Below are positions 1 through 64,000 of a DNA stretch of 64,000 bases, piece after piece. The stretch is from NCBI RefSeq assembly GCF_001625215.2, contig NC_030388.2:27020558-27084557 (forward strand). Direction: 5' to 3'. This DNA comes from Daucus carota subsp. sativus. Lineage: Eukaryota; Streptophyta; Magnoliopsida; Apiales; Apiaceae. Numbering within the stretch: position 1 is the stretch's first letter; every line of letters starts with the position of its first letter. The translations under genes and the position numbers were made by a program. Below the pieces are notes generated by a model, which worked only from the letters and a program-made list of their open reading frames with translations, did not search any database and was not told where the DNA came from.

Positions 1-195
1 AAAACGCTATATCATGTAGCATTCAAAGAAAAAGAGGATAAACACGACATGATTTGACGGATTGCAGTATGGTAGACAGGACCATTTTCTTCGACAAAAA
101 TATTTTTTGAAAATTATAACAGTGAGGGCCACGTCCATTTAATTGAACATAATACGATAATAAGGGATATACAGGAAAACGAAGAACCCAACTAA

Positions 196-620
196 GGAGT
201 CGTTTGGTTGGTTGTACGAGAAATCAGACATGGGTATGTAATGCCAAACCCATACCTACTGTTTGGTTGGATTTTTTTATCGTCATACCCATACCTAAAA
301 TCCTCATGAACTTTTAAAACCCAAGTGGAGGGGTGGATATGAGATGTTGGTATGAGTATCAATATTAATATTTTTTTTCTTATATTTCGAAAAATATTAA
401 TAATAATAAAAATTATTTATATGTACAAATAAATGTTGTTATTAATAATAAAAATATTTATAATTTTTTTATTTAATTAACATAATAATATTTTAAATTA
501 AATAGATTCATTCCAACATTCGACCAAACACAAGATATCAGTAATGATACCTTAACCCCATATCACTTTAAACCGATTACTAATTCCAACCCGATATCGC
601 TCCATGAACCAAACGACCCC
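196..620. mobile_element. PIF/Harbinger-like MITE
   Basis: The ends are inverted: GGAGTCGTTTGGTTGG on the left and GAACCAAACGACCCC on the right. They are flanked by a TAA at 193-195 and again at 621-623. A 3-bp TWA target duplication and this type of terminus fit Tourist/PIF-Harbinger MITEs. The interior is AT-rich and non-coding. Confidence 0.75.
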
Positions 621-2573
621 TAATATTTTGACGTGATTTTTTAAGGACACCGAGGAAGTATAATTCTTGTTTCTATTTAATTAGAGCTCAGAAATTCTAG
701 ATTACAATATAATCACTCCTAAAAACTATCCTATTTCTAAGCCTTATGCAAAAATATGTGAGCCAACCTCAAATGAATAAAATCAAAACCAAGACCCCTA
801 CTTCAATCCCCACAAATAAATCAATAATGTATATAGTCAGAAAGTGCATCTGTGCAAATGCAAGAGTCTATATGCACACATGGCCCTCCACACTATTGAG
901 CACAGTAATATCAGTTATTTTTTCCTGAGTATTCTGCCAAAGTTCACTATCCCTACTCAATCATTTTCATGCTCTCCTGCCAACTTCTCATCTCACAACT
1001 TCTCTTTCTTTGAATTATGAAGTACTTCCTTGAAAAACAATGTACTTTTGTGTGGTCCTAAACAAAATTTATCAGGTGTCATCAATTCTATACACATACT
1101 GCAAACCAAGAGGCAATGCTGTACAACAAAATACACTGTTTGATCAATTATGCAGACAGACCACATGCTAGCTAAACTCCACATTTGCTGAGTCTGGTTT
1201 TGCCAGTGGCCTTGAACCACTGATCAGCTTCTTATATATCTAAAGATTCAGTTTTTTGTGCTTTCATTATACAATGCTCACAGCTGTTCTTGTGAGCTAT
1301 AGTTATCGGTATAGCCCACTTGGTCTCGTCTGGTCAATGTAAGAATGCATGTGTCGATGACCTGCTCCGCATTTAAGTAAGAATTAAGACCAGCCCAAAT
1401 CTTAATTATGTAGGCTTTTTCAGGAACCGGGGACATCAATAATAACTGCAAGTTGTTAACTTGGTTTAAAATGACTATGGAATCCTGGTCAGTTCTGCCG
1501 AGGTGAAGAATATACTAGCAACATGACAAAGATTTCGAGGGTGGTTTGGTCACCATGAAGTATCTTTGGAAGAGCTTCACATGGCTTGAATTGCTAATGT
1601 GACCACATGGCTAAGGACTCTTCCCATGTTATATTATGATCTCTTACAAGTAAAGAAAGTTAGACAACCAAAGCTTCTCTATCTTTGACTGATCCTTGTT
1701 AATAAATCTATTACCACTAATCTATCAAGATAATCCTAGCAAAGCAGAATCCTCTGTCCCTCTGTCTCTTTTGTCTTGACCTAAACCTAAAAAATAACAC
1801 TAAAATTTTTTGAGTTCCAGAAGACAATTCAGAAAAAACTGACAGGGATTTTTTACAAACTTAAAATTTCTGCTTCTTCTGGCACCTGCGGTAATATCCT
1901 TTAGTTCTAGAAACGAAATAATTTAATATTTCTCTGCTTCCATTTTATAATATGTGTCACTTAATTCTTGGTATGAGAATTGAATAAAAACCAAAAGAGT
2001 TATTCTGATTGAGCAACAGGGAACAGATTCCACCGTTATAGTATTGCAGACATAAATGTTAGGGGGAGTTGGATGGTCTAGACCTTTATTAAAAGTTGAG
2101 TGATGTTGGGGGAGAACGAGGAAGCTGCCTTGCACGGCTCAACTCTACTTGACTCGAACCAAACATATCTCATTCCAAAGTCGGGTTTGGGCAGAGAGGT
2201 TAAGATATACGCAGAGTAGAGTTTTGGTTCTAGAACATTCATATTTCTATGATGCGTCTTACTACTGATCTCTCCAAATTTCCATAAAAATATATAATTC
2301 AATTTTACCTAATATGTATAGAAATTACAGAGCTCGAAAACAATCAAAATTATATACTAAGCAGTAAGCAGTGCTTCTAATGCCATAGTAGAAGAACTTC
2401 TGTCTTAACTAGGTCCACAAGTCTCCATGTGAATTTCGTATATTAACACTCAACCTTAGCTCACTGGTTTTGGTTTATCCTAAAACACTAGGTTTAATAA
2501 TGTCGCCGTCCATAAACAATTACTAACAATAATTAAGAACATATAAAATGATAAAGAAACAGTAAAGCACCTC
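621..2573. other. intergenic, no gene recognised
   Basis: Only short ORFs without recognisable motifs or consistent splice signals occur here. The right end is presumably the promoter of the plus-strand gene at 2674. I see no RNA gene or clear transposon. Confidence 0.5.
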
Positions 2574-2581
2574 CTTGTCTT

Positions 2582-2587
2582 TATAAA
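2582..2587 (+). promoter_or_regulatory. candidate TATA box
   Basis: TATAAA lies 87 bases before the ATG at 2674, leaving room for a leader of about 60 bases. The position suits a plant core promoter. The assignment rests on motif and distance only. Confidence 0.45.
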
Positions 2588-2673
2588 GCACACAAACTCA
2601 TGCATATGTTAACATACACCTTATCAACAACTCTTTACTCCAAGTCCTTTTTCAAAACCCCAAGACAATTATC

Positions 2674-3384
2674 ATGATTTCCTTGGAAACCATTCAAGCG
2701 GCCTCTAGATCTATCGAGCCAATTTCTAGTCCTCGGATTTCTTTTTCAGCTGATTTGCTTGATGATGAGGATTTCATTACTATAAATCCAAACTCTATGG
2801 CGGATAAAGAACAAGAGAAGCAGAGGGAAAAAGCACGTAACATAGATTTTGAGTTTCTCTCAAATGATAGCCAAACCATGCTATCTGCTGATGAGCTACT
2901 TTTCGATGGCAAGTTGCTTCCGTTTTGGCAAACACAGCAGTCTGAGAAACTCAAAAGTATCAGTCTCAAGACAGAACAGTCCGAGGAGGTGACAAAACCC
3001 GAAGTTGTCAACAATGCAGAGACTAGAGTAAGCTGGCTTCCTGACGAAGACCCTTCTCCTAGACCACCTACATGCACGGTTTTATGGAAAGAATTACTAA
3101 GGCTGAGAAAGCAGCGTGCATCTAGTTTGTCACCGTCTTCATCTTCTTCTTCCTCAACATCCTCATCCTCGTTAAGATCACTTGATTTGCCCTCAATCGA
3201 GGAAGGGAAAGAAGGTTCAGAGACCAAAGACAAACATTCTAAAAGGATTAAGAAGGGGTTGGAAAGGACTAGGTCGGCGAGCATAAGGATAAGGCCTGTG
3301 GTTAATGTGCCAATCTGCACACAGGCAAAGAGCAATGCACTTCCACCCCGGTTTTCCTTTAGGAAAGCGAAATCAGAGAAGTAA
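2674..3384 (+). CDS. plant-specific protein of unknown function (MAKR/DUF1645-like motif)
   Basis: Single-exon ORF of 236 aa. The N-terminus has an SPRISFSADLLDDEDFI block (about residues 19-34). Around residues 57-84 is an acidic/aromatic block, IDFEFLS...MLSADELLFDGKLLPFW. Such a block (DFEF, then ADELFxxGKLLP) is typical of plant-specific families that include DUF1645 and membrane-associated kinase regulators. The middle has a poly-serine tract (about residues 150-168), followed by a basic segment, and the protein ends in a basic RFSFRKAKSEK tail. There is no signal peptide or transmembrane segment, so it is probably soluble or peripherally membrane-associated through basic patches. A TATA box lies 87 bases upstream. 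The reverse-strand ORF over the same bases is a shadow. The gene is confident; the function is not known, and the family link is from motif memory. Confidence 0.75.
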   Translation: MISLETIQAASRSIEPISSPRISFSADLLDDEDFITINPNSMADKEQEKQREKARNIDFEFLSNDSQTMLSADELLFDGKLLPFWQTQQSEKLKSISLKTEQSEEVTKPEVVNNAETRVSWLPDEDPSPRPPTCTVLWKELLRLRKQRASSLSPSSSSSSSTSSSSLRSLDLPSIEEGKEGSETKDKHSKRIKKGLERTRSASIRIRPVVNVPICTQAKSNALPPRFSFRKAKSEK

Positions 3385-4393
3385 GAGTGAAGAGTGCTAA
3401 CTACTGGTGAAAATAGAATTGTCCATTATGTTCATTTGTTGTTCCTCATTCGATTTCATTTAGGCCATCCTTAACTTTCTATTCTCTTTCTTTTCCTAAT
3501 TTGGGTTTTTTCTTTGGTCGTGTTTAGTTGATTTCTCCTGTAGTACTGGATCTGGTAGATCACCATGTATATGTTGACTTGTATTTCTATTGGATTTATC
3601 AGCAGCTATATTTCACCTCAGTCTAATCAATATTTCTTCCATGTACAGTTTGCATATTTGGGGATGATAAAAGGGATATGTGGCTCATGGTACATCATTC
3701 AAAAGCACATTTATATATGATCACACAACAAATGTAGTACTCATCAAACTAGATTGGCAGAGATAAATTTTAAACCATGGCCGATGCATATAGATAAGAA
3801 ATTAGCACCTGCAGATTGGATGCCATAGCTAAAGCAATTTTCGGATATGATGATTTTTTGGTATTGGATAATTATACAACATTAGAACAACCATTATCCA
3901 AAAATTTGAAATGATTCTGGATTGTTATGTAGGCATTACAATCAATTAGGAAAAGAATTAGTAAAATACTCTTAAATATTTATAAATACAAGTAAATCTA
4001 GAGGATACATATTTGTTTGATAGGAACCAATGTAAAACATAGAACACAACGGATATTCAGCATAAAACACAAAAAATGTTTCCAGTGTAAAGGAACACTG
4101 AAATTGCTATATAATAATTGAACCAAGCAACCCACTGTTGTATAATTTTGACATGAAGGCTTTTACTTCATAGAACAGTGTCGCACTAATTTAATTTGAC
4201 AGCATTAGTTTATAAATCTAGACATTTCAGAAGATTACAGGACTTTGTACATGGCCAAGGTGCTAATTATAAATTATTACCTCACAAAAAATATCAGAGC
4301 AGCAATGCTGAGAACTCACAAACTTTGTTCTAGATGTGTATTCTACACTTGCTTGTAAACTTGTAAATAGATAGTTGTATGTACACGAATTGC
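3385..4393. other. intergenic between convergent genes
   Basis: Holds the 3' untranslated regions of the flanking genes, which are transcribed towards each other. No further coding signal or repeat was recognised. Confidence 0.5.
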
Positions 4394-7300
4394 TCATGAA
4401 GGCGGTGGTGATGAAAATGAATTCCCAGGAGATAATCTAAAAAGCAAATGAGCTTGATAAGCATAATAGACATTAAAGACCTCAAGGAAAAGTGGGAAGA
4501 AAACAATACCTGAGATCTAAATCAGGTCTTCCTGTAAGGCTATTCGGAACTTGACCAGTCAAGTTATTCTCTTGCAAAAAGCTGAAAACAGAATTTGAAG
4601 GTCATTTATGTCATAAGCAGATGCTAATAAACATTGATATAGATTGTAAGAAATAGATCTCTGCTCCTATAATAGTTGAGCTTACAGTTCACGTAAAGTG
4701 TCCATGCTTCCTAGTGATGGGGGAATCGCTCCACTGAACAGATTTTTTTCCAGATGTCTGTATTCACAGAATTAATATTAGAAATTACAAACCATCACAT
4801 CTGTGTAACAAGCTCCAGTAACTGCACTAAAGTCTTAAGTAATATTGAATATTGAATTATTACTGTTCAGTCATATTTTGAAATATTCAGATAACATATA
4901 CAATTCTATTAGCACGCGACCATAAATTAATAGCTGATCCATAAAATCTGGCAAGGAGATAAATAGCATATTGAGCTTCCTGTTCCTGTGTACTAATGCA
5001 TGTCATCACAGACAACAATATAGGTTAAGAAAAGAATGCTGACAGACAGGACTTACACTATTGCTAGTCCCTTCAATGGACTAAGATCAGGAATATATCC
5101 CGACAAGCTGTTGTTGCCGAGTAAGCTGCAAAAAGGATCATATTGTTAGTTAACAAATGCTTACCCTTCAAGCTCATCAAACAAGTCAATAAACACTTAC
5201 ATGTCAGTCAATGCCGTCAAATTGGCAATACTAGGTGACAGCGATCCTGAAAGAGCCATGCTCGTAAGGTTTCTGCAGAGACAATGTGAAGAACTCAATA
5301 TTAGTATTTCAAATCTGCCTTGCATATTTTATCTTAAATGCTTGTAAAGGTTCTGGGTATTTGACAAGGAAGGGAGAGCTTAGACTCACAAAGCAGTAAC
5401 ACGTGTTTTATTTCCTCCAGAGCATGTAACCCCAGTCCATGAATACTGGCGAGGTAAACAAGGATCACCACTCCAATCAAGTGGAGGGTTCCGGAAACTT
5501 TTCCTCAATCTTTCCAAGGCAATCACTGAAAAGAAAAAAATCTGATGAAGTTATCGAAAGAATTGATCAAGAATCATGCAAGATAGAGGAGCAAGTAACC
5601 CAGACCCCATGAGACTTATTTCCTTCAAAGAGGAGCTTGTAGAATGTGCTCTAATTATAATACTGCTTCAGTTGTTTGAGTTGGTATCTTTAGAGGAAAG
5701 AGTCTTAACAACAGGCACAAGTAACAAACTAGATTCAAGGGTAAAAATAAAAATATTTCCAAGGTGAAAATACTCTTGACCAATATAAATTCTCCAGTTC
5801 CTTCAAAATTTGGATAAGTTTTAAAACAATATCATAAGCAAGGAACACTCTGTATTAGATACTGACCAACTGCTAGATGATATATGATTGAAAAAAAACA
5901 TGGAATAGTCCTAATTCTTAATAATCATATTTGCAAGAAAGGCATATCAGTACCATCTTTAGTATGAGTTTTCCCTCCTAGTCGCACCAAATCAAAAATT
6001 TCGCCAGCATTAATCAAAGGACCAAGTGTAGATCCAGAAGCAGGAGTCAATTTTATTGTCATAGGGCCAGCAACAGGCCACTCCTTTGCATATACCACAA
6101 CACCATCTGGAATCACACTTAATTCACGCATAAACAATACATCATTTATGCTTATGTTAAAAACCCGTGAAACCCCTGAAGACGAATCACTATCCTCAGC
6201 GAAGTATAGAGCAATGTAGTATGTCGAGTTTGGCAGAGACGAGGGAGGCCATTGAACCGTCAGATCTTTGGGTTCTGCAACTGTCAATTTTGTCTCAAAA
6301 CTCTTTAAAGGTGGAAGATTCCAGAAACCAGAAACACTGACATTTCCAGCTCTTGTTAGGATGGGATTATATTCTCCAAATGGCTCCCAAAAGCGGTCAT
6401 ACTGATCATCAGGATATCTGGTTTTCAAAATATCATTGTTAGAAAGTAATGGAGAGCACACAACAAACAATCTTCTATAAAATATTAAAATTAAGATTAC
6501 AAATCAGTTTCAGTATCTGAAATTTATATGTTTAAACTACATAAACGTAAACTAAAACATAAATACCAAGCAAATTACCCATTTCCCTCTTCCTTATATT
6601 TTCAGTTATGCTAAGCACTACACATTCAAATGAGTAACCAGATTAACTAGTCAAGCAAATCAACAATATTAGTCGACAGTAGCAGTTATGTATTTACCAC
6701 AATTTACGCTAGATCAAATCGAAATCATTTCAAATTTAACTATTGAAACAGCTTGTAATAGGTAATCCAATGAGATAAAATCCGAAACCAGTACTATAAC
6801 AAAGTCAACTTACTTTATGATCGTTCCATCATATCCAAAGCTGTGCCTTGCAACTAAACTCAAACCATAAGCCCCAAAATTAGTCGAATTATACAACGAA
6901 TCACCCAAAATCACAAACTCCAATCCAGAGATAAACGGATCAGACTCCGTATATGAATTAACTCCCAAACAAACACTCATCGTCTTCCCTGTAGGCGTAA
7001 AAACACCTTCATAATACGAAGACAATCCTTTCCTATAATCATCCGTTGTATTCACCACACTCCAGAAAGTCCCATCAACAATCTGATCAAACACAGGTGG
7101 CAAAACATCATCACCGTTGACTTCTCCGTAAAAATAAGTAGTCCGAATCAAGTACTTTCCAGGACGGTAAACAGGGACCGTGTAACAGAATTTTCGACCT
7201 GAAAGTGGAAATGATCGAACGGTGGTTAGGATTTCCCGCAGGCCTGGAGTTGTTACAGTTTTCGATGTTCCGGTGGAGATGTAGTCCGTGTCTGGTTGCC

Positions 7301-7802
7301 ATTCCCGTCCCTCGATAATTGATCGGACACTTGTACCACAGTTGATCAGCAAACCTGAAAATCAAAAACATCATATATCTGGAAATTTGCAAAAATACCT
7401 GTATTTTCAAACTTATTTTCAAAAATACTGTCGAAGTTGCAACTGAATTTGCAACACAGTTGATTTTCATGTCAGTGACATTGCAAACGAAGTTGCAAAT
7501 AAGATTTCGCCGTATTTTTGAAAATAATTTCTATAAATTGGTATTTATGAAAAAAGCCCCCCAAAAAAATATTATTTTCTAAAAACTCAACACGGTGATT
7601 TATCTGTATAGGATTAGAGTACAAGTGATTACATGACGAATAATTGATTAAATGATTTTGTATTGGTTATATTTATCGTTAAGATAGTTTGTAGCGGAAT
7701 ACGACAGACGGGACGAGAAACATGCGTACCTTTGGGAGGTTGGGAGAGGGAGGGAGGGAGGAATGAGGAGAGACAGAGGAGGAGAGAGAGAAAGAGGAGC
7801 AT
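4394..7802 (-). CDS. secreted malectin-like domain/LRR protein without kinase (At3g19230/RLP4-like)
   Basis: I rebuilt nine exons: complement of 4394-4436, 4510-4581, 4686-4757, 5057-5125, 5201-5272, 5390-5525, 5954-6417, 6814-7354 and 7730-7802. All junctions are GT-AG, phases agree throughout, and the CDS is 1542 nt, or 513 aa. Exon 1 (24 codons) is a signal peptide with a long leucine-rich core. Residues ~27-360 form a malectin-like (di-glucose-binding) domain with [21 protein letters not shown] and the C-terminal VRLGG motif. Next comes the [10 protein letters not shown] linker seen before LRRs in this class, then about four LRRs on phase-2 exons of 72, 69, 72 and 72 nt (for example [14 protein letters not shown]). 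The protein ends shortly after the LRRs with a serine/proline tail and has no transmembrane segment or kinase. It is likely an apoplastic carbohydrate-binding or cell-wall protein, similar in length to Arabidopsis At3g19230. The leader is CT-rich. Confidence 0.88.
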
Positions 7803-8831
7803 GATTTGATGTGTTAGGTCAAGTAAGATTGAAATGAGAGAGACATTTTTTAGAGAGAGAGATTGAAGAAGGCAGGGGAATTGGAAAAGGTCAAGAAAGA
7901 AGCAAAGAATGAGTAGTAGATGAAGTTGGATGAGAGAAAAGAATCAGACGCGGGAAATAACTAACACCAAGTCATAAGTCAAACGACGGCACTTTGACTC
8001 TTTCCGCAAGTGTGTTAGGTTTGTGTTTGGGTTCTAGTTGGAGCTGTTAAATGTTTGTTTTTGTCTTTGTCAATTAGGAGATGCGAGTACGCTCAGGCTG
8101 TTCAGCTAATGGACAGACTTGTGTGGGTGGGTTCAGTTCAGCCGTTCAGGTGTAAATATTGATTAAGGTTTTACTATATTTTGTAATATTTTAAGAGCAT
8201 GAAATTTAATTTCACAAATCCCTTCTATTATATGGTTATATTTTGTTATCCATAATTTTATCTTATTTTTTGTCAATGTAACTGAAACTGAAATTTAACC
8301 AAGTGTTCACATTCACACTGAATATTTTAGCTTTCGAATTATTCTGTTGATGGATTGTTTAGAAATATTAATTTTGTGGATACATCTAGTATAAGTTTCT
8401 TTTAACAACTACTACGTCCATCCGTTACATGGAGATAGAGTTCGAGACGGAACTCTTATAAAAGATAGTTTGATAATTAATTTTCAAATTTTTATTCAAA
8501 AATAATTTTTATTTACTATAAAATTAAAGGACTATACTTTATAAAAATCTTAAAATGCATGTCAAAAATTGAAAAAAAAATCCTATAGAGAATGAGCCGG
8601 ACAAGGGTGATAAAGTTCAGATCAAATAATATTTAATTTAGAAATACTCAAAATGGAACTAAGAAAATGCCGGCGGCTTCTACTGAAGTTGAATGATATA
8701 CTACATTAGAATTGTGAGCTTCACCGGAAACAATGAAGTGCTCTTCAAACACAGCATTATTCTATCTTTTCTCTACTCTTACCATATGTACAAATATTTA
8801 AGAAAAAAACAAACAAACAAATTACCCGTAC
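7803..8831. other. promoter region of the malectin/LRR gene, no gene seen
   Basis: Purine-rich on the plus strand near 7740-7900, so the leader of the minus-strand gene is CT-rich. Further right, 8411-8610 shares Stowaway-like internal wording but has no clean termini. Confidence 0.4.
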
Positions 8832-9013
8832 CGGAAAATGCTAGGTACCCCAAAATATTGTCCCAAAATCTTTTCCCAAATGAGGTGTCAAAATCTGATT
8901 GGTTGTATTTACTCCAATAATAATGAGACCCCACTTGTATATACATCAATCACCCAATCAGAATTTTCCACTTGTATACCGTATCATCTGGTAAAAAATT
9001 TTGGATACGTAGC
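8832..9013. mobile_element. short MITE with 11-bp flanking repeat
   Basis: ATTACCCGTAC is present at 8821-8831 and again at 9014-9024. The segment between them begins AAATGCTAGGTACC after four bases and ends GGATACGTAGC, which are imperfect inverted ends. The TSD length of 9-11 bp would fit a Mutator-like MITE; an hAT origin (8 bp) is the alternative. Confidence 0.6.
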
Positions 9014-9066
9014 ATTACCCGTACTCTAGTGTTTGCTTTTGACTACTCGGGCAAACATGAGTTTTT

Positions 9067-12000
9067 CTAAATGCTGCTGTTGATGATACCTGGAAGAAGC
9101 TGGTACTCTTCAGTCTCCACACACAGCCGGCCTCTCTTTTGAACCTGGATCACACAATTACGTGCAAACTTAATAAAATAGAATAAATCACCATCCTAAC
9201 CTTTTCCAAGTGAAGGCTAGTCCTTTGTCTCGTGAAACTTAGTCTCCAGAGTTCTGGAAATCCATTCGACTATGCTACATTTAAAACTTTGAGGGGTTAT
9301 AGCAATACAAGTACATCTCTCACCAGTTACCAACTTGAGCACTCAGATTTTTTTGAAACAATTTGACAATATAAAATTTATTAACCAACTAAAAAACAGT
9401 AAAAAGGGAACAAATTAAATCTATTAAGAAAGTTATAATGATGATTTTAAACTTCATGATGATCCGTGTGCATTGCATAGGTATAGCCGTATAGCCTCAA
9501 TTAGATAATCAGAAAAGAGCTGGCACAGCGTATTCAAAGTACATAAATAAAAACAAATAAAAGATCAATAGATCAATCAATCTCATCAAAACAAAAAGAA
9601 CAAACTCGTAAACCTCTTGAAAACAGGTGCGCAAAAAACCCACCAGTAGAAGTCCAAATAAAAAATATAAAGCACTCTTGCTATGTAAATTTAGCCAGCC
9701 ACTTTATTCCATCACTGAATTTTATAAGCCTCTTCTTTCAAAATAAAAAACTTGACTGTCTTGAAAACTTATAATCTAACACTTGGCCTCCTCTTCTTGC
9801 ATTTTAAACATAAGAGGCAAACATGATGTATATTCATGTTCCATCGATAAAAAAAGGCGTTCATTCTTAGTGCACAAAAGTACATACAATAATATGTACC
9901 CTTGAAAGATAATACATCACTTCATATTCAATCTCCGCCCTTTTTTTCACTATGCACACTGTGAAGAATGTTGCTCATGAGAACTGAACAATTGTGCTGA
10001 GAAAAAACCTGGGTCTACTTGTTAACAGTTAAAGGATACAATGGAAGTATCAGAAAATAAAAAAGAAGTTACTCACCTTGCCAGGAGCACCTACTGAAAC
10101 AAAAATATAGTTACAAGTGATACTGTTACATAATTTTTAAAAAATGTAGTCACACTAAATATAGGTCTGCAGTGCAGAAAGAGCAATATTAATTTTTGAT
10201 TACAAGTGGGGGAGTTAGACAGGAAAGCACCACAACAGTAAATATAAAAACAAAGATAATCAGAATCATAATAATTGCAACACAATGTAGCTTGATTATG
10301 CTCAACTGCAAATTCGCCTAAATTATTTTCGGTTTGCTTACTCAATTTGTCTAAACACTGTTGCTAACTTGCTATACATAATTTCAACACTCATAATTAA
10401 AATGTTACCTTTGTTGGAGGTTTCTGAATCGCTTTCTTGAGCACCAATTAGCACTGAAACATTCTTTGGAGGCTTTGTTCAAAATAATTTATGTGTAGCC
10501 TTTTTCGTTCCAAACTGCACTGAAGTAATAAGAATTATGAGGTCCTATCACTTATTATCAAATTATACAATTTCCTTTCCAAAATTACACGATTGTTATT
10601 AAATCTTCTTATATTCTGTACTGACATTCAGGTTCTTTACAGGTCTCTAATTAATTAATACAGAACAGACAGATACGAGTACCTTAAGTAGCTGAAAGTA
10701 AACAACAAAGAAACATTTTCAAACACCAACTTCGTTATCTTTCAGACCAATTTGAAGAGACTGCTTTTCTTCATGAGCCTTGGCATAAGAGCCGGTCATG
10801 TATCTCCAAACAAGATGTCTCTGTAATAACCCCGTGTAATGCTCTATGAGCACTCTGGCTCCCTCACAGTGCATGACAACTTACTTTGTTCCTCTTTTCT
10901 TTTTATGGAAATTATTTAAAGAAAATTAACTTGTCAGTTTCCTTGTGCAAAGTATCGGACCTCTTCCCAAACATTTGCTATCGCACTAAAGGGATAAACT
11001 TATTTCAACTATGATTCAGGCATTTGATACCTCACAAGAGACCCTTGAAGCTAAATATTCTACCTTCAAGCAGATTCTAATACGAATGAAACTATTTTTG
11101 CAAAATAACAATTTTCGAAAAGCACAATGTAATATACCTTCTCTTCTTATAAATTCATTTGACGGAGGCAAGTGGGAGTTCCTTCTAACCTAATTCACCC
11201 AAATAAATTTCAAATAACTAAATTTTGATTGCTGCAACAATTTACAGGTTTATGATCGCTTGTTACCACCACACCCATACAAGCCTCAAACCCGTGATAA
11301 ATAATGGACCAAACTTAAAACCAAATGTGTCGATATAGTATGCTATCACAAGGCAGTAATATGATTATCACACACCCCATCACCCCCCCCCCCCCCCCCC
11401 CCCACCCCCCCACCCAACCCCCCCCCCACCCGGAATCCTATCCTATAGAAAGGAAAAACTAAATATTCATTTTTAGCAAAAAAAATTTAGCTTCTATAGT
11501 GCCTTTTTCTTAAATTGCATGCAAAGAAAGAGGTTAATTGAAAAAATATCATATACAGATAGTAACATTGTACAATACCTCCTAACCCATCTCTGTCAAA
11601 CTTTCAAGCGGGAGGAAACCAGATTATGGCTTCTCTAATTCCTTGAAAAAGCTTTCATTTCTGCTCTCAGCTGATCTCTTTCACTTAGCCAAGCAAAATT
11701 TCTCTGAGGCACAAGTTCCCTCGCATCATCATCTGATATTCCAATAATTTGACAATATTCATCTTAAGTACTGGCTTTAGCAACACAGGGAATTGGGTTT
11801 CCACATAAAGTTTATAACCTTTGACGGTATACCTTTTTAGAAATCATAGGTATTAACGATCGAGCTCATCTTGGTTTCAGGGAGTCTTGCAATTTGTAAG
11901 TCAACATGAATTACAGGGCAAATGGTACACATGACAGCATTAACATTGAAAAGGCTATAGCAAGATAATGTAGGATACTAACAGATGGTGCAACAATTGA

Positions 12001-12251
12001 GGGACCAGAATTTCAAAAGAAGAATGTGGCGGAGTTGTATTAACACAATCTTTAGTACTAGCTTAAGCAACGCTAAAGTTTTTTATCAAATTAAACCTGA
12101 ACTTAGCTTAAACAATCTTTATTATCAAATTAAAGTTTTTGATGAAATCAAGAGACTTAGTAAGAACTCAAACCTGAACTTCCATCTTCTTGTGATTGTT
12201 CGACCTTTGCCATTGGACAACCATATCTTGATGATACAACATATAAAAACA
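9067..12251 (-). pseudogene. exon-like series of unknown identity, probably decayed gene
   Basis: Eight minus-strand segments look coding and are bounded by good splice signals: 12174-12251, 11983-12061, 11833-11885, 11635-11762, 10731-10820, 10409-10472, 10077-10093 and 9067-9144. Splice phases agree across the first four and again across the last four. Readable fragments include [53 protein letters not shown] and a final KRGRLCVETEEYQLLPG ending in TAG at 9067. In-frame stops occur in the third segment (TAA) and at the end of the fourth (TAG at 11635-11637), and no donor was found to join the fourth to the fifth. I do not recognise the family. It may be a dying gene, or a real gene whose exons I have partly misplaced. 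It lies just downstream of DG1 on the same strand. Confidence 0.4.
11376..11430. repeat. C-rich homopolymer tract
   Basis: About 55 bases almost entirely C on the plus strand, interrupted by a few A. It is a low-complexity tract whose length is likely unreliable in sequencing. Confidence 0.9.
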
Positions 12252-12905
12252 CTTGGCGAACAGTAACACCCTTTAAGTATATAAATTTGGACATATCAAC
12301 CCTTAAGGGCAATATCAGAAGCAATTTTAGCCGAAGGGTTAAACTGTACAAACCGAAGGGTTAAACTGTACAAACCTCGTAGTTGAGGGCAAATAATATA
12401 CGACTATTTCAGTTAAGGGTTTATGTGTACAACGTGACATATTATAAAGACTTAAGTGCAATCAAGCCTATTTATATGTTATCTTTTAGTTCAGTATGCC
12501 AAGTCCGGAGATCAGTTATCTAGATGCCTGACTGTGTACTATTGTCATTGATAATTTCCAGGAAAAAAAAACTTTCTATACATATTTAAAAATGGACATT
12601 GTTCTGCATATAAAATTTTTCATCCTTCTCAAATACTAAACTATAGAAAAGTTAGCATAAACCTACAAAGCTATAACATGATTATAAATATTAGTATCAG
12701 TAAATCTGTGACAAAAAAAGTTACAATGTGTACATTTGCAATCTGCTTCTAGATTTATCAGTGCTTTTGATTTGCTGACAATCCCAGCATCGTTTGGGTG
12801 ATCAATACTCAATAGTGAAAACCCCACATATATATATGAGCAAATCCCTAGTTGTACAAGTATTAGCTTGGATGAAATGAACAGACTGCAGTACCAAAGT
12901 TTAAC

Positions 12906-15900
12906 TCACATTTGGTCGAAGAGCTGAAAGGAGAATAAAATACCATCTTTTTTTCTGCTCTCATTCCAGTTCTTTAGTATTTCATTTGCTGAAGGCGCGT
13001 TTGATCTGTGAGAGTCGCCAACTTCTGTAGCAGGAAAATTATGATCCAACATATGATAAAGATCAGAGTCCCCAAGATCTTCAGAGTTTATGTCCAAACG
13101 TTTACCAACAGATTCTTTATAAGCAAAATCAGAGGAGAAACCATCTATAATATTGTGTTTATCCATTTCGTTCCATTGAGAACCAACATTCTTATGTTCA
13201 GACACAAGTTCCAGATTGGTAAATTCTTCTATATTATCACCAGGTACATTACTGGTGACTGCATTTTCATTAACCAGTAAATCATCACAAGTACTGAGCC
13301 TTGTTGCATTTGCAGAAACTGTAAGCCGCTCAACATCTGAATCAACCTCAAATTTTTTGCTATAATCCTCTGAAAGTGAGTCTGTTCTGGTTTCTTCACC
13401 TTGGTGTATACAATTTAAGTTGCTTGCTGTTTTAGTCAGTCCACAAAGAGATTGCAGTACCCTTATCAAATTTGAGACGGACACTTCTGTCGATAACTCA
13501 TGATGGCAAAGCGAGTCGAATAGTTCCTTTAATATATCCTCGTTAATCCTTTCAGCATTATCTTCAATGAGGCGTTTCCATTGCATCTCACTTACTTGAA
13601 ATGGAGCATAAGCCAAGGTGTTGACGATGGCAACAGCTCGTCCATAATCACGTTGAGAAGAGGCTTGACACACCATTTCAGTGAAGAATGAGAGATGGGG
13701 AATTTCACCAGCTCCCAGAATAGTGTCAAATGCATGTTCCAGTACATAACACTGTATCAAAAACGAAAGAAGTAAATATATATAGCGAAAAAATGGGGGA
13801 AAACAAATGGGGGAAAACCACTTAAGAATCTTTAGCATTTGTATCTCTTTTTCAAGTCTCATTTATGGGACTTTTACATTTGTATCTCTTTTTCAAGTAC
13901 AGCTCCTTTATGGGACTTTTACTGCAACCAGTAAAATCCTTATTTACACTATGGTGAACAAAAAATAATGGAGAATTTAAATTATTGCCTTCGACGCAAA
14001 AGTTTGCTCCTCTTCCGATAAACTGTCGATTCCCTTTCAAATGGGTCTCTTCGTCCAGAGAAAATTGTTAATACACCAAGTTCCAGGAAAGTGTTCATGT
14101 AGAAACATTATATGGTCAAATATTAAATACATTATTCATTGGGCCCAAACATATTACTTATTGCATATTTGTACCAGTCTAGTCACTCTTTTTGTTACAA
14201 TGTTCAAAACACTAAAGTCGACTACTTTTTGGGCCAAACATACTTTTTACCGTCTCTTTCGTTAGTATTAATCTTGCTCTTACTTGGCTACAAGTAGCAC
14301 ATTTTCTGGGCACAGTGATATGGGATTGCTCAGATGGATAAAGGGTTAAATATCAAATTATATATCAGATAAATGATTAATTCCTTTCTACGAAAGGACT
14401 GTGACAAAGAAAGGCTACATTTTTTCCCAATAGTTAGACCTTTCTTCTATCCTATATCGAAGGAGAGTAGGAGACAATACAGTTTAAAAGCATCTAACAA
14501 AAGTTATAAAGGAAATAGCATTACACATTACCTTCCCATATCGGGATGCTTTTACAAGTAGGTGTGCATGCTTGTTTTGATCGAGCTGATAACCAGAGAG
14601 GACCATCTCCTTGTAGACATTCTCAAAATATTCCCACTGAAGAGCAGCAGCAGAAGCTTCAAGCATAGCAAAATAAGTGTACATGTCTGGGTTAAGAGAG
14701 GAACTATGGTTACTTTGGCAAGTATCAGGACCAGGAGCAGTTCTCTTCAAATGCTCAAATAGTTCTCTAGCCTCAAAAAACATATCATTTTGGCCATAAA
14801 TTTTCAGCATGGCATTTATGATCCCAATTCCCGGATCACAATGGTCTTTACTGCGCTCAAAGATACATATGCAATGATCAATGTATCCACCATCCTTGGC
14901 GGCCAAGATCATGCCGGTGAAAGTAACTTCCAACGATTTCGTACGAGGAAGCTTTTTAAGCTTCTCGATCTGCAGGCATAAATGCCGGAGAGGTTATTGT
15001 ATCGGTAAATTATGCTAAATCTGCATCAATACATACCTTAATGGTTTGATTACATGTCTGACCTAAATGTCAACTTCAATTGAGCATGAGACAATATAAA
15101 CTGGGAAGCATAACTGTCATGCATATTCATTTTCATGTCTGTATGTACAAGGGTGCAAATACAAGTATATTGTGATTTACAAGGATGACGAACCTCATGG
15201 TAATTAACTGCATTTTGAGCATTTTCAAAAGAATCTTTTAGCAGTTTATACTAATGAAGATAAACATCTGTCCATAGGAAATGGAAGTAGCACTGTAGAA
15301 AGAGAAGTGATGCCATCCAAATCTTCCAAAACAAAACTACTTTGGAGGGATAATTATAATTTGATCACACCATCTTCAGCAACCTAAACAGTAGATACAA
15401 TGGAATTACGGAACTGTATAGGAAGAGAACCAACCTCCTCCATAGCTTCTAGCCACCTCCCATTTGTGCAAAGGCAGCATGCAAGCTCATAGTATACTAA
15501 AGCTGTGCCGACCAATCCTCTTTGTTCCATCTCCCTTACAGCTTGAACAGCTTCATTAACTTTCCCTTCCTCTTTAAAGGCTCTGACAAGAACTATGATC
15601 AACAGTAAACTACATTAGGCACCATTCACCTACTAACTCGAGAGTTAAGGAGAGAACGTAAGTACTTTTATACGTAAGGGCTTTTATCGCTTCCCCACTT
15701 CTCTTCATCTTCCAGAAGTATTCATGAACCAGGTCATACTTCTTCGATTGCAGCATAACCTTTCAACAAGCTAATCATGTAAGACTTGACTACAATGTTG
15801 TACTTGAATTGGAATACTTACTTCGACATACATAATTAGTTAAACATTATAAGCATAGGTTATACTATGAAAAGTAAGACAAACATTCAGCTGGAAAAGG

Positions 15901-17303
15901 GCCACAAACTTGGCTTGATATTTTTATTATTATATTATGTTTTTGGAAATTGTAATAATTAATTGGTCCCGTGATCGAATACTGTAACAGCTACAAGAAT
16001 ATGATTTTCCAAGTTCCAACGTCATCTAAGTAATGGTAGGCTTACATTGCTCGCTAGAAGATTATGAATAATGTAACAACTGGCTCAATAAAATTAATAT
16101 ACAAACACATCATAACACTTTTTGATTGACGAATTCATGCCAAGTTAAATTGCTTCAAAAATGTATTTTGTTTTAAGAACAGAAAAAAATGTGAAAAATC
16201 ATATGCAGGTGGATTTATAGTGAGGTATTTACCTCCATTGCAAGTCCAAATGTTGCTCCATTAGGTTTTAGACCACCCTTTCTCATCTGTTCAAACACCC
16301 AAGACACACCCTTCCATTGTCGGGATGTAACACAAGCATTCAGTATCTGTCCACCATTTCAGGGATCATTAGATTTTCAATGAATTATTACTTTTAAAAG
16401 TCAAAACAAGTATTACAGTGTAATAAATCTTACAGCATTATAGACAACCACATCCGGCTGCTTAACAGGGTCCCAGTTCTTCCACCTCATATTTTTTATT
16501 TTTCTTGAAGGTTTTTGCTTCATATGCTCGACAATACTTACCAACTCCTTCAGATATCCAGCTTGACCCAGTGTGACCGCTATACTGTGATATGCGGCCA
16601 TGTCAGGATATATGTAGTAGTCCCCCTATATAACATTGAGTCAAAAAACTCCAGTACTACCTTATAAGCATCAGATTTTCTCAAGTTATCAATTATATTA
16701 CTTACACACATCAGACTGAATATTTGAAGGGCATCATCAGGCCTTCTAGCTTTTCCAAGAACGGCCAATAGTTTTGTATATACATATCTACAAAATCCAT
16801 TGATTTGTTTCTCAGAACATAAATGATGCAACTTTTTCCACAACTAACAGAAAATCAAAAGATTTGGCTAAAAAGAAAAAAAAAATACCTGCTCTTGTAT
16901 TGTTTGTGATCCTTGGAGTTGTAAACCCATTCCACAACAGATAAGGCATGACTCGACTGACCTCTATCACCAAGCATTTCTAAAATCTTAACCAACTGTA
17001 CTTCGGTAAAAAGTAAGCCTGATTGTTTCATCATTTTACCAAATTTCCAGTCCTTCACGGTCAGCTTTGTGTCACTCAGCCTATGTCATGACAAAAACCA
17101 GTAACACATTCAGCATGGGTGGGCATGTCTGACACTAACTAGAACCCGGACTTGATTTTACAAACACAAACACCAGTAATAACATCATCTAAATCAATTA
17201 GGCCAAATATCAACTGACCATTTCATTAAGTTTTAGAACCACGACAATTGAAAAGTTTACTAACACAACCAGAAACAAAAACCCAATATCCTCCCCCACC
17301 CAA

Positions 17304-17334
<31 letters not shown>

Positions 17335-18194
17335 TCAGCAAAAGAGAAAAAACTTAACACAAATTTCAACAAAAAAACACACTCAATCACTTGATTAACA
17401 TAACCTGAAATAAGTTACTTTATTTTTTATCAATTCCAGCTTAATATGTTCACTTTGATCAAATTGCACTGCATTTTAAAAGAAATCAATAATAACAGTT
17501 TAAAAACACACCCCAGAACCCAAAATGGACATCCTTAATATTCAGCCATGAAGAAGAAACACACTACCAAGATTAAACATCAACAAGAAACATGATCACT
17601 TAAAATCAAAAAACATAACTACACATACTTATCAACAAGAAAGCTAATAGCTTCCGAATCAGGCCGCTTGGGTCGAACCCCCTTCCCCTTGCTCCCATCA
17701 AACAAACCCCCCTTACCCTCCTCAAATTCCACATCATCATCCAAAAGCCACCTAAACTTATCCCTCTCAACTTCAATAATATCACCCAACTCCCTCAAAT
17801 GCTCAAATTTCAACTTATCTCCCACCTCCCCATCACCGAAACTCGAAAGCTCTCTCAACTCAATCCTCTCCAATCCTTCCCAAGGCTTCCCACAAACCCT
17901 CACTCCCTCTTCCACCCTCTTTCTTGAAATGGCCTTTCTGAAGCTTCTGTACTCATTTTTGATGGCATTGAAATGGGCTTGGTGGGCGAGTTCTTGATCA
18001 ATGGGCTGGGGTGAAATGGGTGGGTTTTTCTGGGCTTTGCGGAGGGTTTTGTGGAGGTGTTTTTTGCGGAGAGTGTGGGTGATTTTGGGAGTCGGGGTTA
18101 TGTTGTTTTTGAGGAGCTTTGTTTTGATGTTGGTGTCAATTGGGTTTGGTTGAAGTGGTGGAGTTAACTGACGAGGAGCTGCTGAAGGTTCCAT
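12906..18194 (-). CDS. DG1: chloroplast PPR protein, DG1 (DELAYED GREENING 1) homologue
   Basis: Nine exons rebuilt on the complement: 12906-13751, 14532-14969, 15435-15592, 15666-15759, 16233-16346, 16434-16625, 16706-16787, 16889-17080 and 17629-18194. Phases agree throughout (2682 nt, 893 aa). Exon 1 carries a Pro/Lys-rich N-terminus suited to a plastid transit peptide. Blocks that match Arabidopsis DG1 (At5g67570) as I know it are DWKFGKMMKQSGL, HALSVVEWVYN, DMAAYHSIAVTLGQAG, PDVVVYNA, YYELACCLCTNGRW, ALQWEYFENVY and MVLSGYQLDQNKHAHLL. These form a P-class PPR array over about residues 200-650. Known role: DG1 acts early in chloroplast development and interacts with the plastid sigma factor SIG6, supporting PEP-dependent transcription. 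The C-terminal acidic region is long; the stop at 12906 follows SRKKDGILFSFQ. A possible donor (GTATTT) just before this stop leaves the exact C-terminus slightly open. Confidence 0.87.
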
Positions 18195-18361
18195 TTCTCT
18201 GGAACATGAAACTAACTCGGATGAGGCTGTGTGTTTGTTTGGAGGCCGGTATATTATTTCGAGGTAGAAAAAATTATTGGGTAAATTCTCATTGAATTCC
18301 TGACATCTAAAGAGTAAGAGATATAAATCAGCGTAAAAAATTATCACATACAACTACTACG

Positions 18362-18776
18362 GGGTGTATTCGATTGAGATTTAATAAATTATTTTTAGTC
18401 TATGGATTTTAATGGATTGTATGGAATTTTGATTTTGTACGGATTCTTGATAAAATGTCGTAGAATTTACAGGATTTAAGTACAATACTTCAAAATCCCA
18501 TTGATTTTGGTGGGATTTCAAAAAACTTAAAATACACAGAAGAATGCCACAAAATCCATCATTTTATGAAATGAAAAAAATCCATCAGTATTTGAATACC
18601 ATCAGATTTTAATGGATTTTAAACAATCCCAATTGAATACCACAAGATTTTATAGCATAATTTGAAATCTCAATTGAATACCTCGAGATTTTAATGGATT
18701 TCAAACAATCCCAATCGAATACCCTCGGATTTCATGAATGCAAAAAAATGCTTTAAAATCTCAATACAATACACCC
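18362..18776. mobile_element. MITE with GGGTGTATT termini
   Basis: Left end GGGTGTATTCGATTGAG and right end CTCAATACAATACACCC are inverted copies. Inside, short motifs (AATCCCAATTGAATACC, TTTTAATGGATTTTA) recur in both orientations, giving strong secondary structure. No clear target duplication was found, so the superfamily is open. It lies upstream of the DG1 start. Confidence 0.65.
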
Positions 18777-21180
18777 TTCCTAGTTCTTGCCCTGCCCTCG
18801 AGTTATAAATAAGAACCCGTCTTCGAGTTATAAACAAGTAGGAAAACAACTGAAATGGAAGTAACTTCCGTTTCTGTTTATACTTTCGAGTTTTTTAAAG
18901 GAATGAAAACAAATAAAAATTGATGCAATTATAATATAATTTCACACCAAAATTTTCAAATTAAAAATGGGATCAAACCGAAATTATTTTCACTTACATT
19001 CACTTATTTCCTCTCTTCAAAAAAAACTGGGCCTGAGAAATGAGTCGAGAGTATAGTAAATTACACCCGTGTGTAAATTATTACAGGCAACTGTTACATG
19101 TAGAGTATAGCATATATAACTAAATTCTCTTACTAAAATTTATTATCGCGGACATCATAATATTATGTAGCGTACATCATAATAAAATATGAATAATATA
19201 GTTTTTAAAATCAGTGCTTCTTGCAGCGATGCTGTCGTCCGAAAATTTAATATTTTAAATGGACATGGCTTCCACGTAAATAAACCTTAAACTAACACAA
19301 ATTTATCTCTTTTCGGAGAACTGTTTGACAAACTTAAATAATTAGTAGATGAATTTGACCGGGGTGTATTTAGGCTTCTGAAGTTTGTGACGTGCCAACA
19401 AGATGCTTATGCATTTTTCAATCTTGAGAGTTGTGTGGTGTGCATCTCGCAAGTCGCAAAATTGGATGCCTTGCGAAGTTGTAAAAGTGCTTTTTACGCT
19501 GATAATCCATTGGAGTACTGTTCAAGCAGTGCTGCAAACATTGTTTTAGTAGTTATCAATCGAATTAAAGCTACAAGTTGTGATCTTAATTATTATGATA
19601 AATAATGCCTATACAGAGAGAGTCAAGTTTCCATGATTTCACTTTGCTTGTTTTCGCCTCTCCACTGCTCAGAGGCGGATCCTGGGGTGAGGGGTCCATG
19701 ACCACCCGAGATCAGTAGAGATAAAAAATAAGTTTAGCCAAACGCTGCTGTATTTGGTGTTTTTAGCGAGCATCTGGGTGCCGCGGCCACTACTTGTATA
19801 TTCCATAGGGTGTGAATTCAGTGGCCAAGCAGCAACATTCCTGGCAGTTTGAAAACCTGAAATACAAACGCCAAGTGATAAGCATATTTCAAATGATAAA
19901 AACAGTTCCATTTGGCCACCCCATAATTCACGATTCTATCAAATGACAATTGAATATGTAGAATTTGACATATAGGCCACCAGGGTGAATAATAAGCTTT
20001 TGACCTTTTAAAATAGGTTCGACTACATATTTAGTTGACTTATCATATATGCACATTTCTACTCGCAAGTTGCAGTATCATAACAAATACTGTTATGGGC
20101 TATGTTCAGATGGTTGAAACGTATGGAATTCAGTTATTGCATGGCAGCCTACTTATTAAAACGTTTACCAGCACAAAAATGGTTGCAGAGTTTCTGTTCT
20201 AGATCCACCTATCTACTTTGAGTCCGGTCGGCTTTTAGTTTATTTGACGCGGAAATGTATTTGAAATTTATAATCCAACCACGGATGGAAGTGTTAAACT
20301 CAGATACGTGTTTAAGTGTAGGACTCGTTAATGCTTTAATATATCATCAGATTAGTTATCTGTCACCAACTGATGAAGTTGTCGTTCTGGTTTTTTGCAT
20401 TTTCATCGGCAAGTATTCACATATATGACTAATTAATGGGGCATACAAAATTAGACAAAAATGATGCTACTATGCAAAGTAGATTCAACTTGTCCACACC
20501 TGAATTTTCAATACATTCTAGAGTTTTGTTAAGAAAAGCGGTGGAATCTGAACAACCCTTCAAGACTTTACATGACTTTTCTCCAGATGAGCGGTTTAGA
20601 ACCCTTCACTCATCCAATATAAGTGGCACTTGACATTGACAACAGTTGACTCAGCCATGATTACTCAAGTGGTGACATTAGGTTAGAAAATTAGGAATAT
20701 GATTATTATAAAACTATGATATCAATTATTGAGTCTTCGAAGGGGATCAGATCACAGTTGCGTTTGTGTTGGATTAGATATCCACGGTGTGGGCTCTCGC
20801 TCCTCAACTGGATAACATTATTAATTACAAACCATGCAACACCCTCTTGTCTCATCTTGCTTAGCTGTGTGATTCAGTATCACGTTAGATGATCAATTCT
20901 CGATTCACAAATGGGTATATATTCTAATACTTCTCGGGTGAGTCAGAGTCGAACCCGGAGGTCCCGATACAATATATCCAATTGCGCTAATTTTTTTTTC
21001 CTAATTCATACCACAATTATAAGACCAATTCTGTGGGAAAGTATAAAGACGGTGAGAGAGCCCACTAATATCATTTAACATGGCCAACTGGAATTTCAAA
21101 TTGCTTGTCCGTCCCACCACCACACAAGTCCTCCAATATATATCCTTTCGATACTTATTCCCTTGATATAAACCGATCCC
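18777..21180. other. intergenic, repeat debris
   Basis: No gene is supported; the ORFs at 19387-19605, 19669-19911 and 20436-20633 are short and featureless. CAGAGGCGGATCC at about 19671 matches the terminus of the hAT-like MITE at 34036, but I did not find its partner end. Confidence 0.4.
20946..20989 (-). repeat. possible tRNA-derived SINE head
   Basis: On the minus strand a box-A-like TAGCGCAATTGG (20978-20989) is followed 22 bases later by a box-B-like GGTTCGACTC (20946-20955), the internal promoter pattern of tRNA-derived SINEs. No flanking duplication or tail was recognised, and the spacing is short. Confidence 0.3.
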
Positions 21181-21220
21181 AATCTATATACATTCTACTT
21201 CTAGCAAAAAAAACTCTAAG

Positions 21221-21245
21221 AAGAACAATCAAATAGATTGTTCTT
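21221..21245 (+). promoter_or_regulatory. perfect hairpin in 5' leader
   Basis: AAGAACAATC (21221-21230) and GATTGTTCTT (21236-21245) form a perfect 10-bp stem with a 5-base loop, ending 35 bases before the ATG at 21281. A TATA-like CTATATAC lies near 21184, so the hairpin is probably within the transcribed leader. A translational effect is inference. Confidence 0.45.
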
Positions 21246-21280
21246 TTTTGTTTTCTTCTTAGATTCGAAGCTAGCCTTTT

Positions 21281-21855
21281 ATGGCCATGGAAGTTGCGGA
21301 TCAAGATGATATTCTGTTTGCAGATTTGAGCAAGCAAATCTCTCTTCTCATAATGGACGACGAAGATCACCTCCCCTATCCTCCGGTTACTTATCAGGTT
21401 AGTATGATTCATCAGCTCATGTTCAAAAACGAGTCCCCTGTGAGCCTAAATTCTGATATCATGTTAACTAACCAATCATCCTAAAATCTCGAGATGTTAG
21501 GATGAGGATTTATCAGGATTATATTGTATTCTGACACGTATGATCAACTTATCAAGTAAAAATGTGACGTATTTTGCAGGTATATTCTCGAGTTGTTCAG
21601 CCAATGACACAGCCAGCACAAGTGCTGAATTACGAGCAGAGCAAAGGAACGGGGGTTTTTATACCGCGATCGACACATCGTAGAAGAAAGAGCAAGCAAG
21701 GAAGATCGAATACTGATTACAATGCTGCTGCTGCATCAAAGAATACTACAGAGTGCTCCCAGAACAACTCAAAAGGCCTTCTTGCTCCGCAGCAGGGCCA
21801 GTTGGCTTACAATAATTACACATTTTACAGTTCTTTTAATCACAAAAGGATTTGA
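21281..21855 (+). CDS. small plant-specific protein of unknown function
   Basis: Two exons, 21281-21397 and 21580-21855, joined in phase 0 at CAG/GT...AG (TYQ then VYSRVV); total 130 aa. The N-terminus has an acidic/hydrophobic block, DILFADLSKQISLLIMDDEDH, and exon 2 has a basic RRRKSKQGR patch that could be a nuclear localisation signal. The C-terminus is Asn/Gln/Tyr-rich. There is no signal peptide or membrane segment. A second in-frame Met is at residue 3. In Arabidopsis the genes beside PRXIIF (At3g06050) and TSC10A (At3g06060) continue with At3g06070, a small unknown protein that this may correspond to; that link is from memory of gene order and untested. Function unknown. Confidence 0.72.
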
Positions 21856-22679
21856 TTATCGAACTCTGTTTGTATTAGTGTTGATAAATAAAGTGTGCAA
21901 GCCAATAATAATACTCTACGATCAAGAATTGTATGAGCTACAGTTTTCATGTGCAGTATGTCTGTATGTGTCATACTTGTCTAACCAATAATGTGTTCGT
22001 GTTCTTGATCCAGCTTGTCTTGAATTATATTCTACAGCTATAGTGTGATTAAATAGTTTCTTGATTCTACAGCTAGCTGTTGACCGATATTAGCCCAGCA
22101 GATGTATAAACAGGATCCATCCTCTTTACATATGACTTGAACGCCTAAAGAAAAACCAAAAACAAGAATCATAAACCTCCCAATATAGGGTTACGTTATA
22201 CAGTAACTATATCATGAAAAAAGTATATATCAAATTGGATAAAAAATGACACGCGTCGTGTGTTTATTAATTATGTAAAATTTCATAAAAATATTATGTA
22301 AAATTTGACGAATTTGTAGTATATTTTCCTTAGACGATATTGAGTATGTTGCTTAAATTGGTTCACTACCTAACGAGATAAAATAGTTAAATCAGGAGAA
22401 TGTCTCTCCTAAATTTAGCCCATGTTTGAGTAACGAAATCTGAAATTATTTCTAGCTTTTCGTAACTCGTGTAAATAAGTAAAAGTACAAACGACCCTTT
22501 AATCTTCTATTAACAATGATTTCAATTTCCTTTGGCAAAAACAAGAAGAAAAAAACATACCCGCAGGCTCATCGGAAACGCCGTCGTTTAAAATACAATT
22601 CAAACTGATCAAGAAATCACTAAAACAACACACAGTCCAAACTCCAAAACAGAGTCCAAACACAAGCTTGCCCTCTTCA

Positions 22680-25105
22680 ATGGCGGACACATCCCTCTAT
22701 CTGCTCTCTCTCCTCTTTCTCCCCCTCTCTCTTCTCCTCATTCTCTTCTTCCTTGTCCGCCCCCGCCACGTCAGCATCCCAATCAAATCTCGCCACGTCT
22801 TCATCACCGGCGGCTCCAGCGGCATCGGCCTGGCCCTCGCCCACCGCGCCGCCGCCGACGGCGCTCGCGTCTCCATCCTCGCGCGCAACCTCGAAAAACT
22901 CGAAGCCGCTCAGCAGTCCATCCGCCTCGCCACCGGCATCGACGTCGCCATCTACAGCGCCGACGTGCGTGACTACGACGCGGTCAAAGGCGCGTTGGAG
23001 CAGGCCGGAGATGTGGATGTGCTGGTGTGTAATCAAGGAGTGTTTGTGCCGCAGGAATTAGAGACTCATGATTTGGAGGAGTTTAAGTTTATGATTGATG
23101 TGAATGTGATCGGGACTTTTCATTTGATTAAAGCTGCTTTGCCTGGGATGAAAGGGAGGAAGGACCGTGGTCCAGGTTCGATTGCTATTATTTCGTCTCA
23201 GGCTGGTCAGGTATATCGAATTATACTTTTGTTCCTTTTTTTTTGTAATTTACGGATTAGAATGTTTATTGATGCTAAGTGAAGTTAATTTTGATGGTAC
23301 GAGTGATGTGAAATTTATATTGTTTAGAATGCTTAGATGCTCAATTGACGATTAGCTGATTAGGCGATAGTTGACTTCCGTAATTAGTATGATTGAAGCT
23401 ACATTGTGGATTTAGAAGAAAGGATAGCTCTCTGGAATTAATTGTAGTGAGTTTAGATCCATGAGAAATTGTCAAACTATAATGCTAGTTTCATTTTGTT
23501 CTGATGCTAGCTGAACTTAATATGATTTTTTTACAGTGATTTACGAGTTATGTGTTGTTTATATAGATTTGATATGGAATGATTTTCATTATTGGTGTCA
23601 TGTAAGCTTCATTGTTGTTTTTCTATGAAGGATGTAGTTTTGAGCTCTCCAGAAAAGATTTCAGATCCTTAGAGAGTAGAGATGCCTAAGAAATAATAAG
23701 AACAAGATTTCTAGTTGCCTCTGCTGCTGCAACAATTTTAGTAATTAAAAAAGTGAACTGTTTTTGGTTTTCTTTTTAACTTTAATTAATTCATTTACGT
23801 ATCAGCATACAAAAAGTTATAGTAATATCACATATGACCACGAATCTAGTTGCTGTTGCTTTGTTTTTCAAACTATCCTATTTCCTCCAAAAAATAAAAT
23901 AAAATGGTATGTTATTATAACATTGATATATTTTTTCCTCTTGGATCTTGTATTCATAGTGAAGGAAAATCAAATAACTATTTCCAAAAGTACAGTCTTG
24001 CTTGAAGCGTCCGCCATAACTACAGGGGATCATTACAATAAATCGTCATACTACTGTTTCCTTTAAATTGCTGCTAGAAGCTACTTGGTAATGTGATTGA
24101 CATAAATGTAATGAGTCCCTTATCTGTTAACGTATTTATCTTCTTTTGTTTATTAGCACTTCTAATATTGGAGGATGTAATATGTTAGGTGGGTATTTAT
24201 GGCTATACTGCATATTCAGCCAGTAAGTTTGCCCTCAGGGGCATGGCCGAAGCACTGCAGCAAGAAGTCATAGCGGAAGATATTCATGTCTCTCTCATAT
24301 TTCCCCCAGATACTGAAACTCCTGGCTTTGTTGAAGGTTGGTTATCTGGCCAGGAATCCGTTTCTATTATATGCTTGCAACTTTTTAGAGAGCTACACTA
24401 ATATATACTAACTATGCTATGATTTGAAGTTATTTTTTTTTAGATCGATATATGCAATGATACACGAACATATTCATACTCTTACTTTTATCATATAAAT
24501 CAAGTCAAGGATATTGATAGAAGATATTGAAGTGCTAATGTCATTTTTATTAATCAAATAGATTAATATTTAGTTGGCATTGATAGCCCAGGGAAGCTTA
24601 TTATGTCCCTTGGTAACAAGAAAGTGAATTACTATCGTAATTTGTTAGATATATCCATCTCGATGTGAGGCTGTTATAAGTATAATTTTACCTGTCGTAA
24701 ATTATTTTCTTTTAATTATAATCTGTTGTATGTTCTTTTAGTTCAAGATGTATCTTGTCTAGGTTCCCCTCCTATTGCTTTCAGTCTTTGTTGATATCCA
24801 TATATAATGCAGAAAACAAGAGGAGACCGGAACTTACAAGTATAATAGCAGCTTCGTCTGGTTCAATGAAAGCTGAGGAAGTTGCACGAAAAGCTTTAAA
24901 TGGCATAAAATCTGGGAAATTTATTGTACCCTGCAACTTTGAAGGAGTCATGTTGTCCATAGCAACGGCCGGTCTATCTCCTCAACCATCATTCTTGATG
25001 GCGTTTGTTGAGGTAGTTGCTGCTGGTATATTACGCTTTGCAGCCCTTTGTTTCCAGTGGAATTGGTATAGCAGCATAGAGGGATGGCACAAAAAGAAGA
25101 GATAG
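22680..25105 (+). CDS. TSC10A: 3-ketodihydrosphingosine reductase (TSC10A/KDSR type)
   Basis: Three exons (22680-23210, 24189-24336, 24813-25105) with consistent phases give 323 aa; Arabidopsis TSC10A has 327. The enzyme reduces 3-ketosphinganine to sphinganine with NADPH, the second step of sphingolipid long-chain base synthesis, at the ER membrane. An N-terminal hydrophobic segment (about residues 4-27) anchors it. An SDR fold follows: TGGSSGIG cofactor loop (~44-51), DVRDYDAV, CNQG in place of NNAG, catalytic Ser in ISSQAGQ, and YSASK with catalytic Tyr and Lys in exon 2. IFPPDTETPGF and the C-terminal hydrophobic stretch FVEVVAAGILRFAALCFQW are also family hallmarks. The start is the ATG at 22680; the longer reading starts at a TTG. 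Exon 1 is sharply GC-rich between about 22750 and 22990. The next gene on the same strand is PRXIIF, as in Arabidopsis. Confidence 0.93.
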
Positions 25106-27250
25106 TAACTATAAGGTAGAGTAAACACACACATATATTGCCAAATCATAATATTTTATATTCATAATATTCGAGACATGTTGATCTGTAGATTAATTTC
25201 TTCATAGTGGCAGCAAATCATTTCAAAGTGCACGTATAAACAGATATTATGCTTTTAAATCTATAAACTCATTTCCTCGCCCTCTCCCGCCTGAACTGGT
25301 TAATTACAACTATAGCTGGGGTGTAACGTATGCTTGGAATTCAAATTTGTTCAGGAATTTGTGTCTAGTGTGGGGATAGTTCAGTTTCTAACATATGATA
25401 CGATTGCGGTGCAGACTTATGTTATTCTGGGTAGGATTATACATTTCTTTTGGATATTTCAGATAAAAGAATTATAAGAATAAATCGCTTTGTAGATGAA
25501 AGAAGAAGATAGATAAATATAGCGCAGATAGGGTCTATGTGTTAGCTAGGCCCTGGTGGCAATAGTAACTATAAATCAAGAAGACAGCTTTAAGAACTCA
25601 GATGTGTGCCAGATCATCAAGTAGTCTATCTTAGGAAGACACTTGCTCTTTCAGGAAAAATTGGACGTAATATTTTGAAATTAATGCTTCATTAAAGATG
25701 CACATATAGGGTTAGTCAGTTGATATTCACAAGATTCTAAACTATTTTCTAAGTTGTATAACTTACTGAAGTGGGTCGCCCAACAGAATATAGTTGAACT
25801 AGTGATCTATTGGGACTACAATTCGAAGGATGGTTTAAGTTGATCATGTTGATATTTGAGACGGTGTGCGAGCTGTCATCTTTATAATTCTACATTAGCG
25901 TGTTGCCTTGAATGTATGTATAGTTTAAAGTGTAGACAATGTCATGACTTAATTTCTTGCCCACCCTGCAGGACACATCTCTAGTCCCTACCCATTCTAT
26001 TGGTGGAAGTGATTTTGTTATAGTATATTTTTAGAAACATTTATCCTCCCCTCCCTAATTCTTCATTGGTTGAACTAGTGAGGATTTCAAAGGGGCAAAG
26101 TAGAAGGAATGGAGAATACTTCTAGCAATTAAGTTGGAATCCTGTTATACTTCAATAGATGCCCATATTTCTTATGGAACCAGATCTAGATTGGAGCTTT
26201 TAAGTGCTCAGTAATGTTTCTGTGTTTGGTTGAATCAGGTATCCAGTCTTTTTGGTTCTACATTACGCTGTTCCCGGTACTTGACGAGACCACTTTATTT
26301 ATCCTTCAATTACATTGCAATGGGGACAGTGACTTGAAGGCAACTTGGTTCAACATTTTTACACGTTAGTAGAAGAAGAAACCCTCCTTTTGTTAAAGGT
26401 ATTTGGCTTTTTTGTTGACCAACATGTATTTTATATTCGTCTTTAAAAGACACCGTCACTCCATAGTACGTTTGATGAGATGTCAATTTTTAACATCCTA
26501 CATCGATATTTTTATCGTATACTCCCCCATGCCGCCGGGACGGTGACGCAACAGGGATTTTAATGTTTTAGTAAGGTATAGTTCTGCAACTTATTTTTAA
26601 TTTTTTCCTTCTGTATATTTTTATAAAAAATTTTAAAAATAAGTTAAAGAACTATATTTTATAAGATTTTAAAATACGTATCGAGTAGTAAAAAAGTAAC
26701 ATATACAATTGAATGAGATGAAGAAGTTTAACCGTAAAACTCCAATAAATACTAAAATTATCATGTCATGTTGGGACACGAATCAATCAAAACATTTATG
26801 ATAAAATTTTGATTAATTAATAATTAACCAACTAACAATATGTGATTTGAATTATAAAATATTGATTCCAATAAAATAATGTTAATATATATTTAATTTT
26901 GATTAAAAAATAATTTCAATAAATTAATAAAATTCAATATTTAATATTATTGATCTACATGTTAAATGATCCGATATCATTACAAAAGTAAAATTTATTA
27001 TATGACCCGCTATTGTTAGTAAACATATCGCTATATCTCAAAAATTACTGCAACTTTAATTATAATCCTCATACAGGAGATAATGAATATATTAGATTTC
27101 CAACAATCTATTTGGTTCCAATTTCCTTCTGATTCGGTCACCTATTAATTTACGCTTTTTTGATTTAACTTGATCGAAATAAATTAGAATAACTAAACAA
27201 ATAAAAAGACATGTATCCGGCCCAAAAGCCCATAGCTTAAGACTGGTATC
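25106..27250. other. intergenic between TSC10A and PRXIIF
   Basis: No gene is seen. 26560-26700 contains wording typical of Stowaway interiors but lacks clean inverted termini. 26800-27000 is very AT-rich. Confidence 0.45.
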
Positions 27251-27252
27251 CC

Positions 27253-27258
27253 TATAAA
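27253..27258 (+). promoter_or_regulatory. candidate TATA box of PRXIIF
   Basis: TATAAA in the context CCTATAAACACG, 81 bases before the ATG at 27334, followed by a CA-rich leader. Assigned by motif and spacing. Confidence 0.5.
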
Positions 27259-27333
27259 CACGCTCCCTTCATTTCAGCCCGGTATCAACACACACACTAA
27301 AACACTCCAGAAAACACACACAGACTCATCCAA

Positions 27334-29296
27334 ATGGCTGCAGCTGCACTATACCGACGCTCATCGGCGATCAAATCCCTCGCCGGAAACCTCCGCGCCG
27401 GAGCTTATCTACGGAGCTACGCGTCAGTTTCTGAGGGAACAGACCTCGTATCGGCGGCGCCGAATGTTTCGCTACAGAAAGCTAGAAGCTGGGATGAAGG
27501 CGTCTCCTCCAAATTCTCCACCACTTCCCTCAAAGACATCTTCAAGGTTACTAAATATATTAATTTTTCATTTTACTATTTTTTAATTTTACTGTTTTTC
27601 AATTAGGGTTTTAGATTTTAGTTTTTTTATGTGTACTGATGTGATTTTTGTTTATCTGCATTTTGTGTGCAGGACAAGAAGATTGTTATTTTTGGGCTCC
27701 CTGTGAGTGATTTTTTGTTTTATTTAGTGCTTTCGAGATTCGTATTTTTCGAAGAATTAGTTGTGATGCTTCTGTGAATTCATATTTTTTGTTTAGGAAA
27801 TGCTTAAGATTGTGTAATTTTATTGTGCATTATGCTGTCCTAAAGTAGGTATTTAATACTTCAGAAACCATATTCTTTTTATAGTAAGGTGATAAAACAT
27901 TGAGGTTCGATTCGCTTTTTATTTTGGGTGACATATGGGTGTTTGGTAAATCAATATTGTTCCGTTAAAAATAGCTTAAGACTTTTTTTATTAATGGTGT
28001 GTGTGGCTTGGGAAATGCAGTAAAATTTACTTGATCAACCAGGCTGGTTATTTGGAACAATATCATTTTCAATTAAAGTCTTACAGAAGTTCTAATAAAA
28101 AAGCAGATTATTATATGTGAGAAAATCTAATGAGTTTGGGTTCAAATTTCTAATTTTCTAGACCAATTTATTGTTCATGAACTAATCTTGTGATCGTTGG
28201 CATACTGCTTTTTAATAAATTACTGAAGTTGTTTTGAAGATTTAGGTTTTCAGGATGGAAATACTTTATTTTAAATTTCATGAAATGAATTTGTCTTTAA
28301 TAAATTATGACCTATGTTTGTTTGTTTGCTTCAACTTTCATTATTTAGGGTGCATTCACTGGCGTATGCTCAACCCAGCATGTTCCAAGTTACAAGAACA
28401 ACATTGACAAGTTCAAGGCCAAAGGAGTTGATTCTGTGATATGCGTCTCTGTCAATGATCCTTATGTTATGAATGGCTGGGCAGAGAAACTACAATCAAA
28501 AGAAGCAGTAAGCTCCAAAATTCATATCTTTTGCATTTAGTTTACTCGATGATTAGAAACTTGCAAGTCTATGAAAGTGTTGGATGGAATTAGTAGAAGT
28601 TTGATATAAGTAGGAATGTGTAAAAATTTCTTTTCAGAATATCAGGAATTTGAACCTTATATCTAGTTGTTAAGGCATTATGGGATTATATTACATAGCT
28701 TGGAAGAATTTGGGATTAACTAAGTGCATTGTTTTAATAACCTGATAAAGCTGTATGGTTGTAATGATGCCAAAACAACACTCTGACTTGTTGGTTACTT
28801 GTATTGGTGCAATGAATATCTGCACATTTATTAGGGACCGACTCTATGCCATGTGCTCAAATTTGACGAATGAGCAATAATAGGAGTAACATGAAAAAGA
28901 AGAGGGTGCCTCTTACACTTATATGATCAAATAGCTGAAAGTAGCATGTTTTGTCATTTTTGTATGTAGATTGAGTTTTATGGCGACTTCGATGGGAGCT
29001 TTCACAAAAGTTTGGACTTGGATATTGATCTTTCTGCAGCTTTACTGGGCCACCGCTCGCATAGGTATGATATTTGTATTCTGTATTGCTCTCAGCACTG
29101 TTACCCTCTAGCTCCTAGGCTGCATCATTTTGCAATATCTTGGCTATAATATAATTGTAGGTTGCTGGTATTAACTTTACTATATTGCAGATGGTCTGCT
29201 TATGTGGTTGATGGTAAAGTTAAGGCTCTAAACGTGGAGAAAGCTCCATCTGAGTTCGAGGTTTCTGGCGGTGAAGTCATTTTGGCGCAGATATGA
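27334..29296 (+). CDS. PRXIIF: mitochondrial type II peroxiredoxin
   Basis: Five exons (27334-27546, 27673-27702, 28349-28507, 28970-29064, 29191-29296) give 200 aa; Arabidopsis PRXIIF has 201. Exon 2 is only 30 nt. The first ~30 residues (MAAAALYRRSSAIKS...) are rich in Ala, Arg and Ser and lack acidic residues, as expected for a mitochondrial presequence. The peroxidatic Cys is C88 in GAFTGVCSTQHVP and the resolving Cys is C113 in VDSVICVSVND. Their 25-residue spacing is typical of the PrxII class. FYGDFDGSFHKSLDLDIDLSAALLG and RWSAYVVDGKVK are further family blocks. The enzyme reduces H2O2 and alkyl hydroperoxides in the mitochondrial matrix using thioredoxin/glutaredoxin/GSH. It is next to TSC10A on the same strand, as in Arabidopsis. 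Confidence 0.95.
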
Positions 29297-29747
29297 CCCT
29301 ACATTAGTCTAAAATTATAGTTCTCAAAGGAAGAGGAACATCGAAGGATATTTCATTTTTAATAATGTGTATATTACCACTATTTTCTTTTCCGCTTATC
29401 TTGGAATAAGTTTGGTTTGTAGACGTAAAAAAATTGGCCACATTATGCACTATCGAGGTCTCTTTTCCTTTCCAAACTAGTACTGCTGGTTCTTGGTATC
29501 CTTCAAATTCAGTTTGAACTGTGTGCTTGCCAGTAAAGTTGATATCTTGTGGTTTAAATAGTGACATGCTTTAAATTAATTATCTTTGAGAAACATTTTA
29601 TGTTTTAGGGCTCGGGTTCGACTTCCTATGACACAAACGGAGTATAATTCGGCCATCAGAAGTAAAAAATTATTACATGGAATTTTCTCTACTTAGTGAA
29701 ATGATTGATTACATGCTTCTTATTTCATATACAATCTCAAAAACCAC
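29297..29747. other. 3' region between PRXIIF and the kinase cluster
   Basis: Convergent gene ends. A small minus-strand ORF at 29304-29567 has no recognisable features and overlaps the PRXIIF 3' UTR. A box-B-like GGGTTCGACTTCC lies near 29613 but has no partner box. Confidence 0.4.
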
Positions 29748-31331
29748 TTATCTTGTGACGGCATTAACATCTTCTAAAATCTTTAACACTTGTTTCATTG
29801 AGGGGCGTTTTTCAGGGTCAAGATCAAGGCATTGTAATGCAAGTGCTGGAACATCTGATAAAATTGACTCTACACCCTTTGGACAGTACTTCTGCTCTAG
29901 CAGCTTCGGGTTCACTACTGTCTTAAACTTTCTTTCGCAGGCTAGAACAGGTCTCGCCTTATCCACCAAATTCATCTTCTTATTCCTGGCATTGAAGTCG
30001 ACCACTCTCATTCCTGTCAGTATTTCTAGTAACACCACACCGAAAGCATAAACATCGTTCTTGGAGCTCAGGCAACCTGAATGTTTGGAGTACGAACATC
30101 AGAACAGGAATCAGCATCATCTGGAGCACATCTTGCATGTCCAGAATCACACATCTTTGGATTGAAATCCTGATAATACGATACATATCATCAAAATTAG
30201 AACTTACCAGCCTTTTTTAAGGATTGTTATAGAATTATATGAAGTACATAAAATGAAGTTCTGATTTACCCCGTCCAGCAATATATTAGAGGGCCTGAAG
30301 TCGCCATAAACAATACGATCCTCTGAGGAATGCAGAAAAGCAAGATATCGAGCTGCTCCTATCAGAATCTTGAGCCAGACAACCCAAGAAAGTGATTTCC
30401 CGCTATCTGCATAAAATTGAGTTTTTAGTTTATATTTGTTCAATTTCCATTGATCATATCCTCAGGGAACAGAATAAGTTCAAGACTTGTTACCTTTGTA
30501 AGTGTATCTTTCTAAGTTTCCCTTGGGTGTGTATTCATAAACAAGCATGAACTCTTCACCTTCTGAACAAAAGCCTAAAAGTTTAACGATATTCGGATGG
30601 TAGAATCTTCCACACAGATCCACCTCTGTCTTCTCCCACATAATTCAGAAAACCAGTAAAGTTCAGTAATACGAAGGAATGGTGCTCTGATGCACATAAT
30701 TATAACGACGTAGAATGGTAACATTTTAAAGCACGATACCTGCACAGCTTTAAATCTTTCATTTGAATTGCATCTTTTTACAGCAACCGCCATGCCAATG
30801 CCAATTCTTGAAGGAGCAAATGTGTCTTCGTCGAGCCAACCAATGAAAACCCTTCCATAGTTTCCCTCACCCAACATCATATCCGGACTAAAGCCTCTTG
30901 TTGCACTTCCCAGTTCAGCAAAGGTGAACATCCTTAAATTTGCAGTCACCATGCCGCCCTTTGCTTGTGGAACATATCCAATTTTGTTGAACCTCATTAT
31001 GTTATTTGTCTCTGGTAAAATGCCAATTTTGTTCAGCCTTATTCTATTGTTTGCCTCTGGGAAAATGCTGATCTGGTTCAGTCTCATTTTCTTATCAATC
31101 CTGCTGTTTCTGTTTCTTGTGTAGCTTGTGTTCTTAGCATTACTATGTACTGAAATCAAAGGAGAGTAAATTAGAAGGAAGATGGGGTATCAAAAACTGA
31201 AAGGCAGAGAAACAAAAACAACCTAATAATGTAGTGAGCCTGTAAAAAAAGAAACCGATTCATCTGGAATTCTTCTATATAGCAGAGAGAGAGAGAGAGA
31301 GAGAGGGAGAGAAAGTGGGAGAGGGAGAGAA

Positions 31332-31363
<32 letters not shown>

Positions 31364-32823
31364 AGGGAGTACAACAACCTTTTTGGAGTTCAGTAAATGG
31401 GCTAGCCAAAGAATCTAGTTTTTCAGAGAACACACACAGAGGGAGTGAGTGAGACAGAGTGACTAACTAACCAGATAACGTGCGGATTGTAGCTGAAAGT
31501 ATCTGACAGACCTTCCTTGAAAATGTTACCCTTGACCGATTAATCTTAAATGCCTTGTTTTGATCCGCACCATATACCATCTCCACAGCTGTGGAATATT
31601 TTGCACCATAATCAGCGTTTGTCCCCTCAAATCCTTTAAGATCATCTGGCCTCTGTTGCAATGCCAACGCAAACTCAAGAACTACCACAATTTCAGCCAT
31701 TGTGGGGCGGCAACTAGGCTGGCTATTTAAGCATTGGCATGCAATATTCACAAAAGCCAACAAAGAACTTCTTGAGATTTGCATATTCAAATTAGAATCA
31801 ATGATCTCAATTATTCTTCCCTCTTTAATACACTTTTGTGCCCATCCAGCCAGCTAAACCCGATTGCTCATCATCCCGGCTTAAATCCACTGCTCTTCTA
31901 CCACACAAAACCTCAAACAGCACAACTCCAAAGGCATACACATCTGATTTCCTGGTCAACCTGCCAGTCGAAAAATATGCTGGATCCATATACCCGAACG
32001 TCCCCCTGACAGCCGTACTGATATATGTGCATCCCTGATTTGCTGCCACAATCTTGGAAATCCCAAAATCTGCAATTTTAGCTTCCAATTTGTCGTCCAA
32101 CAAAATATTAGTACTCTTCACATCACGGTGTATTACTCTTTGATGAATACCTGTACCCGTGTGGAGATAGTCCAATCCCTGTGCAGCTCCAATACAAATC
32201 CTTAAGCGCTGAATCCACGACAAGGTGTAGTAACCTTTCTCAAAAGCTTTATGCAGATGATCAGATAGAGTACCACCCGGAACATACTCAAACACGAGGA
32301 TCATTTCATGCCACTCATCACAATAACCAACAAGGGACACTAAGTGGCCGTGTCTAAACTTAGAAAGCATCTCAATTTCTGTCCAGAACACGGCTCGTCC
32401 AGCTTGTTTGGATGTAAAATTCAGTCTCTTTATAGCAACAGTAGTCGCTCCGTTATCAAGAATTCCTTTGTAGACTTTGGCAGAGCCTCCCTTTCCAGTC
32501 AGACACTTATCATCAAAGTTGTGTGTAGCACACAAAATCTCAGCAAGTGAAAAGCGACGACATATATGCCCTGGCCACAAAATCATCTGGTCTCTTCCAC
32601 TATACTTGGCCTCATAACGTTCACAGAGCTTATAGACAATGATATTCAATATAACGATCACAACTATCATCAAAGTTACATTATCACAACCAAAAACTCG
32701 CTTCTCTTTCTTTAAGATGTTAATCCTGTCATCAACAGGGGATGTTATAGCCGCGGTGAAAATTGGATAGTGGAGAAGCAATATAAGTAAAATAGTATGA
32801 ATCCACTGGTGAGCAAGAGACAT
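29748..32823 (-). pseudogene. unit A: tandem kinase-pseudokinase gene, full length but broken
   Basis: Exons match the intact paralogues: 31472-32823 (signal peptide, TM, kinase 1), 30740-31149, 30494-30629, 30270-30406, exon 5 from 30169, exon 6 to 29748. Kinase 1 has [25 protein letters not shown] and ADFGISK, like its relatives. Two lesions stand out. First, a 4-bp duplication (AGCC/AGCT at about 31846-31853) shifts the frame after GLAGW, so translation stops at 31825, before the end of kinase 1. Second, the 3' half of exon 5 and most of intron 5 are deleted near 30,105, removing the donor and the segment equivalent to GYLSPEYKEAG. The remaining exon reads into a TGA, although exon 6 downstream is still open. 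The inter-kinase linker has three copies of a 15-residue repeat, the most in the cluster. It may still make a kinase-1-only product of about 332 aa. Confidence 0.8.
31285..31361. repeat. (GA)n microsatellite and 30-base G tract
   Basis: A GA repeat (about 31285-31306) is followed by a run of 30 G at 31332-31361. Both lie in intron 1 of unit A, between the two kinase halves. On the transcribed strand this is a poly-C/CT stretch near the acceptor. Confidence 0.9.
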
Positions 32824-33225
32824 GTTTTCTTTGTAGTGTTGATTGACTATGAAATCAAAGGTTTGGACATAAAATCAAGCCTAAATAAAAATGTATAGGT
32901 CTTTTTGCTTATAAACGGGAAGCCTCATCTAAAACGAGCTTAACTCATCTAAAATCTTAAGGCGTCAGAGCATTATTTGTCAAAACTGCACCTTCACTGC
33001 AGTATCCCATATCAGTAACGGCATTGACTCAGTTGTAGGTTCATTTGTCAAAGTCAATAATTGTAGACCTGGCTTTCATTTATTTCAGTTATAAGGAGGA
33101 ATACAAATTATAAATAACAACCCAGTGATAGTGATAGATACCAAGGACAGCAGTGCAAGACTACTTCAACAATGTTTAGATAAGATATTCGGTACTATTC
33201 ACAATCAAATTATGCATATCTACAG

Positions 33226-34342
33226 TTAAATATAAATTGTTACATTTTTAACTTCGACAAGAGGGGCGTTTCTCAGGATCAACCTCAACTCCTCGAGACA
33301 TTTTAATGCCAGTGCTGGGACATCAGATAAAATTGAACGTCCAACCTTTGGACAATGTTTTTGCTCTATCAGCTTTGGGTTCACTACTTTCTTAGCCTTT
33401 CTTTCGCAGCCTAAAACAGGTCTGGCCTCCGCCTTATCCACCAGATTCTTTTTCATATTCCTTGCATTAACATCAACCACGCGCATTCCTGTCAGTGTTT
33501 CTAATAACAAACAGCACTCTGAAAGCATAAACCTTGTTCTTTGAGCTCAAATGACCTGATTAGTTTAGAACATTAAAGCAACTTAATATGAACTTTAATC
33601 ATTAATCAAAAAAGAAAATAACAGACCGGCTTCTTTGTATTCTGGAGGTAATTTGCCTTCTGATCCTGCGACTTAAGTAATACCAGTTACAAGTTTATTC
33701 CCATCTGCAGAACCAAATATTGCTTTTCCACTATTACAAATCTTTGGATTGAAATCCTAACGAAAATTAGTTGTACAAAATATTGCAAATTAATAAAGAG
33801 ATTTAGTTGTTTTTTTGCTGAAAATGATTTTAGATTAGTTACAATATATAATTCAGAAAATTTAAGGTACCCCCATCTAGCAATATATTTAAGGGCCTAA
33901 ACTTGCCACAGATGATATGATCCTCTAAAGAATGCAGAAAATCAAGATATGGAGCTGCTTCTATCAATATTTTGAGCCAAACCACCCATGAAACTGATTT
34001 CTCACTATCTGCAAAATCAGATTTGTACATGTACACAGAGGCGGATTTAGTAAGAGGCACCCCAGAATCTTTTTGAACATTTTTTCACCATTCTAAATTT
34101 TACAAAATTATAGAAGTGCGCTCATAAAATTTTAAAAATATATAAGTGTTTTCTGAAAATTCTTTTGGTGTCTCCAAGATTTGGATCCTAGATCCGCCCC
34201 TGCATGTACAGATTACATAACCAGAAAACTAAATTACAAGAGTGTTTCTATCAAATATCATCACTTTCTAGCCGAGGATACTGAATAAGAAATTAATATC
34301 ACCCCACATCAAACTCAACATGCATTACTTAGTGCTCACCTC
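33226..34342 (-). pseudogene. unit A': 3' fragment of a tandem kinase gene
   Basis: Only the end of the pseudokinase half remains. Intron 3 begins at the old donor (about 34342), and exon 4 follows (about 33870-34010, readable as [20 protein letters not shown]). Exon 5 (about 33633-33757) has an in-frame TAA after LVTGIT, and exon 6 is frameshifted, with LETLTGMRVVDVNARN and [13 protein letters not shown] in displaced frames. Exons 1-3 are absent. A 167-bp hAT-like MITE sits in intron 3. This is a dead copy between units A and B. Confidence 0.85.
34036..34202. mobile_element. hAT-like MITE with 8-bp target duplication
   Basis: Termini CAGAGGCGGATTTAG and CTAGATCCGCCCCTG are inverted and the flanks are CATGTACA at 34028-34035 and 34203-34210. 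This is a textbook 8-bp hAT duplication. It is inserted in intron 3 of the pseudogene fragment A'. A related, shorter piece is at 55876. Confidence 0.85.
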
Positions 34343-34972
34343 GATGAAAAATTAACTAACCTGAAGCTTAACCTATATGTCTGAAACCATACGCACACGT
34401 TCAGCCTGCAAAACATTGCATACATATAACAATTATCGGAAACTACTTAAGTATCTGTTATAGCAACCTACAGCTCTCTCCCTCAGACTTGGAGTTTTAG
34501 CTTTTGTTTATCGGTTTATCTACTGTGTGGCCACGAGCACGTGATACAACGGATGAGTGAAGAGCAGAATAAACAAAGTTGACTTAGCTTGCAATTGTCA
34601 CTGCACCTGATGGCCTAATCAGCCTTGATGAATAGTCTCTCCAGCCAAAACATAGGAGAACAGGTGCAGGGGCAAATGCAGGCAAAGACAGCCTCAGCGA
34701 CCCTTAGTTTGCAACTGCATCTCGTTTGGCTATAAACTGAGATGTGAGTGCTGCTATAAATAAGCATGCATTATATCTTGATTTTAATACTACAGATATT
34801 TTAGATATTTTTCATGTAGAGTGATATGTTTCGAGTAGTCATCTAATTAAACTGTGGTTGGAAATAAAGCCTAGACCAAGCAAATCCTACCATGAGTATA
34901 AATGAAAGACAAAATAAAGTTAATTGTTTGCAGCCGGATTACGGCGGTGTTTGGCCCATGTAATTATATATA

Positions 34973-35562
34973 GGGATAATTAATTTATACGTCCTTGAAC
35001 TTTGGCCCATTTTTGATTCGTGTCCTTGAATCAAGTTTGTCAATTTATGCATCCTCAAACTTTGTAAATTTCCAATTCAGGTCCTTCCGTCAGTTTTTGA
35101 CTAACGGAAGTTAGTCAATTAGGGTTTTCAATTTGAGGGTTTTCGATTCGTTCATGGATTGATGAAATTGATGATATGGGAAGTTTCGGGAGGCCAAACC
35201 GAACAGATTAATGTAGGTTTCAATGATGGAAGATTGCCGGAATGGTGGCAATGTCTCCGCCGGCCGGAAAATGGCCATTGATTCCGGCCATCATTCCGGC
35301 AATCCTCCGCCATTGAAACCTACATAAATCTCTTCGGTTTGACCTCCCGAAACTTCCCATACCATCAATTTCAACAATCCATTAACGAGTCAAAAAACCC
35401 CAATTTCAAAACCCTAATTACTAACTTCTGTTAGTCAAAAACTGACGGAAGGACCTGAATTGGAAATTTACAAAGTTTGAGGATGCATAAATTGACAAAT
35501 TTAGTTCAAGGACGCGAATCAAAAATGAGCCGAAGTTCAAGGACGTATAAATTAAGTATCCC
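34973..35562. mobile_element. long-hairpin Mutator-like MITE
   Basis: A nearly symmetric inverted repeat of about 590 bp: it begins GGGATAATTAATTTATACG and ends CGTATAAATTAAGTATCCC, with arms of about 290 bases that stay similar almost to the centre near 35,270. TTATATATA flanks both sides (34964-34972, 35563-35571), a 9-bp duplication as made by Mutator-like elements. No protein is encoded. Confidence 0.85.
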
Positions 35563-35814
35563 TTATATATATGGATATTTGGCCGGGTTTAAAAGACCGA
35601 CTTCTGAATTTGTTAGTTAAAATCAAATCTACTTTGTTATCAAATATTTTAATCATACTTTATTTTCTTACTTATATAAAACTCATCTAAATATTCTCAT
35701 AATTTGTTAAAAGATAATCGACTTATTTCTCAAAAATAGGAAAAGTCTAGGAGGGCTTATAATGAAGCATGTTTTTATAGTCGGTTCTAGTTTCAATGAT
35801 ATAACCCCATTGAT

Positions 35815-35849
<35 letters not shown>

Positions 35850-36532
35850 GGCTCATGATCAAATAGAAACCACTTTTAAAATAAAAACTAGAAACCAATA
35901 CAAGTTAGTGATATCCTCAGTACAATTTAGTAATATTCTCTTTACGATTTAGTGATATGTGTTGCACGAATTAGTGAAAACTTGCGGAAACTGCCCAGAA
36001 TTTCTGAATCTGTTCTAGTTGCCGATTCAGGTGGTGGTTGCGGTGGTGGAGATAATGGAGGTGAAGGTGGAGATGGAGGTGGTGGACATGGAAGGAGCCT
36101 TTAGCTTTGTCCGGCAGATTTTTGGCAAAGATCTGGAATTTAAATCGGCATTAAGCTAGATATACGGTACTGTAGGTGAGGAAGACCGAGGTGGAGGTGA
36201 GGACGAAGGTGCAGGTGGAGGTGGAGGTGGGGGTGGAATGGAAGGGGCGGTGGAGGCCGGAGGGGGGTTGGATTTGGTGGTGATATAAATAATGGAGGCC
36301 GACATGGAGGTGGTGGCTATGGAGGGTCGGGCGGCATGGAGGTGGAGAGAGTAGCAGAGACTTGGCGGGGGTGGTAGGGTGAAGCTGCCGGAAGTGGGGT
36401 GGAGGGTTGGTGGCCGGTTGGAGAAGAAGAAGGAGAAAGTGGGGTTGTTTGAGAATTTAGTGATATTCTCTTAGAAATTTAGTGATAGTTTCTAGTTTCT
36501 AGAATAAGGAGGTTTCTATTGGAGTAAAACTC
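35850..36532. mobile_element. non-autonomous element with G-rich insert
   Basis: Left GGCTCATGATCAAATAGAAACCAC and right GGTTTCTATTGGAGTAAAACTC are imperfect inverted ends sharing AATAGAAACC, bordered on both sides by (TA)n. TTTAGTGATATTCTCTT is repeated near both ends. Between about 36032 and 36440 lies a strongly purine-rich GGTGGTGGAGG block that reads as a glycine-rich peptide in one frame and could be captured gene sequence. No intact ORF. Confidence 0.55.
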
Positions 36533-37438
36533 TATATATATATATATATAATATTTAATTTTCAAAAAATATATTGAAATTATTATATATGAATTATTAT
36601 ATATTGAAATTATTATATTATACGTGATTGATATATATGAATTGGTTGATCAATATTTAAATCACCGTGAAATTTCTTTGTTTAAAAATATTTAATAAAT
36701 TTATTATGTTTTAGTTTTAACACATCAAATAAAGCTATTTATATTTAAAAATTATTTAATAAATCTATGATGAAATAACAGCCTCCATGCCACTTTCTTC
36801 GAACAAATTAAATGGTAAAGTAGTCATATGAATAAGACATTTTTTTTATCTTGGGCCTTCAAACCATATATTGACAATTTTCTTGCACATTCAACCGTAT
36901 GGTAGGAAACATCAAACGAAATAAGGATGCATAATCTTACAAAATTTATTTGTTAAAAATACATATATTTTAACTTTTTCAATTATATATATTACAAAAT
37001 ACATGTATAATAGTTCAGTTTCCAAGTTTAAATGTGATTATATGTTCTATACACCATAAATTTATATGAAATTCCGTATATCTATCAATATTATGATTAT
37101 TAGTGGAAATGCTTAAATTAGGAGTTTCAAAACGTCGGAAGAAATATTATCTATCCTTTCGAAAGAGATTCCCTCCTTTATTTTTTACTGCTCAGAATGA
37201 AATTTGTATACCTGCTAAAAAAAAATGCAAATCTAAACTATACAAAATAAATATTTAGAAAAATAGTATGTCCCGCCCACTTGTCCATTAAAAATAAATC
37301 AAATATAGCTGAAGACAGAGATTTGGAGTTGGAACAGTTAAAAGGACAAGGATGCCAGTTATGAACTGATAGATGGCCCACTTCCAGGATAGAGTTTCTA
37401 CTAGCAGCTGAATCCTTTTCCAAATCTATTATTAATTA

Positions 37439-37689
37439 CTCCCTCTGTCCCATTTAATTGTATACGTTTCTTTTTAACTGCTCGACACGCATTTCAATAC
37501 TCTTATAAAATATAGTTCCGTAACTTATTTTTGAGATTTTCTTTTTCTGAATAAAAATATAACATCCAAACTTTAATTCAGAAAAAGAAAATTTTAAAAA
37601 TAAATTACACAACTACACTTTATAGGAGCATTAAAGTCCGTGCCGCGTCCCCGTCCCCCGATGTATACTATTCAGGGGGACGGAGGGAG
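37439..37689. mobile_element. Stowaway MITE
   Basis: CTCCCTCTGTCCC at the left and GGGGGACGGAGGGAG at the right, flanked by TA on both sides. These are the standard Stowaway (Tc1/mariner) terminus and target site. Confidence 0.85.
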
Positions 37690-37853
37690 TATATATTAAT
37701 AAGTTTCATTAATTTATTCACTTTTCTTACTTTATACTACTTTATACATTTTTTTTAGCCTCCGTGTTGAATGCATATATATACATTTCAGAGGACGGAG
37801 AGAGTAAATCTATATTATGAAATTCTTAAAATATATATTACATAAAAATTATA

Positions 37854-38164
37854 CTCCCTCCGTCCCAGTCATTTGTATACAAATGGTTGGGACACGGAGA
37901 CCAAGAAATTGTGTAAGAAATGAGTAAAGTTAAATGAAAAGTGAATATAATAGTAGGACCCATTTATATTTAATAATAGATTTGAGATAGTGGAGGAAAG
38001 TAGTGGTGTAATAGTGTTTATATGATTATAGAATGAAGATAGGGGAAGAAAATAGTTGGTGTAATGATATTTTATATTATAAAAATTTACTACTTTTGGA
38101 ATGTATACAATTGATGAAAGGTCCCCAAAAAGAAAACTATATACAATTCATTGGGACGGAGGAG
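37854..38164. mobile_element. Stowaway MITE
   Basis: CTCCCTCCGTCCC to GGGACGGAGGAG, with TA flanks. It is a different internal sequence from the neighbour at 37439. Confidence 0.85.
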
Positions 38165-38767
38165 TACTCCATAAAATTGATTGAGTGTGAGATAAAGAGA
38201 ATATGAAGTGTTTATCATTATCAGTGAACTTGTCTAATTGTCGGCAAGACAAGATAAGGTGGGAGCTTCTGTGAAAAGGACGATAAAAAGGTACGAGGCA
38301 TCCACGTGAACAAACACGTGGTATAGTACCTGAAATCCAATCGAAGGTGCACACGTGTCATGCTATGCCGGACCAGCGCATGACCGGAGCCTGAGCACTG
38401 AAGTAAGGCCCATTCTGATATTTTCTGAGCTTGTTTATGAGGAACACAGTTCAACACAAAATTGAACCACATATTTTGATAACAACCTCACACGAGATGA
38501 ATAGACCACAGGCTTGCATTTATACTAATGCACCTAATGTGTCACAAAACCATTTCGGTTTGAGTATCTTAAATGGTGAATTTTGGTTAATGGTGTTTAT
38601 AGTTTTGGCCGAAATAACCTTTTTTTTTTTTTATGGATATTTTCAGCGAGTTGGTTATATCTAATTGTATATGCGATATATCATATAAAATTTGTTGAAC
38701 CCGTAAGACTGTACTTAGATGATATTGACTATTGACTATATTGATTGTTTACGACTTAAAAGTAGTA

Positions 38768-39002
38768 CTACCTCCGTCCCAAATTAGATTAGTTAGTTGA
38801 CTTTGTGCACGTAACTTTAGATGCATTGACCGTCTACTTCCGAAATTTATTATTATTATTTTTTTTTTATAAATGAAAATTTCATATTTTAATTTTTATT
38901 TGCAAAAATAAAATTTTAAAAATAAATCATGTAGCTATGCGGTCAATGAACCTTAAATTGTGTGCCCAAAGTCAACTGGTCATCTAATTTGGGATGACGG
39001 AG
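38768..39002. mobile_element. Stowaway MITE, CCAAATTAGAT subfamily
   Basis: CTACCTCCGTCCCAAATTAG to CTAATTTGGGATGACGGAG, with TA flanks. Internal text is shared with the copies at 48659 and 50021. Confidence 0.85.
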
Positions 39003-39245
39003 TATATTATTAATATTTATGTTGTTATAAAAAAGAGGTCTTCAGAATATTACTACAATATTAAAGATGATCATTTTAGATCAGGAACTGGTTTTGGGAT
39101 CTAATCATCTTAATCATTTACTCTGTATAGAAATATTTAATTCAAAATTACAGATAAACTATTTTACACAAGAACTCAAATGAGACTATGGTGGAAGCAC
39201 CAAATAATATGTTACAATATGATCTTCAAACAATCTTAACAGCAC

Positions 39246-42200
39246 TTACTGTACAATGCCATTAATTCTTTCTAAGATCTCCACAACTTGCTTCATTGAG
39301 GGCCGCTTTTCAGGGTCAAGATCAAGACATTGTAATGCTAGTGCTGGAACATCTGATAAAATTGAATTTAAACCCTCTGGACAGTACTTTTGCTCTAGCA
39401 GCTTCGGGTTCACTACCCGCTTAAATTTTCTTTCGCAGGCTAAAATAGGCCTGGCTTTGTTCACCAGATTCTTCTTCTTATTCCTCGTGTTAGCATCAAC
39501 AACCCGCATTCCTGTCAGTATTTCCAGTAACACCACGCCAAAAGCATAGACATCGTTCTTCGAGCTCAACTGACCTGATCATTGGAGTATGAACATTAGA
39601 TAATTAACTTGCTAAGGATTCGGATCATTAAACAGTAACACTTATAAGTTATAACAAACCAGCTTCTTTGTATTCTGGAGAGAGATATCCTTCTGATTCT
39701 GCAGAATAATGTGCATTTACACACGGAATGCCTGTTACTAGTGTATCACCATCTGAAGGACCAAGTCTTGAGCTCCCACGGATACAGATCTTTGGATTAA
39801 ATTCCTAAAAATAAGATAAAATATTTTTTTTTGAAAAACAAAACATTATTAAAAAGCTTAATGTCACGGCCTTTTGGCGGGGCTTGGCATTTAGCTGGCT
39901 TTCAGTAAGAATTATTCTACAAATTATTACAGTACATGAATTACTAAATCTCATGTACCTCATCCAGCAATATACTAGAGGGTGTTAATTCGCCAAAAAT
40001 GATATGATCCTCTGAGGAATGGAGAAAATCAAGATACCGTGCTGTTCCTATCAATATTTTGAGCCAGACAACCCAAGAAAGTGATTTTCCATTATCTGCA
40101 AAACAGATTTGTGTATGAAAATATACATAGTTAAGAAGACTTAATCAAGAAAAGTTAGTTTGATTATATTTCCCTCAGTTATATCAGCAGAAAATCAAAT
40201 TGTCTCTAGTCAAGGATACTTAATCGCAGTTTAATTAATCACTGGCAGAACTCAACATGCAGTGGTACTGCTCAGTGCTCACCTTTGTAAGCGTATCTTT
40301 CTACACTTCCATTCGGAATGTATCCATAAATAAGCAGTAATTCCTGGCCTTCTAAACAGAATCCCAAACGATTGGCAAGATTCGGATGGTTATATCTTCC
40401 ATAAAGATCCACCTCCATCTTCAACCACAATATTCAAAAAAATTATAAATCTAAAGTTATTTGATAATTTGCTTCTAAGTTTAGAGGAAAAATACCTGTG
40501 TAGTTCTGAGTCTTTGATCTGGACTACATCTTACTATGACAACTGCTTTTCCGATGCCAATTCTTGAGGGAGCAAACGTGTCTTCATCAAGCCAGCCAAT
40601 GAAAACACTTCCATAGTTTCCCTCACTCAACATCAGATCCGGACTAAAGCCTCTCGTTGTACTACTCAATTCTGCTAAGCTGAACCTCCTTGAATCAGCA
40701 GTCATCGCAAGACCCTTTGCCTGTGGGAAAATGTCAACTTTGTTCAACCTCGCTCTGTTATTTGCCTCAGGGAAAACACCTAATTTGTTCAGGCTCAATT
40801 TGTTATCAACCCTGTTTTCTTTCCTGTTGTAGCTTAATCTCTTTGCATTTGTGTGTACTGCAATAAGAGGAGATGAACTTTAGAAGGAAGCTAGGGTATT
40901 ATAGATGTGAACTATGTCGCGGATTAGTCCATACATATGAATAACAATATGAGTTTGTCTATGAAGACCAGTTTGGAATTTAGAATATGATGAAATAAAT
41001 GAATATATTTTCAAGAGAAAGTACACATACTCACCGGATAATGCTCGGATTGAGGCTAAAAGGGTCCTGCAGAACTTCCCAGAGAATGTTATCCTGGAAC
41101 GATTCATCTCAAACGACTTCACTTGATCCTCTCCATATGCCACCTCCACTGCTGCGAGATGTGGTGGACTATTACTACCACTTTTCCCCTCAAATCGAGT
41201 AAACTCTGGATTCTCTTGCAGAGCCAATGCAAATTCAAGAACTACCACAATTTCAGCCATTGTAGGACGACAATCAGGCTGGCCATTTAAGCATCGGTAT
41301 GCAATTCTCACAAAAGCCAATAAAGATTCTTTTGAAATTTCACTCTTCAGAGTAGAATCAACAATCTCAATTATTCTTCCTTGTCTTATACAAGTCTGTG
41401 CCCATCCAGCTAAACCAAATTGCTTATACTGCTTATCATCCCGACTTAAATCAACTGCTCTTCTTCCAGACAAAACTTCAAACAGCACAACTCCAAACGC
41501 GTACACATCAGATTTCCTCGTCAATCTTCCAGTCACAAAATAAGATGGATCCATATACCCAAATGTTCCCTTGACAGCAGTACTGACATAAGTGCACCCC
41601 TGATTTGCCGTGACAATCTTGGAAATTCCAAAGTCTGCAATTTTAGCTTCCAAGTGGTCATCCAACAAAATATTTGTAGTCTTCACATCACGATGTATCA
41701 CTCTTTGATGAATGCTAGTACCCGTGTGAAGATAGTCCAATCCCCGCGCAGCTCCAATACAAATCCTTAAGCGCTCAATCCACGACAAGGTGTAATAGCC
41801 TTTTTCAAAACTTCGATGCAGATGATCAGATAGAGTACCACAAGGAATATACTCAAAGACAAGAATCATTTCATTCTGTTCATCGCAATAACCAACAAGG
41901 GACACCAAGTGACTGTGTCTCAGCTTGGAAAGCATTTGAATTTCGGTCCAGAACATTGATCCTCCACATCTTTTGTTAACAAAACTCAATCTCTTTATAG
42001 CAACTGGAGTCCCTCCATTATCAATCATCCCTTTGTAGACTCTCGCGGAGCCTCCCTTACCAATCAGACATTTCTCATCAAAGCTGTTTGTTGCCAGCAA
42101 AATTTCAGCAAGTGAAAACCGGTGAAATCTTTCTCCTGATGGTATCACAAATGCCTCGTCTTTTTCACTACACTCTGTTTCATGAAGTTCACAGAGCTTG

Positions 42201-42412
42201 TAGACGATGATATTCAATATAATGAATACAAATATTACCAGAGTTGACATATCACAACCAAAAGCTCGCGTATCTTTAGTACTGGACACTTTCTTGCTGT
42301 CTTCAAACAAGTTAACGTTATTGTCAACAGCATACGATACAGCTCTGATGAAGATTGGATGGTGGAGGAACAAGATGAGGATGGTATGCACCCATTGTTG
42401 AGCACGAAACAT
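39246..42412 (-). CDS. unit B: membrane-anchored tandem kinase-pseudokinase
   Basis: Exons (complement): 41035-42412, 40496-40857, 40283-40418, 39959-40095, 39660-39804, 39246-39574. All are GT-AG with phases 1, 0, 1, 0, 1; total 828 aa. A hydrophobic N-terminal signal and a short ectodomain precede a TM segment (FVFIILNIIVYKL). Kinase 1 is CrRLK1L-like and complete: [43 protein letters not shown]. It has a small KQYK insert before FGLAGW. After two linker repeats (LNKLGVFPEANN) comes an RLCK-VII-like domain: [38 protein letters not shown]. There the ATP-binding Lys is Val (VVIVRC), the HRD position reads FGE and the DFG position IRG, so it cannot be a normal kinase. The ORF read past the first donor ends in EYVYFLL, which is intron. 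Probably a plasma-membrane signalling or immune receptor-like protein; the ligand is unknown. Confidence 0.87.
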
Positions 42413-42464
42413 GTTTTCTTTGTAGTACTGACTCTAGTGACCGCGAAACATAGTCTATTGAATT

Positions 42465-42485
42465 AGGCCTGCCCTTAATATTTAT
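42465..42485 (-). promoter_or_regulatory. conserved AAGGGCAGGCCT motif and TATA box upstream of unit B
   Basis: On the minus strand TATAAATA (about 42477-42485) is followed by AAGGGCAGGCCT (42465-42476), 53 bases before the ATG. The same AAGGGCAGGCCT lies 62 bases before the starts of units C and D. Conservation suggests a core promoter or leader element. Confidence 0.5.
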
Positions 42486-43987
42486 AGACTCATGCTAAGC
42501 AAGATAAAACTGGTAACTTGTAACTAACAACTTCCCTGATAATGATAGATAGAGGGAAGACATGACTCCTCTTACGCAGTCTCCCTGTATAAGAAATTTC
42601 TGCGCAGCTCTTTCCTAGTTCCTTTTGAACTTAAGAATTAAGTTAGTGTCACACAATTTTTTTTAACTATATTCTGAACAGACCTGTTCAACATTTTTAA
42701 AATTTACATTATCACAGATCTTACATGTATACTTCTTCTCATTTTTATATATTAAAAGTTGTTTCCAACTCTTTTCTTAGTTCCTTCTAGAGGTTTTTTA
42801 AACTCAATTATCACACTAATACAATACTGCTACAAATTCTTGTAGACAGCATCCTTAATTTTGACAATGCCACAAGTCAACTATTGATGAGCTAATCCTA
42901 AATATTTACAAACTAGCAACTGTGGGGAAATAGTTGCAGACATTTAAATCAAACGAACGAATAAAGTTCAGATTAAATGTAGAGGTTTGCGGAGAAAATG
43001 TATAAATTGAACTCATAAATATTCTTCAAGTCCTTAAGTATTGTTGTTGAAAAGAATTCCATAGGTTGTTCGATGAAACCTGACAAGGGCATGGCTGAGA
43101 TTTAAAAGGACTCCGTTTCTCTTCTAACAGTTACCACCATTTTTGATATTATTACGCTTATAAATTTGATCTATCCACCTACAGATAGAGCATGTCACAA
43201 TATAATCTCTTATTTGGAATATATGTTTGGCTTAATACATTCCTTGGCTATCCTTCAACAGTTCTTTATCTGCAACAATTTCTTAAATATAAACAGGCAA
43301 ATCCCTGTGAGAATTCAACTGGTAAACCACTTCTTCTGCATAATTTGTATTCTTTTATTTATTTAAAAAATTTCACTGATCTTTTGTGCTTAGTGATCTA
43401 ATATTCTGATCTTATGAAAATGTTCTTTTGTTATAATATAGTCCCTTCACTTATGATTTTTTAAGTTAGCATATAAAGTGCATAACTAATAATTTATTTT
43501 GTCTGGGAACTGTTCCACAGATATTATGGTTCTGGAAAACTTATGTCATCAAAATAAATCAGATATTAAAGGAACAAGATTTAAAATATATATTTCATTA
43601 AAATGAGATATGATGGAAGGCTAAAGATAAAGTCTTACAATTAAAACCAACATTACAAAGCAAAACTATGCTGAACTAGTGAGTCTTCAGTAATTATATA
43701 TAACAGGTTTAGCTAAATCACATGCAAGTACCTAATATTGCTTGAACTATCTTGAAGATGGCTTGCATATGTGGTTGAAGGTTATTAAGTTTTTAAAATT
43801 TAAACTATTGTACTTGTACTCCATGATATTTATTTTACTTTATCTGGGCAAATTTACCTCATTCTCCTTCAAAGAAATTTGTGACAAGATAATGCATTCT
43901 AATCAGGAGTGTTAATTAATATTATATATCATTACACTGATAAAATTCGATCTATCCTCACACATAATCTTTAAATCCCCACATCAC

Positions 43988-46900
43988 TCACTGTATAATG
44001 GCATTAACTCTTTCTAAGATCTCCAAAACTTGTCTCATTGAGGGTCTTTTTTTAGGGTCAAGATCAAGACATTTCAATGCTAGTGCTGGAACATCTGATA
44101 AAATTGAATTTACAACCTTTGGACATGTCTCTCGCTCTAGCAGCTTTGGGTTCACTACTCCCTTAACCTTTCTTTCGCATGCTAAAACAGGTCTGGCCTT
44201 ATTCACCAAATTTCTCTTTTTACTCTTCGAGTTCACATCAATCACCCGCCTTCCTGTCAGTATTTCCAATAGCACCACGCCAAATGCATAAACATCGTTC
44301 TTTGAGCTCAAATGACCTATTTGGTTGGAGTATGAACATTAGAACTTACTAAATATTATTTTTAGTAAGAAATTAAATAACAGATACCAGCTTTTTTGTA
44401 TTCTGGAGAAAAATAGCCCTCTGATGCTGCACAATGTTGTGCATTTAGATTAGGAAGGCCTGTTATAAGCGTACCACCATCCTTGGGCCCAAATCTTGCA
44501 CTTGCACTATAACCAATCTTGGGATTGAAATTCTAGTGACAAAATAAATTACAAAAAGAGAGCATATCAGTAAAGAGCTTTAGCTAGCTTTCAGTAAGTG
44601 CTTTAGATTTAGTTATAGTACATAGATTAAAGATTTTAATGTACCCAATCCAGCAATATACTAGAGAGTGTAAAGTCGCCAAAGATGATATGCTCCTCTG
44701 AGGAATGGAGAAAATCAAGATATTTAGCTGCTCCTATTAATATTCTGAGCCAAATAACCCAGGAAAGTGATTTCCCCCCATCTGCATTAACATATTTGTA
44801 GATGTACACATATGAAGAAATAGTTAGGAAAAAATCTACAAAAGTTTAAACTCAAATGTATCTTCACTGAAATTAAAACATTTCTAGATATTGAAGGCGA
44901 TTGTATTTAATCAACATCTGGAACTCTATGTGCATCGCTCACCTTTGTAAGCGTATCTTGCTACGTTTCCCTTCAGTGTGTATTCATAAACAACCAGGAA
45001 CTCCTGCTTTTCTAAGCAGAAGCCTAGAGGCTTAAGAACATATGGATGATAAAATCTTCCACACAGATCCACCTCTGCCTTCAACCACAAAATTAATGAA
45101 ACCAAAAGTCTCAAATACATAACTTCTCCTTAATATTGATATATAAAGTTATGTTGCATGAAGTAACATAGTTTGATGGATGTTGAAATAGTATCATTCA
45201 TAACTACCTTAGAAGTGCCAAATCGACGAACTAGAAATAACTTTCAATAATGAAAAATCCCTTAATACTCTGTAGATATTTGGATTTAAACTAATTAGCT
45301 ACAAAATTCGAAGAGAAAATACCTGCAGAATTCTAAGTCTTGCATATGAATTGGTCCTCTTGATGGCAACTAACATTCCAATGCCAATCCTTGAGGGAGC
45401 AAGCGTGTCTTCGTCAAGCCAACTAACGAAAGTCCTTCCATGGTAATTCTCACCCAATATCATATCTGGATTAAAGCCTCTTGTGGCACTTAGCAATTCA
45501 GCCAAGCTGAACATCCTTAGATTTGCATTTGCAAATAGGCCCTGTGCATCTGGAAGAATGCCCATTTTGTTCATCCTCATTCTGCTATTTTCCTCTGTGA
45601 ATATTCCAGCTTTTTTCTGGCTCACTCTGCCATCGCTTCTACTGTTTTTAGCATTACTATGTACTGATATAAGATGAGAGGAACTTTAGAAGCTACAGTA
45701 TTAAGAACACAAAGTATCATTTAAATGCACGGTCTAGTTGCCGTCCTAGTACGAAGTACATAAGTGACTAGTGAGTCCCTGAATGACTACCTATTTAAGT
45801 CCAAAAAATAAATAAATAATGCCATATTATATATTTCAAGGAATACGCCAACACGTGCAACGATGACTAACCAGATGATGACCGGATCGAGGTTGAGAGA
45901 ATCTGGCAGACCTTCCTTGAAAATGTTGCCCTCCAACGATTAATCTCAAATGGCTTGACGTGATTCTTACCATATACTACCTCCACTGCTGTGGAACATC
46001 GTCCGCTGTAACCTGTATAAATTGCCCCCTTAATTGGTGTAGCATCTGAATTTCCTTGCAATGCCAATGAAAACTCAAGAATTACCACAACTTCAGCAAT
46101 TGTTGGACGGCAACTAGGCTGTGCATTTAAACACTGGGATGCAATTTTCACAAAAGCTAATAAGGATTTTTTTGAAATTTGCATCTTCAGGTTAGAATCA
46201 ATAATTTCATTCATTCTACCTTGTTTGATACAGTTCTGAGCCCATCCAGCTAAACCTAATTGCTCATCATCTCGACTTAAATTCACAGCTCTTCTTCCAG
46301 ACAAAACTTCAAACAGCACAACTCCAAATGCATACACATCCGATTTCCTAGTCAATCTGCCTGTTGTAAAATATGATGGATCCATATATCCGAAGGTGCC
46401 CCTAACAGCTGTACTCACATAAGTGCATCCCTGATTTGTTGCCACAATCTTGGATATTCCAAAATCTGCTATTTTAGCTTCCAAATTGCCATCCAACAAT
46501 ATATTAGTACTTTTCACGTCACGATGTATGACTCTTTGACTGGTGCTAGTACCAGTGTGAAGGTAGTCCAACCCCTGTGCAGCTCCAATACAAATTTTTA
46601 ACCGTTGAATCCATGATAAGGTGTCATAACCTTTCACAAAACTTTGATGCAGATGATCAGATAGAGTGCCTTGGGAAATATACTCAAACACGAGGATCAT
46701 TTCATGCCATTCATGACAATAGCCAACAAGGGACACTAAGTGACTGTGCCTAAACTTGGAAAGCATCTCAATCTCTGTCCTAAACATTGATCCTACAGCT
46801 TGTTTGGAAATGTAACTCAATCTCTTTATAGCAACAGTAGTCGCTCCATCATCAATCACTCCTTTGTAGACTTTCGCGGATCCTCCCTTTCCAATTAGAC

Positions 46901-47243
46901 ACTCCTCATCAAAGTTATTTGTTGCTAGCAAAATCTCTGCAAGTGAAAAACAGCGACATATACCCCCTGATGCTAGCAAAAAATTCAGGTCTTCTTCAGT
47001 ATACTCGGGTTCATGAAGTTCACGGAGCTTGTACATGATGATATTTAATATAACAAATAAAACCATTGTCAAATTTACAATATTATAAGTAAAAGTTCGC
47101 ATCTCCACTGTACAGGACGCTCTCTCGTTGTCCTTAGAGAACTTAAACTTATCATCTATAAGAGATGATATAGCTGTGATTAATATGGGATGGTGGAGGA
47201 GGAACATGAGGATGGTATATACCCATACTTGAGCAAGAAACAT
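43988..47243 (-). CDS. unit C: membrane-anchored tandem kinase-pseudokinase
   Basis: Exons (complement): 45872-47243, 45323-45663, 44943-45078, 44645-44781, 44388-44532, 43988-44316; 2460 nt, 819 aa, same phases as unit B. Residues 1-25 are a signal-like hydrophobic stretch, followed by about 30 ectodomain residues and a TM segment at 55-73. Kinase 1 (about 105-400): G-loop [11 protein letters not shown] from 118, K140 in VAIKRL, HRD 240-242, DFG 260-262, then [11 protein letters not shown]. It resembles CrRLK1L kinases such as FERONIA but there is no malectin ectodomain. The linker begins at V458. Kinase 2 (about 507-815) starts LRMFSLAELLSATRGFNP and keeps K559 (VAIK). Its glycine loop is GENYHGRT, HRD is FGD, the SNILLD Asn is Ser, and DFG is replaced within IGYSASARFG, which marks a pseudokinase. 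The last exon, [22 protein letters not shown], is well kept. Confidence 0.9.
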
Positions 47244-47304
47244 GCTTTCTTTGTAGTACTGAATCTATTGATGTCGGAATTATATGAATTTACCAATGGA
47301 ACAT

Positions 47305-47316
47305 AGGCCTGCCCTT
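47305..47316 (-). promoter_or_regulatory. conserved AAGGGCAGGCCT motif upstream of unit C
   Basis: Same 12-base motif as upstream of units B and D, 62 bases before the ATG at 47243. No TATA box beside it here. Confidence 0.4.
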
Positions 47317-47701
47317 CAATTTTTAGTTACTCATACTAAAGGAAGATTACGTGACAAATTACATGATAATGATAGAAAGAGAAATAATATATGACTCCTT
47401 CCCCTCGTAAATAAATTTCTGCACAGCTCTTTTCTAGTTTCTTTTAAAATTGAAAATTTTGTGGGGCAAAAAAATTCATATGATCCTGGTAAGCGTTTCT
47501 CACAGCATCTCAAGATTTTAGGATCACTTAACATGATATCTGGCGGGAGACTTGAGTTCGACTCCCTGCAATCCCCAATATTCTCACATCGCTAAAAGAT
47601 GTGGATCAAATGGGTGCCTAGATATTGAATGGATCCGGATGGTTTCAAGCTTGAATGAATGAGTGGACCAAAGAACCTAACAGAATAACGTGGTGGTTAT
47701 A

Positions 47702-47968
47702 CTCCCTCCGTCCCACAATACATGTCTCTTTTGAAAAAATTACGCATATTAAGAAAACATTAATTAGATAGAATTTTCTCACTTGTACTCCTGATGATAA
47801 ATGCATGAATGTAGACTCTTATTCAACCCTTATTAATTGTTATACAATTTTCAAGAATGATAATTTTGAAATAATGTCAATATATTTGCATTGGAAATTA
47901 AAAATGGACAAGTATTATGAGACAAAACTTTTTTCCAAAAAGAGACTTGCATTGTGGGACGGAGGGAG
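47702..47968. mobile_element. Stowaway MITE
   Basis: CTCCCTCCGTCCCACAATAC to GCATTGTGGGACGGAGGGAG, with TA on both sides. Upstream of unit C. Confidence 0.88.
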
Positions 47969-48323
47969 TATCATTTATCGAAGGTAAAGTTTAAATCCTT
48001 ACATAACGGCAAACAGAAATGTGAGGTCTTGAGATTGTCCCTTGCATCTTCCTCCCAACATCTTGAATTTTGAGTAAAACTGGTGACTTGATGACAATCA
48101 ACTCTTGAACAATTCAATGCAGCTTCTTTCAGACAGCAAATGAGAGCAAGACAATTCAAACAATCCTTGTTGACTCTGAGACAAGTCAAGTACCGATGAT
48201 ATCTACAGTTATTATCTTGAGGGGACAGGCCTTTGGGTGGTTGACACCAAGACCAAGTCCCTCGTATATTGAACTCGTAAATGCTTCAGTACTCGTGAAG
48301 TGTTGTTGGGTCTTGAAATAGTA

Positions 48324-48558
48324 CTCCCTCTGTCCCATTTTAACTGATGTTTGACTTTTTAACACGTATATTGAGGCGTAAAAAAATAATATCTACACTC
48401 AATAAAAAATTTCAATTCTTATCTCAAATAAAAGTTTGAATTCTAAACTTTTATTTGATATAAATTTTATAAAAAATAATTATGTTTAGATGTGATTTTT
48501 TTAACATCTTAAAATACGTGTAAAAAAATCAAAAGCAGTTAAAATGGGACGGAGGGAG
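48324..48558. mobile_element. Stowaway MITE
   Basis: CTCCCTCTGTCCCATTTTAAC to GTTAAAATGGGACGGAGGGAG, TA flanks. Interior AT-rich. Confidence 0.88.
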
Positions 48559-48658
48559 TAATAAGCTTAGCTACAGAATTTGGACACATTCATGAAATTT
48601 CAGATTTCAGATAAAGAATGATTTATTAACCGTCAATGTCAACTGTAAATCTGTAATA

Positions 48659-48894
48659 CTCCCTCCATCCCAAATTAGATGAGCTAGTTGACTGTGGGCA
48701 CGTAACTTAACGTACATTAACCGTATAGTTCCGATTTTTTTTTAAAAAATTTTCTTTTGTAAATGAAAATTTCATATTTAAATTTTTATTTGCAAAAATA
48801 AAATTTCAAAAATAAGTAATGTAGCTATACGATCAATAGATTTTAAAGTGCGTGCTCGAAATCAATGAGCTCATCTAATTTGGGATGGAGGTAG
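48659..48894. mobile_element. Stowaway MITE, CCAAATTAGAT subfamily
   Basis: CTCCCTCCATCCCAAATTAG to CTAATTTGGGATGGAGGTAG, TA flanks. Internal wording (GTTGACT, GGGCACGTAACTT) is shared with 38768 and, inverted, with 50021. Confidence 0.88.
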
Positions 48895-49443
48895 TAACTT
48901 TCTAAGTCACACTCAAAATATTGTCATTGTGCAGCCTTTATATCGACAATGTTGATTTCAATTTCATGTTAGAAACTTGCATGTTGGCTATATATCTTTT
49001 GATGACATGATAAAGTTATCTTTATCTAGTGCAAACAATCAAAGATATAGACAGAGTAAATTAGAAGACCTTATAACTCTTAATTATATCGATTAACTTT
49101 TCATGTTTTAACTCGACCAATTTAACAATCAAAATATTCGTTACATACTTAGTAACTCTCATACCAAAATAAATGATTGTGAATTGTCAAGTTTACCCCT
49201 CCGTTATGTAACATTTTATCACTTTATATCGGTTTGAGAGATAATTGTTAGATAACACATATTTGGAGGGTTAAATCGCCTAATTAAAATATTGAGGTCG
49301 TATCGGTACACCCCACCAAATACAGAGAGTTAAAAGAATATTAAACAGTTTCAAAAATTATAATAGTAATTTTTATGCTAGCACAATGCGGTTGCGGTTT
49401 GAATAATAATTAACAATTATTTGAAGAGACATACTAAATATAT

Positions 49444-49472
49444 TAGTAGTAGTAGTAGTAGTAGTAGTAGTA
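49444..49472. repeat. (TAG)n microsatellite
   Basis: About nine to ten perfect TAG repeats in AT-rich intergenic DNA. Confidence 0.9.
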
Positions 49473-49549
49473 ATATGAGTACTAAGAAACATATTATAAT
49501 AATATAATCATTTCATACAAATTGAGTATAATAATAATGCGAGATTTAT

Positions 49550-49996
49550 AGATTTCATTATCTCTTTGGTGTAGATTTTTAATTTTTTTTGACTTATTAT
49601 AATTTTGAGTTACCTTCCTTATTTCTTAAGAATCTCTATAATATCTTTATATATTTATTTTTTTAATTATTAGTTTGTTGGTTTTTCTTTTATGTTGGTT
49701 TTAATCGATTTTATTATATTTGTTTATATAAACTTCTTACGTTCTTGTATTTATATTGTATTTTTTCAGGGTACTTGACATGAATAAAGGATGAAAAGTA
49801 GAACCAGACCTCCTATGGATGTTTTCTTATCGAACATTAAAGATTTATTGTCTAAGTGTCCCCGGTTATCTTGCATGTCCGAGGGTTAGATGGTAAACTT
49901 TCATGAACGAAAGGAACTCTTGGCTGCGGCTATTGTATTATGATACAATTCGTTTATACGGGAAATTAAGTATCTTGTGGCAAAAAAAAAAAAAAA
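49550..49996 (+). mobile_element. poly-A-tailed retroposed fragment (5'-truncated LINE or processed transcript)
   Basis: TAATAATGCGAGATTTAT occurs at 49532-49549 and again at 49997-50014. The second copy directly follows a run of about 13-15 A. An 18-bp direct repeat plus 3' poly-A is the mark of LINE-type target-primed insertion. The body has no recognisable protein; the segment near 49,770-49,980 is richer in GC than its surroundings. Confidence 0.7.
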
Positions 49997-50020
49997 TAAT
50001 AATGCGAGATTTATCAAATA

Positions 50021-50257
50021 CTACCTCCATCCCAAATTAGATGAGCTCATTGACTTCGAGCACGCACTTTAAAGTCCATTGACCGCATAGCTACATTACT
50101 TATTTTTGAAATTTTATTTTTGCAAATAAAAATTTAAATATGAAATTTTCATTTACAAAAGAAATTTTTTTTAAAAAAAATTCGGAACTATACGGTCAAT
50201 GTACTTTAAGTTACGTGCCCAAAGTCAACTAGTTCATCTAATTTGGGATGGAGGGAG
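50021..50257. mobile_element. Stowaway MITE, CCAAATTAGAT subfamily
   Basis: CTACCTCCATCCCAAATTAG to CTAATTTGGGATGGAGGGAG with TA flanks. It sits immediately beside the retroposed fragment and is a near inverted copy of the element at 48659. Confidence 0.88.
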
Positions 50258-51161
50258 TAATAATTAACAAATATGTACATAAGATAATTATAAATAATAT
50301 ATATAGATATATAATATATTTTTATTTGATAGTTATTAATATATTTATATGTGTATAATATTGTGGTGTGGTGTTGGTTGAATTATACTAGTAATATGTC
50401 AAACCGCAACCGACACCACACCGTGCGGTTTGTGAAAAGTTCAAACTGCAATCATATCACGAAAATTAAAAATCGCATTTCGTGGTACAGTGCGGATGAT
50501 TTTATACGATTTCAGCGGATTTTGATTACCTCTCAGATTTGAAGAATGAGTTGGAGACGTTTGGATTAAAGTTGTGAATGAGAATGAGAAATAGAGATAG
50601 GGATACAGAAATGAGGATTAACTGGAAATGAAAATGATATGGAAACACAACAAGAGTGGATTTGAGTTCTCATTCCATGTAACTAATAACTAATCCAAAC
50701 AGTTATATATGAGATTGAGGTTCCGTTTCTTTATCAAGTATGAATCAAACACACCACGTTTTTTATGCATTTTCATCATAACCCGAAAACTTCATCTTTG
50801 AAAACTGTTGCTTGCATGTCCACCGGACAGGATTTTTAAGCGAGCTCATTCTTATATCATAAATCTTCTCCCATCCCGTCAAAGCAGGAGTCATCTTTAA
50901 ATAGTCCTGTACAGAATTGATTGCAGGGACAGGCCGCCCGGCTGAGATTTGCAAGAACTCTAGGTTCCGTTTTAGCAATCTAGCAAGCACCGCCTTCATA
51001 AATGGCTTAATCAAGGGATGAGTCTGTAGACCAAAAGTCAGCGTCTACCATTTTTGTTGTACTTCATTTTCTTCCTCATTTGAGATGTCACCTGATTCAA
51101 TTTGGTCAGCATTTCACACTGGGGATCATATGTTTAATCCGGAAAGTAATCTTAAATGCTA

Positions 51162-51408
51162 CTCTCTCCGTTTCAATTTACATGTCCAATTTCAAGAAAA
51201 CTTTTTGTTTCAAATTACTCCACTTCAACTTTCAATGCAAAATCATATTTTCAAAGTCAATTCTACTCCACATATCTCTTATTTATATTTCCTAGATCAA
51301 TCTCACTCCACATATTTTGATCATTTAATGCAATTAATTTATGAACAACCACTTTTCTTAAACTGTGTGATTTTTTTAAAGTGGACATCTAATTTGAAAC
51401 GGAGGGAG
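51162..51408. mobile_element. Stowaway-like MITE
   Basis: CTCTCTCCGTTTCAA to TTGAAACGGAGGGAG are inverted ends. TA precedes the left end; TC follows the right, so one target base has changed. Confidence 0.78.
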
Positions 51409-52476
51409 TCCGTTTATCAACTTCTCCGCTTATATCATGTTTGGTTCCAACCACGTTCAAGATCATCATTCAACAAATTTAGCCATCTCACTTGTAAGAA
51501 ACCCTCCGAAACTCATTTATAATGCCTCTACATCAGTGTGGTCTGGTGTAGCAAGCTTAAAGTCTATAGTACTCTATTGCTTTATCTCTTATTTTGAATA
51601 TATGATTGGCTTAATACATTCTCGGCTATCCTTAAATATTTTTATCTGCAGCAATTTCTTCAATATATACAGGCAGATTCCTGTAAGAATTCATCTTGCA
51701 CAACTGAGAAACCACATCTTCTGCATAATTTGTATTCTTTTATTTGTTTATTTATAAATGACTGACCTTTTGAGTTTAGTAATGTAATAATATTCTGATC
51801 TTATGAAAATGTGCTTTTGTTATGATATTGTCCCTTAACTAACGGTTTATTATGCTTACATATCAAGTGCAGAACTAGTACTTTATTTTGTGCACGCGGG
51901 AACTGTTTTATAGATATTGTGATGCTTGAAAATGTATATTATTAAAATAAATCAGATAATAAGGGAGGAGATTTTAAAAAACACATTTCATTACAATAAG
52001 AGAAGACGGAAAGCTAAAGAGATAAGTCTTACAATTAAAACCAAAAATTAAAAAGCAAAATTATGCTGAACTAGTGAGTCTTCAGTAATTATATATAACA
52101 AGTTTTAGATAATTTAACAATCAATATGGAGACCGGTTAGCTAATTAACACGTAAGTCGCTAGTATTGCTTGAACATAAGTTTTTAAAGATGGTATGCAT
52201 ATGTGGTTGAAGGTTCTTAAGTTTTTAAACTATTGTAATTGTACTCCATGACATTTATTTTACTTTATCTTGGCAAATTTGCCTCATTTTCCTTCAAAGA
52301 AATTTGTAACAAGATAATGCATTCTGATCTGGAGTGTAAAATTATGAAATATCATTACACAGATAAAATTTGATCTATCCAAACTTAGAAAGCATGTCAC
52401 AGTATTGAGTAATCTTAAAATCCCCATATCACTCGATGTTTTTTTATCCAAAAAAAAAATATAATCCCCACATCAC

Positions 52477-55400
52477 TCACTGTATAATGGCATTAACTCT
52501 TTCTAAGATCTCCAGAACTTGTCTCATTGAGGGTCTTTTTTTAGGGTCAAGATCAAGACATTTCAATGCTAGTGCTGGAACATCTGATAAAATTGAATTT
52601 ACAACCTTTGGACATGTCTCTCGCTCTAGCAGCTTTGGGTTCACTACTCCCTTAACCTTTCTTTCGCTTGCTAAAATAGGTCTGGCCTTATTCACCAAAT
52701 TTCTCTTTTTATTCTTCGAGTTCACATCAATCACCCGCCTTCCTGTCAGTATTTCCAATAGCACCACGCCAAATGCATAAACATCGTTCTTTGAGCTCAA
52801 ATGACCTATTTGGTTGGAGTATGAACATTAGAACTTACTAAATATTATTATTAGCAAGAAAGTAAACAACAGATACCAGCTTTTTTGTATTCCGGAGAAA
52901 AATAGCCTTCTGATGCTGCACAATGTTGTGCATTTAGATTAGGAAGGCCTGTTATGAGCGTACCACCATCCTTAGGGCCAAATCTTGCACTTGCACTATA
53001 ACCAATCCTGGGATTGAAATTCTAGTAATATAATAAATTTCAAAAAGAGAGCATATTAGTAAAGAGCTTTAGCTAGCTTTCAGTGAGTAATTGCTTTAGA
53101 TTTAGTTATAGTACATAGATTACAAATTATGTACCCAATCCAGCAATATACTAGAGAGTGTAAAGTCGCCATAGATGATATGATCGTCTGAGGAATGGAG
53201 AAAATCAAGATATCTAGCTGCTCCTATTAATATTTTGAGCCAAATAACCCAGGAAAGTGATTTCCCCTCATCTGCATTAACATATTTGTAGAAGTACACA
53301 GATGAAATGGTTAGGAGAAAATCTACAACATTTTATATATTTAATAAAAATCTTAAATGTATCTTCACTGAAATTAAAACATCTCTAGATATTAAAGGGG
53401 ATTGTATCTAATCAACATCTGGAAGTCTAAGGGCAGTGCTCACCTTTGTAAGCGTATCTTGTTACGTTTCCCTTCAGTGTGTATTCATAAACAACCAGGA
53501 ACTCCTGCTGTTCTAAACAGAAGCCCAGAGGCCTAAGAACATATGGATGGTTAAATCTTCCACACAGATCCACCTCGGCCTTCAACCACAAAATTAATGA
53601 AACCACAAGTCTCAACAACATATTTTCTCCTTAACATTGAAATATAAAGGTATGTTGCATGAAATAACATAGTTGGATGGATGTAGAAATAGTATCATTC
53701 ATAACTACCGATAGAAGTGCCTAATGGACGTACTAGAAATAACTTTCTATTATGAAAATTGAAGAGAAAATACCTGCAGAGTTCTAAGTCTTGCATATGA
53801 ATTGGTTCTCTTAATGCCAACTGCCATTCCAATGCCAATCCTTGATGGAGCAAGCGTGTCTTCGTCAAGCCAACCAATGAAAGCCCTTCCATAGTGATTG
53901 TCACCCAATATCATATCTGGAATAAAGCCTCTTGTTGCACTTACCAATTCAGCCAAGCTGAACATCCTTAGATTTGCATTTGCAAATAGGCCCTGTGCAT
54001 CTGGATAAATGCTTATATTGTTCATCCTCATTCTGTTAAATTCCTCTGTAAAAGTTCCAGCTATTTTCCGGCTCACTCTGCTATCGACCCTACTGTTTTT
54101 AGCATTACTATGTACTGAAATAAGATGAGAGGAACTTTAGAAGCTAGGGTATTGAGAACACAGAGTATGCACTGTACACGTCAAAGCAATTAACTTCTGA
54201 CAGACCAATCCATGGCCGCATATTCATGTTAATTTTGTGAATCTTTCTACACTTATTATCATCCTGCTCTTCTATAATACTCTAGTTATTCCCACAGTCA
54301 TGATTGTCTTAAGAGAAATGATTCACACTATGAAGTACATGAGTGACTAGTGAGTCCCTGAATGACAACCAATTTGAGTCCAAAAATAAACAAAAAATGC
54401 CATTCAATATATTTCAAGGAACGATGACTAACCAGATAATGACTGGATTGAGGCTGAGAGAATCTGGCAGACCTTCTTTGAAAATGTTACCCTTCTACGA
54501 TTAATCTCAAATGGGTTGACTTGATTCTTACCATATACTACCTCCACTGCTGTGGAACATCGTCCGCTCTCCCCTGCAAAAATTGCCCCCACAACTTGTG
54601 TAGAATCTGAATTTCCTTGCAATGCCAGTGCAAACTCAAGAACTACCACAATTTCAGCAATTGTAGGACGGCAACTAGGTCGTGCATATAAACACTGGGA
54701 TGCAATTTTCACAAAAGCCAATAACGATTTTTTTGAAATTTGCATCTTTAGGTTAGAATCAATAATTTCATTCATTCTACCTTGTTTGATACAATTCTGT
54801 GCCCATCCAGCTAAGCCTAATTCCTCATCATCTCGACTAAAATCCACAGCTCTTCTTCCAGACAAAACTTCAAACAGCACAACTCCAAATGAATACACAT
54901 CTGATTTCCTGGTCAATCTGCCTGTCGTGAAATATGCTGGATCCATATATCCGAAGGTGCCCCTAACAGCTGTACTCCCACAAGTGCATCCCGGAATTGT
55001 TGCCACAATCTTGGATATACCAAAATCTGCTATTATAGCTTCCAAATTGTCATCCAACAAGATATTGGTACTTTTCACGTCGCGATGTATGACTCTTTGA
55101 CTGGTGCTAGTACCAGTGTGAAGGTAGTCCAACCCCTGTGCAGCTCCAATACAAATTTTTAACCGTTGAATCCATGTTAAGCTGTCATAACCTTTCACAA
55201 AACTTTCATGCAGATGATCAGATAGAGTGCCTTGGGAAATATATTCAAACACGAGGATCATTTCATGCCCTTCATGACAATAGCCAACAAGAGACACTAA
55301 GTGGCTGTGCCTGAAGTTGGAAAGCATCTCAATTTCTGTCCTAAACATTGATCCTACAGCTTGTTTGGAAATGTAACTCAATCTCTTCATTGCAACTGTA

Positions 55401-55804
55401 GTCGCTCCATCATCAATCACTCCTTTGTAGACTTTCGCGGATCCTCCCTTTCCAATTACACATTCCTCATCAAAGTTATTTGTTGCTAACATAATTTCTG
55501 CAAGTGAAAAACGGCGACATATACCCCCTGATGCTAGCAAAAATTTCTGGTCTTCTTCAGTATACTCGGGTTCATGAAGTTCACGGAGCTTGTACACGAT
55601 GATATTTAATATAGCAAATAAAACTATTGTCAAATTTACAATATTGTAAGTAAAAGTTTGTATCCCCCCTGTACTGAAAACTTTCTCGTTGTCCTGAGAG
55701 AACTTAAACTTATCATCTATAAGAGATGACATAGCTGTTATTAATATGGGATGGTGGAGGAGGAACATGAGGATGGTATATACCCATACTTGAGCAAGAG
55801 ACAT
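52477..55804 (-). CDS. unit D: membrane-anchored tandem kinase-pseudokinase
   Basis: Exons (complement): 54433-55804, 53774-54114, 53444-53579, 53135-53271, 52877-53021, 52477-52805; 2460 nt, 819 aa, every exon the same length as in unit C, its closest relative. Signal-like N-terminus and TM (IVLFAILNIIVYKL) as in C. Kinase 1 keeps [25 protein letters not shown] and DFGISK. Changes from C lie around the activation loop (LEAIIADFG, ATIPGCTCGSTAV) and in the catalytic-Lys neighbourhood. Kinase 2: VGIKRTN keeps Lys, the HRD position reads YGD, and the DFG position is IGYSASARFG. The final exon differs from C's by a few residues only. Coding sequence looks intact, with no stop or frameshift. The conserved upstream motif is interrupted by a 72-bp insertion, so expression may differ from C. 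Confidence 0.9.
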
Positions 55805-55875
55805 GCTTTCTTTGTAGTACTGAATCTATTGGTGTTGAAATTATATGAATTTACTAAGGGAACATAGGCCTGCCC

Positions 55876-55947
55876 AGGGGCGGATCTAGGAAGAGGCACG
55901 GGGGGACCATTCTAAATTTTACAAAATTATACTAAAATTGAAGGGCC
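55876..55947. mobile_element. short hAT-like insertion upstream of unit D
   Basis: Begins AGGGGCGGATCTAGG, like the hAT-type MITE terminus, and shares TTCTAAATTTTACAAAATTATA with the element at 34036. GCCTGCCC stands at both borders (55868-55875, 55948-55955), an 8-bp duplication. Unit C lacks it, so it inserted after the C/D duplication. Confidence 0.75.
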
Positions 55948-56862
55948 GCCTGCCCTTCAATTTTTTAGTTACTCATACTAATGAAGATTAAACTGGTAAC
56001 TTGTATGTAAAAAATTACCTGATAATGATAGATAGTAGGAGAACATGAATCCTCTCTCCTTGTATAAGAAATTTCAATGACAGGAGTGATCTTTGAATAC
56101 TCATGTATATAACCTGTGTGGCTGTGCTGCTTCTTCTAGACAGGAAACTAGATTAAGACAATTCAAACAATCCTTGTTGACTATGAGACAAGTCAAGTAC
56201 TAATATATTCATAGTTATTTCCTCGAAGGGCCAGGCCGCTTGGGTTGAATTGTTGGGTGGTGCCTGGTGGACACCAAGTCCCTCATGTTGACCGCAATCC
56301 TATTATGTGCTCTTTTGCGCATTTTCTGCACATATTTAGCTTATCTGAAGTACAGATGCTGAATTTAGTGTGTGTGTGTGTGTGAGGGCGGAGGATAGAA
56401 GCCAAGACGATTAATCAAGTATGAAACCACACACATAGGATCGCTGTTGGTGAGGAATCCCTGGAAATATGCTGTGTGTTTGTGTTTTGAGTTGAGGAAT
56501 GAGAAGAAATTGTTCTACAAATTCAAACATTACTCTGATTCAGTGAACCTTACCAGAACATAGTGCATACTTAATGGCGAATGTTAAAAGAGTGATGTCA
56601 AGCCTTAGAGAGAACTTGCATAAAGCTTAGAAGACAGTAGTAAAGAGTAAAAATCAACTTTTATTCAAAATTTATAATGAACTATTTCATACAAGCACTG
56701 AAACCAGAAAATGGTAAAAATTGTCAAAAAACCTTTTAAAAGAATTTCATGAGGAGGTAAGTATGCATTCCAAAAATCATAAATCTGTATTTAGTATTAC
56801 AATCAAATATAAAATAACTACTCTAGAATAAAACTTGTTACCTTCAAGCAAAAACATCCCAT

Positions 56863-59800
56863 TTACTTTATAATGGTATTGAGTTCTTCTAAGATCTCCA
56901 CAACTTGTCTCATTGAGGGGCGTTTTTCAGGCTCAATATCAAGGCATTTTAATGCCAGTGCTGGAACATCTGATAAAATTGACTGTACTCCCTTTGGACA
57001 ATACTTCTGCTCTAGCAGCTTCGGGTTTACCACCGTCTTAAACTTTCCTTCGCAGGCTAGATAAGGTCTGGCCTTATCCACCAAATTCATCTTCTTATTC
57101 CTTTCATTAACATTGACCACTCTGATTCCTGTCAGTATTTCTAATAACACCACGCCGAAAGCATACACATCGTTCTTTGAGCTCAACCGGCCTGCACGGG
57201 GAATTGGAACATTAGCACAGCTTTACTAAGGGGGTGTTTGGTTCATGGTTAATGAGCCCGGTTAACACGAATCAGAACTTCAAACCCATGCATAGGTGTT
57301 TGGATTAGTTATTTGGTGCTATGAAATGGGAACCCCAATCTTCTTAGGTGGTTAAATCATGCCCTTCCCACCCTTTGGGTTTCCATATCATTCCCATTCT
57401 CGTTAACCCCCATTCCCATTCCTGTTAACCAATCCCAACCTTAATCCAAACAGCCCCTAAAAAATTTATGTTTAAACGAATAAATAAATAACAGACCCGC
57501 TTCTCTGTATTCTGGAGATAAATAGCCCTCTGATCCTGGACAATAGTGTTCATCTACACGAGGAATGCCTGTTACAAGCATATCACCATCTGCAGGAGCA
57601 AATCTTGCGCCTCCACTAATGTATACCTTTGGATTGAATCCCTAAAATAAAATGGTGATATAAATAGAAGCTATAGCTGGCCTCTTGGAGAGCATTGCTC
57701 AAGATACAGTCAACATTACAAAAATGACATATAATGTACCTCGTCCAGCAACACATGAGCCAGCTTAAAGTCGCCATAGATGACATGATCCTCTGAGCAA
57801 TGGAGAAAAGCAAGATATCGAGCTGCTCCTAACAATATTTTGAGCCAAATAACCCAGGAAAGTGATTTCCCATTTTCTGCAAAAGTAGCATTTGTATATC
57901 AAAAGCTCAAAATTATAAAATTCCCCATTAACATATCTCTGGAAATTAAAATTAAGAATGTAAGATGTCACTATCCGGAATTCAACATGTTCTCAGTGCT
58001 CACCTTTGTATGCATATCTCTCTAAGTTTCCCTTTGTTGAGTATTCAAAACAAAGCAGGAACTCCTGGCCTTCTAAACAGAATCCTAAAAGCTTAACAAG
58101 ATTCGGATGAGAATATCTTCCACACAGATCCACCTCCATCTCCTTCCACAAAATTCAAAAAAGCAAAATCTCAACGATACTTATTACTTTAAATTTGAGA
58201 ATGCGAAGGATAGTGCCCTGTGACACATAATTAAATGGACGTAGAAATAGTAATACCTGCAGAATACTACTAGAAATTACTCATGGCCGCGATAAAGTTT
58301 AAATGGATATTAATCATCTTCAAGGTTATGCGACAATCAGCCGGAAATTTACAACTGAAAGTACCTGCATAGCTCTAAATATGTCGAGATTATATCTTCT
58401 AATGACAACTGCCATTCCAGTGCCAGTACTTGAGGGGGCATACGTGTCTTCGTCAAGCCAACCAATATAAAACCTTCCACGTTTTCCAGTAGCCAACAGC
58501 ATATCTGGACTAAAGCCTCTAGTTGCGCTACACAATTCAGCTAAGTTGAACCTCCTTACGTTTGCAGTCATCATGAGGCCCTTTGCCTCTGGATAAACGT
58601 CAATTTTGTTTGTTTCTAGCCATGCGCGAATTTTGTTCAGTCTCACTCGGTTACTGAACACACTGTTTTTGCTTCTGTTGTAGCTGGAATTTTTTGCATT
58701 ACTACTATGCACTGAAAAAGAGGAGAGAACTTTTAGATGGAAGTGTATATTTCTTCAAGAAACACGCACACACACAACACGATCCAGACTAACCAGATAA
58801 TGCTCGTATAGGAGTTGAAAGTATCTGGAAGACCTTCCTTGAGAACGTTATCCTAGTCCGATTCATCTCAAACGGCTTCATTTGATGTGCGCCATACACT
58901 ACCTCCACTGCTGTAGAATTCTGTACACTATCACTAGGAATTGCCCCAACAACACGACTAGAATCTGGACTCTCTTGCAATGCCAATGAGAACTCAAGAA
59001 CTACCACAACTTCGGCCATCGTTGGTCTGCAACTGGGCTTCCTATCTAGGCATCGGTATGCAATTTTCACGAAAGCCAATAAAGAATTTTCTGAAATTTG
59101 CGTCTCCAGATTAGCATCAATGATCTCACTTATCCTTCCCTCATTGACACAGTTTTGTGCCCATCCAGCTAAACCCGATTGCTCATCATCGCGACTTAAA
59201 TCCACTGCTCTTCTACCAGACAAAACTTCAAACAACACAACTCCAAACGCATACACATCTGATTTCCGTGTCAATCTGCCAGTCGAAAAATATGCTGGAT
59301 CCATATACCCGAATGTGCCCCTGACAGCAGTACTCACACAAGAGCATCCCTGATTCAATTCGGCAATCTTGGAAATTCCAAAATCTGCAATTTTAGCTTC
59401 CAAGTTGTCATCCAACAAAATATTCGTACTCTTCACATCACGGTGTATCACTCTTTGATGAGTGCTCGTACCCGTGTGAAGGTAGTTCAAGCCCTGCGCG
59501 GCTCCAATACATATCCTTAACCGCTGAATCCATGACAAGGAGTCATAACCTTTTTCAAAACTCCGATGCAGGTGATCAGACAGTGTACCACTGGGAATAT
59601 ACTCAAACACAAGGATCATTTCACGCGATTCATCACAATAACCAATAAGGGACACCAATTGACTGTGCCTGAACCTGGAAAGCATCTCAATTTCGGTTGA
59701 GAACACTGAGCCTCCAGCTTCTTTGGAAACAAAACTCAATCTCTTTATAGCAACTGGAGTTTCTCCATTATCAATCATTCCTTTGTAGACTTTCGCAGAG

Positions 59801-60078
59801 CCTCCCTTTCCTATCAGATACTTGCTGTCAAAGTTGTGCGTCGCACACAAAATCTCATCAAGGGAAAAGCGACGACATAGTTGCCCTGGTGACATCAAAA
59901 CCATCTTGTCTTTCCCATCATACTTAGCTTCATCAAGTTCACGGAGCTTGTAGGCTATGATATCCAATATAGCAAGTACTAAAATCACCAAATTTACAAT
60001 ATCACAGCTAAAGGCTCGTGTCTCGGACGCTTTGTTGTCCATGAAAATGGTGTAAATCCAAAGGTGAGCAAAGAACAT
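56863..60078 (-). CDS. unit E: tandem kinase-pseudokinase with shortened N-terminus
   Basis: Exons (complement): 58794-60078, 58365-58711, 58004-58139, 57740-57876, 57497-57641, 56863-57191; 2379 nt, 792 aa, phases as in its paralogues. The N-terminus [13 protein letters not shown] jumps straight to [13 protein letters not shown]. About 25-30 residues that complete the signal peptide in B-D are missing, while the TM ([16 protein letters not shown]) stays. It may insert as a signal-anchor protein. Kinase 1 is complete: [43 protein letters not shown]. Kinase 2 ([21 protein letters not shown]) has GKRGRFYIG, Arg for the ATP-binding Lys (VVIRRY), YGD for HRD, AHVLLDE for SNILLD, and [10 protein letters not shown] where DFG should be. 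A 228-bp Harbinger-type MITE lies in intron 5. It is the first gene of the array in transcription direction. Confidence 0.87.
57230..57457. mobile_element. PIF/Harbinger (Tourist-like) MITE in intron 5 of unit E
   Basis: GGGGGTGTTTGGTTCATGG at the left and TTAATCCAAACAGCCCC at the right, with TAA at 57227-57229 and 57458-57460. The other units lack it at this site. Confidence 0.8.
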
Positions 60079-61786
60079 GTTCCAGCTTACTATTGTTTAT
60101 GAAAATACTTGAGGTTTTGACATAAAACAAGCTCATATAAGAGATGAAAACAAATAATTTCTTATTAATCTTTAATTTATTTGATAAGAGTTAAATATGC
60201 ATTATTTTGTCCCAAAATGTGTAGCTTCACTGCACTATCTGAAATTAGGTAAACACATTATCAGATTTGTCAAAGTCAATATTGGTGCCCTTGAATCATT
60301 CTACTCATAAACAAGGGGAAGTAGAAATTGTAAAGAACTGAGGTGACAATGATAGATAGAAGGAAAACAGTCTACTGCAACTGAGAAAATGTTGTAGGAA
60401 GATTGAGATAAGTAAGTTCACATCATACTTATAAGCTTGTAGAGCAGTATCTGTCCCGATAAATCTGGGAAGGAGCGATAATCGAATCCAGAAACTGTGA
60501 CGATAGAGAATAAACTCTTACCATTGGGGTCTAGGTTTTACAGCATGTCATTACAAAATGCATGTCCGTTAACCGATATAGCGACCCTCAATTATATAGT
60601 TTGCTAGAGCTATATGATATATTTTGATTGGTTAAATCCTTGAACATGCAACTTTTCCTTAATAAGCATATATTTTACATTTTTACCTGTAAAAAGGAAA
60701 CACTCTACAGTACTATAGTAGAGACGATGCTCAAAAATAACTCATCATCGGATTCTGAGCATAAACCAATCAAATCAACAGGAATTTAGTTTAATTGGTT
60801 TAATCCTTATAACAGTTAAACATGCATATCATCTTTCAACAGGCTAGTATTATGTAGCTCCTTACATCTCAGAACGTAAATTTTGAAACAGAAGTAAACA
60901 CACACATGGGTCTTTTAGAGATAGATAATAGGCTAAGATGTTATCTGTGAGTTCTCCTTCCTCTTCAAACCCTCCCACATGGGGTATGCTCTTATTAAGT
61001 TACACATACAGTTCTTTAACACTGATCAGACCTACAGACTCAGTATCAAATTTCATAGAAATTGAATATAGTTCTTTTGTTGCTAATTAAGTATCGCAGG
61101 ACGCGAGCCAACCATCTGTTGAGGTGATCACAGATAAATTTTCTCAGGACCGTCACTTGCACAAAGGAGCTTCGGTGCTGTAGATAAACACAAAACTGAA
61201 AGTAGATTCTCCACATGGACCACATCAATCTCAAGCATCAGTTTTTAATCTGTAAGAGAATCAAAACAATGGTAATGCAATTAATGAGGCAACACTAGGG
61301 AAGTCAATTAATATATGATATCATACATTCATGAATAGATATTATTGACAGGTAAAGATGTCTATGCACTTCAAGGCACAACAAGGCATATCATTGATTG
61401 ACTCTTAAACTTCAAAAATACAACCTACTAACTGAATCAAGGCAGACAACAGCAAGAAAGCTAATGAGTATCTAATAATAATATTACTTTTCCCAGTTTT
61501 ATGAAAAGCTTCTATAGTTGAAATTTTCTGCCAAAAGATTCTTGATATAAAGTATGAACCTGGATGGCTATATAGCTTAACAATTTCCACGGTTTATATC
61601 AATCATTATCATTTTTCGCTCACAATACATCAACTCACCAATAATGCAAAATTTGAGATACTTCTACTAGTTAGCTCCTTTATTTTTTACTAGTTTTTTA
61701 ATTCCATTTTAAACACTCTAATTAAACTCATTTATTAAAAGATAGATGTATTCATTCTTTGCGACTCGAGTAGTATAAAATCAATA
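60079..61786. other. upstream region of unit E, no gene seen
   Basis: Holds the presumed promoter of unit E. Short ORFs at 61046-61234 and 61405-61590 have no recognisable features. Confidence 0.4.
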
Positions 61787-62114
61787 TGTTAGAATAAATG
61801 CAGGTTCCACCAATATTTATGATGCAGGACAATGGGTCAAAAGCCAAAAGAAAGTATTTGGGGGCAATATTTTATGGCCTTGGAAGCCCATTTATTAAAA
61901 TATTTCAAAGCAGGTTCGATTATATTATTATTGATAATATGTTTAGAGTTTTAGTTTAATTGAGAAAGAAGATTATTATATAGAGGAGGCTGATTAATAT
62001 ATGTAGGAGTCTGATTATTGATCTGAATTTTTTTAATTTTCTCTTACGAGAGAATCTCCCCCAAACCCTAATTTAGCCCGCATCCCCCATCAAGTGGTCA
62101 AGTGGTATCAAAGC
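61787..62114 (+). mobile_element. LTR remnant with primer-binding site
   Basis: TGTTAGAATAAATGC opens a segment ending ...GTGGTCA at 62100. TGGTATCAAAGC (62103-62114) follows, one base from the initiator-Met-tRNA primer site TGGTATCAGAGC of plant LTR retrotransposons. A TATA-like TTATATAGAGG lies near 61976. No gag or pol follows, so this is at most a truncated copia-type copy. Confidence 0.5.
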
Positions 62115-63507
62115 TAGTTTACGTGCATCTCCTACATCAATTTACCTGCTTCAATTTACACTAATATCCATAATAGTGCCATTGTGAGGAAATATATATC
62201 ATATCATTTACGTAGGGGAACATATATAGCAGGTGTGGTCACCCTCAAAACAAAGTCAAGTTACCAGAGTTATATTCTATGTTTACTCATTGAGGACATT
62301 CAGACAAGCTAAAGCACTTAGGCTTATGCCAACTGTTGTAGTGTTGTCTAATGTAATGGTATCTGAGTTCAAAGTATCACCACACAACAAACCACTCCTT
62401 ATTTTCCCTTCCTAACCACCCCAACTTGTTCTCTGGTTACTCACCTTGTCCTGTCTAGACAGTCTAGTCGAGATTTAAATACTCCTCAGCAAAGTGCTAC
62501 ATCCTCACAAGCAATAAGTATCAAAAAACTTGTCGCGAATATGAGAATTTAATGGTTTTTGTATTTTGTCAATATAATTGCTAAAGTTATACATGGCAGA
62601 TCAGAAGTTTTTATCTGTATAAAGAGCCAGACCTTCACCATTACCAACTTATTCCCCTCCCCACTTGAGATTAACATCTAACAGAAAACATAATTAAAAG
62701 TATTAGCAACAGCAACCAGGTTTTAGGGTTCTCATATCTTTCACAGGTGATACGTATCCCCCTCCACCCAGTATAGCTTTTAATAGATTAAAAAGGATGG
62801 TAATTGGCATTTAATAATACTTATGCCTTTAGTCTAACCTTTAATAGTTTAACTGCAAAAAGAGTGTAACTAGCGTTCTCATTGTACGACTATGAACACA
62901 TAGGTTAGATATAGATCATCAACATTAAACAAAGTGCCATAAAATTTGCACGTAACGAGCTGGTTTAGCATGTGAGAAACAAAAATAAGACTCAGAACAC
63001 TCCTTTTCTTTTTTCTTTACTTTAAATTTTTCATGAGGAGGATCCTTAAAACTTTTTTGAATTAGAATGGGAACTAGAAGAATCTTTTACAATGTCAATT
63101 GGGCTCATTCTTATCCTCACAATGTTTTTCATCTTACAATTATGTCTATTTAACTTGGATCAATACCCTAATAAATTTTGCCAAAATAGTTTAAAGAATG
63201 CTACATACTGTTAAACTTGCTTTTGTAAATTCAATGCAAGATATAAATTTTAAAAACCGGGAAAAACTGACTTTTCAAGGCCAAAATGGGCAATACATCT
63301 TGATGGGATGTTAAATTTGGTCATTAGGTGCAAAGAGCGCACACTAACGAAGAAATGTGCAGAAGTTTACACTAATTAAATTGAAGGTTCTAGTAAAAAC
63401 ATGTGGACGCAGGAAGACACAAACATAAAGTGAAGAATTTCAAAAAAAAAATAAAAATTTCCTGCTATTTTGAGAGTTTAAAGATATCATCCTTTAAGAA
63501 TATATTT
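62115..63507. other. intergenic, downstream of the RHF1A-like gene
   Basis: No gene supported. Probably contains the 3' UTR of the minus-strand gene that ends at 63508. Confidence 0.4.
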
Positions 63508-64000
63508 TCAACAAACCTGTAGTGAAACTGCAGGGCGGACTTCAATTGGATCTGAACTAACGTCATCAGTAGTCTCTCTGGTGGTTTCATGATGAGATTG
63601 ATCTACACCTTTGCCTTTAGAAGTCAAGTTTGTGATTCCACCATCATTTTTTGATGAAGGAGCAGGCGCTCCTGTTCTTTTAGAGGCAAAATCTAGGCGC
63701 TCGATCATCCTCGCAACACCAGCTATACCTGCACTCATCTCACGATGAACTTCTCTGCTCAGTTCCTTAACTGAGCTATTGCGAGCAAACAATTTTTCCT
63801 TAAAACCCCGTGTGCCTTTTGAGAATGAGTCCTTATACCTGCATAGATATATACATGCATCATAAAAAGGACAAATAATTTAATTTAAACGGAAAAAAAA
63901 GAAAAGAAAAGAGTTTCAATACCTGGCTGAGGCAGCAGATATTTTAGATTTAATAGTCTCCGGAAAACTGATGGACTCTGAAATGTTTGAATTTGGAGGA
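63508..64000 (-). CDS. RHF1A: RING-type E3 ubiquitin ligase RHF1A homologue, C-terminal exons (partial)
   Basis: Two exons visible: 63508-63838 (last) and 63923 to beyond the window edge. The joined reading is SFPETIKSKISAASARYKDS, then GFKEKLFARNSSVKELSREV and REMSAGIAGVARMIERLDF, ending in VSLQVC and TGA. This matches the conserved C-terminal region of Arabidopsis RHF1A (At4g14220; also related to RHF2A), downstream of the RING-H2 domain, which lies outside the window. RHF1A/2A are cytosolic/nuclear E3 ligases that target the CDK inhibitor ICK4/KRP6 during gametogenesis. A possible donor (GTTTGT) sits right before the stop, so a further exon is conceivable, but ending in Cys fits the family. 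The tail beyond the conserved block is Ser/Thr/Asp-rich and variable. Confidence 0.8.

Follow-up and report, generated by a model that had tools for sequence, protein, structure and literature searches.

Does a run of kinase exons on the minus strand of this Daucus carota subsp. sativus locus encode one family of proteins with two fused kinase domains of different subfamilies, or is it composed of pairs of separate genes lying next to each other? The initial annotation had described four intact genes (B to E) and a broken one (A), all with a signal/anchor, a transmembrane (TM) segment, a complete FERONIA-like kinase of the CrRLK1L type (here kinase 1, Kin1), a linker and a pseudokinase of the RLCK-VII type (kinase 2, Kin2). 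All coordinates given below are positions in the window, i.e., the whole stretch of 64,000 nt that was analysed, and the genes are on its minus strand.

Array Structure and Gene Models

The minus strand carries five gene copies in head-to-tail order from about 29.7 to 60.1 kb, of which B to E are intact and A is broken. Gene models were built from a DNA alignment of the five copies and then spliced; the outer limits of the intact genes are the start codon of E at 60,078 and the stop of B at 39,246. The features are as follows:

58794..60078, minus strand: gene E, exon 1; short N-terminus, one N-terminal hydrophobic segment, kinase 1
58712..58793, minus strand: gene E, intron 1; 82 nt, donor GTTAGT
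56863..58711, minus strand: gene E, exons 2-6 (58711-58365, 58139-58004, 57876-57740, 57641-57497, 57191-56863); linker and kinase 2
54433..55804, minus strand: gene D, exon 1; signal-like segment, TM, kinase 1
52477..54114, minus strand: gene D, exons 2-6 (54114-53774, 53579-53444, 53271-53135, 53021-52877, 52805-52477); linker and kinase 2
45872..47243, minus strand: gene C, exon 1; signal-like segment, TM, kinase 1
43988..45663, minus strand: gene C, exons 2-6 (45663-45323, 45078-44943, 44781-44645, 44532-44388, 44316-43988); linker and kinase 2
41035..42412, minus strand: gene B, exon 1; signal-like segment, TM, kinase 1
39246..40857, minus strand: gene B, exons 2-6 (40857-40496, 40418-40283, 40095-39959, 39804-39660, 39574-39246); linker and kinase 2
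33292..34045, minus strand: sixth member, kinase-2-only fragment; parts of exons 4-6, with stops
29748..32823, minus strand: copy A, broken; frameshifted exon 1, truncated exon 5 (exons 2, 3, 4, the 5' part of 5, and 6: 31149-30740, 30629-30494, 30406-30270, 30169-30107, 30076-29748)
30978..31068, minus strand: linker repeat of copy A; 45-nt (15-residue) unit

Each intact gene has six exons, with spliced lengths of 828 (B), 819 (C), 819 (D) and 792 (E) aa, no internal stop, and five GT-AG introns in phases 1,0,1,0,1. In all four the gene model places two kinase domains in one open frame, which bears out both the description of four intact genes of one layout and the statement that every later splice phase matches. 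Genes C and D are recent duplicates with exons 90-99% identical. Copy A is disrupted twice, by a 4-nt duplication in exon 1 and by the absence of the 3' half and the donor of exon 5; its linker is longer than in B to E and contains the 15-residue repeat. The earlier count of four intact genes plus broken A holds for these five copies, but it missed the sixth member at 34,045-33,292, which ends about 470 nt upstream of the start codon of A in the same orientation. Its position would fit the remnant 3' end of a neighbouring copy since lost; the kinase-1 proteins of B and E, used as queries, had no match in the interval from this fragment to copy B.

The G+C content per 2 kb ranges from 29.5 to 41.4% across the window. 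ARAGORN detected no RNA genes in the window and Rfam gave no matches at the gathering score. A search of prokaryote genomes with exon 1 of B returned four stretches which fitted a pattern, none of them confirmed as relatives.

The Exon 1-Exon 2 Junction

The junction sequence is as previously described in all five copies: before the GT donor exon 1 ends in TCTG (A, C, D, E) or TCCG (B), and exon 2 starts with TA (A to D) or TG (E), which restores a Val codon. The strongest argument for two adjacent genes, i.e., a receptor-like kinase gene without introns that stops at the donor or close to it, followed downstream by an RLCK gene of its own, comes from this same site. The GTTAGT donor of A, C, D and E gives an immediate in-frame TAG upon retention of intron 1, so that exon 1 alone resembles a finished gene. 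The donor of B, however, is GTGAGT and gives no stop, and with intron 1 retained this gene would add 50 residues past the junction Gly. As GTNAGT is common to all five copies while the TAG is missing in B, it is the donor, rather than the stop, that is conserved. The five copies are 93% identical over the six donor columns, 39% over the next 30 columns and 65-66% over the following 60; on the acceptor side the value is 83% in the last 30 columns before exon 2, and 64% and 33% in the two preceding bins.

Exon 2 has its first Met at residue 52 in B, at 29 in C and D, which are recent duplicates, and at 47 in E, so that the family as a whole shares no start codon from which a stand-alone kinase 2 could be translated. 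RLCK-VII proteins have an N-terminal exon with the lipid-anchor motif Met-Gly-x-Cys, and this motif did not occur within 3 kb upstream of any of the four intact genes, while the single match upstream of A is unshared. With neither a shared start codon nor a shared Met-Gly-x-Cys first exon, a separate kinase 2 gene was rejected. AATAAA was found in intron 1 in none of the four intact copies, and likewise in none within the 250 nt past the final stop. The two parts are just 82 nt apart in E, where intron 1 is shortest (177 nt in B, 208 in C, 318 in D). The groupings obtained from the two halves agree, C+D being recovered in 300/300 resamplings both in Kin1 and in exons 3-6, and A+E in 269/300 (Kin1) and 294/300 (exons 3-6); exon 2 by itself groups differently (B+E in 197/300), which counts against this agreement. 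Taken together, the conserved donor, the lack of a shared exon 2 start, the 82-nt intron and the matching groupings support, at the level of the DNA, the reading of each locus as one fused gene repeated as an array, and make two adjacent genes very improbable.

Kinase 1 and the N-Terminus

Searches with both domains, a check which the initial annotation had proposed, placed Kin1 (B) with FERONIA and Kin2 (part of A, and B, C and E) with BIK1 and PBL2. For exon 1 of B, the one copy submitted, the best solved sequence was FERONIA with 296 bits, followed by 3hgk (269 bits; listed as 'Protein kinase') and 2qkw (267), both of which we take to be Pto, and by SymRK (221), RIPK (211) and BIK1 (196). 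Kin1 of B to E is 51-53% identical to the FERONIA kinase across 293-294 positions. All five copies (A up to the frameshift) have retained the VAIK Lys, HRD, Asn and DFG, and Kin1 is an RD kinase. The FERONIA type of the domain thus stands, with 296 against 196 bits to BIK1 in B, but the term complete has to be qualified: where FERONIA has GVGGFG in the glycine loop, all five copies have GKGGSA, with Ala in place of the third glycine, and the APE Glu, present in FERONIA as DPEY, is replaced by Ala or Ser in each of them. The loss of both residues in all five copies makes the activity of Kin1 uncertain.

By hydropathy, B, C and D each have two N-terminal segments, one of them signal-like, and E has a single one; the membrane segment is called from hydropathy alone, at a threshold which also flags some windows within the kinase domains. 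In the signal region, 75 nt (25 codons) of B, C and D have no counterpart in gene E, which shows smaller gaps as well. Of the signal/anchor and TM assigned previously, hydrophobic N-terminal segments are present in B to E, but E is missing much of the signal segment. The stretch preceding the TM is short in B to E, and a Pfam search with exon 1 of B gave kinase families alone, with no malectin-like ectodomain as found in CrRLK1L receptors. Both kinases are C-terminal to the hydrophobic segment and are for this reason taken to be cytosolic, a predicted topology that would place the whole two-kinase part inside the cell.

Kinase 2

For subfamily assignment Kin2 was submitted at full length for B, C and E and in part for A. 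The matches to BIK1, PBL2, RIPK and FERONIA were 206, 204, 181 and 125 bits for B, 213, 198, 180 and 112 bits for C, and 223, 208, 184 and 125 bits for E; the partial domain of A gave 173 bits to PBL2, 160 to BIK1 and 100 to FERONIA. In B, C and E, BIK1 exceeds the best chain of any other family by 81-100 bits. With 206-223 bits to BIK1 against 112-125 to FERONIA, the proposal that the second domain comes from another subfamily, RLCK-VII, is supported, the nearest kinases being BIK1/PBL in B, C and E and, for its available part, in A.

By motif, Kin2 of B to E does not qualify as an active kinase: all four lack the catalytic-loop Asn and the DFG Asp, B and E have also lost the VAIK Lys, and B the catalytic Asp, while C and D retain the Lys and the catalytic Asp. 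One domain without key catalytic residues beside another kinase is a feature of tandem kinase-pseudokinase proteins. Copy A retains the Lys, the catalytic Asp, the Asn and the DFG Asp (as DSG), so the description of the second domain as a pseudokinase applies to B to E but not to the broken copy, and a uniform pseudokinase status was rejected. In a BIK1-rooted tree A splits first (bootstrap 86/100 for B to E, 73 for B with C+D) and has the shortest root path, with a branch of 0.075; the outgroup branch is very long (1.38). This tree fits a single loss of the DFG Asp before B to E, with the weakness that its long outgroup branch implies, and repeated independent losses are unneeded. Kin2 therefore probably turned into a pseudokinase within the family, after A had branched off, on a weak rooting. 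The activation segment of B to E differs from that of BIK1 and has a 7-residue insertion, so that Kin2 does not resemble a faithful copy of a known effector target site, and the segment is too altered for such a site to be assigned.

Coding Constraint

The initial annotation had held that the junction is no chance neighbourhood, and the distribution of gaps bears this out. Exons 3-6 contain no gaps in any of the six pairs of B to E (pairs which are not independent), all exon 1 gaps are multiples of three in 6/6 pairs, and those of exon 2 in 5/6; for the remaining pair, C-E, the DNA aligner put gaps of 14, 5 and 3 in exon 2, for a net length difference of 6. Introns 1-5, in contrast, show 97 pairwise gaps among the same non-independent pairs, 74 of which are not multiples of three. 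When the exon 2-6 frame of E was allowed to evolve neutrally in 2000 simulated lineages, it was still open in 182, 28, 2 and 0 of them at 0.05, 0.1, 0.2 and 0.25 changes per site, respectively.

Ratios of dN/dS (NG86) were calculated for the six pairs of B to E, which share ancestry and so are not independent. They were 0.18-0.26 for Kin1 and 0.38-0.64 for Kin2, 0.48-1.56 for the N-terminal part, 0.31-1.99 for the exon-1 tail and 0.37-1.21 for the linker. Within Kin2, exon 6, which encodes the C-lobe, had values of 0.22-0.32 in five of the six pairs (Fisher p between 2e-7 and 8e-5), and pair C-D had a non-significant 0.96; exons 2-5 reached an uncorrected Fisher p<0.05 in just 7 of 24 exon-by-pair tests, and much of Kin2 may thus simply be relaxed. 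Kin1 is, by these ratios, under strong purifying selection and Kin2 under looser selection save for its last exon. We read this as a sign that Kin2 is translated, with the C-lobe held and the N-lobe and cleft loose.

Relation to Known Tandem Kinases

That tandem kinase-pseudokinase proteins are an established group, as had been stated, is confirmed in PMC6170490. Yr15/WTK1, Rpg1 and the WTK-vWA proteins Lr9 and Pm57 resemble the genes described here in having two kinases, the second of which is degenerate; the carrot genes differ in the combination of a FERONIA type with an RLCK-VII type, in the N-terminal anchor and in their RD kinase 1, whereas kinase 1 of WTK1, as well as Pm57, is described as non-RD (PMC6170490; PMC11153570). 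Unequal selection on the two domains is common to B to E and to the Pm57/Lr9 comparison, for which a Ka/Ks of 0.14 is given for kinase 1 and 0.77 for the pseudokinase (PMC11153570). The 92-protein set has RLK-related domains of the L-LPK, LRR, RLCK, RK and WAK groups, and the word CrRLK1L is absent from the main text of that study (PMC6170490); B to E also depart, by hydropathy only, from the lack of transmembrane and extracellular parts in that set.

The suggestion that a membrane-anchored fusion is undescribed holds in part. Pm36/WTK7-TM is a tandem kinase with a transmembrane segment which is required for resistance (PMC11006675), and the published class already admits such a segment. In that protein, however, there is a single C-terminal TM and both domains are of the LRR_8B type, with duplication as the suggested origin (PMC11006675), whereas the present genes combine an N-terminal TM with domains of two different subfamilies. 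Relative to CrRLK1L proteins such as FERONIA, the genes lack the malectin-like ectodomain (B) and have a second kinase and the loop and APE changes; relative to the RLCK-VII proteins BIK1, PBL2 and RIPK, the top matches of Kin2, they have lost the DFG Asp and the Asn (B to E), carry the insertion and show no conserved lipid-anchor exon. In sunflower 67 CrRLK1L-1 members with more than one kinase domain have been reported (PMC11646777); the partner domain is not stated there and they may or may not share this layout, which may thus already sit unnamed in print. A fusion of CrRLK1L and RLCK-VII kinases is named in no title or abstract opening among the matches listed, by which absence from print is not established. 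The predicted layout fits the known tandem-kinase plan, and what appears new is the pairing and the N-terminal anchor, neither found described in the portions of the literature compared here.

Proposed Origin and Function

The family most likely arose by exon replacement, in which the original exon 1 of an RLCK-VII gene would have given way to a single-exon receptor-kinase gene, followed by tandem duplication; this leans on the gene structure of RLCK-VII kinases. By such an event a transmembrane anchor would have been put in place of the usual RLCK-VII lipid anchor. Each intact gene would then give one protein of about 800 residues, anchored in the membrane by its N-terminus, with the FERONIA-type RD kinase, the linker and the RLCK-VII-derived pseudokinase following in this order on the cytosolic side.

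FERONIA and RIPK, a kinase of the RLCK-VII family, occur together in a complex in which they phosphorylate each other (PMC10515002), and a protein that fuses one type of partner to a dead version of the other suggests a docking or bait domain that is part of the receptor itself. Kin2 could mimic relay kinases of the BIK1/RIPK type, which are used by FERONIA-type receptors and attacked by pathogens; once Kin2 is bound or modified, Kin1 would read out the event, a mode of action also proposed for resistance proteins of the tandem kinase-pseudokinase type in cereals. An integrated decoy is the role hypothesised for the second kinase of Lr9, a decoy role has been hypothesised for the extra domains of Sr43 (PMC10260399), and helper NLRs act with Sr62 and RWT4 (PMC12830362). 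The gene models, subfamilies, motif loss, array and unequal constraint are read from the genomic sequence, whereas the membrane topology, the exon replacement, kinase activity, the sensing mechanism and the immune role are inferred. A membrane-anchored Kin1 with Kin2 as bait or docking domain is the explanation we tentatively prefer as a whole, with confidence somewhat short of even. Points against it are the deviating grouping of exon 2, the weak constraint on exons 2-5, the altered activation segment of Kin2, the changed loop and APE residues and the RD type of Kin1, and the shortened signal region of E.

The same fusion could instead serve cell-wall or growth signalling, where a tethered dead relay mimic would compete with or scaffold partners of the RIPK/BIK1 type and so damp the receptor. 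The mutual phosphorylation in the FERONIA-RIPK complex (PMC10515002), the proximity of Kin1 of B to FERONIA and of Kin2 to RLCK-VII, and the strong constraint on the C-lobe exon 6 in 5/6 pairs would all suit such a role, but the RALF-binding malectin-like ectodomain is missing (Pfam, exon 1 of B). Fast-turning arrays with broken copies are, moreover, more typical of defence genes, and we regard a growth role as unlikely. Quite unlikely, in our judgement, is a transcribed fusion in which Kin2 is a degenerating passenger and Kin1 works alone, perhaps as an intron-1-retained isoform. The stepwise loss of Kin2 catalytic residues, the decay of A and of the sixth fragment, the dN/dS of exons 2-5 that is indistinguishable from 1 in 17/24 exon-by-pair tests and the TAG met upon intron-1 retention in A, C, D and E are what this would predict; against it, the Kin2 frame is open in 4/4 copies, exon 6 has a dN/dS of 0.22-0.32 in 5/6 pairs, and B has no retention stop and would gain the 50 residues past the junction Gly.

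A more far-reaching version of the bait reading, which we consider rather doubtful, is that the array represents an undescribed class of membrane-tethered tandem kinase sensors outside the cereal WTK lineages, in which the RLCK lipid anchor was swapped for a FERONIA-type kinase and a dead-relay bait, its cleft drifting and its C-lobe constant, would be diversified by the array.

Among the resistance proteins of plants, tandem kinases form a young class. If a FERONIA-type and an RLCK-VII kinase are naturally fused, this would be a physical hint of partnership, RIPK being a relay of FERONIA signals, and the array offers matched natural variants whose two halves evolve at different rates. Such a fusion would make it possible to test directly, beyond the genes of wheat and barley, whether the second kinase is a bait or a switch.

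Features discussed, in window coordinates
5925-7361, minus strand, two open stretches matching Malectin_like (Pfam PF12819)
22503-23282, plus strand, short-chain dehydrogenase stretch (PF00106)
30978-31068, 45-nt tandem repeat in the linker of copy A, encoding a 15-residue unit
33292-34045, minus strand, fragment with stops holding only the second, RLCK-VII-type kinase, between A and B
38760-38975 and 50050-50265, inverted repeat with arms of 216 nt each, 84% complementary

Among the five copies of the two-kinase array it is only the broken one, A, whose second kinase (29748-31149, minus strand) has kept the Lys, catalytic Asp, Asn and DFG Asp together. The linker between its two kinases carries the tandem repeat, and the linkers of B, C, D and E are shorter. 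The kinase fragment between A and B is probably what is left of the 3' part of a sixth copy in the array.

The arms of the inverted repeat flank B and C, and are possibly copies of a mobile element. Within the five-copy DNA alignment, E alone carries an insertion in intron 5 (minus strand, about 57230-57457) with inverted terminal-like ends, GGGGCTGTTTGG ... CCAAACACCCCC, which looks like a small transposable element.

The Malectin_like stretches belong to another receptor-like gene, outside the array, and the dehydrogenase stretch presumably resembles 3-ketodihydrosphinganine reductase.

If intron 1, which lies between the FERONIA-type kinase exon and exon 2, is retained in A, C, D or E, the predicted protein stops exactly at the splice donor; no such stop is found at this donor in B. 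Retention of intron 1 in the four copies could be an inbuilt means of switching between a form with one kinase and a form with two.
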